Origin: Clostridia bacterium
GTDB taxonomy: Bacteria > Bacillota > Clostridia > Christensenellales > UBA1242
DNA: 49,254 nucleotides
Assembly (NCBI GenBank): GCA_017452165.1
Contig: JAFTMY010000037.1
Coordinates: 1 to 49,254 of the forward strand
Direction of reading: 5' to 3'
A program made the translations under genes and the position numbers. Positions 1-49,254 of this stretch are shown one piece after another. Numbering within the stretch: the first letter of the stretch is position 1; the number at the start of each line of letters is the position of its first letter. The notes under the pieces were generated by a model that did no database searches, was not told the origin of the DNA, and saw only the letters and a list, made by a program, of their open reading frames with translations.

Positions 1-665
1 ACGGCGTCTTTATATCTTCCATATGTTTTAAGGTTTGCTTTAAGGGCTTCGTCAGCAGATGTGCCGTTTGAAATTGCTTCCATCATTTTGCCCATATTAA
101 CAAATTCATAACCAATGATTTCATTGTTTTTATCAAGAGCGAGTTTTGTGATATATCCTTCAGCCATTTGAAGGTATCTTGAACCTCTAAGATTTGTTGA
201 ATAGCTTGTTCCAACTTGTGAGCAAAGGCCTTTTCCAAGATCGTCTAAGCCAGCGCCAATTTCAAGACCGTCATCAGAGAATGCTGATTGTGTTCTTCCA
301 TAAACGATTTGAAGGAAGAGTTCTCTCATTGCAACATTGATAGCATCACAAACAAGGTCTGTGTTTAATGATTCAAGAATGGTTTTTCCTGTTAAAATTT
401 CAGATGCCATTGCAGCAGAGTGGGTCATACCACTGCAACCAATTGTTTCAACAAGTGCTTCTTCAATAACGCCATTTTTAACGTTTAATGTAAGTTTGCA
501 AGCACCTTGTTGTGGTGCACATCTTCCAACACCATGTGTTAAACCAGAAATATCTTTGATATCTTTGGCAGAAATCCATTGTCCCTCTTCTGGAATTGGG
601 GCAGATTTGTGATTTGCACCCTTAGCTACTGGGCACATATTTTCTACATGTTTTGAAATATTCAT
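1..665 (-). CDS. IscU/NifU-like iron-sulfur scaffold protein (partial, 3' end off window)
   Basis: The reverse strand opens at an ATG at 665 behind GAGGTG and stays open for 221 codons to the window edge, so the C-terminus is missing. The product begins MNISKHVENMCPVAKGANHK and contains GVGRCAPQQGACKLTL and ETIGCSGMTHSAAMASEIL. These cysteine-bearing segments match the IscU/NifU-type proteins of anaerobic Firmicutes that are annotated as iron-sulfur cluster assembly scaffolds. In those genomes the gene usually precedes a gene for a GGGtGRT family protein; that neighbour would lie to the left of this window and cannot be seen. The family assignment rests on recalled sequence similarity. The role in Fe-S assembly is family-level inference, not shown for this subfamily. 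Confidence 0.8.
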   Translation of the reverse strand, partial: MNISKHVENMCPVAKGANHKSAPIPEEGQWISAKDIKDISGLTHGVGRCAPQQGACKLTLNVKNGVIEEALVETIGCSGMTHSAAMASEILTGKTILESLNTDLVCDAINVAMRELFLQIVYGRTQSAFSDDGLEIGAGLDDLGKGLCSQVGTSYSTNLRGSRYLQMAEGYITKLALDKNNEIIGYEFVNMGKMMEAISNGTSADEALKANLKTYGRYKDA

Positions 666-766
666 AATTCACCTCGTAAAATTTGCTATAATTAGCCAAG
701 TCAAGTATAACATACAGTTTTATATAAATGCAAGAATTTAATTTATGCAAATTAAACATTTATGTT

Positions 767-794
767 TTGAAATTATGATTATTTGTGGTATATT
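767..794 (+). promoter_or_regulatory. Promoter of yigZ-recX
   Basis: TTGAAA at 767-772, a 16-bp spacer and TATATT at 789-794. Initiation would fall near 801, about 26 nt before the ATG at 827. That makes the GTG at 785 untranscribed and supports the later start. Confidence 0.6.
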
Positions 795-826
795 TATTAT
801 GTAATCTTATTAAATTGGAGAATCTT

Positions 827-1543
827 ATGGGATATGTAAGTGTTGATACCATTTATGAAGAAGAAGGACAAGTTCAACAAGAAGTTAAAAATGACTATAT
901 TTCAATTGAACAAATGGTTCCTGTTGAAATGATTATGAAAAAGTCAAGATTTATTGGTATGGCTTTCAATGTAAAAAATGAAGATGAAGCACACACTATT
1001 GTTGCTAATATTAGAAAGAGCAATAAAAATGCTAAGCATGTTGCTTATGCTTTTGCTTTGGGTGAAGTTATCAATGTTGCTAAAAATAACGATGATGGTG
1101 AACCTGCTGGTTCTGCTGGTGCTCCTATTTTTGAAGCAATTAGACAAATGCATGTAACATTTACTTTGGTAGTTGTTGTTAGATACTTTGGTGGTGTTGA
1201 ACTTGGAAAAGGTAAACTTACTCGTGTATATAATGAAGTTGCTGTTGGTGCTATAAAAGAAGCCAAAAAGTTTAAAATGGTCTTTTGTAATGAAATTGAA
1301 ATCAAAGTTCCTTATGCAAACTATGGTAGTATTAGTAAATTATTCTCTGATTCAAGTGTCCATGTTATTGAGCAAAAAAATGATGAAAATATGCCACTTA
1401 TAAAACTCGCTGTTCCTGCAAACTCATCTGATAGATTACTTGAAAATATCCGTTCTAAAACTCGTGGTGCTAGTATTATTAATAAATATGGAACAGGTTT
1501 TTATAAATTTGAATATAAAGCGACATCTTCTACGGAGAAATAA
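827..1543 (+). CDS. yigZ: YigZ/IMPACT family protein (UPF0029)
   Basis: A 238-residue product. The start is the ATG at 827, with TTGGAG eight bases upstream. The frame is open from 785, but that region lies before the predicted transcription start. Family hallmarks are KHVAYAFALG (about residues 69-78), DDGEPAGSAGAPIFEAI (about 87-103) and VVVRYFGGVELGKGKLTRVY (about 111-130). These correspond to the IMPACT N-terminal domain, followed by a shorter C-terminal ferredoxin-like UPF0029 domain. The family binds ribosomes or nucleic acid in some bacteria, and human/yeast homologues modulate GCN2, but the bacterial role is not settled. It is followed one base later by recX, so the two are very probably co-transcribed. 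About 18 N-terminal residues precede the usual family start and are unexplained. Confidence 0.88.
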   Translation: MGYVSVDTIYEEEGQVQQEVKNDYISIEQMVPVEMIMKKSRFIGMAFNVKNEDEAHTIVANIRKSNKNAKHVAYAFALGEVINVAKNNDDGEPAGSAGAPIFEAIRQMHVTFTLVVVVRYFGGVELGKGKLTRVYNEVAVGAIKEAKKFKMVFCNEIEIKVPYANYGSISKLFSDSSVHVIEQKNDENMPLIKLAVPANSSDRLLENIRSKTRGASIINKYGTGFYKFEYKATSSTEK

Positions 1544-1544
1544 T

Positions 1545-2168
1545 TTGGGTATAATTACTAAAATTGAAGAACAAAAAAATAAGAATCGTGTCAACATTTT
1601 TGTTGATGATTCTTTTTTTTGTGGTCTTGAAAGAGAAACGGCTGTTATTTTTGGATTAAAAACAGGTAAAGAAGTTGATGAAAGTTATTTAAAAGATGCA
1701 ATAAGTAAAAGTGAAGAAAAACGAGCATTTGATAAGTCTATTAATTATATATCTATTAGAAATCACTCAAAGAAAGAACTTTATGATAAACTTTTAAAAA
1801 AAGATTATAACAGGGAAACAATTGAAAATGTTTTAGAAAAACTTGAAGAATATCATTATATTGATGATGAAAAATTTGCTAAGGCGTTTATTGAGCAAAA
1901 TAAAAAGTATTCAAAAATGGTTCTTTCTAATAAATTATATCAAAAGGGAATTGACAAAGAAATAATTGATAGATGTTTAGAGGTTGTTGAAGAAGATGAT
2001 GAGTTTAATAACTGTTTATTGGTTACTGAAAAATTATTAAAATCTACTAAAATAGAATCATTTAATGATAAACAAAAACTTTTTGCTAAACTTGTAAGAA
2101 GAGGATTTAAAGTTGATACAATTAATAATGTTTTTAGTGAACTAGAAATAAGTGTGGGTTTGGATTAA
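1545..2168 (+). CDS. recX: Regulatory protein RecX
   Basis: The product has 207 residues if started at the TTG at 1545, which has GGAG at 1534-1537 with a 7-base spacing. The frame is open further upstream inside yigZ, but those codons have no ribosome-binding site. The product shows the RecX three-helix repeats, for example the SKKELYDKLLKKDY segment (about residues 67-80), then YIDDEKFAKAFIEQ, and a final repeat with FAKLVRRGFKVDTINNVF. RecX binds RecA filaments and limits recombinase activity. Length and acidic/basic pattern are typical of Firmicute RecX. It sits one base after the yigZ stop, so translation is likely coupled. recA itself is not in the window. Confidence 0.88.
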   Translation: MGIITKIEEQKNKNRVNIFVDDSFFCGLERETAVIFGLKTGKEVDESYLKDAISKSEEKRAFDKSINYISIRNHSKKELYDKLLKKDYNRETIENVLEKLEEYHYIDDEKFAKAFIEQNKKYSKMVLSNKLYQKGIDKEIIDRCLEVVEEDDEFNNCLLVTEKLLKSTKIESFNDKQKLFAKLVRRGFKVDTINNVFSELEISVGLD

Positions 2169-2247
2169 ATGTATTTTTTTAGGCATTGATAACTGCTTTA
2201 TTGCATTTTAAAATTCGTTATTAATTGAAATTAATAAATATTGGGTA

Positions 2248-2276
2248 TTGACAAGTAAGGTAAGTTATGTTAAAAT
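2248..2276 (+). promoter_or_regulatory. Promoter of the coiled-coil gene
   Basis: TTGACA at 2248-2253, a 17-bp spacer and TAAAAT at 2271-2276. The leader to the ATG at 2351 is about 65 nt and carries GGAG just before the start. Confidence 0.75.
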
Positions 2277-2350
2277 ATGACTAATCTAAATGTTATGGAT
2301 TAAATTTTAAATTTATTTCCATTAAAAACTGAAATAGAGAGGAGTGTTTT

Positions 2351-4909
2351 ATGGCAAAAATTGATGTTGAAAGAGTTATTACTGAATACTATATGTTAAA
2401 AACTGTTTTAAAGAATAAATATGCTATGGATATTGTATCTGGCAAGGTTGAACCTGCTGGACCAACTGCTGCTGCCGACAAAAGAACTTTGCAAGCAATG
2501 CAAAGATATGTTAGAACTTTAGATGAAGTTGTAATTCCAGGTAATGGTTTATCTAAAGGTGAAAACTTAGATAAGTTCTTAACAAGAGTTACTAGAAACT
2601 TTAAAGAAAAAGAAGCAAGTAAGCCAGAAAGTAGAAGATTAGAGTATTCAGAAAATCCATTTGATGATAACTTTAAATATTATGTTTCTACACTTTTAAA
2701 TACTGAGAATGCTAAAAGTAGAATTGAAAAAGCAATTACAAGCCATAAGCCAACTCTTGATAGTGTAAACTCTTTAGCAATTAATCTCGGTGGTAAAAAA
2801 CAAAGTTCTTATGTTAGACTTTTAGCAGAAAGTACTGAACTTTTCTCAACAGTTTCTGGTCTTAGAGATGAAATTGAAAGACTTAATAGTTCAAGTAGAA
2901 CTGATAAATCTACAATTGATAATCTTAGAGCACAACTTGCAGAAAAGACTAAAGAAGCAGAAAATTATAGACAACTTTGTGAAAAGGCTATTGAAGAACT
3001 TGGTCAAAATTCAGGTTCAACAGTTCTCGTTGCAATGCTTAAAGAAACTAATAGCACTTTAGAAAATGTTATTAGACAAGAATCTAAGCAAACTCGTGAC
3101 CATATCACAAAAGAAACTGATAGAGTTTTAGATGTTATGCAAAGAAAAGATAGAATTAAAACACATATCCTTTCAAATGCAAAAACATACCCAAGATATA
3201 TTGCTGTTTATCAAGGTAGAGAACTTAATAATAAAGGTCTTAAGAATTTACATAATGAAATCCAATATGCTGCAACTCAATTAGAGTATTCTAAAGATGA
3301 CCCAGCAGTTAGTGCAATATTTAATGAACTTTCTGAGCAAAATTTAAAGAACTCTATGAATAATAGTAGGCCAAAAAATGAAGCAAAAGGTAAGAAGGTT
3401 GTTCCTATTGTTACTGGAATTTTACTTGCATCATTATTTGCTACAACTGCATATTTTGGTATTGCAAATCATCACTTACATAATGATTTACATGAAGCAA
3501 ATCAAAAAATTAACGAAAATCAAAATAATAACGATAATACTAATGCTTCAGATTTCCAAAAAGAATATGAAGAATATGTTGCTAGAGAAAATGCACAATA
3601 TGATGATTATTCTCAAAAACTTCAAATTGCTCTTAATGATGGAACATTTGTAGTTATTGACCAAACTGGTGCTGTAACTGCAGGTGATGCAAGTGTTAAT
3701 GGTAATAACCTTGATACACTTAATGCTCTTAGAGATAAATATGCCGCTGATGACCGTGCAGATATGGGTTGGAATTCTACTACACTTATGGACGCTGATA
3801 CTCAAAGTGCAATCAATGCTGAAAAAGCAGAATATTTCCAAACTCACTACGAAGATATGGTTAATCAAGTTGCTCAACTTCAAGCAGAAATTGCTGATTT
3901 AAATTCTCAACTTGATTATGCTCATGACCTTATTTCTGCTGGTTCGCAAGAAAATGGTGTTTTACTTGCTAGAGTTCAAAAACTTGAAGCGCAAGTTGCT
4001 GATCTTCAAGCACAAATTGACAATCTTCAATCAATTATTGATGCTGGTAATGGTGGAAACAGTGGTCTTCAAGAACAAATTAATGAACTTCAAGAAGCGT
4101 TAAATCAAGCAAATGCAAAAATTGCAGAACTTGAACAAGAAAATCAAGAATTAACTGAAGAAAATCAAGAACTTAAAGAAGAGGTGGCTGAACTTCAATC
4201 TCAAGTTTCTTCATTAGAGGGAACAGTTGGTGATTTAAATTCAAAAATTGCTTCACTTGAAAATCAAAATTCAGTTCTTTCTACTGATAAGGCTGCTCTT
4301 CAAATTGAAGTTGCTGACCTTCAAGCAGAAGTTGCCGACCTTCAAGCACAACTTGAATCATTAATTGGAACAGATGCCTCTCAACAAATTCAAGCACTTG
4401 AAGAAAAGATTGATTACCTTGAAGGTGTAATTGAAGAAGCAAATGCAAGAATTGACTCATTACAATCAACAAATGAAGCGTTAACACAACAAATTGTTGA
4501 TTTAGAAAATAATATTAATAATCTTGAATCAGATATGGATGCTCTTGAAGATGCTATTGATTCACTTGAAAATGAAAATGCTTCACTTAAAACTGAAGTT
4601 TCAAATCTTCAAAAGAGTTTAGGGGATTCTATGAACTCATATAATGAACTTCTTGCTAAATATAATGCTTTAGCAAATTCAAATGTATCTCCTGAAGAAT
4701 TGGCTGCACTTCAAACAGAACTTTCTAATGCTTATAACTTAATTACATCTTATGAAGAACAAATTGTTGAACTTTATAATGGTATTACAAAGGAAAATAC
4801 AACAACTTCACAAGCACAACAAGATTTAGAACAATTATTTAAGTTATTTGGTATTGACTATAATGAAAAGGATAGTCCATCAAACGATAATAGCGAATAT
4901 CAACGCTAA
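2351..4909 (+). CDS. Membrane-anchored coiled-coil protein, unknown function
   Basis: An 852-residue protein that I do not recognise as a named family. The ATG follows AGAGGAG. Residues 1-345 are soluble and mixed, with a short coiled coil near 175-220 (LRDEIERLNSSS, LRAQLAEKTKEAENYRQL). One hydrophobic segment, about residues 350-372 (VVPIVTGILLASLFATTAYF), is the only membrane span. A low-complexity Asn/Asp linker follows. From about 500 to 840 there is an almost continuous heptad coiled coil rich in LQAE/LEAQ/LENE units. The C-terminus is acidic. With no signal peptide, the N-terminal part is probably cytoplasmic and the rod outside, or the reverse. It could be a structural or tethering protein. 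It has its own promoter and terminator, so it is monocistronic. Confidence 0.85.
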   Translation: MAKIDVERVITEYYMLKTVLKNKYAMDIVSGKVEPAGPTAAADKRTLQAMQRYVRTLDEVVIPGNGLSKGENLDKFLTRVTRNFKEKEASKPESRRLEYSENPFDDNFKYYVSTLLNTENAKSRIEKAITSHKPTLDSVNSLAINLGGKKQSSYVRLLAESTELFSTVSGLRDEIERLNSSSRTDKSTIDNLRAQLAEKTKEAENYRQLCEKAIEELGQNSGSTVLVAMLKETNSTLENVIRQESKQTRDHITKETDRVLDVMQRKDRIKTHILSNAKTYPRYIAVYQGRELNNKGLKNLHNEIQYAATQLEYSKDDPAVSAIFNELSEQNLKNSMNNSRPKNEAKGKKVVPIVTGILLASLFATTAYFGIANHHLHNDLHEANQKINENQNNNDNTNASDFQKEYEEYVARENAQYDDYSQKLQIALNDGTFVVIDQTGAVTAGDASVNGNNLDTLNALRDKYAADDRADMGWNSTTLMDADTQSAINAEKAEYFQTHYEDMVNQVAQLQAEIADLNSQLDYAHDLISAGSQENGVLLARVQKLEAQVADLQAQIDNLQSIIDAGNGGNSGLQEQINELQEALNQANAKIAELEQENQELTEENQELKEEVAELQSQVSSLEGTVGDLNSKIASLENQNSVLSTDKAALQIEVADLQAEVADLQAQLESLIGTDASQQIQALEEKIDYLEGVIEEANARIDSLQSTNEALTQQIVDLENNINNLESDMDALEDAIDSLENENASLKTEVSNLQKSLGDSMNSYNELLAKYNALANSNVSPEELAALQTELSNAYNLITSYEEQIVELYNGITKENTTTSQAQQDLEQLFKLFGIDYNEKDSPSNDNSEYQR

Positions 4910-4948
4910 TATTTTAATTCAATATTCCGAAATAACTCTCTATATATA

Positions 4949-4983
4949 AAAAACCTCTATGTTACCCCGTAGAGGTTTTTTAA
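4949..4983 (+). terminator. Rho-independent terminator after the coiled-coil gene
   Basis: An 11-bp stem, AAAAACCTCTA (4949-4959) with TAGAGGTTTTT (4970-4980), a 10-nt loop and a T-rich 3' arm. Confidence 0.9.
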
Positions 4984-5049
4984 TTGTAAAATTATATAAA
5001 TTAACTTAATATTTAATAAAAACTATCAAAAATTCAATTTAATATATTC

Positions 5050-5078
5050 TTGACAATAAATAAAAAGTAAAATATAAT
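5050..5078 (+). promoter_or_regulatory. Consensus promoter of lgt
   Basis: A perfect TTGACA (5050-5055), N17, TATAAT (5073-5078). Expected initiation is near 5085, only about two bases before the lgt ATG at 5087, which implies a leaderless or nearly leaderless message. Confidence 0.88.
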
Positions 5079-5086
5079 ATTTTTAT

Positions 5087-5875
5087 ATGGAAAATAATTT
5101 TTTATTAGATAGAGTTGCTTTTACTATCTTTGGCTTTGAAATTTACTGGTATGGAGTATTTATGTGTCTTGCAATTGTTGCGGCTATTGTTGTTGCAATG
5201 TTTTTTTGCAAGAAAAGAGAAATTTCAGTTGATGAACCTATAAATGTCGCACTTGTTTCTGTTCCATCAGGAATTTTATGTGGCAGGCTTTTTGCTGTTC
5301 TTTTTGATGAAGACCTTTCAATTAAACAATATTTTAATTTTAGAACAGGTGGAATGAGTATAATTGGTTGTATTATTGGTGGTGGAATTGCACTTGCAAT
5401 ATACTCATTTATTAAAAAAGATAAAGATATTTTTAAATATACCGATATTCTTTGTTCTGTTTTACTTTTGGCTCAGGCAATAGGCAGATGGGGTAACTTT
5501 TTTAATGGTGAAATTTTTGGTCAGGTTATAACTGATAATAATTCAATTTTTTCAAGATTTCCATTTGCCGTTGAAATAAATGGTATACGTTATCAAGCAC
5601 TATTTTTTTATGAATCATTAATAAATGTCGTTGGATTCTTCTTTACGGCTGAAATGTTTTTATTTGTTAAAAAAGATGGTTATACAACAGGTTTCTATTT
5701 AATTTACTATGGTGTAGTTAGAACAATTCTTGAGAAATTTAGACAAGACCAATTTATTTTAAAAATTGGTAGTGCTCCAATTTCTTTAATTTGTAGTATT
5801 TTAATGATTGTGGCAGGTGTTGCAATCTTTGCATTTTCTATTTATAGAAATAAAAAGAAAAAGGAAAGTAAATAA
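5087..5875 (+). CDS. lgt: Prolipoprotein diacylglyceryl transferase
   Basis: A 262-residue polytopic membrane enzyme that transfers diacylglycerol from phosphatidylglycerol to the lipobox cysteine of prolipoproteins. Visible family features are YWYGVFM in the first span, FRTGGMS near residue 90, the Lgt signature GRWGNFFNGEIFG (about 135-147) and FRQDQF near the last span, which carries the second conserved arginine. The position equivalent to the histidine reported essential in E. coli (H103) is Ile93 here, in a GMSIIGC context. Other Firmicutes also vary at this site. No Shine-Dalgarno precedes the ATG, and the promoter leaves almost no 5' UTR. A large lipoprotein at 31453-35982 is a likely substrate. 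The next gene starts 2 nt downstream. Confidence 0.95.
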   Translation: MENNFLLDRVAFTIFGFEIYWYGVFMCLAIVAAIVVAMFFCKKREISVDEPINVALVSVPSGILCGRLFAVLFDEDLSIKQYFNFRTGGMSIIGCIIGGGIALAIYSFIKKDKDIFKYTDILCSVLLLAQAIGRWGNFFNGEIFGQVITDNNSIFSRFPFAVEINGIRYQALFFYESLINVVGFFFTAEMFLFVKKDGYTTGFYLIYYGVVRTILEKFRQDQFILKIGSAPISLICSILMIVAGVAIFAFSIYRNKKKKESK

Positions 5876-5877
5876 AA

Positions 5878-6993
5878 ATGAAAAAAAAGAGTAAGGTTAC
5901 TATTGAAGAACTTACAAAAAATGAAATTCAACGACTTGAAACTGAAAATAAGTTTTCAAATTATGAAAAAGAAATTGCTAAGTATAAAAAAACTATCGCA
6001 ACTTTAAAAGAAAAGGATAAGTTATATACAAAGGCTTTTGCTCTTTGTGAAAATAAAATCAATCTTATAAAGGAAACATCACTTGATAGTTTACTTTTAC
6101 TATGTGAAAATTTAAAAGAAATTAAAAATACATATTTAAATGAGTGTGAAGGCATTGAAAATGATGAAATAAAAACAAAGTTTTTAGCATTTGACTCAGA
6201 ATTTCAATTTATTTTAGATTCTATTTACGATGTTTGTGATAAGATTGAAGATGAAGCACATTTCAATAAAGTTGATAAAAAGGTTATTCCTAATAAATTT
6301 GAGTTAAAAGAAATCGGAGATTTTGATGATTTTGACCAATTTGATGAAATGAAAAAGGCTGTAAGAGAAAATATTGCTAAGAAAAATGCTAAGGATAATG
6401 CTAAGAAAGATAAATCTTCTAAAAATAATGACGAAATAGATTTTGATGAGTTAAATAATAGTTTTTATGGTGAATCTAACGATAATATCGATAAAAACTT
6501 TAATGATGGACTTGTTTCTGAAAAATTTAATAAGATGTTTTATGAAACACCTTCTGCATCAAGAGTTTCATCAAATATTACGCCAAGTGAGGATAGTGAA
6601 TTTGACTTTAATGAAGCATTAAATCCAACACTTTCTCTTAGTGATATTATGAATGATTTAATGGCATTAGACGAGATGGAAGAAGATGATGACCTTGATT
6701 TTGAAATTGATTCTGTAAAAAAAAACGATAAATTAGAAAACTCACTAGAAAATAAAAAAAATGATGAAGTTTTAAATGAAACGGAAGAGGATAAGATAAA
6801 AAATATTGCTGAAAAAATGAGAGAGGAAAGAGAGCAAAAGGTAGAAAATGCAATAGCAAATCATAATGAAAAGATAACTAGAAGAGATAATTCAGATAAT
6901 GATTTTGAGTATTATAAGGAAGAACCTAAAACAAGAGAAGAATATGAAAAGAAATTTACTTATCTTCAAAGTATTTTTAAAAATTTAAAATAA
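5878..6993 (+). CDS. Acidic coiled-coil protein, unknown function
   Basis: A 371-residue soluble protein with no family I recognise. Residues 1-50 form a Lys/Glu-rich helix predicted to coil (EIQRLETENKF, KEIAKYKKTIATLKEKDK). Residues 55-130 look helical. From 140 onward the chain is highly acidic and probably disordered (DFDDFDQFDE, DEMEEDDDLDFEID). A final helix, TREEYEKKFTYLQSIFKNLK, closes the protein. It starts two bases after the lgt stop, with AAGGAAAG inside the end of lgt as its ribosome-binding site, and it shares lgt's promoter and the terminator at 6998. A cytoplasmic scaffold or regulator is possible, but nothing in the sequence shows a function. Confidence 0.85.
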   Translation: MKKKSKVTIEELTKNEIQRLETENKFSNYEKEIAKYKKTIATLKEKDKLYTKAFALCENKINLIKETSLDSLLLLCENLKEIKNTYLNECEGIENDEIKTKFLAFDSEFQFILDSIYDVCDKIEDEAHFNKVDKKVIPNKFELKEIGDFDDFDQFDEMKKAVRENIAKKNAKDNAKKDKSSKNNDEIDFDELNNSFYGESNDNIDKNFNDGLVSEKFNKMFYETPSASRVSSNITPSEDSEFDFNEALNPTLSLSDIMNDLMALDEMEEDDDLDFEIDSVKKNDKLENSLENKKNDEVLNETEEDKIKNIAEKMREEREQKVENAIANHNEKITRRDNSDNDFEYYKEEPKTREEYEKKFTYLQSIFKNLK

Positions 6994-6997
6994 AAAT

Positions 6998-7033
6998 AGG
7001 TTGCAACTAAATAAAGTTGCAACCTGTTTTTTT
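6998..7033. terminator. Bidirectional terminator between the lgt operon and groEL
   Basis: A 10-bp perfect stem, AGGTTGCAAC (6998-7007) with GTTGCAACCT (7016-7025), an 8-nt loop, a T-run on the plus strand and a T-rich tail on the minus strand. It lies between convergent genes. Confidence 0.9.
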
Positions 7034-7085
7034 ATGAAGATAATTATAAAAATATAATTTTAATATTTTACTAAATCCTTATAAA

Positions 7086-8971
<1,886 letters not shown>

Positions 8972-9111
8972 TTTATCTCTCCTTATGATTTAATTATATG
9001 TAATTACTTTTAGTTTATAACTTACGATTTTTATGTTTTTTGTCAAAATTTTGTTAGATTAGTCATAAAGTTAAAGTATACAACCTTATGATAAAATGGA
9101 GGAAATATAAA

Positions 9112-9849
9112 TTGCAAGATTTACTGACACACAAAAATCATAAAAAAAGAGTAATAATTATTATAAGTATCGCAAGTTCTTTTATATTTTTATTTTCTAT
9201 GATAATGGTTTCATTTTTTGCTTATTCTAAAAATAAAAGAAAGTATTTTGAAGAAAAAAAATTATATTTAGTCTATGCTTGTAAGAGTTTAAAGAAAAGT
9301 GAAGTGAGTGTTAATCAAAAAAAAATTAAGGATTTAGGTGGTGCAGGAAATATTTATAAAAATAAGGATTTTTATTATTTGATTGTGTCAGTTTATACAA
9401 ATAAAAAAGATGCTGAAGAAATAAAAAATAATGTAAAAAATAATTTTAAAGAGGCAGATGTTTTAACTTTGAATATAAAGAAATATTCAAGAAAAGATAT
9501 TGATTTATTAAAGACTAATAGTAATTGTATTAATTTTATTAAAATAGTAGACGCTTTTAATGAAGAATTTATAGAAAAACAATTATTGTTTTTGTCAGGA
9601 TTAATTACTGTAAGAGATATTTCAACTTTTTTGATTGAGAAAAGAATAAAAGTTGAAACATTTATAAATAATTTTAATTCAAAAGATGAACCGTTGTTTG
9701 AAAAAGTTTTTATTTATGAAAATATGGCACTTATGTATTTGACAAACTTTTTGGATAAATTTTTTGAATCAACAAAAAAAGATTCTTTAATTTGTGACAT
9801 TGCTGTAAATATGGCAATTTTACAGTTTGAAATGAGCAATAATTTGTAG
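9112..9849 (+). CDS. Membrane-anchored protein with SPOR-like region
   Basis: 245 residues from a TTG at 9112, which has GGAGG at 9098-9102 with a 9-base spacing. An ATG at 9088 in the same frame has no ribosome-binding site and is the alternative start. A short basic N-terminus precedes one membrane span (VIIIISIASSFIFLFSMIMV, about residues 14-33). Residues about 50-113 resemble a SPOR domain: a YLVYACKS strand, GGAGNIYKNKDFYYLIVSVY, then KKDAEEIKNNVKNNF. That is the pattern of the peptidoglycan-binding fold used by division and cell-wall proteins. The remaining C-terminal part is helical and unrecognised. It lies directly upstream of sepF, which fits a division or envelope role. The domain call is by pattern only. 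Confidence 0.7.
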   Translation: MQDLLTHKNHKKRVIIIISIASSFIFLFSMIMVSFFAYSKNKRKYFEEKKLYLVYACKSLKKSEVSVNQKKIKDLGGAGNIYKNKDFYYLIVSVYTNKKDAEEIKNNVKNNFKEADVLTLNIKKYSRKDIDLLKTNSNCINFIKIVDAFNEEFIEKQLLFLSGLITVRDISTFLIEKRIKVETFINNFNSKDEPLFEKVFIYENMALMYLTNFLDKFFESTKKDSLICDIAVNMAILQFEMSNNL

Positions 9850-9863
9850 ATAATAATTTTTTT

Positions 9864-9892
9864 TTGTAAAAATTATTTGATTTTTGTATAAA
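9864..9892 (+). promoter_or_regulatory. Promoter of sepF
   Basis: TTGTAA at 9864-9869, a 17-bp spacer and TATAAA at 9887-9892. The ATG of sepF is at 9926 behind AGAGGTG. Confidence 0.6.
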
Positions 9893-9925
9893 ATATGTTA
9901 AGATAAGATTTGAAAGAGGTGTATT

Positions 9926-10480
9926 ATGGGATTAATTAATTGGATTATTAATGGTGCCGGTTTTGAATCAGATGAAACATATACAAGTCCTGAAGAGAAG
10001 CAAAAATATTATGAAGAAAAAATGAGGCAAAAAGAAGAAAAAAGAAATAAAAAACTTGAAAAGAAAACTAAGAAAACTAAAAAAGAACAAACAGTTGTGC
10101 CTCAAAAACAAGCAGAACCTGTAAAGAAAAATAATGCTGATTCTTATTTTGAAAATCCTGATCAATATAATACAGTTAAATATGATAAACCTGTCAATGA
10201 TTATGGTTTAAATTCATCAAATGTTGGTGGTTATGGAACTCAAAATGTAGAAATTGTAAATCCAACAAGATATGAAGATGCAAAAATTGTAATTAATTTT
10301 TTAAGACAAGGCGAATCAATTATGCTTAATTTAAATAAAATGGAAGAAGATGCACAAAGACTTCTTGATTGCATAGGTGGTGCTGTTTTAGCATTAAATG
10401 CTAACTTAAGAAGAGTTGATTCTAATATATTTTTAATAACTCCAAAGGGCTTTAATATTAGAGTTAGTGAAGAAAAATAG
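9926..10480 (+). CDS. sepF: Cell division protein SepF
   Basis: 184 residues. The N-terminal MGLINWIINGAGF is the amphipathic membrane-targeting helix. It is followed by a Lys/Glu-rich linker (about 25-100) and the SepF core at about 105-180 (VEIVNPTRYEDAKIVINFL, ESIMLNLNKMEEDAQRLLDC, IGGAVLALNANLRRVDSNIF). SepF forms arcs that tether FtsZ to the membrane and support septum formation in Gram-positives. Normally conserved glycines occur in the IGGAV segment. The gene has its own promoter and a strong terminator. Its upstream neighbour is a SPOR-like membrane protein rather than the common ylmE/ylmG cluster. Confidence 0.92.
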   Translation: MGLINWIINGAGFESDETYTSPEEKQKYYEEKMRQKEEKRNKKLEKKTKKTKKEQTVVPQKQAEPVKKNNADSYFENPDQYNTVKYDKPVNDYGLNSSNVGGYGTQNVEIVNPTRYEDAKIVINFLRQGESIMLNLNKMEEDAQRLLDCIGGAVLALNANLRRVDSNIFLITPKGFNIRVSEEK

Positions 10481-10494
10481 TGAATTTAAAGTTT

Positions 10495-10541
10495 AAGGCA
10501 TAAAGATTGATATAATCAAAATTTATGTCTTTTATTTTTTA
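10495..10541 (+). terminator. Terminator after sepF
   Basis: AAGGCATAAA (10495-10504) pairs with TTTATGTCTT (one G-U). An inner GATT/AATC extends the stem, and a T-rich tail follows. Confidence 0.75.
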
Positions 10542-10570
10542 GAAATAACATTAAATTATAAAAGTTTTAA

Positions 10571-10598
10571 TTGACAAAATAATAAATTATATTAAACT
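10571..10598 (+). promoter_or_regulatory. Possible promoter of rpiB
   Basis: A perfect TTGACA at 10571-10576. The best -10 is TAAACT at 10593-10598 (16-bp spacer, four of six matches). The ATG at 10618 follows AAGGAG. Confidence 0.5.
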
Positions 10599-10617
10599 AA
10601 AAACAAGGAGAAAAATT

Positions 10618-11088
10618 ATGTTTAAAAAATTTGTAATTGCTTATGACCATAGAGTTGATTTAAAGTATATTGAAAAGATTAAAGAAGTTTTAACCAACAA
10701 ACAAATAGAAGTTTTGGTTTTTGAAGATGATGGTGAAACTAATGATTATCCAATTCTTGCTGAAAATGCTCATAAAATGTATTTAGAAAATGGTGCAGAT
10801 GGTATGATTTTATTATGTGGAACAGGAATTGGTATGAATATTGTTGCAAATAAATTTAATGGTATTCGCTCGGTTCTTGCTACAAGCGAAGCAGAAGCAC
10901 ACTTTGCTCGTCGCCATGAAGATGCTAACTGCTTAGTTTTTGGTGCAGGTTATGCTGATGATAAGTATGAAGTAAAACTTTGTAAGAGAAAAATGGGCAG
11001 AATGATAGAGGCTTTTGTTGATGGTGAGTTTGAAGGTGATAGACACATTAGAAGACTTAATCAAATTAAAGATATTGAAAATAAATAA
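10618..11088 (+). CDS. rpiB: Ribose-5-phosphate isomerase B (RpiB/LacAB family)
   Basis: 156 residues, typical for RpiB, which interconverts ribose-5-phosphate and ribulose-5-phosphate in the pentose phosphate pathway. Visible elements are the N-terminal YDH with the conserved His, the DYPILAENAH segment, the catalytic-cysteine loop CGTGIGMNIVANKFNGIR (about residues 67-84), RRHEDANCLVFG and the C-terminal GDRHIRRLNQI basic phosphate-binding part. The usual HN pair in the RHNDAN motif reads HE here. The N-terminus also lacks the glycine after DH that most members have (YDHRVDLK). These differences leave room for a related sugar-phosphate isomerase. It appears monocistronic, with flanking terminators. 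Confidence 0.88.
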   Translation: MFKKFVIAYDHRVDLKYIEKIKEVLTNKQIEVLVFEDDGETNDYPILAENAHKMYLENGADGMILLCGTGIGMNIVANKFNGIRSVLATSEAEAHFARRHEDANCLVFGAGYADDKYEVKLCKRKMGRMIEAFVDGEFEGDRHIRRLNQIKDIENK

Positions 11089-11106
11089 ATTTTAATAAAA
11101 AATATG

Positions 11107-11141
11107 AAACTATACAAAAAATGTATAGTTTTTATTTTTAT
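11107..11141 (+). terminator. Terminator after rpiB
   Basis: A stem of AACTATACA (11108-11116) with TGTATAGTT (11122-11130), an A-rich loop, then TTTTATTTTTA. Confidence 0.85.
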
Positions 11142-11188
11142 AAAATAAAAGAATTTTGATAAAAATGAAAATATCTTTACATTTGGTA

Positions 11189-11217
11189 TTGAAAAAATTT
11201 TTATCATTTGATATAAT
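11189..11217 (+). promoter_or_regulatory. Promoter of the transglutaminase-like operon
   Basis: TTGAAA at 11189-11194, a 17-bp spacer and TATAAT at 11212-11217. The leader is about 30 nt and contains AGGGGA. Confidence 0.85.
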
Positions 11218-11253
11218 AATGCTGTATAATTATAACTAGGGGAAGATGATTTT

Positions 11254-13182
11254 ATGTATTTATCAAATTCTTTAGATGAGCAATATAGAAATAAATCTTT
11301 TATCGTTGTTGATGAAGAAGAGTTTACTGATGAAGATGTTGCTAATATAAAAAGTCAAATAGAAGATATGTCTGATGCAAGAATTGTTATGGAAAGACAT
11401 ATTGCTTTAAAAAGCCCTGAAATGTTTAAAAAACTTTGCAAGGCTTTTCCTGGTGTTGATTTTTTTATTAAAGTGGATGATATTGAGTATGATGTAAACT
11501 TTATGGAAAGTCAGGTTTTTGATAGAGAAGAGATGAATAAGTTGTTTGAAAATAATGGCATTATCACTGAAAATGGCTCAAATCTTTATCTTCTTGGTTA
11601 TACTTATGGAGATGACCCTCGTGGTAGAGAAAATAGGATTCCTTTTTCTAAAGTTATTCAAGCAAACGCAAGAATGAATAACTGGGTTGAAAAGATAAAA
11701 AAGGCAAAAGTTGATGGTAAGTCGCTTACTCCTTTTGAAAAATATTTATATGCTTATCAAATTGTTACTCAATTTAAGTATACTGAAGACCAAATCTTTG
11801 AAGCAAGAGATATTTCAAGAGTATTATCTAGTAAATTCATTGTTTGTGCAGGATATTCATCTATTTTGTCTGAACTTTGTAGAAGAGTAGGAATTGTATG
11901 TAAAAGACAATATATTAAAGCGCATAATACTGGTAATAAACATCTAGATGAATGTTCAGTAAATCACGAAGGTTGTATTTTCTACTTAAAAGATAAAAAA
12001 TATGGTATTGATGGATTTTTCTATACAGACCCAACACTTGATTCTTATGATTCAAGCATTGAAGAGGATACATCAATCACATTTTCTTGTATTGACCCAG
12101 TTGAATATGAAGAACTCTATGATAATGAAGAACATATGGTTATTGATGAAGATTCAGACTTCTCAAACTTCTATTTTCTTAGAGATGCAAAGGCTATTCC
12201 TTATGAAAAAACTTTTGCAGAGAGTGAAACAATGTTAGATGATATTTCTAACGCACTCAAAAATGGTTATTTTGATAATAGTTTCTCATCATTTATGACT
12301 GATAATATCTATTATTTGCCAGACCCTAACGAAAATTGGGAAGGATTTAATTCAGGTAAAGATGTCTTTGATAAAATTTATATCAATGATAAGTCTTATA
12401 CAGTTGATGAAATTTCTAGTGATAAGGAACTAATGACAAGACTTGCACTAAAATTTTACTCAATTTCAGCGTTCCCTCAAGATGAGAATTATCATTGTTT
12501 AGAGGCGTTTTATAATCATAGTTTAAGCAAGTTTATACATAAGAATCATATTAGTTTAAGTGAAGAATCAAAAGAAAGTGTAATTAATACTATTGTGAAT
12601 ACTGCTAAAACTAATGAAGGTATTGTTAATGATGCACAGGTTCTTCTTTCTCTTGCTGATTATAATGACTTTTTGACGATTTTTAAGTGTGGAACTCGTG
12701 AAAAATTCAATGAAATAATGCATAATCCTAATAAAAAGTCACCATCTATTGATGATTATAAAAAGGCAATGGTAAATGTATATCGTGCAAATGGTCATAG
12801 TAAAGAAGAGGCTGTAAGCAAGGCTAATTTTATGGTAGGTTCATCAATTTGGGTTGCTGATTCTTATGGTTGGGGAGAAAAACAAGTAGGTAATACCTTT
12901 GCTAGTGAAGCGAAGAGAACAAAACCTATTCAAACTATTAGAAGAAAAGAAATTGAGGATTTCCTAAAAAATATAAATAAAGAAGATATTACTGTTGATT
13001 TAATTATTAAATTAATTGAAACCGAAGATATTAGTGAACTTGAAAATATAGGTCTTCCTTCAAGCATTTATGAAAAAGAAGAACCAGCAGATATTAATGA
13101 TAAAGATATGTCTAAGAAGAGGGCTAAATTTAATAGTTCAAAAGGTGCTTATTTAGAGAATACAGAAGATTTTTTGGCATAA
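11254..13182 (+). CDS. Transglutaminase-like (papain-fold) protein, unknown substrate
   Basis: 642 residues without signal peptide or membrane span, so probably cytoplasmic. A transglutaminase-like core lies at about residues 150-262. It has a preceding helical YLYAYQIVTQFKY, then the nucleophile region FIVCAGYSSILSELCRRVGI with Cys198, NHEGCIFYLKDKKYGIDG with His238, and FFYTDPTLDS with Asp259. Their order and spacing fit the Cys-His-Asp triad of transglutaminase/protease-like folds. The N-terminal 140 residues and C-terminal 380 residues are not recognised. The C-terminal part is largely helical and charged. The ATG has AGGGGA about 11 bases upstream. The next gene follows after 53 bp with no terminator. 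Such domains can act as peptidases, cross-linkers or peptide N-glycanase-like enzymes. The actual reaction is unknown. Confidence 0.75.
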   Translation: MYLSNSLDEQYRNKSFIVVDEEEFTDEDVANIKSQIEDMSDARIVMERHIALKSPEMFKKLCKAFPGVDFFIKVDDIEYDVNFMESQVFDREEMNKLFENNGIITENGSNLYLLGYTYGDDPRGRENRIPFSKVIQANARMNNWVEKIKKAKVDGKSLTPFEKYLYAYQIVTQFKYTEDQIFEARDISRVLSSKFIVCAGYSSILSELCRRVGIVCKRQYIKAHNTGNKHLDECSVNHEGCIFYLKDKKYGIDGFFYTDPTLDSYDSSIEEDTSITFSCIDPVEYEELYDNEEHMVIDEDSDFSNFYFLRDAKAIPYEKTFAESETMLDDISNALKNGYFDNSFSSFMTDNIYYLPDPNENWEGFNSGKDVFDKIYINDKSYTVDEISSDKELMTRLALKFYSISAFPQDENYHCLEAFYNHSLSKFIHKNHISLSEESKESVINTIVNTAKTNEGIVNDAQVLLSLADYNDFLTIFKCGTREKFNEIMHNPNKKSPSIDDYKKAMVNVYRANGHSKEEAVSKANFMVGSSIWVADSYGWGEKQVGNTFASEAKRTKPIQTIRRKEIEDFLKNINKEDITVDLIIKLIETEDISELENIGLPSSIYEKEEPADINDKDMSKKRAKFNSSKGAYLENTEDFLA

Positions 13183-13235
13183 AAAATGAAAATTTATTAA
13201 ATAATAAATAAATTAAATAATAAAGGGGGTCTTAT

Positions 13236-13922
13236 ATGAACGAAGTTCAAAATATGTTGCAAAGATCAGGCATTTATGTCGATATTACAAAGATTATAAC
13301 TGCCTATGATAAGTCTTTGGAAGTTGAAAAAGATGATATTTTTTGCGTGCAAGACCCATCTTCTAAAGAAGATAAAAAATTTAGTGTAACAAAATATATG
13401 GAGGCGAGAAAACTCTATGATTCAGGTGAACTTCAATCTGAAATTAGAGAACTTGCTAAAAAGATTAGTCAGCATAGATATATTATCTCTAAAAATCGTG
13501 AAAAAGATAGAGAAAGCCTTGAGTTTTTAAGGTCTAAAAGTGAAAAAATTAGAAGTTGCATTTGCTATATTGATACAAAAAAGGAATGGAATAATATTAT
13601 TAGTGATAGTTATCCTAATAGAAATACAGGTTCTTATCTTCATAGCCTTAATCATTTTGTCGATATTTATAAAAATTTAGCAGATACTATGGAAAAAACT
13701 TGTCAAAGACATTTAGGTGATAAACATTTTGCTGAAAAACTAAATGATATGCTTGAAGCAGATATGAAAAAAACCGACGTTACTGCTGACCAAGGTAGGG
13801 AAGATTATCAATTTGCACTTAAAACTAGAAGTAAGTTTGTTGGTGTGCTTCAAAAATATCAAGATAGATATCTTGAAAATTCAAACGACCTTTCATCAGA
13901 ACAAAGTTCTAAATGGTTGTAA
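13236..13922 (+). CDS. Helical hypothetical protein
   Basis: 228 residues, no recognised family, no signal peptide or membrane span. The start ATG follows a strong GGGGGT. The chain is almost wholly charged helices, with a likely coiled segment at about residues 65-110 (LQSEIRELAKKISQHRY, SLEFLRSKSEKIRS). It shares transcription with the transglutaminase-like gene upstream and ends at a bidirectional terminator. An accessory or substrate role for that enzyme is inferred only from gene order. Confidence 0.75.
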   Translation: MNEVQNMLQRSGIYVDITKIITAYDKSLEVEKDDIFCVQDPSSKEDKKFSVTKYMEARKLYDSGELQSEIRELAKKISQHRYIISKNREKDRESLEFLRSKSEKIRSCICYIDTKKEWNNIISDSYPNRNTGSYLHSLNHFVDIYKNLADTMEKTCQRHLGDKHFAEKLNDMLEADMKKTDVTADQGREDYQFALKTRSKFVGVLQKYQDRYLENSNDLSSEQSSKWL

Positions 13923-13938
13923 AAATCAAATAAATAAA

Positions 13939-13976
13939 AAAAACTATTGCAAATTAGAGCAATAGTTTTTTTTTAT
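13939..13976. terminator. Bidirectional terminator between convergent genes
   Basis: AAAACTATTGC (13940-13950) and GCAATAGTTTT (13959-13969) form an 11-bp stem with an 8-nt loop. T-runs follow on both strands. It serves the plus-strand operon and glyQS. Confidence 0.9.
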
Positions 13977-14001
13977 TTATTTAATATAGTTAACAAATTT
14001 A

Positions 14002-15384
14002 TTAAAACATAATCTTTTCTTCAACATATTTGATGAGTTCATCAACTGTCATTCTAACTTGTTCCATTGTATCACGGTCACGAACAGTAAATGTCTCATT
14101 TTCAAGTGTTTCAAAGTCTATTGTAATAGAGTATGGTGTTCCGATTTGGTCTTGTCTACGATATCTCTTACCAATTGAACCTGATTCATCATATGTGCAC
14201 ATAAATCTTTTAGAAAGTTTTTTGTAGATTTCTCTTGCTTTTTCACCTAAATTCTTTTGAAGTGGTAAAACAGCAACTTTGTATGGAGCGATTGCTGGGT
14301 GGAAGTGGTAAACAATTCTTGTATCACCACCTTCAAGTGTTTCTTCATCATAGAATTCGCAAAGAACTGCAAGAGTAAGTCTGTCAGCACCGATTGAGTA
14401 TTCTACATCATGTGGAATATATTTTTCGTTTGTCATTGGGTCGATATAGAAGAGGTTTTTACCTGAATATTCTTGGTGTTGAGCAAGGTCATAATCAGTT
14501 CTATAATGAATACCATTAAGTTCGTTCCAACCAAATGGATATTTAAAGATAATATCACAAGCAGCCTTAGCATAAAAGGCGAGTTTTTCGTGGTCTTTGT
14601 AGTTTAAGTGTTCTTTGTTGAATCCAAGGTCAAGAAGGAAATCCATTGCTTCTTTTTTGTATTCTTCATAATATTTGAAGCCTTGTTCTTCATTTTTACA
14701 GAACCATTGATGTTCCATTTGTTCAAATTCGATTGTTCTAAATGTGAAGTTTCCTGGTGTGATTTCATTTCTAAATGCTTTACCAATTTGACCAATTCCG
14801 AAAGGAACTTTTGCTCTTGCTGTTCTTTGAACATTGAAAAAGTTTACAAATTCACCTTGAGCAGTTTCTGGTCTAAGATAAATAACATCATTTGAATCTC
14901 CTGTAATATCACGGCTTGTTTGGAACATTAAGTGGAATTGACGAATTGGTGTCCAGTTGAAATTTCCACAGATAGGGCATTTTACTTTATGTTCGTTAAT
15001 GTATGCTTCCATTTCTTCATTTGTCATAGCATCAACATCAGTTTCGCCCTTAGAGTATGCTTCAATTAAGTTATCGGCTCTCATTCTTGCTTTACATGAT
15101 TTACAATCCATCTTTGGGTCGGTAAATGATGCAACGTGTCCAGATGCTTCCCAAACTTTAGGATTCATCATAATAGCAGCATCTACACCATAACTGTTTT
15201 CAGATTCTTGAATAAATCTCTTCCACCAAACTTTTTTAATGTTGTTTTTAAGTTCAACACCTACTGGACCATAATCCCAAGTGTTAGCAAGTCCATCATA
15301 GATGTCAGAGCCAGGGTAAACAATACCTGTTGTTTTACAATGAGTAACAAGTTTTTCCATTGTAAGTTTGTTTTTTTCTTCCAT
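14002..15384 (-). CDS. glyQS: Glycine--tRNA ligase, single-chain dimeric type
   Basis: 460 residues, the length of the alpha2 (eukaryote/archaea-like) class II GlyRS rather than the two-subunit bacterial form. It charges tRNA-Gly. It opens MEEKNKLTMEKLVTHCKTTG. Visible features are YPGSDIYDGLANTWDYGPVG, the CKSC...CPIC metal-binding cysteines (about residues 92-141), motif 2/3 regions with YLRPETAQGEFVNFFNVQRT, GIGQIGKAFRNEI and the C-terminal anticodon-binding domain with GSIGKRYRRQDQIGTPYSIT. The ATG at 15384 follows TTAGGAG. The leader carries a glycine T-box, so expression is expected to respond to uncharged tRNA-Gly. Confidence 0.96.
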   Translation of the reverse strand: MEEKNKLTMEKLVTHCKTTGIVYPGSDIYDGLANTWDYGPVGVELKNNIKKVWWKRFIQESENSYGVDAAIMMNPKVWEASGHVASFTDPKMDCKSCKARMRADNLIEAYSKGETDVDAMTNEEMEAYINEHKVKCPICGNFNWTPIRQFHLMFQTSRDITGDSNDVIYLRPETAQGEFVNFFNVQRTARAKVPFGIGQIGKAFRNEITPGNFTFRTIEFEQMEHQWFCKNEEQGFKYYEEYKKEAMDFLLDLGFNKEHLNYKDHEKLAFYAKAACDIIFKYPFGWNELNGIHYRTDYDLAQHQEYSGKNLFYIDPMTNEKYIPHDVEYSIGADRLTLAVLCEFYDEETLEGGDTRIVYHFHPAIAPYKVAVLPLQKNLGEKAREIYKKLSKRFMCTYDESGSIGKRYRRQDQIGTPYSITIDFETLENETFTVRDRDTMEQVRMTVDELIKYVEEKIMF

Positions 15385-15420
15385 AAATATTCTCCTAAAA
15401 ATTTATTTTGTTTTTTAGCC

Positions 15421-15505
15421 AAAACAAAAGGCCTAATCTTGCCGTTAGTAAAAAATAATAATGTAAAAAATTATTAAATTTACTAAGGGACGAGAGATTA
15501 GACCC
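15421..15505 (-). terminator. T-box attenuator terminator
   Basis: On the minus strand GGTCTAATCT (15504-15495), just after the T-box sequence, pairs with AGATTAGGCC (15439-15430), followed by TTTTGTTTT. The intervening sequence is long (about 55 nt) and AT-rich. Confidence 0.8.
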
Positions 15506-15655
15506 GTGGTTCCACCCTTATTAGCAGAAAAATCTGCTCACTTCATTAAATTGCTCCAAAGTGCCTTCATAATTACTGCTTTATTTCTTTTCACCAACCA
15601 GAAACTCTCTAAAAAGCGACATAACTACTACTTTTCTTTTTCAACGCAAATACAT
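15421..15655 (-). promoter_or_regulatory. T-box riboswitch (tRNA-Gly responsive leader)
   Basis: The minus-strand leader of glyQS contains the T-box core GGGTGGAACCACGGG (15518 down to about 15504), then CGTCCCTT. It also has a stem I region with AGAGAG and GGTTGGTG, a GAAGGCAC segment and TTTGGAGC. The GGC in GAAGGCAC (15565-15563) is the probable specifier codon, matching glycine. Uncharged tRNA-Gly is expected to stabilise the antiterminator over the terminator described separately. Confidence 0.93.
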
Positions 15656-15660
15656 AAAGT

Positions 15661-15689
15661 ATTATAATAAATTATAAAAAAATTGTCAA
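15661..15689 (-). promoter_or_regulatory. Consensus promoter of glyQS
   Basis: On the minus strand there is a perfect TTGACA (15689-15684), a 17-bp spacer and TATAAT (15666-15661). It begins 14 bp after the tetR stop. Confidence 0.9.
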
Positions 15690-15702
15690 TTCATTTATAA
15701 AA

Positions 15703-16287
15703 TTAATTGCTACTAAATTTATCATGGTTAACTAATTTTTCAAAATTAGTTTCAATTTGACTATTTTTATTATTGAAAATAGAACTATTAACCATAGATG
15801 TTATAAGTCTTGCCATTTCATCAGGAGATTCTTTTGCTCCTTCTTTAAGCCAGGTAATAATAACAGAGCCAAGTGCTGAAAAGTAGAAAATAGGTATATA
15901 TTTTGAAGTTTTTTTCATATAGTCATTTGGTGTATTTTCTTGAAGTTTTTTAGATATTTCTAATGCGATTATATCTGATATAGAACTTGATTCAATTGAA
16001 TGAATTAAGTCTTTATAGTTAATAAATCCATTAAAGAATTCTTTAATAATTGTATATTCATTACAAACATCAAGTTTTTCGATATTATTTTTTATGTTTA
16101 AAATTATTTTGCCAAAGCCTTTTAATGTTAAATCTTCCTTTGAACTAAAACTTCTATAAAAAGACATTCTTGAAACACCTGCTTTTGTGCAGATTTCACA
16201 AACGGAAATTTTATCATAATGTTTTTTAGAAAGTATTTGCATATATGCTTGATAAATATATTCTTGTATTAAATTTTGGTCTTTCAT
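15703..16287 (-). CDS. TetR/AcrR family transcriptional regulator
   Basis: 194 residues. The N-terminal helix-turn-helix is clear: YIYQAYMQILSKKHYDKISV, CEICTKAGVSRMSFYRSF and SKEDLTLKGF (about residues 10-57). The C-terminal ligand/dimer domain includes YFSALGSVIITWLKEGAKES and resembles the TetR_C class seen near Firmicute transport genes. The ATG at 16287 has AGGAGCC upstream. The gene diverges from a MacB-type ABC exporter across a 342-bp gap full of inverted repeats, so it probably represses itself and/or that exporter. The ligand is unknown. There is no terminator between it and the glyQS promoter. Confidence 0.88.
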   Translation of the reverse strand: MKDQNLIQEYIYQAYMQILSKKHYDKISVCEICTKAGVSRMSFYRSFSSKEDLTLKGFGKIILNIKNNIEKLDVCNEYTIIKEFFNGFINYKDLIHSIESSSISDIIALEISKKLQENTPNDYMKKTSKYIPIFYFSALGSVIITWLKEGAKESPDEMARLITSMVNSSIFNNKNSQIETNFEKLVNHDKFSSN

Positions 16288-16302
16288 AAATAAGGCTCCT
16301 TT

Positions 16303-16337
16303 TGATACTATAATATAATAAACGATTTATTGTATCA
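16303..16337. promoter_or_regulatory. Candidate TetR operator over the tetR promoter
   Basis: A 15-bp palindrome, AATAAACGATTTATT (16317-16331), is nested between TGATAC (16303-16308) and GTATCA (16332-16337). It covers the AT-rich -10-like sequences just upstream of tetR (minus). Size and symmetry fit TetR-type operators. Binding is inferred. Confidence 0.6.
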
Positions 16338-16372
16338 TTTTATTTGTATATTTTAATATTTTATTAAAAAAA

Positions 16373-16556
16373 TTGTAACATACATAATATTTTGCTATAA
16401 ATATTAAATTTTCAAGGTTTACATAGTGTTTATTGTTACAATTTTAAAAAAGTTGTAACATAATTTGTAACATTAAATTAGGAGTTAGTGTAACAAAAAT
16501 TATTATAAAATTTTATAACATCTTTGTTAATTATATATAAAATTAATTTGTTACAA
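16373..16556. repeat. Array of TTGTAACA motifs in the tetR-ABC intergenic gap
   Basis: TTGTAACA occurs at 16373-16380, 16453-16460 and 16465-16472. The reverse complement TGTTACAA is at 16434-16441 and 16549-16556. Near copies are TGTAACA at 16489-16495 and TTATAACA at 16513-16520. The copies at 16434 and 16453 form a perfect inverted repeat with an 11-bp spacer. The 342-bp gap 16288-16629 holds no gene. This array and the flanking palindromes are what it contains. Confidence 0.7.
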
Positions 16557-16572
16557 AAAATGCTGTAAAAGT

Positions 16573-16602
16573 CTTTATAAATTTTTATTTATAAAGTATA
16601 AT
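16573..16602 (+). promoter_or_regulatory. ABC-exporter promoter overlapped by an inverted repeat
   Basis: TATAAT at 16597-16602 has a weak -35 (TTTATA, 16574-16579) at 17 bp. CTTTATAAA (16573-16581) and TTTATAAAG (16588-16596) form a perfect 9-bp inverted repeat covering the -35 and spacer, as an operator would. Confidence 0.6.
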
Positions 16603-16629
16603 AGAAATATTAATTTTATGGGAGATATT

Positions 16630-17637
16630 ATGATTGAACTTAAAAATATAAAAAAATACTATAAAATGGGTGATGATATTGTCAAAGCACTTGATGATAT
16701 ATCTTTAACTATTAATGATGGTGAGTTTGTTTCAATCATAGGTCCTTCAGGTTCAGGAAAATCAACACTGATGAATATTATGGGTTGTTTAGATAAAGTT
16801 ACAGAAGGTGAATACTTTGTCGATGGCACTGAGATTTCAAAATTTTCAGAAAAACAACTTGCTTTTCTTCGTAATAAAAAAATGGGCTTTATTTTTCAAG
16901 GTTTTAATCTTCTCCAAAATTTAAATGCTTATGAAAATGTTGAACTTCCACTTATTTATCAAGGAATTTCTAATCAAGAGAGAAAAAAGATAGTTTTGGA
17001 ATCGTTAAATGCTGTTGGTATGAGCGATAGAATAAAACATAAACCTAATGAACTTTCAGGTGGTCAACAACAACGTGTTGCTATTGCTAGAGCGCTTGCA
17101 ACTAAACCTATGTGTATTTTAGCAGATGAACCAACAGGTAATCTTGATTCAAAAACAGGCGAAGAAATTATTAAAATTTTAAAACAATTAAATTATAAAG
17201 GAACTACTGTTGTGGTAATTACTCATAATGAAGAAATTACTAAATATTCAAATAGAATTATTAGAATTTATGATGGTAAAATTGAATCTGATGAATTGAA
17301 TCAAAATTCTGTGGAAATAGAAATAAAAGAAGATATTTTTTCTAGTGATTTAGAAGAAAATAAAAGTGAAAATTTTGCGAACAATGAAAATGAGTTTGAA
17401 AAAATTAATGAAAGTATAAATAATGAAAATCTCTCAGAAGAATTATTAAAAATTGATAATAATGGTGATGACTTAAAAACAGATATAATTTCAGTTGATA
17501 ATGAGTTTAAATCAAGTGATTTACTTGGTTTAGATAAATCTAAAAACGTTGATATTAATGATAATTTGCACATTGTAAAAGGTAATAAAATTTTGATTAA
17601 ATCAAAAAAATCCCAACAAAGTAAGGAGGAGAAATAG
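16630..17637 (+). CDS. MacB/LolD-type ABC transporter ATP-binding protein
   Basis: 335 residues from the ATG at 16630. An ATG at 16618 is in frame, but the GGGAG between them is the ribosome-binding site for the second. The ATPase domain (1-225) has Walker [10 protein letters not shown] (about 38-46), the [21 protein letters not shown]-loop region, signature [15 protein letters not shown], Walker [14 protein letters not shown] and the switch His in VVVITHNEE. Residues 226-335 are an unusual acidic, Asn/Glu/Ser-rich, probably disordered tail ending in a basic patch ([14 protein letters not shown]). It pairs with the permease starting 2 nt downstream. This class drives mechanotransmission or extrusion of peptides, lipids or drugs. 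Likely control is by the divergent TetR. Confidence 0.93.
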
Positions 17638-17639
17638 TT

Positions 17640-19442
17640 ATGCATTTTATGCAATCTATTAAAATGGCTTGTAAATCACTTTGGACTAATAAAATTAGAA
17701 GTTTTTTAACAATGCTAGGCATCATAATTGGCGTATTTTCAATTTCTTTGCTTATTACCGTAACTCAAAGTTTTTCAAATGTAATTATTTCATCTATTAG
17801 GACAAAAAGTACACTTTCTATTATGCTTAATATTTCAGATAAACTTACAAATAAAAATGCTAATAATATTATTTCTAATGTTCAACCTAAAGATAAAAAT
17901 GTAAATGATTATTTTGATTATACCTTAATTTCTGCTACAACTTCTCTTGTTGCAAATGATTCTTTAGAGTGCTTTGATGGTGATATGATTGCAGATTTTT
18001 TAACTGCTGATAGAATTTATACAATGGAAGATTTTGAAAATTATGATTCTATGACACCTGAAGAGCAGGCGATAGTTAAACTTTTACTTATGAAAAAGAA
18101 GGGTTCATTAAAGGCTAATGTTTATGATATTGATGAAAAATTTAGAGATATTTACGATTTTAAATATCAAGGTGACTATTTAAGTGGTTCAAATGATATT
18201 TTAGTTGATAGAATTTTTATTGATACTTATTTTGGAACAAATGTTTCAAATGAAGAAGCAGTTGGTAGAGTGATTACTCTTGGTGTAACAAATTATACAA
18301 ATATAAAATTAATATATAAAGAACCTTTAAAAGAATTTAAAATCAATTCAATAATGAGTATGATTACTAAAGAATACGAAGTTGAAACAGGTAAAGATTT
18401 AGATGGTAATCCTATTAAAAATAAAGTAAGTTTAAGTATTTTAAATAACGAAGATGGAACAAATTATACTTATACAGAAGTTCAAAATGAAGATGGCTCA
18501 AAATCTTATGAATTATCTATAAATGTTGATATTATAAAGTATTTTACAAATGATGATTTAAAAGAGTTGTTTAATGAAAAATCAAAAGAACCACAATATG
18601 CTCATTTATTTAAAGATTCTGAAATGTTTTTAAAAGATATTTATGAAAAAGATGATACAAAAGAATTTAAGATTGTAGGAGTTGTTGATGATTCTAATAA
18701 TAGTCTTATAACAGATGTGTTTAAGGTTCAAGAACTAGATAAAAAAGAGGGTAGTTCAAGTGAAGAAAAAGAATCTGTGGTAAACACTTTTATGAAAAAT
18801 ATGAATTCTTCGAGGGGAAATTGTTATTTGCTTCTTGATGATTCAAATGCTAAGTGTCTTTATCAAGATAAAGAACTTACTAAAGATAAAACTATTGTTT
18901 CTCTTGCTTATTTTAAGTATAAAAGTGAAGATGTTATGGCTTCTAGCACAGCAAACTTAATTGTTTCTTTTGTAACTTCTGGTTATGGGTTTATGTCTGA
19001 GTTTGTTTTAGTTTCATTTAACACAGTGGCTAATATTGTTTCAAATATTATGGAAATTTTAACCGTTCTTTTATTGGTTATTTCTTTTGTTTCTCTTTTA
19101 GTTGGTGGAATTGGTATTATGAATATTATGCTTGTTTCAGTTTCAGAAAGAACTAAGGAAATTGGTATTAGAAAGGCAATAGGTGCTAGAAAATCAAATA
19201 TTTTAATTCAATTTTTGATTGAATCATTATTTATTTCATTGGTTGGTTGTGTTTTTGGTTTGATATTCTCAGGAATTGGAATTTTAATAATTTCAAGCAT
19301 TGTAGAGTTTACTCTTATTATGCCACTTTGGGTTATTTTAATGAGTGTAGGTTTTTGCTTGTTTATTGGTCTTGCTTTTGGAATGTTTCCAGCAATTAAG
19401 GCAAGTAATATGCAACCTATTGATGCTCTTAGAAGAGAATAG
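17640..19442 (+). CDS. MacB-family ABC transporter permease (FtsX-like)
   Basis: 600 residues with AGGAGGAG before the ATG. The N-terminal span is about residues 20-42 (SFLTMLGIIIGVFSISLLIT). A large extracytoplasmic domain, about 45-455, follows, with MacB_PCD-like character. Three C-terminal spans carry the hallmark GIGIMNIMLVSVSERTKEIG, IRKAIGARKSNILIQFLIES and FPAIKASNMQPIDALRRE. Four spans with this topology are diagnostic of the MacB/LolC class. The external domain is around 400 residues, larger than usual. It is rich in Asp, Lys and Ser, with low-complexity stretches. No HlyD-like partner gene is adjacent. The operon ends at the hairpin at 19454. Confidence 0.93.
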   Translation: MHFMQSIKMACKSLWTNKIRSFLTMLGIIIGVFSISLLITVTQSFSNVIISSIRTKSTLSIMLNISDKLTNKNANNIISNVQPKDKNVNDYFDYTLISATTSLVANDSLECFDGDMIADFLTADRIYTMEDFENYDSMTPEEQAIVKLLLMKKKGSLKANVYDIDEKFRDIYDFKYQGDYLSGSNDILVDRIFIDTYFGTNVSNEEAVGRVITLGVTNYTNIKLIYKEPLKEFKINSIMSMITKEYEVETGKDLDGNPIKNKVSLSILNNEDGTNYTYTEVQNEDGSKSYELSINVDIIKYFTNDDLKELFNEKSKEPQYAHLFKDSEMFLKDIYEKDDTKEFKIVGVVDDSNNSLITDVFKVQELDKKEGSSSEEKESVVNTFMKNMNSSRGNCYLLLDDSNAKCLYQDKELTKDKTIVSLAYFKYKSEDVMASSTANLIVSFVTSGYGFMSEFVLVSFNTVANIVSNIMEILTVLLLVISFVSLLVGGIGIMNIMLVSVSERTKEIGIRKAIGARKSNILIQFLIESLFISLVGCVFGLIFSGIGILIISSIVEFTLIMPLWVILMSVGFCLFIGLAFGMFPAIKASNMQPIDALRRE

Positions 19443-19453
19443 TTTGATGTATC

Positions 19454-19488
19454 GGAATAATAAAAAGTTGTTTTATTATTCCTTTTTC
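19454..19488 (+). terminator. Terminator of the MacB operon
   Basis: GGAATAATAAAA (19454-19465) and TTTTATTATTCC (19471-19482) form a perfect 12-bp stem with a 5-nt loop and a T5 tail. Confidence 0.92.
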
Positions 19489-19532
19489 ATCTATTTTTAG
19501 ATAATATGTAAAAGTTTATAGGTGGTAAATTT

Positions 19533-20171
19533 ATGGAAGTTGTTGTTGAACTTGGAATTTTACTTGATGGTGATTTAGATTACTATCAGGATTTGCTTGA
19601 AAAAGCAGGTGCTGAAAATGAATTTAATTGTGAAACTCATGATAGATACTGGACTAATAAAACTTATGATGAACTCTCAAAAATGACTGAAAATCAAATA
19701 AAAATGTCTTGTATTAGAGTGCGTGATTGTAATGGGATTGGTGGAACAAAATTAAAACCTAAAAAAGGTGGTTTATTTAAAAAAGTTATCTATGATGTAG
19801 ATAATTTATTTTTGTATGACAACACAAGAAAAAAACGTGAAAAAATGGATAAAAAACAGTGGAAAGAATTGGTTTCAGTTATTGAAAATAATGGTTGGTA
19901 CGAAATTTTCGATACTTTTAAAACAGATTTTCAATATGTAATTGGAGATATGAAAAGTAGAATTCAACTTCAAGAAATTGACAATATTGGACTTGTTTTA
20001 TATTATGATAATCCAGATTATTATACGATGCCAGCAGACCTTCAATGGAAGTCTTTGGTAGATGAACTTAATTCTTATGGTTTTAATTTAAGACATGATG
20101 AGCAAGGAATTGATAAACTTAGAACATTGCTTCTAGGCTATGATTGTTATAGTTATAACCAAAATGGTTAA
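19533..20171 (+). CDS. Hypothetical protein, possibly CYTH-like
   Basis: 212 soluble residues behind AGGTGG. The layout suggests the CYTH (adenylyl cyclase IV/thiamine triphosphatase) fold: an N-terminal strand VVVELGILLDG, then NCETHDRYWTNK (compare the D-x-Y of CYTH proteins), MSCIRVRDCNG (compare the L/I-R-x-R strand), a middle basic region, and SRIQLQEIDNIGLVLYYDNP followed by a helix. The classical ExExK signature is not clean, so catalytic activity on polyphosphate substrates is doubtful. It lies upstream of uvrB, with a 64-bp gap containing its own -10-like sequence. There is no functional link to repair in the sequence. Confidence 0.6.
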   Translation: MEVVVELGILLDGDLDYYQDLLEKAGAENEFNCETHDRYWTNKTYDELSKMTENQIKMSCIRVRDCNGIGGTKLKPKKGGLFKKVIYDVDNLFLYDNTRKKREKMDKKQWKELVSVIENNGWYEIFDTFKTDFQYVIGDMKSRIQLQEIDNIGLVLYYDNPDYYTMPADLQWKSLVDELNSYGFNLRHDEQGIDKLRTLLLGYDCYSYNQNG

Positions 20172-20235
20172 AATTTCTAAAATAATGTTAAAAATTATAT
20201 AAATATGATAAAATAGATATACTAGGAAAATTTTT

Positions 20236-22284
20236 ATGAGTAATAGTGATAAAAAATTTGAGTTGGTGTCAAAATATGCACCTACAGGCGATCAACCTCA
20301 AGCAATTGAAAGTTTGGTTGAAGGGTTAAATGATGGGCTTAGAACACAGGTTTTGCTAGGTGTAACAGGCAGTGGCAAAACTTTTACTATGGCAAATATT
20401 ATTGAGAAAGTTCAAAGACCAACACTTGTTATTGCTCATAATAAAACTCTTGCTGCTCAACTTTGCAATGAGTTTAGAGAGTTTTTTCCCAATAATGCAG
20501 TTAATTATTTTGTTTCTTACTATGATTATTATCAGCCAGAAGCATATATTGTAAGTTCTGACACATACATTGAAAAAGACCTAAGTATTAATGATGAAAT
20601 TGATAAACTTAGACACTCGGCGACTTGTTCGCTATTTGAAAGACGAGATGTAATTATTGTTGCGTCTGTTTCATGTATCTATGGTTTAGGTGAACCTAGC
20701 GAGTATCATAAAATGGCAATATCACTTAGACCTCAAATGGAAATTTCGAGAGATAAAGTTATTGAAAAATTAGTTGAAAATCAATATAAGAGAAATGATA
20801 TTGATTTTGTGCGTGGAACTTTTAGGGTTCAAGGAGATACACTTGAAATTTTCCCAGCAAACTCAAGTGAATACTCGGTTAGAGTTGAATTTTGGGGTGA
20901 TGAAATCGATAGAATTTGTGAAATTGAAGCAGTTTCAGGGCATGTTGTTTCAACGCTTGAGCATATTGCAATTTATCCTGCATCTCACTATGCTGTTGGT
21001 AGTGAAAAAATGGAAAATTGCCTTAAAAATATTGAGAAAGATATGATAAGTGAAGTTGCTGAAATGGAAGCAAAAGGCAAGATTTTAGAGGCAGAACGAT
21101 TAAAACAACGAACAAGTTATGATATTGAAATGATGCGAGAAATTGGATATTGTAACGGAATTGAAAATTACTCGAGATATTTTGATGGTAGAAATCCAGG
21201 AGAAACACCATATACTCTTATGGATTATTTTCCTGACGATTTTTTAGTTTTAATTGATGAAAGTCATATGACTCTTCCACAAATTCATGCTATGTATAAT
21301 GGAGATAGGTCAAGAAAAAATGCTTTAGTTGAATATGGTTTTAGACTTAAATCTGCTTATGATAATAGACCACTTAAATTTGAAGAATTTGAATCAAAAT
21401 TTCATCAACTAATTTGTGTATCGGCAACTCCTGCAAGTTATGAAATGGAACAACAAGACAATATTGCTGAGCAAATTATTAGACCAACGGGTTTAGTAGA
21501 CCCTGAAGTTGTGGTAAAACCTGTAAAAAATCAAGTTGATGACCTTATAGATGAACTTTATAAGACTATTGAAAGTGGTGGAAGATGTTTAGTTACAACG
21601 CTAACTAAGAAAATGGCTGAAGAATTATCTAAGTATTTGACTGAAAAAGGAATAAAAACAACATATCTTCACTCTGAAATAAAAGCAATGGATAGAATTA
21701 CTGTTATTAATAAACTTAGAAGTGGTGAAAGTGATGTAATAGTTGGTATAAATCTTTTAAGAGAGGGTTTAGATTTGCCAGAGGTTAAACTCGTTGCTAT
21801 TCTTGATGCAGATAAAGAAGGTTTTTTGCGTAGCACTGGTGCGCTTATTCAAACTATTGGTAGAGCAGCGAGAAATGCTGAGGGTAGGGTTGTAATGTAT
21901 GCAGATGTTATGACTGATAGTTTAAAAAGGGCAATAGATGAAACTAATAGAAGAAGAGAAATTCAAATTGCTTATAATAAAGAGAATAACATTATACCTA
22001 AAACAATTATTAAAGATATAAAAAATACTTTAAAAATTACTAATAAAGAAAATGCAAACGATAAACTTAGACCAGAGGATATAACCAAAAAGATAGAGAG
22101 TTTGACTGCACTTATGAATGTTGCTGTGAAATCATTAGACTTTGAAAAGGCAATTGTGCTTAGAGATGAGATTGCTAATCTTAAAGCAAAACAAGAGGGA
22201 AAAATTATAAAAAGAGAAGAAAAAATTGAAAAAGTTAGAGAAAAAGTTTATGAGAGAACTAGAAAGTCTAGTAAAAGTAAATAA
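20236..22284 (+). CDS. uvrB: Excinuclease ABC subunit B
   Basis: 682 residues, normal length. UvrB is the damage-verifying helicase of nucleotide excision repair. Visible features are Walker [16 protein letters not shown] (about 40-54), the beta-hairpin segment [11 protein letters not shown] (about 95-105), the DESH box near 341, motif SATPAS, the helicase region [36 protein letters not shown] and a C-terminal UVR motif ([20 protein letters not shown], about 620-655) for UvrA/UvrC contact. It is followed by uvrA after 73 bp, the common uvrBA order. The ATG follows AGGAAAA. No GAAC-N4-GTTC-type LexA box is seen upstream, so SOS control is not evident. Confidence 0.98.
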
Positions 22285-22357
22285 TTAATCTAACCTATAT
22301 AAATGCTTATAAAATAAGGTGTTATGAGTGACATAATACTATAAATTAGAGGTTAAA

Positions 22358-25156
22358 ATGGACGATTTTATAAAAATTATTGGAGCAAGAGAAAATAACT
22401 TAAAAAATGTAAGTTTAACAATACCTAGAAATAAACTTGTAGTCTTTACTGGACTATCAGGAAGTGGTAAAAGTAGCCTTGCATTTGATACAATATTTGC
22501 AGAAGGACAAAGAAGATATATGGAGTCTTTGTCTTCTTATGCAAGACAATTTTTAGGACAAATGAAAAAACCTGATGTTGACCAAATTGATGGATTATCT
22601 CCTGCAATTGCTATTGACCAAAAGACAACTTCTTCAAATCCTAGGTCAACAGTTGCGACAGTAACTGAAATTTATGACTATTTAAGACTTTTATTTGCTA
22701 ATATTGGTGTTCCTACTTGTATACATTGTGGAAAACCTATAAATGCTCTTTCAGTTGATCAAATAGTTAGACTTGTTATGGACTGTGAAGAAGGGACAAA
22801 ATTAATGATTATTGCTCCTGTTATTCGTGGAAAAAAGGGAGAATACAGAGAATTATTTGAAGATTTTAGAAAAAAAGGATTTGTTAGAGTTAAAGTTGAT
22901 GGCGAAGTAAAAACTCTTGATGAGGAAATAATTTTAGAAAAAAATAAAAAACATAATATATCAGTTGTTATTGATAGATTGAAAAATTCAGAATCTATAA
23001 AGGTGCGTCTTGGTGAGAGTATTGAGACGGCTTTAAAAATTGCTAATGGGCTTGTAATTGTAGATTTTAACGGCAATGAGGTGCTTTACTCAAATAAACA
23101 TAGTTGCCCTGATTGTGCATTTTCTTTTGATGAAATTTCATCAAGATTATTCAGTTTTAACACACCAATAGGTGCTTGCCCTGACTGCTCAGGTCTTGGA
23201 ACTAAAAATACAATTGAAGAAGATTTGATTGTTAAAAATTGGGATTTATCGTTAGAAGATGGTGCTATTTCACAACTTGGCTGGGGTGATTATGGTTTTG
23301 GTGGTATGGTTTTTAGGACAATATCTGAAAAATTTAATTTTAGATTAGATACACCACTAAAAGATATACCTAGAGAAGCACTTGATATGCTGTTTTATGG
23401 TTCAAATGGCGAAAAACTTGACTATGTAACAAAATACTATGATACTTGGTCAGGAAAATTTAATGGAATTATACCAAATTTATATAAAAGATACGAAACA
23501 GCAGGAAATTTCACTAAAAGTGAGATTGAAAAGTATATGGTTACAAAACCATGTAAAACTTGTCAAGGAAAAAGACTAAATCCTCAGGCACTTGCTGTTA
23601 AAATTGATGGAAAATCAATTATAGATGTAACTGACCTAAATGTGCTAAAAATCAAGGATTGGATAGAAAATTTAAAACTTTCTGAGAAGGAAAAGGCAAT
23701 ATCAAATAGTATTTTTAAAGAAATTAATGCAAGAGTTCAATTTTTAATCAATGTTGGACTTGATTATTTGACACTTTCACGAACGGCAAGCACACTTTCT
23801 GGTGGTGAAGCGCAAAGAATTAGACTTGCAAGTCAGATAGGCAGTGGACTTATGGGTGTTTTATATGTTTTAGATGAACCAAGCATTGGTCTTCATGCAA
23901 GAGATACTAATAAATTAATTGCAACCCTTAAGCATCTTAGAGATTTAGGTAATAGTGTAATTGTTGTTGAACATGATGAAGATACAATACGCTCAGCAGA
24001 TGTTGTTGTAGATGTTGGACAGAAGGCTGGAGTTCATGGTGGAGAAGTGGTAGCAGTCGGTTCTCCTAAGGAAATTGCAAAAAATAAAGAATCTTTAACA
24101 GGTGCATATTTGAGTGGGGAAAGAAAGATACTTGTGCCAGAAAATCGAAGAGTTATGTCAGACAAAATACTTGAAATTATCGGGGCTAAGCAGAATAATT
24201 TAAAAAATATCAATGTTAAAATACCACTTGGATTATTCGTTGCTGTAACCGGTGTTTCGGGTAGTGGAAAGTCAAGTTTAATCAATGAAATCCTTTATCC
24301 GGCACTTGCAAACAAAATTAATAAATCTTATTTGCCAGAGGGAAAATATGACGAAATAAAAGGTGTAGAACACTTAGATAAAATAGTTGTAATTGACCAA
24401 AGTCCAATTGGTAGAACTCCAAGAAGTAATGCTGTAACTTATACAGGAGTATTCTCTGCCATTAGAGAACTTTTTGCAAGTGTTCCTGAAGCAAAAGCAA
24501 AAGGTTATAGCGCAGGTCGATTTAGTTTCAATGTAAAAGGTGGTAGATGTGAAACTTGCTCGGGTGATGGTGTGCTTAAAATTGAAATGCACTTTTTACC
24601 TGATGTTTATGTTACTTGTGATGAATGTAAGGGTAAAAGATATAATAGTAACACCTTAGAAGTAAAATATAAGGGTAAAACTATCAGTGATGTTTTAAAT
24701 ATGACAGTTGAAGATGCTTTAGAATTTTTCTATAACTTGCCAAGTATTAGAAATAAACTTCAAACACTTTATGATGTGGGGCTTGGATATATTACGCTTG
24801 GTCAGCCAGCAACAACACTTTCTGGTGGGGAAGCACAAAGAGTAAAACTTGCAACAGAATTGTCAAAAAGACCAACTGGTAAAACAATTTATATTTTAGA
24901 TGAACCTACAACAGGTCTTCATTCATACGATATAGAAAAACTTGTTTCAATACTTCAAAGACTTGCTACTGGTGGCAATAGTGTTGTTGTTATTGAACAC
25001 AACCTTGATTTAATCAAGGTTGCCGATTATATTATCGACATTGGCCCTGAGGGTGGAGATAATGGTGGAACTATTGTTGCTACTGGAACTCCTGAAGAGA
25101 TTTCTAAAATTAATAAGTCTTATACAGGTAATGCCTTGAAACCTTATTTGAAATAA
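22358..25156 (+). CDS. uvrA: Excinuclease ABC subunit A
   Basis: 932 residues, normal length. UvrA is the damage-sensing dimeric ABC ATPase of nucleotide excision repair. The first half has Walker A TGLSGSGKSSLAFD (about 29-42), CIHCG near 122, a zinc module CPDC...CPDC (about 249-278) and signature LSGGEAQRIRLASQIGSGL (about 481). The second half has Walker A GVSGSGKSSL (about 631), the zinc finger CETCSGDG...CDECKGKRYN (about 730-760), signature LSGGEAQRVKLATELSKR (about 821) and the final ILDEPTTGLHSYD Walker B. The ATG follows AGAGGTT. It is probably co-transcribed with uvrB. uvrC is not in the window. Confidence 0.98.
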   Translation: MDDFIKIIGARENNLKNVSLTIPRNKLVVFTGLSGSGKSSLAFDTIFAEGQRRYMESLSSYARQFLGQMKKPDVDQIDGLSPAIAIDQKTTSSNPRSTVATVTEIYDYLRLLFANIGVPTCIHCGKPINALSVDQIVRLVMDCEEGTKLMIIAPVIRGKKGEYRELFEDFRKKGFVRVKVDGEVKTLDEEIILEKNKKHNISVVIDRLKNSESIKVRLGESIETALKIANGLVIVDFNGNEVLYSNKHSCPDCAFSFDEISSRLFSFNTPIGACPDCSGLGTKNTIEEDLIVKNWDLSLEDGAISQLGWGDYGFGGMVFRTISEKFNFRLDTPLKDIPREALDMLFYGSNGEKLDYVTKYYDTWSGKFNGIIPNLYKRYETAGNFTKSEIEKYMVTKPCKTCQGKRLNPQALAVKIDGKSIIDVTDLNVLKIKDWIENLKLSEKEKAISNSIFKEINARVQFLINVGLDYLTLSRTASTLSGGEAQRIRLASQIGSGLMGVLYVLDEPSIGLHARDTNKLIATLKHLRDLGNSVIVVEHDEDTIRSADVVVDVGQKAGVHGGEVVAVGSPKEIAKNKESLTGAYLSGERKILVPENRRVMSDKILEIIGAKQNNLKNINVKIPLGLFVAVTGVSGSGKSSLINEILYPALANKINKSYLPEGKYDEIKGVEHLDKIVVIDQSPIGRTPRSNAVTYTGVFSAIRELFASVPEAKAKGYSAGRFSFNVKGGRCETCSGDGVLKIEMHFLPDVYVTCDECKGKRYNSNTLEVKYKGKTISDVLNMTVEDALEFFYNLPSIRNKLQTLYDVGLGYITLGQPATTLSGGEAQRVKLATELSKRPTGKTIYILDEPTTGLHSYDIEKLVSILQRLATGGNSVVVIEHNLDLIKVADYIIDIGPEGGDNGGTIVATGTPEEISKINKSYTGNALKPYLK

Positions 25157-25191
25157 ATTATGAAAATAATTAGTTAATAAATAAAAAATAA

Positions 25192-25233
25192 ATGAAATTA
25201 TCACTATTTTAGTCTTAATTTCATCTTTTATTG
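25192..25233 (+). terminator. Probable terminator after uvrA
   Basis: ATGAAATTA (25192-25200) pairs with TAATTTCAT (25216-25224), with a 15-nt AT-rich loop and a CTTTTATT tail. The stem is weak. Confidence 0.55.
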
Positions 25234-25264
25234 ATTAAATTTATAAATTAATTTATTAAAAACA

Positions 25265-25293
25265 TTGAATTGTTAAAAATAATGTGATATAAT
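25265..25293 (+). promoter_or_regulatory. Promoter of the gene at 25336
   Basis: TTGAAT at 25265-25270, a 17-bp spacer and TATAAT at 25288-25293, with an upstream TG. GGGGG precedes the ATG. Confidence 0.85.
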
Positions 25294-25335
25294 ATACACA
25301 AATATGTTTAAAAGTTTCTAATAGGGGGCTTTGTT

Positions 25336-26376
25336 ATGAAAAGATTTATATTATTTATTCTTACCATTGCATTACTTGGTGGCATTGGTTATACTGGCTA
25401 TGTAATTTTTAGTTCAAAAAATATTTCTAAGGTTGAAATTGAGGGTAATGTTCAAACAATTTATTTGTTAAATGAAACTGATACTCCTGATTTTCAAGAT
25501 GCAAAACTTAAAATCACTTACAAAAGTGGCGATGTAAAATATCTTGATATGGCAACAATTGGTGAAAAAATCACTGTTGACAACTTTACAACATCACTTG
25601 AAGCAAGTGAAACTATGAAAATTACATATAAATCACAACTTATTACTATTGATTATAAGGTTATTAAATCTGGACTTTATTATATGAGTTTTAAAGAATC
25701 AACAACTTCAACTGGAAGCAAATCTACTCAAAGATATACTATTTCTAAAACTCAAAATTTTTATAATTTAGGTGAAGATGGTGTTTTAAAATATTATCAT
25801 TATGATGGAAATAAAGGTAAGTGGTTTTTGTATGATGGAAAATATTTAAAAAATTATAAGTATGAAATAGTAAATGATAAGGTTAATATTTATCTTGGTA
25901 GTGATAAACCATCTTATGGTCTTCAAGCAGAAGCAGTTAATGGTGAAATTGTTGTAACTTCAACAAATTACTTATATGATGGTGAGTTCCAAACTGGTAA
26001 AAATGTCTTTGGTTTTACTCAATATCAAATGAAAGATAATATAGAAATTACTTCAGCAAAACTTTATAGTGATAACTTTATTACTAATACAGATGTGTCT
26101 TCAGAAGAATATTTATCTTTCGTAGCAGGTGATAATTTAGACACTTCAAGTAATAGATTATACATAAAAGTTAACTATTCAAGTCCATTAATTTATACTG
26201 CGTCAGCATCAAATCCTACTCAAATGATTAATATGCTTGGCGAGGTTTATGTTGTTTTAGATAATTCTATGACAAATAATACACTTATGACAGCACTTGT
26301 TCGTCCTTATATTTCTACTTGTTATGTGTATTATGAGACTTGGACATTACCATTTAGTTACATTGTAGTTCCATAA
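25336..26376 (+). CDS. Membrane-anchored extracytoplasmic beta-rich protein
   Basis: 346 residues. The N-terminal KRFILFILTIALLGGIGYTG YVIF segment (residues 2-25) is a signal anchor without a lipobox. Residues about 30-115 look like an Ig-like fold of the bacterial surface kind (KVEIEGNVQTIYLLNETD, AKLKITYKSGDVKYLDM). The remainder alternates strands rich in Tyr, Asn and Thr (YYHYDGNKGKWFLYDGKYLK, YGLQAEAVNGEIVVTSTNYL). I cannot assign a named family. It has its own promoter and terminator, immediately before the exporter/Ig-lipoprotein operon, and the shared Ig-like character suggests a related envelope role. Confidence 0.75.
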   Translation: MKRFILFILTIALLGGIGYTGYVIFSSKNISKVEIEGNVQTIYLLNETDTPDFQDAKLKITYKSGDVKYLDMATIGEKITVDNFTTSLEASETMKITYKSQLITIDYKVIKSGLYYMSFKESTTSTGSKSTQRYTISKTQNFYNLGEDGVLKYYHYDGNKGKWFLYDGKYLKNYKYEIVNDKVNIYLGSDKPSYGLQAEAVNGEIVVTSTNYLYDGEFQTGKNVFGFTQYQMKDNIEITSAKLYSDNFITNTDVSSEEYLSFVAGDNLDTSSNRLYIKVNYSSPLIYTASASNPTQMINMLGEVYVVLDNSMTNNTLMTALVRPYISTCYVYYETWTLPFSYIVVP

Positions 26377-26400
26377 TTTTGTGGTTAATATAAAAGCAAC

Positions 26401-26440
26401 AAGAGTATGTTAAATTCAATATAAACATACTCTTTTTTTT
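26401..26440 (+). terminator. Terminator after the anchored beta-rich protein
   Basis: AAGAGTATGTT (26401-26411) and AACATACTCTT (26424-26434) form an 11-bp stem, followed by a T-run. Confidence 0.92.
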
Positions 26441-26487
26441 GTGATAAAATTTAAAGAATTGGGTTGTTTTATAACTTAAATAAAAAT

Positions 26488-26507
26488 TTTAACTATATAT
26501 AGTTAAA
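26488..26507. repeat. Perfect 20-bp palindrome upstream of the exporter operon
   Basis: TTTAACTATATATAGTTAAA reads identically on both strands. It lies about 105 bp upstream of the operon's -35 box in an otherwise featureless AT-rich gap (26441-26610). It could be an operator or chance in AT-rich DNA. Confidence 0.45.
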
Positions 26508-26610
26508 TTATTAAAGAAGAATAAAAATAAATTGTGTGCAGATACTAAATAAAAAAAATAGTTATTAATAAAAATAATTCGACAAAATTATATAAAATTA
26601 AGCATTATTG

Positions 26611-26639
26611 TTGCAATTGATACTGATTTGTATTATAAT
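26611..26639 (+). promoter_or_regulatory. Promoter of the exporter/Ig-lipoprotein operon
   Basis: TTGCAA at 26611-26616, a 17-bp spacer and TATAAT at 26634-26639. No other terminator or promoter is evident until 36018, so five genes appear to be one transcript. Confidence 0.8.
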
Positions 26640-26671
26640 ATCTATACTATATTTGTTTTAGGAAGTAAAAA

Positions 26672-28111
26672 ATGTATCCAATTATTATTTTTGTGGCATC
26701 AATTTTGGTTATATGCCTTTCTTTATTGTGTTTTCATAAAAAAACTGATGACAAATTTAATAAGTTTTTAAAAATATTTACAATAACATTTTGTGCTATT
26801 GGTTTTTTTAGATTTTTTTTATCAGATTCATTTGTTTTTGTTATAAATGGTGCAAGTTTTAACGGCACATATTATGATGTTACCGATGTTCTACAAACTG
26901 TTCTTCGTTGGGGATATTACTTAAATTATGTAATACTTCCAATGGCTATTTTTTTTGATAGTAGACTTTTTAAAAATATTGCTTGCTATGTTTGTTTGTT
27001 TTTCTCATTACTTTCAGCAGTATTTTTTAATAATTATATGGAATATTTTTTATCTCCAAAAGGTCAAGGACTTCATTTATATGACTGGTTTAGATATTTC
27101 TATTTTATTTTAGAACTTGTGATGGCGATTTCGATTCCTGTTATTATGCAGGTTCGTCAAAAATATTTCTTTAATTATTTAGATAAAAAAGAGTGGGCTA
27201 ATTTCTTAATTTCGTTACCATTTATTGTAATTGCATTGATGCCAGCATATGTCCCACAATCATTAATTGGTTATTCATCTCTTATTCCAACAGTTGGTTC
27301 GGTGTATCATATTGGTTGGATAACCTTATCTGTTGTTTTAATAGTAGTGTTTTATCATATTTTTAGATTTAAAGATTATAAAACAAGATATATGTTTTGT
27401 GTTTTTTTAACTTTAGCATTGTTTTTCCATTATAATTCCATTTTCTTAATGGGTATTACAATACCTCGTTTACCAATTCAACTTTGTAATTTAGCGGCTT
27501 ATATTTATATAATTACTATTCCATTTAAACTTAAAAGAACTTTTCAGTTCAGTTATATTGTAAATATTGCAGGTGCTATAGTTGCTTATGTTGTTTCAGA
27601 CTTCTCAGGTGGTGCTTTTGGTTTTTGGAATATGCACTTTGTTTATGAACATACCTTTGTTTTAATGGTGCCTGCTCTTACAATGGCGTTAAGAGTTTTC
27701 CCAAGAGTTGAGAAAAAGTCACTTAAATATGCATTTATTGGTTTTTCAATATACTTTATTTTATGTTGGATAACCGGAACAATTTTAAATGGGTTTTCAG
27801 ATAAAATTGGAACAACTGTAAACTACTTTTTTATGTTCGACCTTAAAAAAGCCTTTGGTTTTTTCCCGTTTTTAACTTTTTCGGGAAATTATTATATTGA
27901 AATTGGTAGATTTATAATTTATCCTGTGGTTTCTCTTATAATTTATGTGGCATTTTCAATACTTTATTTGTTATTTTATGGATTTACTAGATTTATGTAT
28001 AAATATGAAGATGACCATATTGAACTTAGAAAATCGGGAATAGATTTATTAGAAAAAATGACAAAAAGGAAATTTAATATTCCTAGAGATTTCCAAAAAA
28101 CTAATGAGTAG
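26672..28111 (+). CDS. Polytopic membrane protein, YwaF-like (TIGR02206-like) repeat
   Basis: 479 residues with about 12 hydrophobic segments across the chain. The ATG follows AGGAAG. The segment TIPRLPIQLCNLAAYIYIIT (about 270-289) and the later NMHFVYEHTFVLMVPALTMA match the pattern of YwaF-type integral membrane proteins: LPxxLC, then a conserved His/Tyr-rich loop. The two halves may be internally related. It begins an operon with an ABC-2 exporter and Ig-domain surface proteins, ahead of the ATPase by 12 bp. A role in export or in attaching the products is inferred from position only. The family has no established function known to me. Confidence 0.65.
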   Translation: MYPIIIFVASILVICLSLLCFHKKTDDKFNKFLKIFTITFCAIGFFRFFLSDSFVFVINGASFNGTYYDVTDVLQTVLRWGYYLNYVILPMAIFFDSRLFKNIACYVCLFFSLLSAVFFNNYMEYFLSPKGQGLHLYDWFRYFYFILELVMAISIPVIMQVRQKYFFNYLDKKEWANFLISLPFIVIALMPAYVPQSLIGYSSLIPTVGSVYHIGWITLSVVLIVVFYHIFRFKDYKTRYMFCVFLTLALFFHYNSIFLMGITIPRLPIQLCNLAAYIYIITIPFKLKRTFQFSYIVNIAGAIVAYVVSDFSGGAFGFWNMHFVYEHTFVLMVPALTMALRVFPRVEKKSLKYAFIGFSIYFILCWITGTILNGFSDKIGTTVNYFFMFDLKKAFGFFPFLTFSGNYYIEIGRFIIYPVVSLIIYVAFSILYLLFYGFTRFMYKYEDDHIELRKSGIDLLEKMTKRKFNIPRDFQKTNE

Positions 28112-28123
28112 GAGAAAATAGTC

Positions 28124-28867
28124 GTGTTAGTAGAAATTAAAAACTTAACTAAAAGTTATGGTAATTCGCAAGTAAAAGCAGTTGATGATTTATCAATTTC
28201 TTTAAATTCGGGTGAAATTTATGGTTTCCTTGGCTCAAATGGTGCAGGTAAAAGCACTACAATTAAGTGTTTAGTTGGAATTTATCCTTTTAATTCAGGT
28301 GATATTTTAGTCGATGGTGTTTCAATAAAATCAGACCCACTTAGCGCTAAAAAATTAATAGGTTATGTTTCAGATAATCACGCAGTTTTTGAGAGACTCA
28401 CAGGTAGAGAATATGTAAATCATATAGCAAACTTGTATAATGTAAAAGTTGAAGATATGCAATCTCGTTGTGATAAACTTCTTAAAATATTTAACCTTGA
28501 AAAACACTTTGATAAGCCAATTAAGAACTATTCACATGGTATGAAACAAAAAATAACAGTTATTGCAGCACTTGTTCATAACCCAAAACTTTGGGTTTTA
28601 GATGAACCATTGACTGGTCTTGACCCACAGAGCGCTTTCCAATTAAAAAAGGTTATGAGAGAACATGCAAATGAAGGAAATACTGTATTTTTCAGTTCAC
28701 ATATCTTAGACGTTGTTGAAAATCTTTGTGATAGATGTTGCATTATTGAGCAGGGTAAACTTAAAGGTGTTTATGATATAAATGAAATTAAAAACAATAA
28801 GCAATCGTTAGAAAAAATATTTATGAACGAAGTTTCAGAAGACTTGGAAGATGAAGGAGAGATGTAA
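28124..28867 (+). CDS. ABC-2 type exporter ATP-binding protein
   Basis: 247 residues from a GTG at 28124, with GGAG overlapping the upstream stop (28111-28114). The domain is a standard ABC ATPase: LVEIKNLTKSYGNSQ, Walker A GSNGAGKSTTIKCLVG (about 37-52), signature YSHGMKQKITVIAALVH, Walker B LWVLDEPLTGLDP and the switch His in FFSSHILD. The C-terminus has a short acidic tail. It energises the adjacent permease, whose ATG overlaps this stop codon by one base. The class exports drugs, polysaccharides, peptides or lipids. The substrate here is unknown. Confidence 0.93.
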   Translation: MLVEIKNLTKSYGNSQVKAVDDLSISLNSGEIYGFLGSNGAGKSTTIKCLVGIYPFNSGDILVDGVSIKSDPLSAKKLIGYVSDNHAVFERLTGREYVNHIANLYNVKVEDMQSRCDKLLKIFNLEKHFDKPIKNYSHGMKQKITVIAALVHNPKLWVLDEPLTGLDPQSAFQLKKVMREHANEGNTVFFSSHILDVVENLCDRCCIIEQGKLKGVYDINEIKNNKQSLEKIFMNEVSEDLEDEGEM

Positions 28868-30468
28868 TGACAAATATTTTAAATCTTCTCAAACTTCAAA
28901 TTGACAACCAAACAGATATTTTAAAGACTAAAACTCCTAAAAAAATGTTAGTAGCGCTTTTTAAAGTTGTTTTACTTTTAGCATTTTTGGTTGTTTTATC
29001 ATGGTTTGTTGAATCAAAGATTTTTATACTTGGTATAAAAATAAATGCAGAACTTATTGGAATTATACTTTTAATTACACAAATTATTTCACTTCTTTTT
29101 TCAATAGGTCATATAATTAATACTTTGTATTTAAGTAAAGATAATGAAATGCTTATATGCTATCCTGTTACAGCAAATCAATTATTTATTTCAAAAATAC
29201 TTCTTATTTATTTAAAAGAAATTGCTGTGAATTCAATAATTACTCTTCCAATCTTTATTTGTTTAGGATTAATGGGAAAGTTAGGTGCAAGTTTTTTTCT
29301 TTCTTTAATTATATTTTTATTAGTTTTACCAATACTTCCAATTGTTTTGGCATCATTTATTAGTATTATTGTTATGATGATTACTAAATTTTTGAAAAAA
29401 CATACAATCTTAGCAATAATAACAATTTTATCGCTTGTTTCAGCCTGTATTATTTGTTACATATTACTTGTAGGTAATATTATGGAAACATTTAATATTG
29501 CAACAAAACAACTTGAAACTGTGAGAGAAATAAATAAAAATATAGAAATATTTGGTAAATATTTAGTTATTTATTATCAACTTGGGCTTGCTATGGTTAG
29601 TTTTAAAAAGTGGTATTATATTGGATTATTTATTCTTATTTGTGCTGTATTATTTATTATTACCATTTCAATTATTAAACCATTTTATTTAAAAGTTGCA
29701 ATGTCTAGCATGGAAAATAGTTCTAAAACTAAATACAAACAAGGAACGTTTAAAAGTTACAATCCTTTTTTAAGTTTAGTTTATAAGGAAATGAAATGTA
29801 TTTTCAGGTCTCCATCGGAAATTTTTGATTTCTTTTTGTTTACACTTCTTATGCCGTTTATTGTATTTTCCTATGACAAAATGCTTATGTCTATTACTGT
29901 AAATCAGGCAGGCGTTAATATGATTGCAGGTTCACACGTTATGGTTGTTGCAATACTTGCAATGTTATCTAATATTATTTCTGCTTCTGCTGTGTCTAGA
30001 GAAGGTCGTAATTTCTATATTTCAAAGGTTATTCCAGTTAATTATTATACACAGATTTTTGCAAAACTTACTTTTAATGTAATATTTACAATTGTTTCAT
30101 TATTTGTAACAATGATTATTTCATTTTTCATTTATCCAGTATGGCAAATAATTCTTGGAACTATTGCTGTAATGTTTTTTTCAATAGGACATGCAGCGCT
30201 TAGCATTGATATGGATATTAAAAAACCAGCCAGAAACTTTGAAGGTGATGGTAAGTCTTCTAGTGTAAGTAAAAGCACAACTGCTAGTATTATATATGCT
30301 TTATTGTTTGGATTTTTAATTGGTTTTATTATTATATTAATGTCTTCTTATGAAAAAGTCGTTGTTCCTTATCTTATAATTGTTGCTATTGGACTTGTGT
30401 TTATGCTTTATAGACTTTATATTTTAGTCCTTAGAATCAATTTACAATATGATAAAATAGAAATGTAG
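28867..30468 (+). CDS. ABC-2 type exporter permease (ABC_tran_2-like)
   Basis: 533 residues, with the start ATG overlapping the ATPase stop (TAATG). About 12 membrane spans are visible. The first pair is near residues 27-48 and 58-83, followed by the cytoplasmic loop LYLSKDNEMLICYPVTANQL, typical of large ABC-2 permeases of Firmicutes in which the two halves are fused. Residues about 275-310 form a soluble loop. Further spans run to the end. It pairs with the ATPase upstream, and an Ig-domain protein starts 10 bp downstream. Confidence 0.88.
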   Translation: MTNILNLLKLQIDNQTDILKTKTPKKMLVALFKVVLLLAFLVVLSWFVESKIFILGIKINAELIGIILLITQIISLLFSIGHIINTLYLSKDNEMLICYPVTANQLFISKILLIYLKEIAVNSIITLPIFICLGLMGKLGASFFLSLIIFLLVLPILPIVLASFISIIVMMITKFLKKHTILAIITILSLVSACIICYILLVGNIMETFNIATKQLETVREINKNIEIFGKYLVIYYQLGLAMVSFKKWYYIGLFILICAVLFIITISIIKPFYLKVAMSSMENSSKTKYKQGTFKSYNPFLSLVYKEMKCIFRSPSEIFDFFLFTLLMPFIVFSYDKMLMSITVNQAGVNMIAGSHVMVVAILAMLSNIISASAVSREGRNFYISKVIPVNYYTQIFAKLTFNVIFTIVSLFVTMIISFFIYPVWQIILGTIAVMFFSIGHAALSIDMDIKKPARNFEGDGKSSSVSKSTTASIIYALLFGFLIGFIIILMSSYEKVVVPYLIIVAIGLVFMLYRLYILVLRINLQYDKIEM

Positions 30469-30478
30469 GTGAGGTGTT

Positions 30479-31399
30479 ATGAAGAAAACGGTAATTATAA
30501 TTTTAGCCATACTACCAATATTTTTAGTTATAACAATTTCATTTGCAGGAAAAATTTTATCTTTATATCAACACATTGCCGTTGAAAAAGTTAGATTTGT
30601 AGATGAAAGTAATAAAGAATTTGAACCAGACTATATTTTAGTTTTAAGTGTGGGGGAAGAAAAACAAACAAATGTAAGAGTTTATCCAGACCTTGCATCT
30701 AATAAAAAAGTTACATATATTTCAGACAATGAGAGTGTTTGCACTGTAAATCAAGAAGGAGTGGTTAAAGGTGTTTCATTTGGAACTTCTGCAATCATTG
30801 TTAAAACTGAAGAGGGAAGCAAAACTACTATGCTTGTCGTAAAAGTAACTCAAGATAAGGTTTTAGGTGTAACTCTTTCTCATGAGACATTAGATCTAAA
30901 AATAGGTGAAAGTAAAGTATTAACTGCAACTGTAGAAGCGTATGTTGCTCTTAATAAAAAAGTAATTTTTACTTCTAATGATGAAACAGTTGCTACTGTT
31001 AATGCAAATGGAAAAGTTGAAGCGGTTGGTATTGGTCAAGCAATAATAACTGTAACAACAGAAGATGGTGGTTTTACTGATACTTGCGTGGTAACTTGTA
31101 TAGAAGGTATTCCAGCACTTCAATTTGATTTATCAAATGATAGTAATTTCGTAAAAAGCGGAAAAGGATATATTGTGTATATTAAAGAAATCGACTTACT
31201 TAATTATTTAAAGTTTGACGATAAAAAGGTTGATATACAAGAAATTAAGTTCAGAATCAAGTCAGGTGGTAGTTCTGCTAGTTTAACTGGTGATAAACTA
31301 ACAATAACTGGTAAGGGCATTATAACAGTTGTTGCTTATGTTGGAGAGCAAAATGATCCAACATATCAAACAGAATTACGTATGATGATTCAAGATTGA
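30479..31399 (+). CDS. Membrane-anchored protein with two bacterial Ig-like (Big_2) domains
   Basis: 306 residues behind GGTGAGGTG. The N-terminal span, residues 4-24, is a signal or anchor without a lipobox. Domain 1, about 35-120, has LSVGEEKQTNVRVYPDLASN, SDNESVCTVNQEGVVKGVS and FGTSAIIVKT. Domain 2, about 123-205, has LDLKIGESKVLTATVEAY, SNDETVATVNANGKVEAVG and IGQAIITVTT. These are textbook Big_2 features. The C-terminal 100 residues hold a third, diverged beta domain. It is extracytoplasmic. It sits between the exporter and the large Ig-repeat lipoprotein and is likely part of the same surface system. Confidence 0.88.
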   Translation: MKKTVIIILAILPIFLVITISFAGKILSLYQHIAVEKVRFVDESNKEFEPDYILVLSVGEEKQTNVRVYPDLASNKKVTYISDNESVCTVNQEGVVKGVSFGTSAIIVKTEEGSKTTMLVVKVTQDKVLGVTLSHETLDLKIGESKVLTATVEAYVALNKKVIFTSNDETVATVNANGKVEAVGIGQAIITVTTEDGGFTDTCVVTCIEGIPALQFDLSNDSNFVKSGKGYIVYIKEIDLLNYLKFDDKKVDIQEIKFRIKSGGSSASLTGDKLTITGKGIITVVAYVGEQNDPTYQTELRMMIQD

Positions 31400-31452
31400 T
31401 TAATAATTTAATCAAAATTTACTCAAACTAAAAAATATCAAAGGAGAAAAAT

Positions 31453-34400
31453 ATGGGGATTTTAAAGAAATTTTCTTTGCTACTTTGCTGTTTTATGATG
31501 ATGTTTACATTTACAGCATGTGGTGGAGGCGAAAAAAGTTTAATTCTTTCATCAGATAAAGATTTCGCTTATCGTGGTGATGTTGTAACTTTCTCAGTAA
31601 ATTTAAAAGATGAGAAAGATAAAACATACACAGTAGAAGAAGTTGTTTATGAAATTGTATCTGGTGGCGAATATGCAACTATTAGTGGAAATACTTTAAC
31701 AATCAAAGATGATGCATTGCCAGGTGCTGTAGTTGAAGTTATTGCTAAAGCAGAAGAAAAAGTTTCAAATAAAGTTAAAGTTGAAGTTAATGTGCCACTT
31801 ACAGACATTGTTATATCTGCAAATGGTTTAACTAACATTGAAGCAGGCGATTTTGTTCCTTTAACAATGGAACTTAATCCTGAAATTTCAAATGTTTCAA
31901 AAGATGATATTAAATGGGTAATCGTTGAAGGTGCAGATCTTTGCATTATTTCAAATGATATTCTTTTTGTAAACAAAAATGCTTCAACAAATGAAGTTAT
32001 AAAAATTAAAGCTCAATCTAACACCTTATCAAGTAATGTTTTAACATTTACTGTTGGTTATGCTCTTGAAAAGATTGAGTTAGATGTTGTTGGTTCATTA
32101 AGTATTGAACCAGGTAATTCAAGAGCCTTAAAAACAACACTTACACCATCTAATGCTACTGATGTAAACATTGAATGGGTGTTTAGTGAAGGTCAAAATT
32201 ATTGCTCAATTTCTAATAATATCATTACTATTAATGATGATGTTGAAATTGGAACAATTATTAAAGTTAAGGCAAAAAGTGGCTCAGTAGAAAGTGAAGA
32301 AATCACAATTATTGTTGGAACTCCTGTGACTAAGATTATAATTAGTGCTGTTGGAGCAGATAAAGTTATCACAACAAACACAGTTTCATTAAATGCAAGT
32401 GTAGAACCACAAAATGCTTCTACTGTTGGTATTGAATGGAGTGTTACAGAAGGCAAGCAATATGCTCAAGTTGTTAATAATACACTTGTTATTAAGTCAG
32501 AAACTCCATATGGAACAATTATTAAGGTAAAAGCAAAGAGTGGTTTAGTTGTAAGTGAAAATGAACTTTCAGTTCAATATGGTGTTGCTGTAACATCTGT
32601 TACAATTGACACTGTTGGTTCTCTTGAAGTTATTACAAACAATACAATTGGTTTAAATGCAGTTGTAAACCCAGTTGATGCAACAGAAAAGACTATTAAT
32701 TGGAAAGTGACACAAGGTAGTGAGTATGCTGAAATTTCAAATAATGCACTCGTAGTAAAAGCAGGAACACCTTATGGAACAATAATTAAAGTAAAAGCAA
32801 CATGTGATGGCATTGAAAGTAATGAACTTTCAGTTCAATATGGTATTAAATTAAAATCTCTTGAATTAAATGTTTCAGGTTCATCAAATATTGAACCAGG
32901 AAACACAAGAGCACTCTTAACAACTCTCACACCAGAAAATGCAACAAATGTTGTTGTTGAATGGGTAACACTTGAAGGTGAAGGTTTATTCTCAATTTCA
33001 AATAACATCATATCAATTAATAGTGATGCTGAAATTGGTTCAAAAATCAGATTAAAAGCAAAGAGTGGCACAGTAGAAAGTAACGAAATCACAATCATTG
33101 TCGGAACACCTATTACAAAAATTACAATTAGTGCTGTTGGTGTAGATAAAATAATCACAACAAATACAGTATCATTAAATGTAAGTGTAGAACCACAAAA
33201 TGCAAGTGCTATAGGTGTAAACTGGAAAGTAACACAAGGAAGTGAATATGCAGAAGTTGTAAATAACACACTTGTAATAAAAGCAGGAACACCTTATGGA
33301 ACAATTATAAAAGTAAAAGCAGAAAGCGGAACACTTGAAAGTGAAAACGAACTTGAATTCCAATATGGTGTAAAAGTAGCATCTGTAGTAATTAATACTG
33401 CTGGTTCACTTGAGGTTATTCATGTAAATACAGTAGGTCTTAATGCTACTATAAGCCCATCAAATGCAACAGAAAAAACTGTTACTTGGAGTGTTACTGA
33501 AAACAGTGAATATGCAGAAATTTCAAACAATGCACTCGTAGTAAAAGAAGGAACACCTTATGGAACAATAATTAAAATAAAAGCAACAGTTGATGGCGTA
33601 GAAAGTAATGAACTTTCAGTTCAATATGGCGTTGCAGTAACATCTGTTACAATTAGTGCAACAAGTGAAGTAATTGTAAGTGGTAATACAGTAGGTTTAA
33701 ATGCAGTTGTTAATCCTTCAAATGCGACAGAAAAAACTGTTTCTTGGATGGTAATTCAAGGTGCAAATAATGCTGACATTGTAAATAATACACTTGTAGT
33801 AAAAGCAGGAACACCTTATGGAACAATAATTAAAGTAAAAGCAATATGTGATGGCGTAGAAAGTAATGAACTTTCAGTTCAATATGGTATCGCAGTAAGT
33901 TCTGTTGTAATTAGTCCTGCAGGTTCTCTTGAAGTTATAAAAGGTAATTCAGTAGGTTTAAGCGCTGTTATTAATCCATCAGATGCAACAGAAAAAACTG
34001 TTTCTTGGACAATTACAGAAGGAAGTTCTTATGCTGATATTGTATCTAATACTCTTGTTGTAAAAGCAAATGCTGAAACTGGTGCTATAATAGTAGTTAA
34101 AGCAACAGTTGATGGCGTAGAAAGTAATGAACTTGAATTTGTAGTAAAAGCAACTAAAGAAGAAGAAAATGCATCTAAATTTATGATTAATGTTTCTGAA
34201 GAAAATATTAAACTTGATAAAAATGCAAACTTCTCTCCAGTTTTAGAGGTTGAACTTTATGACTATAACTTTGAGCCTGTAACAGATAAAGTTATTACTT
34301 ATAAAATTGTTGAGGGTGAAGAGTTTTTAGCAATTTCTCCTAATGGTTATAACTGTAATTTTGAAATTCTTGGACATGGAAATGCAACATTAGAAGTTGG

Positions 34401-35982
34401 TATTCAAGGTTATAGTGAAAAGACAATAGTAAATGTAAGTGTTGTCTTACCACCAGAAAAGATAAACATTCCTGAAGTATTTACTGAGAGAACAGGTTAT
34501 GTGTATAATTTCTCTAAGTTAAATCCAAGCAACTCAGCAGTTGAAACTCTTCCATTTATTGCAACTGCTACAGGTACAAATGTTTGTCAAGATATAAAAT
34601 ATACATTTATGCATGAAGACGGAACAAGTGGTGATTTAGTTGCTACTTGGAACGATGGAAGAATTACATTTAATAAAACAGGTAAAATAACTGTTATTAT
34701 TTCATCAGATTCTGGTAGTAGAATTGAAACAACAACATCTTATTCATTTAATATTAATGAAGGATTTAATGTTTATACATTTGAAGAACTTCAAGCATTA
34801 GCATTAAGTTCTAAATATAACGGACAACCAATTAACATTGTTGTTTTAGAAAGACCTGATGGTAGTGCAAATAACTATGAATATGGTTTTGATTTAGTTT
34901 CACCTGCAGGTTTAAAGGCTAAATTAGAGCAAACCTTTGATGATGTATTTACAGCGAAAGGTGGATTTGCAAATGGTCAAAGAATTAACTTTGTTTGCAA
35001 GAGTGTTCATATTAATGGTAATAAGCACAAAATTGACCTTTCTCAAGTAAGAAAAATTAAAAAAGAAGAAATTGAACCATTAGTTGCAAATGGAAGACTT
35101 ACTGCTGATTGGAAGAATTTTGATGCTCTTATTTCAATTATTCCTTGGACAAATGATACAAATGTTATTTTAAAAGGTTCTTATGAAGCAAAAATTTATG
35201 ACTTTGAAGTTGTAGGAAATTGCTCAGTAGACCATGGTTCTACAGAAGATGGAGGAGAATTTTCTGGAACAAAGCCATTTGGTGTTGTTTCAACAGGTAT
35301 AACAATTGGCGCTATGGGACATGAAGTTAAATATTATGTTGATATTAATAATCTTACAACATCAGGTTTAAGAACTGGTTTATCTGTTAAAAAGGTTGTT
35401 GGTAATGGTTTAGTTCAAAATATTCATGCATATAACTGCTTTACAAATGGCATTGAAGTTGGTGCATCTATTGTTAGATTAAAGAATTTAAAATTCGGTA
35501 GTTGTGGTGCTGCTTCAATTGAGTTACTTCCAGCGGATTCAAATGCAGCAGGTGAAAATTTTGATCAAAAACAAAATGTTTCATTTGAAGGATATATGGA
35601 TGTTGAGCAAAACTTAAATAATGGTAATACAACATATTTTGCTAATTATCAAGTTTTAGGAACTACAATACCATCAGTAGTTGAGGGATTACTTACTCAA
35701 TATGATGTAACACAAGGTTCTCATATGAGAAATGAAAAGGGTGAATATATATTTGTTTGCTTTAATTTAGCAGATATGACAACATTCTATCCAAATCATT
35801 CAACTTATAATTATCCTGCATTCCAAGAAGGTGGTATTATAAATGCAAGAGATTTACCAAAAGATGGAAACGCAGTGGATACAACTCATCAATATATTGA
35901 ACTTGATGTTGACCTTACATTTATGGGTGGAAGCAATATTGGTAAAGCAATTCTTTACAACCATCATTATCAAGGCAATTAA
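31453..35982 (+). CDS. Large Ig-repeat surface lipoprotein with beta-helix-like C-terminus
   Basis: 1509 residues with AAGGAG before the ATG. Residues 1-23 are a lipoprotein signal (KKFSLLLCCFMMMFTFTACG); the lipobox is FTAC with Cys23, processed by Lgt. From about 30 to 1000 there are 10-11 Ig-like modules of 86-88 residues. Each has the plan VTSVTI...NTIGLNAVVNP.. (strand pair), TEKTINWKV, a Tyr/Ala-Ile-x-Asn-x-x-Leu strand, GTPYGTIIKVKA and ESNELSVQYG. Six of these are two copies of a three-module block. Residues about 1080-1509 are different: FNVYTFEELQALALS, then NGNKHKIDLSQV and short Asn/Gly turns. They look like a right-handed beta-helix, perhaps binding polysaccharide. No catalytic triad is evident. 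It is last in the exporter operon. Confidence 0.88.
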   Translation: MGILKKFSLLLCCFMMMFTFTACGGGEKSLILSSDKDFAYRGDVVTFSVNLKDEKDKTYTVEEVVYEIVSGGEYATISGNTLTIKDDALPGAVVEVIAKAEEKVSNKVKVEVNVPLTDIVISANGLTNIEAGDFVPLTMELNPEISNVSKDDIKWVIVEGADLCIISNDILFVNKNASTNEVIKIKAQSNTLSSNVLTFTVGYALEKIELDVVGSLSIEPGNSRALKTTLTPSNATDVNIEWVFSEGQNYCSISNNIITINDDVEIGTIIKVKAKSGSVESEEITIIVGTPVTKIIISAVGADKVITTNTVSLNASVEPQNASTVGIEWSVTEGKQYAQVVNNTLVIKSETPYGTIIKVKAKSGLVVSENELSVQYGVAVTSVTIDTVGSLEVITNNTIGLNAVVNPVDATEKTINWKVTQGSEYAEISNNALVVKAGTPYGTIIKVKATCDGIESNELSVQYGIKLKSLELNVSGSSNIEPGNTRALLTTLTPENATNVVVEWVTLEGEGLFSISNNIISINSDAEIGSKIRLKAKSGTVESNEITIIVGTPITKITISAVGVDKIITTNTVSLNVSVEPQNASAIGVNWKVTQGSEYAEVVNNTLVIKAGTPYGTIIKVKAESGTLESENELEFQYGVKVASVVINTAGSLEVIHVNTVGLNATISPSNATEKTVTWSVTENSEYAEISNNALVVKEGTPYGTIIKIKATVDGVESNELSVQYGVAVTSVTISATSEVIVSGNTVGLNAVVNPSNATEKTVSWMVIQGANNADIVNNTLVVKAGTPYGTIIKVKAICDGVESNELSVQYGIAVSSVVISPAGSLEVIKGNSVGLSAVINPSDATEKTVSWTITEGSSYADIVSNTLVVKANAETGAIIVVKATVDGVESNELEFVVKATKEEENASKFMINVSEENIKLDKNANFSPVLEVELYDYNFEPVTDKVITYKIVEGEEFLAISPNGYNCNFEILGHGNATLEVGIQGYSEKTIVNVSVVLPPEKINIPEVFTERTGYVYNFSKLNPSNSAVETLPFIATATGTNVCQDIKYTFMHEDGTSGDLVATWNDGRITFNKTGKITVIISSDSGSRIETTTSYSFNINEGFNVYTFEELQALALSSKYNGQPINIVVLERPDGSANNYEYGFDLVSPAGLKAKLEQTFDDVFTAKGGFANGQRINFVCKSVHINGNKHKIDLSQVRKIKKEEIEPLVANGRLTADWKNFDALISIIPWTNDTNVILKGSYEAKIYDFEVVGNCSVDHGSTEDGGEFSGTKPFGVVSTGITIGAMGHEVKYYVDINNLTTSGLRTGLSVKKVVGNGLVQNIHAYNCFTNGIEVGASIVRLKNLKFGSCGAASIELLPADSNAAGENFDQKQNVSFEGYMDVEQNLNNGNTTYFANYQVLGTTIPSVVEGLLTQYDVTQGSHMRNEKGEYIFVCFNLADMTTFYPNHSTYNYPAFQEGGIINARDLPKDGNAVDTTHQYIELDVDLTFMGGSNIGKAILYNHHYQGN
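32065..34153 (+). repeat. Tandem Ig-module repeats with a 786-bp higher-order duplication
   Basis: Module starts are at 32065 (A), 32326 (B), 32590 (C), 32851 (A'), 33112 (B'), 33376 (C'), 33637 (C'') and 33895 (C'''). The intervals A-A', B-B' and C-C' are all exactly 786 bp (262 codons). C-type modules share long near-identical DNA around the encoded PYGTIIKVKA. Confidence 0.9.
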
Positions 35983-36017
35983 TAAATTTAAACAATTAAA
36001 TTTGTTTTCCAAATAAT

Positions 36018-36054
36018 AAAAAATAGTTTACTTTTTTAGTAAACTATTTTTTAT
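36018..36054 (+). terminator. Terminator of the exporter/Ig-lipoprotein operon
   Basis: AGTTTACT (36025-36032) and AGTAAACT (36038-36045), extended by A/T pairs on both sides, end in a T-rich run. Confidence 0.9.
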
Positions 36055-36138
36055 TGCAAACTATATAAAAAATTTAATTTTGGCATAATAAAAATTATAA
36101 TTATGTATTATTTTTATTTTTTAATCAATAATTAATGT

Positions 36139-36861
36139 ATGGCAATAATGGCAATAAGGTCAATAATTATATATTTTTGTGTTATTATCGTGATTAGGCT
36201 TATGGGAAAAAGGCAAATTGGTGAAATGCAACCGTTTGAGTTTGTAATAACTTTGATTATTGCTGACCTTGCGTGTATTCCAATGGCAGAACTTTCAGTT
36301 CCACTTGTTCACGGAATTGTTCCCATAATAACACTTTTAATTTTTCATTTTTTGATATGTGTGATAGCACGAAAATCTTTGTTTGCTAGATATTTAATCT
36401 CTGGTAGACCTGCAATAGTAATTAGTCCAAAGGGCATAAATTATAACGAATTAAAATCACTTAATATGACACTTGATGATTTAATGGAACTTATTCGTGG
36501 TTGTGATGTTTTTAAAATTGAAGAAATTGCTTATGCTATTTTAGAAACAAACGGCAAACTTTGTATCTTAAAAAAGGCAGAAACTGAGCCTGTTACAAGA
36601 GATGATTTAAACATAAATGTAACTGAAAATTCTTTACCTATAAATCTTGTTATGGACGGACAATTAATGGACGATAATATGAAAATTGCTGGTGTAAATA
36701 GAGAATTTATTGACATTTACTTAGAAAAGTCAGAGATAAAAAAGATAAAAGAAGTGCTTTTAATGACTCTTGATAAAAGTGGTCTTGTTTTTATTCAAGG
36801 AAAATTTGGAGACAAATATTATACTTTTCAATCTGATTTTCAAGGTGGTGAAAAGTGGTAA
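36139..36861 (+). CDS. DUF421 (YetF-like) membrane protein
   Basis: 240 residues. Three N-terminal spans (about 3-20, 35-55, 58-78) are followed by a cytoplasmic domain. The hallmark is VIRLMGKRQIGEMQPFEFVI near residues 19-38, the signature of the YetF/DUF421 family. GRPAIVISPKGINYNELKSL and MTLDDLMELIRGCDV are further conserved pieces. The family includes spore and membrane-stress proteins of Bacilli/Clostridia, and its molecular role is not established. No clear ribosome-binding site precedes either candidate ATG (36139 or 36148). A -35/-10-like pair (TTGGCA 36080, TATGTA 36102) lies upstream. The next gene overlaps its end by 7 bp, the usual DUF421-DUF4363 arrangement. Confidence 0.9.
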   Translation: MAIMAIRSIIIYFCVIIVIRLMGKRQIGEMQPFEFVITLIIADLACIPMAELSVPLVHGIVPIITLLIFHFLICVIARKSLFARYLISGRPAIVISPKGINYNELKSLNMTLDDLMELIRGCDVFKIEEIAYAILETNGKLCILKKAETEPVTRDDLNINVTENSLPINLVMDGQLMDDNMKIAGVNREFIDIYLEKSEIKKIKEVLLMTLDKSGLVFIQGKFGDKYYTFQSDFQGGEKW

Positions 36862-37250
36862 AGAAATGGGTAGTAATGGTTGCTTTGACTATAATTTTAG
36901 TTGTGGGGTGTGTTTATGAATCAAAATATATTCACTCGTCATTTTCAGGTCTTATTAATTCACTTGAAACACTTCAAATCGAAATTACAGAAAATAAAGA
37001 AAAGATTGATACAGAAGAACTTATAACTAAATCTTATAATCTTCATGATAAATGGCATAAAAGTATTAGAGGAATTAAGTGTATGATTTGGCATACTGGA
37101 GTAAAAGATATTGAAGTAGGTTTTGCTAGAATTGCCGCTTATGTTGAAGAAAATGAGTATGCTGACGCTTATGCAGAGATTGCTTCGCTAATTGATTATA
37201 TAGCACATTATTTAGATGATTTTAAAATATCAATAGAAAATGTTTTATAG
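36855..37250 (+). CDS. DUF4363 family protein
   Basis: 131 residues from a GTG at 36855 with GGTGG upstream, overlapping the preceding gene by 7 bp, which implies translational coupling. A short N-terminal span (VVMVALTIILVVGCVYESKY, about 6-25) anchors a four-helix-like extracytoplasmic domain (LETLQIEITENKEKIDTEEL, then helices to the end). DUF4363 proteins regularly follow DUF421 genes in Firmicutes, consistent with a two-component membrane module. Function is unknown. Confidence 0.85.
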   Translation: MVKKWVVMVALTIILVVGCVYESKYIHSSFSGLINSLETLQIEITENKEKIDTEELITKSYNLHDKWHKSIRGIKCMIWHTGVKDIEVGFARIAAYVEENEYADAYAEIASLIDYIAHYLDDFKISIENVL

Positions 37251-37275
37251 AATATAAAATTCTAAAATATAATCA

Positions 37276-37317
37276 GTGAAAAAAAAGAACCCTATTATAA
37301 ATAGAGTTCTTTTTTAT
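37276..37317. terminator. Terminator between convergent DUF4363 and the minus-strand operon
   Basis: AAAAAAGAACCCTATT and AATAGAGTTCTTTTTT form a long stem with one mismatch and T-runs on both strands. Confidence 0.82.
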
Positions 37318-37322
37318 GTTTT

Positions 37323-38405
37323 TTATAATCCAAATTCATTACCACTAAATGATTTGTTTTGTTTTTTATCATTAAAAGATAAAGAGTTAAATACCTCGTT
37401 GAGATGTTGTTTATCCCAACTAATTAAAAAGTTAATAAGTGTATCTTTTGGGCAATTATTTAATTCAGCAAGTTTAAGAAGCATTGATAATTCTTCTTTA
37501 GTTGTTGTTGAATAAGGGGAGTCGATAACTGAAATAAATGTATTAAAAACTTCGCCTTTACTTACAAAATTAGATGAAATAAACTCATAGATTTGATTTT
37601 TTAGATTATCATCACAACCTAAAAGAACTAATGAGCCAATTCTACAATTAAATCTATTTTCATATGCAAATCTTTCATTAGACATTGGACTACAGTTCTT
37701 TGTGTCATTGATAAATTCTTGTTTTATTTTATCAAAAGCATCATAAATAAAATTAGGATTTTGACTTAAAAATGAATTAATTTGTGTAGTTGCACGGACA
37801 TTATCTAAATTTTCTCTATCCCATCTTAGTTGAACTTGGTTAATACATCTATCAATTAATCTCTTAGTGCTGTTTTGAGATGGTTGTGTTTTTGTGATAT
37901 TATTTAAAGAATTAAACAATTCCATTGCACATTCACTACCAACATCTCGTGCTTGCTTTTCTTTTTGTGATGTGTAGTAAAATAAAAAAGGGCTTATTCC
38001 TAAAATTTCTGGTGGCATAAATCTTTCATCACCATAACATCTTTCAAATGGAAACTTTGCAGGTTTTGAAGTTCCAATTCTTTTTTTATCATTAGTTTTA
38101 TCTTGATGAATGTGTGTAAGTTCATGATAAATTGTTGAAACAGTTTTAAATAAGGTATTTTTGTCCATTTTTCTTAGGTTAAGTGTTACAGTGTTGTCCA
38201 TAGAAGAAGCAAAACCTAAGTTATTCTTTTCATCATTAACAAATTTTAGTTTACAATCAGGGCTATTTAATTGTTTTTTTGCTATTTCAAAAAGTTCAAT
38301 AGCAAAATTTTTAAAGGTCTCATTTTCCATATGAGGCTGTGTATTTAAAATATCAAAACATTTTTGATAATCATTTAATGTTGCTTTATTCCAAATTTTT
38401 TCCAT
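37323..38405 (-). CDS. Putative zincin-like protein (HExxH)
   Basis: 360 residues with no signal peptide, so probably cytoplasmic. A helix TIYHELTHIHQ carries HELTH (His94, Glu95, His98), the zinc-binding and catalytic motif of gluzincin/zincin families. About 50 residues downstream, SQKEKQARDVGSECAMELF offers Glu149 as a plausible third ligand in an E-x-x-A pattern. Residues 60-83 (LKFVNDEKNNLGFASSMDNT, then VTLNLRK) resemble the edge strand that often precedes the catalytic helix. The C-terminal half is helical and unassigned. I do not recognise the family. An inactive relative is possible. The ATG lies 57 bp downstream of the flippase stop, so the flippase is not its co-transcribed partner in the expected order. 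Confidence 0.72.
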   Translation of the reverse strand: MEKIWNKATLNDYQKCFDILNTQPHMENETFKNFAIELFEIAKKQLNSPDCKLKFVNDEKNNLGFASSMDNTVTLNLRKMDKNTLFKTVSTIYHELTHIHQDKTNDKKRIGTSKPAKFPFERCYGDERFMPPEILGISPFLFYYTSQKEKQARDVGSECAMELFNSLNNITKTQPSQNSTKRLIDRCINQVQLRWDRENLDNVRATTQINSFLSQNPNFIYDAFDKIKQEFINDTKNCSPMSNERFAYENRFNCRIGSLVLLGCDDNLKNQIYEFISSNFVSKGEVFNTFISVIDSPYSTTTKEELSMLLKLAELNNCPKDTLINFLISWDKQHLNEVFNSLSFNDKKQNKSFSGNEFGL

Positions 38406-38462
38406 AATTAATTCTCACTTTACAATATAATAACACATTGTAGCAGATGTGTCAATATTGGT

Positions 38463-39968
38463 TTAAGTAGAGGATTTGTTTAAAATTAAAACTTTAAAAT
38501 TAGCGATATTAAAAACATATACAAGGGCGAACATTGAAATCATAATAATAGAACTTGAAACTAATAAAGATAAGATAATATTAGATATAAGATTTTTTAT
38601 TAAGAAACCCAAAATAGCACAGAAAATTGAAACACATAACATAATAAAAATAGTTTTTATAAAGTCATAGTCCACAATTTTTCTTTTTCTAAGCATTATA
38701 ATATTTAAAATTGATGACATAGCAGACATTAAGAAATAGCCGATAGTGATAGAGTATGTTCCAATATATTTTGGTAAAAAAACAACAGATAAAATCAGTA
38801 TTGAAGCAGAAATAAGATAATTTTTAAGAGACTTTAATTCTAAACCGAGAGCGTTTAAAATTGAGGTTGTTATTTGAGAAAGACCTAGTGGTAACATGAT
38901 TAGTGCTGTTGTTGTTAGATAAATACCTGCTTTTTCATTTTTAAAAATGATTTGACAGATTGGTTTTCCAAGCGAAACAAAAACAGGCAACAAGATTGTT
39001 GAAAAAAGTATAGTAATTTTAATAATATAATTAATTTTTGATTTTAGGTTATCAAGATTTTTAAGTTTTCCATTGTCTATATTGTTAGACTGTTCGCTAA
39101 TTGATGGAATAGTTGTAACCGCGAGTGAGCCTATTAGTGTAGAAGGTATCATAATAAGAGGGAATGTCATACCCATAATTATTCCGTATTCAGATAAAGC
39201 CTCTGTTGAAGAATAACCATAGTCCATTAATTTTATTGGAATTATTACAGCAATTATTGATGAAAAAGCAGATGAGATAGTTTTTATTGTTGTAACTAGT
39301 GAACTATCTTTTAAAAGAGACTTAAATTCTAGTTTTGGACTTGAAATATTACCACCACACTTGATATAAATTATAATTACTATAATTGACGAGATAATAC
39401 ATGCTAAACTAAGAGAAAGGGCAGTTTTGTTTGTAAGAGATAGAGAACTAAGGGTTGTTTCAAATAAAATTATTAAAATAATTATTCTTAAAACTTGCTC
39501 AATAAATTCAGTAAAACTTATTGCAAAAAATCGTTTTTGTCCCCATAAAGCGCCTCTTAAAACCTCATAGATTGCACTAAATATTAGCGCAGGTAAAAGA
39601 ATCATAATCATTTCAGATGATTCTTTTGATGTAAAAAGTTTATTAAACAAATTAGGAAAGAGAAGTATTGCAAATGATACAATAAAGCATATAATTCCTG
39701 TTATTATAAGACCTGATGATACGGTTGAACCAATGGCTTTTTTATCTTTTTTGCCATAGTAAAAAGCAATATTTCTTGAAGAAACAACGGGAATACCACT
39801 AGATACAAGAGTCATAAGAACACCAAAAACACTCATCGCAACTTGATAACTTCCGAGAAGTTCAGTTGACATTTTTCTTGATAAATATATCTTTAAGAAA
39901 AAACCAAGTGCTCTTGTTGCTACTGAAAAAAAGGTTACACAAAATAATGCTTTAATTAAATTCTTCAT
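38463..39968 (-). CDS. MOP-superfamily flippase, SpoVB/MurJ-like
   Basis: 501 residues from the ATG at 39968 (MKNLIKALFCVTFFSVATRA). The frame is open to an ATG at 40013, but those 15 residues are hydrophobic and have no ribosome-binding site. There are about 14 membrane spans. The N-terminus RALGFFLKIYLSRKMSTELL GSYQVAMSVFG and IPVVSSRNIAFYYGKKDKKA are typical of the SpoVB/polysaccharide transport branch. These proteins flip undecaprenyl-linked cell-wall or polysaccharide precursors. Whether this one acts on lipid II, a capsule unit or a sporulation-specific precursor cannot be told. Neither start has a clear Shine-Dalgarno. Confidence 0.88.
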   Translation of the reverse strand: MKNLIKALFCVTFFSVATRALGFFLKIYLSRKMSTELLGSYQVAMSVFGVLMTLVSSGIPVVSSRNIAFYYGKKDKKAIGSTVSSGLIITGIICFIVSFAILLFPNLFNKLFTSKESSEMIMILLPALIFSAIYEVLRGALWGQKRFFAISFTEFIEQVLRIIILIILFETTLSSLSLTNKTALSLSLACIISSIIVIIIYIKCGGNISSPKLEFKSLLKDSSLVTTIKTISSAFSSIIAVIIPIKLMDYGYSSTEALSEYGIIMGMTFPLIMIPSTLIGSLAVTTIPSISEQSNNIDNGKLKNLDNLKSKINYIIKITILFSTILLPVFVSLGKPICQIIFKNEKAGIYLTTTALIMLPLGLSQITTSILNALGLELKSLKNYLISASILILSVVFLPKYIGTYSITIGYFLMSAMSSILNIIMLRKRKIVDYDFIKTIFIMLCVSIFCAILGFLIKNLISNIILSLLVSSSIIMISMFALVYVFNIANFKVLILNKSST

Positions 39969-40069
39969 AGTAAATATTATTATGTCTTTATAAAAAATAT
40001 TATAAAAAATCAAATTCTTTAAATAAAATTGATTATTTTTATTAAAAATGAATTATTTTGCTATTTAGA

Positions 40070-40098
40070 TTGAAATTTTTTATTAAATGTATTATAAT
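40070..40098 (+). promoter_or_regulatory. Promoter of the GNAT-like operon
   Basis: TTGAAA at 40070-40075, a 17-bp spacer and TATAAT at 40093-40098. CAGGAG precedes the ATG at 40123. Confidence 0.88.
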
Positions 40099-40122
40099 TA
40101 ACAAGATTATCAGGAGTTACTA

Positions 40123-41244
40123 ATGTTAGTTATAAGGCAAATAAATAGTAAAAAGGATTTTAAGAAATTCGTTAAATTTCCTACCGAATTATATAAGGAT
40201 AATCTTAATTATATTCCACCTATGGAAATGGACGAATTTAAAATGACAACTAAAAAAAATGCGCACTATAACGAGTGTGAGCAAGCATATTTTTTAGCAG
40301 AAGAAGATGGAAAGGTTGTTGGTAGAATTGCATGTGTTATTCTTTATCCATTTAATAAGAAAAATAATTCAAAATATGCTAGATTTACTAGATTTGATGT
40401 TATTGAAAATGAAGAAATTGCACATAAAATTTTAAAAACTGCTGAAGATTGGGCTAAAGAAAAAGGAATGGAGTATATTCATGGCCCACTTGGTTATGAT
40501 GACTTAGAGAGAGAAGGACTTATGACCTTTGGATATGAAAATAAAGGTTCTTTTTTATCTAGTTATAATTTCCCTTATTATCAAAATTATATTGAAAATT
40601 ATGGTTATACTCCTGATGCAAAATGGGTTGAGTGGAGATTTAAACTTCCAGTCAAAATGAATGATAGGGTTGCTAGAATTGCAGATGTTGTTGAAAAAAG
40701 ATATGGTTTTCATGAAAAAAAATTCAAAAATATCAATGAAATTATAAAAAAGCATGGTGATGATTTCTTTGATTTGATAGATGAATCGTTTGAAGATCTT
40801 TATGGAACAATCCCTTTTACTCCTGAGTTAAGAAAGCAAGTTATTGATACTTTTAAACTAATCTTAGACCCAAAATATATTTGTTTGGTATTTAACAAAG
40901 ATGAAAAATTAATAGGTTTTGGTCTTTCTTGGCCATCACTTGCTGATGCAATGCAAAAAACAAAAGGCAGAGCGCTTCCGTTTGGCTTTATAAAGTGGCT
41001 TAAAGCAATTAAAAATCCAAATGCTGTAGAACTTGGTATTCAAGCAGTTAAAAAAGAATATAGAAAATATGGTGTTACAGGTTTTATTATCAACAAACTT
41101 TTAAATCGTTTAAATGCTATTCCTAGTTTAACTTATGCTGACACTGGTCTTCAACTTGAAACTAATGAAGGTGCTATAAAATCACTTGAAATGTTTGAAA
41201 GAGAACTTATTCGTAAAAAAACTTGTTACATAAAAAAATTATAA
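40123..41244 (+). CDS. GNAT-fold acyltransferase-like protein
   Basis: 373 residues, longer than single-domain GNATs, so likely a tandem fold. It opens with FVKFPTELYKDNLNYIPPME, typical of a GNAT-related family common in Clostridia and Bacteroidetes. It then has the strand/loop EDGKVVGRIACVILYPFNKK, ARFTRFDVIENEEIA and a helix to KEKGMEYIHGPLGYDDLERE. Residues about 260-373 hold a second acetyltransferase-like half (KLIGFGLSWPSL, VELGIQAVKKEYRKYGVTGF with a basic helix, ADTGLQLETNEGAIKSLEMF). Substrate and activity are unknown. A small membrane protein follows 14 bp later. Confidence 0.78.
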   Translation: MLVIRQINSKKDFKKFVKFPTELYKDNLNYIPPMEMDEFKMTTKKNAHYNECEQAYFLAEEDGKVVGRIACVILYPFNKKNNSKYARFTRFDVIENEEIAHKILKTAEDWAKEKGMEYIHGPLGYDDLEREGLMTFGYENKGSFLSSYNFPYYQNYIENYGYTPDAKWVEWRFKLPVKMNDRVARIADVVEKRYGFHEKKFKNINEIIKKHGDDFFDLIDESFEDLYGTIPFTPELRKQVIDTFKLILDPKYICLVFNKDEKLIGFGLSWPSLADAMQKTKGRALPFGFIKWLKAIKNPNAVELGIQAVKKEYRKYGVTGFIINKLLNRLNAIPSLTYADTGLQLETNEGAIKSLEMFERELIRKKTCYIKKL

Positions 41245-41258
41245 ATTAAATTAAAGAT

Positions 41259-41603
41259 TTGATTTATTGGTTTACTGATGAAAAAGAACTTAAAAAACAT
41301 AACAAAATGGTAGCAAAACAGGAAAAGAAAAAGGAAAAAAGACCTATGAATCCAATCTTTATTGGTTTAATTATTTGTGGTGCTGGATTACTACTTGCAA
41401 TTATAAGCGTATTTATTTTTCCATCTTATAGAGTTCCACTTTTAGAATTATTTAAAGAGTATCCACTTTCATCTTGGTCTAATTTATCACACTATTCAAA
41501 ATATACTTCACTTTTAGGATATTCATTAATACCGGGACTAGTTTTTCTTGGATTTAGATTTTTAGGTTGGTTACTTGAAATTATTATTATGAAATGTTTT
41601 TAG
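41259..41603 (+). CDS. Small two-span membrane protein
   Basis: 114 residues from a TTG at 41259. A later ATG in frame at 41307 (MVAKQEKKKEKRPMN) is an equally possible start, because neither has a strong ribosome-binding site. A Lys/Glu-rich N-terminus precedes spans PIFIGLIICGAGLLLAIISV (about 32-51) and LIPGLVFLGFRFLGWLLEII (about 88-107). No family is recognised. Probably co-transcribed with the GNAT-like gene and ended by the hairpin at 41634. Confidence 0.65.
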   Translation: MIYWFTDEKELKKHNKMVAKQEKKKEKRPMNPIFIGLIICGAGLLLAIISVFIFPSYRVPLLELFKEYPLSSWSNLSHYSKYTSLLGYSLIPGLVFLGFRFLGWLLEIIIMKCF

Positions 41604-41633
41604 TAATAATATAAAAAAATTTATTCAATAATA

Positions 41634-41663
41634 AAAACCACGAGTTTATCTCGTGGTTTTATA
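41634..41663 (+). terminator. Terminator of the GNAT-like operon
   Basis: AAAACCACGAG (41634-41644) and CTCGTGGTTTT (41650-41660) form a perfect 11-bp stem with a 5-nt loop. The 3' arm supplies the T-run. Confidence 0.92.
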
Positions 41664-41667
41664 AATA

Positions 41668-41702
41668 AAAAAGATAAAACAATTAAGTTTTATCTTTTTT
41701 TA
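41668..41702 (-). terminator. Terminator of the giant surface-protein gene
   Basis: A second hairpin, AAAAAGATAAAAC with GTTTTATCTTTTT, lies 8 bp past the minus-strand stop. T-runs exist on both strands. It sits beside the plus-strand terminator. Confidence 0.8.
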
Positions 41703-41709
41703 TTGTTTA

Positions 41710-44700
41710 TTATAAGAAACCTTCATCTCCGTTTGAATTCTTTGTTTCAGCAGTTTCAGCAGATGCTTCTTCTGTTTCTTCAGTTGGAGTTTCATTAGAA
41801 TCAGTAATTGATTCTTCATTAGAAGATTCATCATTAGTTTCTACTGTTGTTTCTTCTACTGTAGCAGGAGTTTCTTCGTTTGTTTCTTCTACTGTAGCAG
41901 GAGTTTCTTCAGTTGTTGTATCTAATGAAACATTTTTATTTGCTTCATATTTTGCTTTTTTCTTATCTTCTTTTTCTTTTACTTTTGTATCAACTTTGTT
42001 TGGATTAACAACGATGATATCTCCTTCAACTTTATGTTTAGAAGATTTAATAGGGTGTTTCTTAATGAAGATTGCAACAAGTGCAATGATAAGAACAATA
42101 CCTAAGAGGAGAGAAGAGAAGATATAGAAGAATGTTGCCCAAATTGATGAATCCTCATCTTCTTCTTCAGTTGTTTCATCTTTCTTAACTTCTTCTGTGC
42201 CATAGAATCTCTTAGCGATAGAAGATGAATCATTTTCTTTGTATAATTCTTCATTTGCTTCACAATACTCATTAAATAATGTTTCGTTAGCAAGTTTTTC
42301 AAGAGAAATACCAGCAATGATTGCATATCCAGAGCAAGGTGATTTTTCAGAACCGAGTGAGAATTTCACTTTAAATTCTGAGTAAGAACTTGTGTTTGTT
42401 TTAAGCCAAAGTTCATAGCATACGAAACCATTTTCATCAGCGTTCTTAGATTTTGTTGTATCAATGTTATTCCAGTTTACTGTAACTGCATCAACAGAGA
42501 TATTTAAACCACTTTCGCCATTCTTAGCAACAATTTCACTTGTTTTAACATAAATCTTAAGAACATAGAATGAAGATTTTGCTACAGAATCAAGTAATCT
42601 TGGAGATACTACAGTGTAATCTGTTGTATATCCATTTGAAAGAATAAGAACATTTTGTGAATAATTGTTGTTTAATTCAGAACCAGGAATTACTTGATTA
42701 TTTAATTCAATATCGTTATTGAAATTATATGTGTAATTATTTTTGTTTACTGTTGTAGTTGTTGTGTCAGTATCATTAAATGTAATTTTAACTGTTGAAC
42801 CATTTTTAGTAATTGTATAGTTACCAAGTTCATTGTTATCAGCCTTTTTATTCTTATTTAAGTCAAAACCTGCAACTTCAACAGTGAACATTGAATCACT
42901 ATAAAGTTTAAATGTTGTTGTTTCGCCTTCTTTAACTTCTTTAATATAGAAAATATTATCAGCATCAGTTTCAGATGTATAAGTATTTTCTTTTTCTGAT
43001 TTTAAGAATAATACATCTTTAATTTCAGCAGTGTAGTGTGTAGATGTTGTTTTTGAGTAGTAGTTAGCAACAACAGTTCCAGTAGCACCAACTGTGTATC
43101 CAGATGTGTTAACGCTTGTATTTGTATAGTTAGAACTATTAAATACACCATTTTCTTCTTTATTTGAGTGAATAGAGAAGTTATAGTCACCTAAATTAAT
43201 AAATTGATAGTTAGAAAGTGAAGGGTAGTTATAAATAGAATCGGTTGATGTTTCAACATTTTCGCTAGCATCAACAATAGCGTCTCTTGCTTCATCAATT
43301 GATTTGTAAGTAGATGTTGCATTTGTAACTTTTTGGAAGAAACAAGTTCCAACTGCATCTTCAACACCAATTTCAATATAAACATTAGTAGAAGCAGAAC
43401 CACCCATAATATAGAATGTAAATTTATTCCAACCTTCTTGTAAATCATCGCTAGAAACTTTGAAGTTAGTTAAGATATTAGCATCAGAAACTGAACTAGA
43501 GTATAAGTTAGCAATCATATTACCTTTAAAGTTATAACCAGCGTAGAATTCAAATGACATTTCATAAAGAGTTCCTGATGAAAGACTAGTAGATGATGAA
43601 TAAATTGCATAGTTGTTTGTTACATTATATTCTTTACCGTCTTCACCATGAATAGATGCTTTTGCTTTATCTGGAGCATAGATAGCGAAGAGATTGCTAT
43701 CAAAACCATTTGTAGGAACTTTTGATACTTCAATATCTTTTTCGCTTTCTGCTTTATTATATTTTGTGTAGAAGTTGTCATTGTTTGAATTGTTCCAATA
43801 ATCTTGAGATGTAGGAACAACACCTGCAATAACATTTTGAGATGCTGTTTTTGATTTTGTCCAACTTTCAACGTCAAATGGTTTTGTATAATCAACGTCA
43901 ACATAATCAGTTGTAAGTGTCATTAAGTTAAAGTAACCATTTGTGATACCTTTGTTAAATACAGATTTAGAAGGTGAGAGAGCAAGACAAGTTGTAAGAT
44001 TTTCAGAATCTGAATTTGCTTTATCATAAGTTGTGCTATTTACTTTTTCAATTGTGATATTGTCAAAATAAACAGTTGAATCAGCGTCAGCAAGTAAAAC
44101 TACATTAACATCTTGGTTGTGATAAGCATTTCCTTCAATATAGAAAGAAACAGGGATCCAACTATATTCATTAGTTGGTTTTGTTGTGTAATCAGCAAGA
44201 TAAGCACTTACTTTAGAGTTACTAGCAGAAACTAAAGAACCTTGGTTTGTTGTTCCTGCAGTGTATAAGATTGATTCTAATTTAATAGTTGCAGTAGATT
44301 CTTTCTTTGGAGAATAAATCCATACTGTAACTTTATAATATTCATTTTGTTTTACAGTAAATGTGTTAGAAGCAATACCAAGAGATTTTAATCTATCTTT
44401 GTTTTCAATTTTGATAACTTGGTTATTAGAGATAAATGTGCTGTCGATAGTAGGAACATCATTTTTATTATCTTCTTCTTTCTTGTCTTCTTCCTTATTA
44501 TCTTCTTCTTTTTTATCTTCCTCTTTGTCTTCTTCTTTCTTGTCTTCTTCTTTAATAGTTTTATCAATAGTTGATTCTTCAACTACAGAGATTGAAACTT
44601 TTTTATCTGTGTATGCTTGTTGATAAGCCTTTAAGATATCATTGTTTCCTTGACCAGAATGTTCTCTACTAATATAGTAGTGCCAATCAGAGTGAGAAGT

Positions 44701-47700
44701 GAAACCGTCTTGACCATCAACAAATGTAAGATTTGAAAGTCTATTATTAAGTGTAGCACTTGAATCTAAATTAAAGTTTTCGTTCCAATCAGAAATAATT
44801 GAACTGTTTGTAATACGATTATTTAATTTTTCATTTTCACCAATTGCAATAAGATTTTTATTTTCTTCACCTGTAGCAATTGTTTCAGCTGCTAAAAATA
44901 CAGGATTTTTATATTCATCTACATTTTCAAATAGGTGAGTTTTTGTAATAACCTTAATAGGTAATACTGTTGCAGTTGAATCGTTTACACCTTGGTAAAC
45001 ATAAATAACTTTGCTGTTATCTTTTTCTTCAAATGATGGAAGAACTTTATTATCTGAATCAATATTATGTTTATAATAATAGTCATATTCTTCGTCTAAA
45101 AGCATATCTTCAGCAACTTGAAGATCATCAAGTTTAACATATCTTTCAGCGATTTCATCAATATTTGCTTGAGTAACGATAGGGAAGTCTTTAGTAACTG
45201 TATTATATTCTTTAATTTCTTGTTGAACAGGTTTGTTATCAATAGTTTGATTATTATAGTCAGTTTCACCAATTAAAGTGATTTTAATGTTATCAAACAT
45301 TACAGTTCCTGAAACTTCAGTTTGATTTGTTGAGCCAGCAATGCTATCTTCAGTTCCTAAATACATATACATATATATTTTAGAAGGAGTAATAGCATCA
45401 GTAGCAATGAATGCATTGTATTGAACCCATTTTCCGTCAGTAGAAATGTTTTCAATAGAAACATCTGAAATTACTTTATCATTATCTTTAATATAGAATG
45501 ATGCAGTAACTTTATTATTTTCATCTACTACTGTATTGTTGTTTTCATCAACATAATTGCTATTTGTATAAGCGTAGAATGAAATGTTATAGTAACTATT
45601 TGCTTTAAGTTCTACTGAAGATGATGTTTTGAAATAATAATATGAATTTTCTTCATAGTAAGTTGGTGTAGGTTCTCCAGAAACTAACTTTTTGTAGTAA
45701 AGTTCAAGACCTGGAACATAATTTTCATCTTTACTTCCATCTTTTTTATATGGTTCAATCAATTCATAAGCATTTTTATCATAATTTACATCTGTAGAGT
45801 AGAATGATTCATAAAGTAAACTTTCATCTTTAGAATATACATAAATTTTCTTGTCAGATTGAGCAGTATTTGTATATTTGTAGTAAAGTTTTGTATAAGT
45901 TTTGCTATAGTTGTCATCATTTTCGTTGATGAGAACATAGAATTCTGAGTTTTGTTTTAATTCATCTGTTGTAATTGTTGTATAGTAGAGTGATTTATAT
46001 GAAGCCTTATCTGTTGAAGTAAGTGAGTCATCTACAATATATACAGCATTTCTTCCAGTGATTTGGTTTTGAACGAATAAGTTGCTATTTGAAATATAAG
46101 CATCTTTATTTTCAAAATTTGTGCTTAATTTGTAATAAAGTTTAAAGTTTTTGTTATAGTTTGAATCAATTGTTTCAAGTTCTACATATTTAAAATATGT
46201 TTCCTTGTAATCTTTAGAAGTAAATACTTTATAGTTAAGATTTTTATAAACTTGGTTATCCTTAGCATTGTCTGTATCGTCAATGATATAGATTTGTTTT
46301 ACTTCTTCAGTTGTGTGTTTGTAGTAAACATCATATGAATTTGATTCACCATTAATTTCTTTTGAAACTGTTGAAGGAACTTTTGAATATAAATTTCTAA
46401 TAATATCAAGAGATTGCTTAGAAATTGCTGTATAAGAAGTTTCTCCAACTTTTACATCTACTGTATAAACATAAATAACTTTTTCGTTATTAAGAGTTTC
46501 AAATTCGTTTAAGTTTGGATTACCATTTTCACCGATTGTGTGTTTGTAGTAGAATTTGTAGTTAGAATTTAATGTTTTGTCAGTAACTTCGTCATAATGA
46601 GAAGTTTGTTTTTCAATAACATCTTTAGAAACAGTAGGGTATTTAACTCCATCAATTTCTAAATTGTCAACTAAAACATAAACATTTTTGTTACCTTCAG
46701 AATCCTTTTCATATTTTTTTGAAGCAACTGTTGTTTTTTCAAATTCTACATTAGGAGTAGATTCTGTTACATAACCAGAATAGTTTGTAGTTGTTGTTTT
46801 AAAATATGTTCTATTTTTCCTGTAGTAAAGAGAGTATCCTTTAATATATGGAGAATCAGTTGATTCAATCAATTGATAATCTTTCATAGTAATAGGATAT
46901 TGTTTTGTTTGATCATCATTTGCATCTTCACCAAGTTTAAGTTCTTCAACTGGTAAAGAGAAGTTTGGATTATTTGCTTTAAAATCTTCAAGAGATGTTT
47001 GTGATGGATCAATATATACAACTTTTTTAGATGAAGTATATGAAGATGAAGATATCTTGAAGAAAAGTTTGCTTCTATTTTCACTATCTTTAAATAAATT
47101 TACAATTCTATTAAAGTCGTTTGTAGAGATTGTGCTAAATAATTTACTAAAGTAAACATTAGCATAGTTTACAGAACCTGCCAAGTATGGAACTTGAACA
47201 TAAGTATAGTTACTTGTATCTTTATAACCATCTTTATTTGTTTCAAGTCTATCTTCTGTTCCTTTATTAAGTTCAGTATTTGAAATAACATGAACATAGT
47301 AGAGAGAATCATAAGTTGCTTGTTCTGAAATTGATGGATTATCATTAACAACATAAAGTTCATAAACTGAGTTTGTCATATCATAAGGAACTTTTTCATA
47401 AGCATAGTATGTTTGTTTTTCTTCAAAATAACCAAATTCTCCATGTTGAATTGGTCTATAATAAAGGGCATTTGATTCAAGTTCAGAAATTGCATAAGAT
47501 GTATCAACTTTATAGCCTTTATCTTTGAAACTTCTATAACTTTCATTATTGCTAAGTTCTGTTTCATTACCAAAGTAATAAACTCTTGGCATTGAGAATG
47601 TTATACCATTATTTGTATAAGTTTCTTTTTTGTAATTAAAGTCGGTTCTTTTATTTTCAAGTAAATCATCTTTGTCAAAATAGTAACCTTGAACAACTGG

Positions 47701-48555
47701 TGCTTTGTTAGCAATGATTGCTGCTACGTGATCATCTTGTGAAGAACCATCATAGTTTGTAATTACAGTTGTTTCTTCAATTTTCTTATCAATAAAAGTT
47801 TTAACTCTTTTAAATGATACGCTCTTAGCATAGAAATCATCGTTATCATCTGCTAAACCGTCATTTCCTTCAACAGCGATTTGATTATTTTCAAGGAAAT
47901 TAGCAATTGAGTTATAGATGTTTGCTTTGTAGAGTTCACCACCAGCACCTTTGCTAAATAAAGCAGGGAGTGTGTGTTCTTCATTTATAGTAGTTGTTAC
48001 ATTATCATTTTTTTCTTCATCAAATTTTGTTTCTGTTTTTTCAACTGTAAAAGGAGATTCAGTTGTAACAAAATATTCAAAATACTCTCTAAATGAGGTG
48101 TATGATGAAAGAGAAGCAGATGAATTTGCTTCATAGTATGAACTGAGGCTTTTTTGATTTAAGAATTCTAAGTATAAAGAATATTCACCAAAATATTTGC
48201 TGTTTTTATCTTTATCTTGTGCTTCAAGGAATTCATTAATATATTGATTAAATAATTTATTATATCTTTCAGAATAATTCTTTAAGATATTGTAATTATT
48301 TGAACTTCCTGTGAAGTAACTGCTAGTTCCATCAGCATATAAACCAGCATTTACATTAGATTCTTGTTTTACACCATCATCACCATAATATGTTTGAGTG
48401 GTGCTAGAGGAATAAGCACTTGTCTTTTTATTTTTAGAAATACTCATCGAAATTAAACTAATTGGTGAGTAGTTAAAACTAAATAATAAAATGAAAGCAA
48501 GAATTATTCCAAAAATAGATTGTTTCTTTTCTTTTATAAATTTAATTTTTTTCAT
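41710..48555 (-). CDS. Giant anchored surface protein (2281 aa)
   Basis: A basic start MKKIKFIKEKKQ and a hydrophobic segment (SIFGIILAFILLFSFNYSPI, about 13-32) form a signal or anchor. Residues about 40-260 are helical/Ser-rich. Residues about 270-960 hold degenerate Tyr-rich repeats of the plan [Y-V/I-x-D-x...-Y-x-x-L-Y-Y] then [F/L-Y-Y-K-H/Y-T]. Four jelly-roll, carbohydrate-binding-like modules follow at about 970-1095, 1377-1503, 1643-1748 and 1975-2092; typical endings are TVMFDNIKI and TVYFDNITIEK. A Glu/Asp/Lys run lies at about 1334-1363. One span (about 2140-2165, FFYIFSSLLLGIVLIIALVA) precedes a basic and then acidic ~115-residue tail. No LPxTG motif is present. It is predicted to be an outside-facing protein with a cytoplasmic tail, perhaps an adhesin or glycan binder. 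No enzyme motif is seen. The promoter is at 48592-48620. Confidence 0.88.
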   Translation of the reverse strand: MKKIKFIKEKKQSIFGIILAFILLFSFNYSPISLISMSISKNKKTSAYSSSTTQTYYGDDGVKQESNVNAGLYADGTSSYFTGSSNNYNILKNYSERYNKLFNQYINEFLEAQDKDKNSKYFGEYSLYLEFLNQKSLSSYYEANSSASLSSYTSFREYFEYFVTTESPFTVEKTETKFDEEKNDNVTTTINEEHTLPALFSKGAGGELYKANIYNSIANFLENNQIAVEGNDGLADDNDDFYAKSVSFKRVKTFIDKKIEETTVITNYDGSSQDDHVAAIIANKAPVVQGYYFDKDDLLENKRTDFNYKKETYTNNGITFSMPRVYYFGNETELSNNESYRSFKDKGYKVDTSYAISELESNALYYRPIQHGEFGYFEEKQTYYAYEKVPYDMTNSVYELYVVNDNPSISEQATYDSLYYVHVISNTELNKGTEDRLETNKDGYKDTSNYTYVQVPYLAGSVNYANVYFSKLFSTISTNDFNRIVNLFKDSENRSKLFFKISSSSYTSSKKVVYIDPSQTSLEDFKANNPNFSLPVEELKLGEDANDDQTKQYPITMKDYQLIESTDSPYIKGYSLYYRKNRTYFKTTTTNYSGYVTESTPNVEFEKTTVASKKYEKDSEGNKNVYVLVDNLEIDGVKYPTVSKDVIEKQTSHYDEVTDKTLNSNYKFYYKHTIGENGNPNLNEFETLNNEKVIYVYTVDVKVGETSYTAISKQSLDIIRNLYSKVPSTVSKEINGESNSYDVYYKHTTEEVKQIYIIDDTDNAKDNQVYKNLNYKVFTSKDYKETYFKYVELETIDSNYNKNFKLYYKLSTNFENKDAYISNSNLFVQNQITGRNAVYIVDDSLTSTDKASYKSLYYTTITTDELKQNSEFYVLINENDDNYSKTYTKLYYKYTNTAQSDKKIYVYSKDESLLYESFYSTDVNYDKNAYELIEPYKKDGSKDENYVPGLELYYKKLVSGEPTPTYYEENSYYYFKTSSSVELKANSYYNISFYAYTNSNYVDENNNTVVDENNKVTASFYIKDNDKVISDVSIENISTDGKWVQYNAFIATDAITPSKIYMYMYLGTEDSIAGSTNQTEVSGTVMFDNIKITLIGETDYNNQTIDNKPVQQEIKEYNTVTKDFPIVTQANIDEIAERYVKLDDLQVAEDMLLDEEYDYYYKHNIDSDNKVLPSFEEKDNSKVIYVYQGVNDSTATVLPIKVITKTHLFENVDEYKNPVFLAAETIATGEENKNLIAIGENEKLNNRITNSSIISDWNENFNLDSSATLNNRLSNLTFVDGQDGFTSHSDWHYYISREHSGQGNNDILKAYQQAYTDKKVSISVVEESTIDKTIKEEDKKEEDKEEDKKEEDNKEEDKKEEDNKNDVPTIDSTFISNNQVIKIENKDRLKSLGIASNTFTVKQNEYYKVTVWIYSPKKESTATIKLESILYTAGTTNQGSLVSASNSKVSAYLADYTTKPTNEYSWIPVSFYIEGNAYHNQDVNVVLLADADSTVYFDNITIEKVNSTTYDKANSDSENLTTCLALSPSKSVFNKGITNGYFNLMTLTTDYVDVDYTKPFDVESWTKSKTASQNVIAGVVPTSQDYWNNSNNDNFYTKYNKAESEKDIEVSKVPTNGFDSNLFAIYAPDKAKASIHGEDGKEYNVTNNYAIYSSSTSLSSGTLYEMSFEFYAGYNFKGNMIANLYSSSVSDANILTNFKVSSDDLQEGWNKFTFYIMGGSASTNVYIEIGVEDAVGTCFFQKVTNATSTYKSIDEARDAIVDASENVETSTDSIYNYPSLSNYQFINLGDYNFSIHSNKEENGVFNSSNYTNTSVNTSGYTVGATGTVVANYYSKTTSTHYTAEIKDVLFLKSEKENTYTSETDADNIFYIKEVKEGETTTFKLYSDSMFTVEVAGFDLNKNKKADNNELGNYTITKNGSTVKITFNDTDTTTTTVNKNNYTYNFNNDIELNNQVIPGSELNNNYSQNVLILSNGYTTDYTVVSPRLLDSVAKSSFYVLKIYVKTSEIVAKNGESGLNISVDAVTVNWNNIDTTKSKNADENGFVCYELWLKTNTSSYSEFKVKFSLGSEKSPCSGYAIIAGISLEKLANETLFNEYCEANEELYKENDSSSIAKRFYGTEEVKKDETTEEEDEDSSIWATFFYIFSSLLLGIVLIIALVAIFIKKHPIKSSKHKVEGDIIVVNPNKVDTKVKEKEDKKKAKYEANKNVSLDTTTEETPATVEETNEETPATVEETTVETNDESSNEESITDSNETPTEETEEASAETAETKNSNGDEGFL
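41848..41910 (-). repeat. Two exact 30-bp direct repeats in the cytoplasmic tail
   Basis: 41848-41877 and 41881-41910 are identical over 30 bases with a 33-bp period, encoding repeated EETPATVEET. They lie within the giant surface-protein gene. Confidence 0.9.
44466..44555 (-). repeat. Short tandem Lys/Glu/Asp codon repeat
   Basis: About 90 bp encode alternating EEDKK/EEDNK units inside the giant protein, between jelly-roll modules 1 and 2. The TTCTTC-rich plus strand is nearly pure pyrimidine. It is prone to slippage and is likely a charged linker. Confidence 0.88.
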
Positions 48556-48591
48556 ATTAACCGTCCCATATTGAATAATTAACTAGCGTAT

Positions 48592-48620
48592 ATTTTAATA
48601 TATTCTTTAATAAAAATCAA
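48592..48620 (-). promoter_or_regulatory. Promoter of the giant surface-protein gene
   Basis: On the minus strand TTGATT (48620-48615), a 17-bp spacer and TAAAAT (48597-48592). The leader to the ATG is about 30 nt and has GGGACGG before it. Confidence 0.6.
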
Positions 48621-48760
48621 CCTTTTTGTGTGATTATTATTCGAAAAATTAAACAATTTTTAAATTAAGTAAAAAAATAATAAAAATTGGACATAATATT
48701 GATTAGAAATATTAAAACAAGATGATTTTCATAGATTATTTAAGATAAAACAAAATAAAA

Positions 48761-48780
48761 CTATAAGTTAAAACTTATAG
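48761..48780. other. Hairpin in the divergent gap
   Basis: CTATAAGTT (48761-48769) and AACTTATAG (48772-48780) form a 9-bp stem with a 2-nt loop. On the minus strand the hairpin is followed by TTTTATTTTG and looks terminator-like, yet no minus-strand gene precedes it. Apart from this and the promoter at 48592, I see nothing in the 306-bp gap 48556-48861. Confidence 0.55.
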
Positions 48781-48861
48781 GAAATAAAAAATCTTATAAA
48801 ATAATTATTATCAATACTATAAAAAATATTCAAAATAAATTTTTCTAAAAAAGGGGTAGGT

Positions 48862-49218
48862 ATGACAAAAAATATAAAATTCATTATATGTGGAATTATA
48901 GCAGGGATAATTAACGGATTTTTTGGTGCTGGTGCAGGGCTTATTTTAGTGCCACTAATGAGTGGAGTAGGTAAACTTGATTCTAAAAAATCTCACGCAA
49001 CAACTCTTTCTTGTGTTCTATTTATGTGTATCTGTGGAAGTTTTGTTTATTTTTTTAATAAAGTTATTGACTATAAACTTACAATTTTTTGTGTAATTGG
49101 TTCTGTTATTGGTTCTTTAATAGGAACAAAGTTACTTAAAAATTTAAAAAATAATATCATTGATTTAATCTTTTCAATTGCTCTTATTGGGGCAGGTGTA
49201 TGTATGATTTTATTTTAA
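48862..49218 (+). CDS. Half-size TSUP (TauE/SafE) family permease
   Basis: 118 residues behind GGGGTAGGT. Four spans are visible. The start motif GIIAGIINGFFGAGAGLILV PLM, then KKSHATTLSCVLFMCICGSF, are characteristic of TSUP transporters (sulfite/organosulfonate or other anion carriers). Full-length members have about 250 residues with two such halves; this is one half with a normal stop. In several Clostridia, half-size genes occur as adjacent pairs, and the second would lie to the right of the window, so this is probably intact rather than truncated. The transported substrate is unknown. Confidence 0.85.
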   Translation: MTKNIKFIICGIIAGIINGFFGAGAGLILVPLMSGVGKLDSKKSHATTLSCVLFMCICGSFVYFFNKVIDYKLTIFCVIGSVIGSLIGTKLLKNLKNNIIDLIFSIALIGAGVCMILF

Positions 49219-49254
49219 ATTGTTATGAGTATTTTTTAAAAAAAATTACTGAAA

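Follow-up and report, generated by a model that had tools for sequence, protein, structure and literature searches.

A clostridial gene set that may couple an ABC exporter to an outer-leaflet TMEM164/YwaF-type acyltransferase and dedicated surface proteins

Background

GldAFG and LolCDE are envelope ABC complexes with extracytoplasmic partners, and LolCDE extracts finished lipoproteins. To our knowledge, neither has an acyltransferase subunit. A second group of relevant proteins is the TMEM164 superfamily, where human TMEM164 is said to use C123 and H181 as its catalytic residues. LhaT (YpjA, DUF1405), the lipoprotein N-acetyltransferase of Bacillus, has been assigned to this (ATGY) superfamily and acts on extracellular lipoproteins; that report calls the acetyl donor's route to the outer face unclear, and its discussion names no ABC partner (PMC12345273).

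Here we describe a locus in which parts of both kinds occur side by side. It lies in a 49,254-nucleotide stretch of Clostridia bacterium DNA (contig JAFTMY010000037.1 of assembly GCA_017452165.1), which as a whole we call the window. We found no account of this combination of exporter, acyltransferase-like domain and surface proteins in the literature searched (most subscription papers and preprints were beyond our reach), which is consistent with a preliminary description of this DNA that had suggested an undescribed system.

Gene order and borders of the unit

Five open reading frames (ORFs) follow one another on the forward strand: Y (26672–28111), a 479-aa polytopic protein with approximately 13 predicted helices; A (28124–28867), an ABC ATPase; P (28867–30468), a 533-aa ABC_tran_2-type permease; B (30479–31399), an Ig-domain protein; and LP (31453–35982), a 1509-aa lipoprotein. 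The gaps between them are 12, −1, 10 and 53 bases, so the short or overlapping junctions described previously are present. The gene families named at that time also held up: Y and P score above their Pfam cut-offs, and ABC_tran in A, Big_2 in B and LP, and the lipobox of LP were all confirmed. P matches ABC_tran_2 (PF16949) with 29.8 bits (cut-off 25.7), and A carries a Walker A motif (GSNGAGKS), a signature motif (YSHGMKQ) and a Walker B motif (LWVLDE).

Forward-strand terminator-like hairpins border the unit on both sides. The downstream one (36014–36056; −18.1 kcal/mol, z −8.4, none of 200 shuffles as good) bears out the terminator that had been placed at 36018, and the upstream one (26401–26434; z −6.4, again 0/200 shuffles) follows the preceding 346-aa ORF. 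No comparable hairpin was found at the three of the four internal junctions that have a gap and were folded (z −1.97, 0.18 and −1.65). A consensus terminator scan of 25500–37500 reported none, presumably missing the 36014–36056 hairpin because its stem is poor in G-C pairs. The promoter proposed at 26611 exists as a forward-strand consensus match (TTGCAA-17-TATAAT, 26611–26639, 10/12), but such matches are no more common in the region than in shuffles (66 vs a mean of 76.9), so the site is weak evidence by itself.

Two other explanations of the locus were rejected. A contaminant contig does not fit, as the window's UvrA is 76–86% identical to the best pieces in all seven genus mates, and the flanking gene order is unchanged in the three genus mates that were read. 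A defence system was rejected because PADLOC matches were generic and confined to the ATPase.

Y carries an invariant Cys/His pair

Residues 213–409 of Y match positions 6–202 of the Pfam family TMEM164 (PF14808) with 49.5 bits (cut-off 25); the score against NCBI TIGR02206 (TMEM164-related integral membrane acyltransferase) is 38 bits, below the cut-off of 75. Short YwaF proteins seen here are stand-alone and 253–290 aa long, whereas Y has approximately 200 additional N-terminal residues with six predicted helices (residues 1–212 match no Pfam family) and is usually fused to an ABC ATPase, as described below. The earlier label "YwaF-like" understates a protein of approximately 13 helices with a TMEM164-type domain and an invariant Cys/His pair.

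This pair comprises Cys272 (codon 27485–27487, forward strand) and His327 (27650–27652, forward strand), predicted to lie near the extracellular ends of helices 9 and 11, respectively. Both residues are invariant in 45/45 aligned long Y proteins and in the 7/7 short YwaF proteins compared, and Pro268 and Asn298 are likewise invariant in all 45 long proteins. In the loops of long Y, the density of K+R is 0.246 inside vs 0.051 outside, with the inside value higher in every one of the 45. This charge pattern, together with the C-terminal fusion to an ATPase that is necessarily cytosolic, leads us to predict that Cys272 and His327 sit at the outer face. By its Pfam match Y falls into a family of putative acyltransferases, and its catalytic activity is probable.

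Alternatively, Y could be non-enzymatic here, acting in the membrane as a receptor-like or structural domain that controls the gating of the ABC transporter or adds to its stability. The direct fusion to the ATPase, the N-terminal region without a Pfam match and the TIGR02206 score under the cut-off would all suit such a role. However, the four invariant residues argue against it, as does the sharing of Cys and His with short YwaF proteins, which is a catalytic-site pattern, and we consider a non-enzymatic Y quite unlikely.

The extracellular proteins

Big_2 occurs in B as two stretches. B also has a hydrophobic N-terminal segment without a lipobox, which on inspection is probably a membrane anchor. 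LP is a bacterial lipoprotein by pattern, with a signal peptide and the lipobox FTAC at residues 20–23 (Cys23). Ten clear Ig-like repeats occupy its residues 42–896 (31576–34140, forward strand; an eleventh fragment is weak), and the gene contains tandem 258-base repeats within 33245–34134.

The C-terminal domain of LP (residues 1104–1509; 34762–35979, forward strand) is homologous to LPC, the beta-helix-like C-terminal exoprotein domain of the fused modules described below. A first profile comparison was weak (67 columns, probability 1.9%). A repeat in which the region was trimmed, the family profile enlarged and shuffled sequences served as control gave a profile E of 6.7e-11 (best shuffle 0.12) and an hhalign probability of 97.4%. 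The reverse profile, made from the window and L036, found just three other proteins at E <1e-4 (L096, L039 and L060), and as a single query the LP C-terminus reached 4/148 genomes, including the source genome. No solved structure matched Y or LPC by sequence. AlphaFold gave a mean pLDDT of 39.6 for Y (with just the window and L086 aligned) and 32.1 for the LP C-terminus (single sequence), and nothing was drawn from either model.

The Ig stalk varies in length, with 10 clear repeats in the window and 3 in the nearest relative, so the giant Ig lipoprotein emphasised previously is not a constant part of the system. Judged from the proteins compared, the parts that recur are the beta-helix-like domain at the C-terminus and a small Ig protein anchored in the membrane.

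The preliminary description had also raised a glycan-handling role. In its fullest form, the exporter would move a lipid-linked glycan for Y to acylate, and LP would bind or cleave this glycan with its beta-helix-like head. Carbohydrate-active proteins often have beta-helix folds, and weak matches to Beta_helix (2/12 LPC members, best E 9.1e-4) and Pectate_lyase_5 (1/12) point in that direction. However, inspection of the ORF listings alone brought up no glycosyltransferase that regularly accompanies the module in the fetched loci, and the characterised relatives act on lipids and lipoproteins (PMC12345273, PMC10474074). Glycan handling finds no direct support and is in our view unlikely; a lipid or acyl function suits the parts better.

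Conservation in related genomes

We compared 45 ABC-linked long copies of Y, including that of the window. Y and the ATPase form a single polypeptide in 42 of these, with the ATPase at the C-terminus of Y; the window and two relatives have the split form. The permease gene comes next in 42/45, and the remaining three modules stop at contig ends. Five of the permease-bearing modules have less than 600 bases past the permease, and all of the other 37 carry a gene for an extracellular protein. It contains LPC by profile in 34 cases and by the more sensitive test in two (the window and L036), and in the last (L086) the lipoprotein is cut off by the contig end. In 8/37 modules there is a single anchored LPC protein without a lipobox, which seems to stand in for the pair of small anchored protein and lipoprotein.

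Fusion of Y to the ATPase was confirmed in loci fetched from seven of the order's families, with fused-size frames in ten, and the Y tree and the A+P tree both separate window-type from fused modules at the same deep branching. The recurrent co-occurrence that the preliminary description had proposed to look for was found and, together with the gene fusions, lends strong support to its proposal of joint action by the five genes. We consider the gene set well supported as one functional unit.

Other exporters with PF16949 permeases also pair one ATPase gene with one permease gene, but the module differs in its paired exoproteins and in the acyltransferase-like domain attached to the ATPase. Nine of 11 hand-chosen exporter modules without Y also have anchored exoproteins. 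These (L047/L095, L096, L097, L098, L099, L101, L102, L108 and L109) share the gene order, with A and P followed by anchored exoproteins, but have no Y nearby. In the A+P tree they fall outside the Y modules; the one exception, L096, clusters with the window type. Y is therefore dispensable for the pairing of exporter and exoprotein. Conversely, long Y occurs without an adjacent ABC gene in L037, L038 and L110. Scans of viral contigs with the exoprotein and the fused Y-A as queries found no relatives.

An ordinary ABC exporter operon with neighbours co-transcribed by chance could explain the patchy distribution: Y is missing from all seven genus mates, and the operon is missing at the equivalent site in the three whose site was read. 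This explanation is already contradicted by the recurrent fusion across families and the exoprotein gene order in relatives, making it extremely improbable.

Possible lipoprotein modification

The unit could instead tailor or release lipoproteins. Y would N-acylate the alpha-amine of the co-encoded lipoprotein, and the ABC part would supply the acyl donor to the outer leaflet or extract the finished lipoprotein, as LolCDE does. Several observations fit: the exoprotein has a lipobox by pattern in 26/37 modules, Lgt is encoded in 59/60 relatives including the source genome (within the window at 5114–5833), and the Cys/His pair of Y is predicted to be extracellular. LhaT shares with Y its superfamily and, as far as the activity of Y can be inferred, acyl transfer on the extracellular side in a lipoprotein context (PMC12345273).

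However, no relative had the LhaT family (PF07187) above cut-off (0/60), and the source genome had no match. PcrB (PF01884) matched in 8/60 genomes at E up to 0.001, none of them full length and none in the source genome; a single genome exceeded the cut-off, with a match spanning 48 of 226 positions. The Bacillus LhaT/PcrB pathway of lipoprotein N-acetylation therefore appears to be missing from the source genome and the relatives searched, as far as these two families represent it, and for this reason we dropped the idea of Ac-HepG as acetyl donor. This absence, together with the 8/37 Y-A modules whose lone adjacent exoprotein is anchored and without a lipobox (counting adjacent genes only), weakens the lipoprotein explanation, which we rate as somewhat unlikely.

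Proposed mechanism

Our preferred reading, to which we assign a probability of roughly 45%, is that the products of the operon form a single envelope machine, in which an ABC exporter is joined by an outer-leaflet TMEM164/YwaF-type acyltransferase and by dedicated surface partners. Powered by ATP hydrolysis in A, P would carry an amphipathic substrate (candidates are lipids, lysolipids and lipid-linked molecules) to the outer leaflet, where Cys272 and His327 of Y would transfer an acyl group onto or off the substrate. A and P would be physically coupled to Y and to the extracellular partners B and LP, with B membrane-anchored beside P and LP forming an Ig stalk that ends in a beta-helix-like head. 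At the surface, B and LP may then accept the product, bind it or present it. The sequences themselves show the unit, its conservation, the Y-A fusion, the exoproteins encoded by a single gene and the invariant Cys/His pair, whereas the outer position of the pair is a prediction, and we infer catalysis, transport direction, substrate and the role of the exoproteins. Like GldAFG and LolCDE, such a machine would be an envelope ABC complex with extracytoplasmic partners, but with an acyltransferase added. Of the overall interpretation given previously, the joint action of the genes stands, but the label for Y, the glycan role and the emphasis on the Ig lipoprotein call for revision.

Implications

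More tentatively, the module may belong to a novel class of ABC machines that combine transport and outer-leaflet acyl transfer in one Y-ATPase polypeptide, served by a dedicated permease and surface receptor: a lipid or lipid-linked substrate would be flipped and then acylated as it arrives. If the proposed mechanism is true, an ABC exporter and an extracellular-side acyltransferase are united in a single protein, and such a one-polypeptide machine would show how one lineage supplies acyl groups to reactions outside the membrane. Long YwaF-type proteins would also gain a function, and the module would define an envelope system for the host's order of Clostridia.

Layout of the operon and its proteins

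The five open reading frames of the preliminary description are all present at the positions given there: Y, a 479-residue polytopic protein of the TMEM164/YwaF type (26672–28111, + strand), the ABC ATPase A (28124–28867), the permease P (28867–30468), the small anchored Ig-domain protein B (30479–31399) and the 1509-residue Ig-repeat lipoprotein LP (31453–35982). They are separated by gaps of 12, −1, 10 and 53 bases. The terminator proposed near 36018 is borne out by folding, which places a strong terminator-like hairpin 3' of the last gene (36014–36056, z −8.4). The preceding gene also ends in one (26401–26434, z −6.4), and folding of the three gapped internal junctions, i.e., all except the overlapping one, found no hairpin of comparable strength. 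The promoter proposed at 26611 is a plausible match, but promoter-like matches in this region are not above chance. The operon is flanked by a 346-aa ORF (25336–26376) on one side and a YetF-DUF4363 pair (36139–37250) on the other.

Residues 213–409 of Y match Pfam TMEM164 (49.5 bits, cut-off 25), and the match to NCBI's TMEM164-related acyltransferase model falls under that model's cut-off. A has the ATPase motifs, P is over the cut-off for ABC_tran_2, and B has Big_2 in two stretches; inspection of B also shows a hydrophobic segment at its N-terminus. The lipoprotein LP carries ten clear Ig-like repeats and ends in a domain of roughly 400 residues; at 33245–34134 its Ig units lie in tandem, 258 bases each and about 76% alike. 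Copy number varies among relatives (ten clear in the window, three in the partial locus L086), which suggests that stalk length is changed by recombination.

Elsewhere in the window, a giant 2281-aa protein (41710–48555, − strand) carries a signal-like segment at its N-terminus and a hydrophobic one at its C-terminal end, plus an acidic tail; it matches no Pfam family above the cut-off. Judged by position, its candidate counterparts are large ORFs (at least 1920 aa) in three genus mates (L104, L105, L106).

Conservation of the module

Counting this genome, Y is present in 46 of 148 relatives. We studied the surroundings of Y in the other 45, plus G312 (class sample) and G101 (a stand-alone case). 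Only one relative, the uncultured Clostridia bacterium contig CAMOXE010000086.1 (L086), was returned by a scan of contigs; its five genes correspond to those of the window in kind and order, with Y 63% identical, and it stops within LP. Most Y ORFs (42/55) are fused in a single frame to the ATPase; three are split with an adjoining ATPase (window, L086, L036), three are long without an adjoining ABC gene (L037, L038, L110) and seven are short YwaF proteins. L037 carries a short YwaF next to a long Y in tandem (8781–11020), and neither an ABC ATPase nor a permease is matched beside them, so long Y may act without an exporter.

The permease comes next in every ABC-linked case but three of the 45 (L076, L078, L111), which run out at contig ends; this leaves 42 modules with a permease. 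Five permease modules with less than 600 bases past the permease (L043, L048, L057, L072, L074) were excluded from the exoprotein count, though the small anchored protein is still visible in two of them. Every module with enough sequence (37/37) has an extracellular-protein gene downstream. Profile searches find LPC, the putatively beta-helix-like C-terminal domain of large exoproteins, in 34; the other three are the window, L036 and the truncated L086. Using a profile whose hit list had not contained it, the window LP matches LPC at E 6.7e-11 (best among 1000 shuffled sequences, 0.12), and hhalign gives 97.4% over 227 columns. The L036 exoprotein is weaker (7e-4), and an earlier LP–LPC comparison, built on fewer sequences, had been unconvincing.

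A small anchored protein followed by a separate large one is found in 29 of 37 modules, counting L075, whose 211-aa small ORF is unconvincing as an anchored protein. In the other eight (L039, L040, L041, L044, L049, L058, L060, L077), a single LPC protein of 746–1102 aa without a lipobox follows the permease. We read these as probable fusions of the small protein and LPC because an N-terminal anchor and then an Ig-like segment are visible in the five inspected (all but L049, L060 and L077). Two of the eight match window B significantly (L040 and L049, the latter with an uncertain start). The lipobox pattern occurs in 26 of 37 modules and is missing from three two-gene modules, one of which, L080, shows SAGC in another listing.

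Distribution and evolution

Y is matched at E 1e-20 in 47 of the 297 genomes sampled from the order, with 38 fused-size frames in 36 genomes and ten families; fusion was confirmed in fetched loci of seven families. The class sample gives 12/291 matches at E 1e-10, its sole fused-size frame lying within the window's own family and matches outside the order measuring 253–287 aa. The phylum sample gives 5/299, all 259–310 aa save the window. Within these samples, the Y–exporter module is restricted to one order. The permease profile finds matches in 92 of the 148 relatives, and many of these lie in settings that lack Y.

Within the window's genus the module is patchy: none of the seven other genomes carries Y. 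The operon occupies a presence/absence site, since its flanking genes are adjacent in the three genus mates read (G002, G003, G005), with a short terminator-like stretch between them. Operon base composition resembles that of the flanks, and the data fit gain in the window lineage and loss elsewhere alike.

In an A+P tree, rooted on L103 by our choice, the window clusters with L086, L036 and the Y-less L096, which is the second module in G009, in a single clade (local support 0.999) adjoining the fused modules. The remaining Y-less modules fall outside; L074 is labelled Y-less solely because a contig end cuts its Y. With the Y tree rooted on L110, the split Y group in one clade with two stand-alone Y (0.993) adjoining fused Y, so Y and A+P share the same deep split. 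The position of L096 suggests that its Y was lost or that Y was gained separately in its neighbours, and the trees fit either age order of split form and fusion.

Among 11 Y-less modules hand-picked from permease-profile matches, nine have exoproteins directly downstream (exceptions L100 and L103). Exporter and exoprotein may therefore be the older pairing, with Y an enzyme-like part added to it. Two Y-less modules, L047 (G018, 3138–14491) and L099 (513–6794), have giant exoproteins of 1719–2093 aa downstream of the permease.

Topology and possible function

Hydropathy averaged across 45 aligned long Y (43 ABC-linked plus stand-alone L037 and L038; L062, L074 and L110 were too short) gives 13 peaks. 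We assumed a cytosolic C-terminus because Y runs on into the ATPase in most relatives, which places odd loops inside. With loop borders drawn from the same alignment, K+R density per residue is 0.246 in inside loops and 0.051 outside, and is higher inside in 45/45. The prediction puts Cys272 close to the outer end of helix 9 and His327 close to that of helix 11. Both are invariant in all 45 aligned long Y and in 7/7 short proteins, a comparison in which slicing left one long sequence gapped at the His column. They are candidate counterparts of human TMEM164 C123/H181.

Human TMEM164 is described as shifting an acyl chain between phospholipids (PMC10474074), and Bacillus LhaT as N-acetylating lipoproteins from outside using a lipid donor (PMC12345273). 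Among bacterial relatives, LhaT is the only one for which the literature searched gave a reaction. The economical reading is that the exporter would carry a lipid-like substrate to the outer leaflet, where Y would carry out acyl transfer and B and LP would serve as surface partners. The main rival is that Y N-acylates lipoproteins; Lgt is present (5114–5833), but eight modules have no adjoining lipoprotein, and the LhaT/PcrB route is missing, with no LhaT-family match over cut-off and no full-length PcrB in the 60 genomes searched.

The main parts of the module belong to known families. The combination of Y, exporter and exoprotein was not found described in the literature searched, which omits most subscription papers and preprints. 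If acyl transfer were shown, the combination may merit higher standing as novel.
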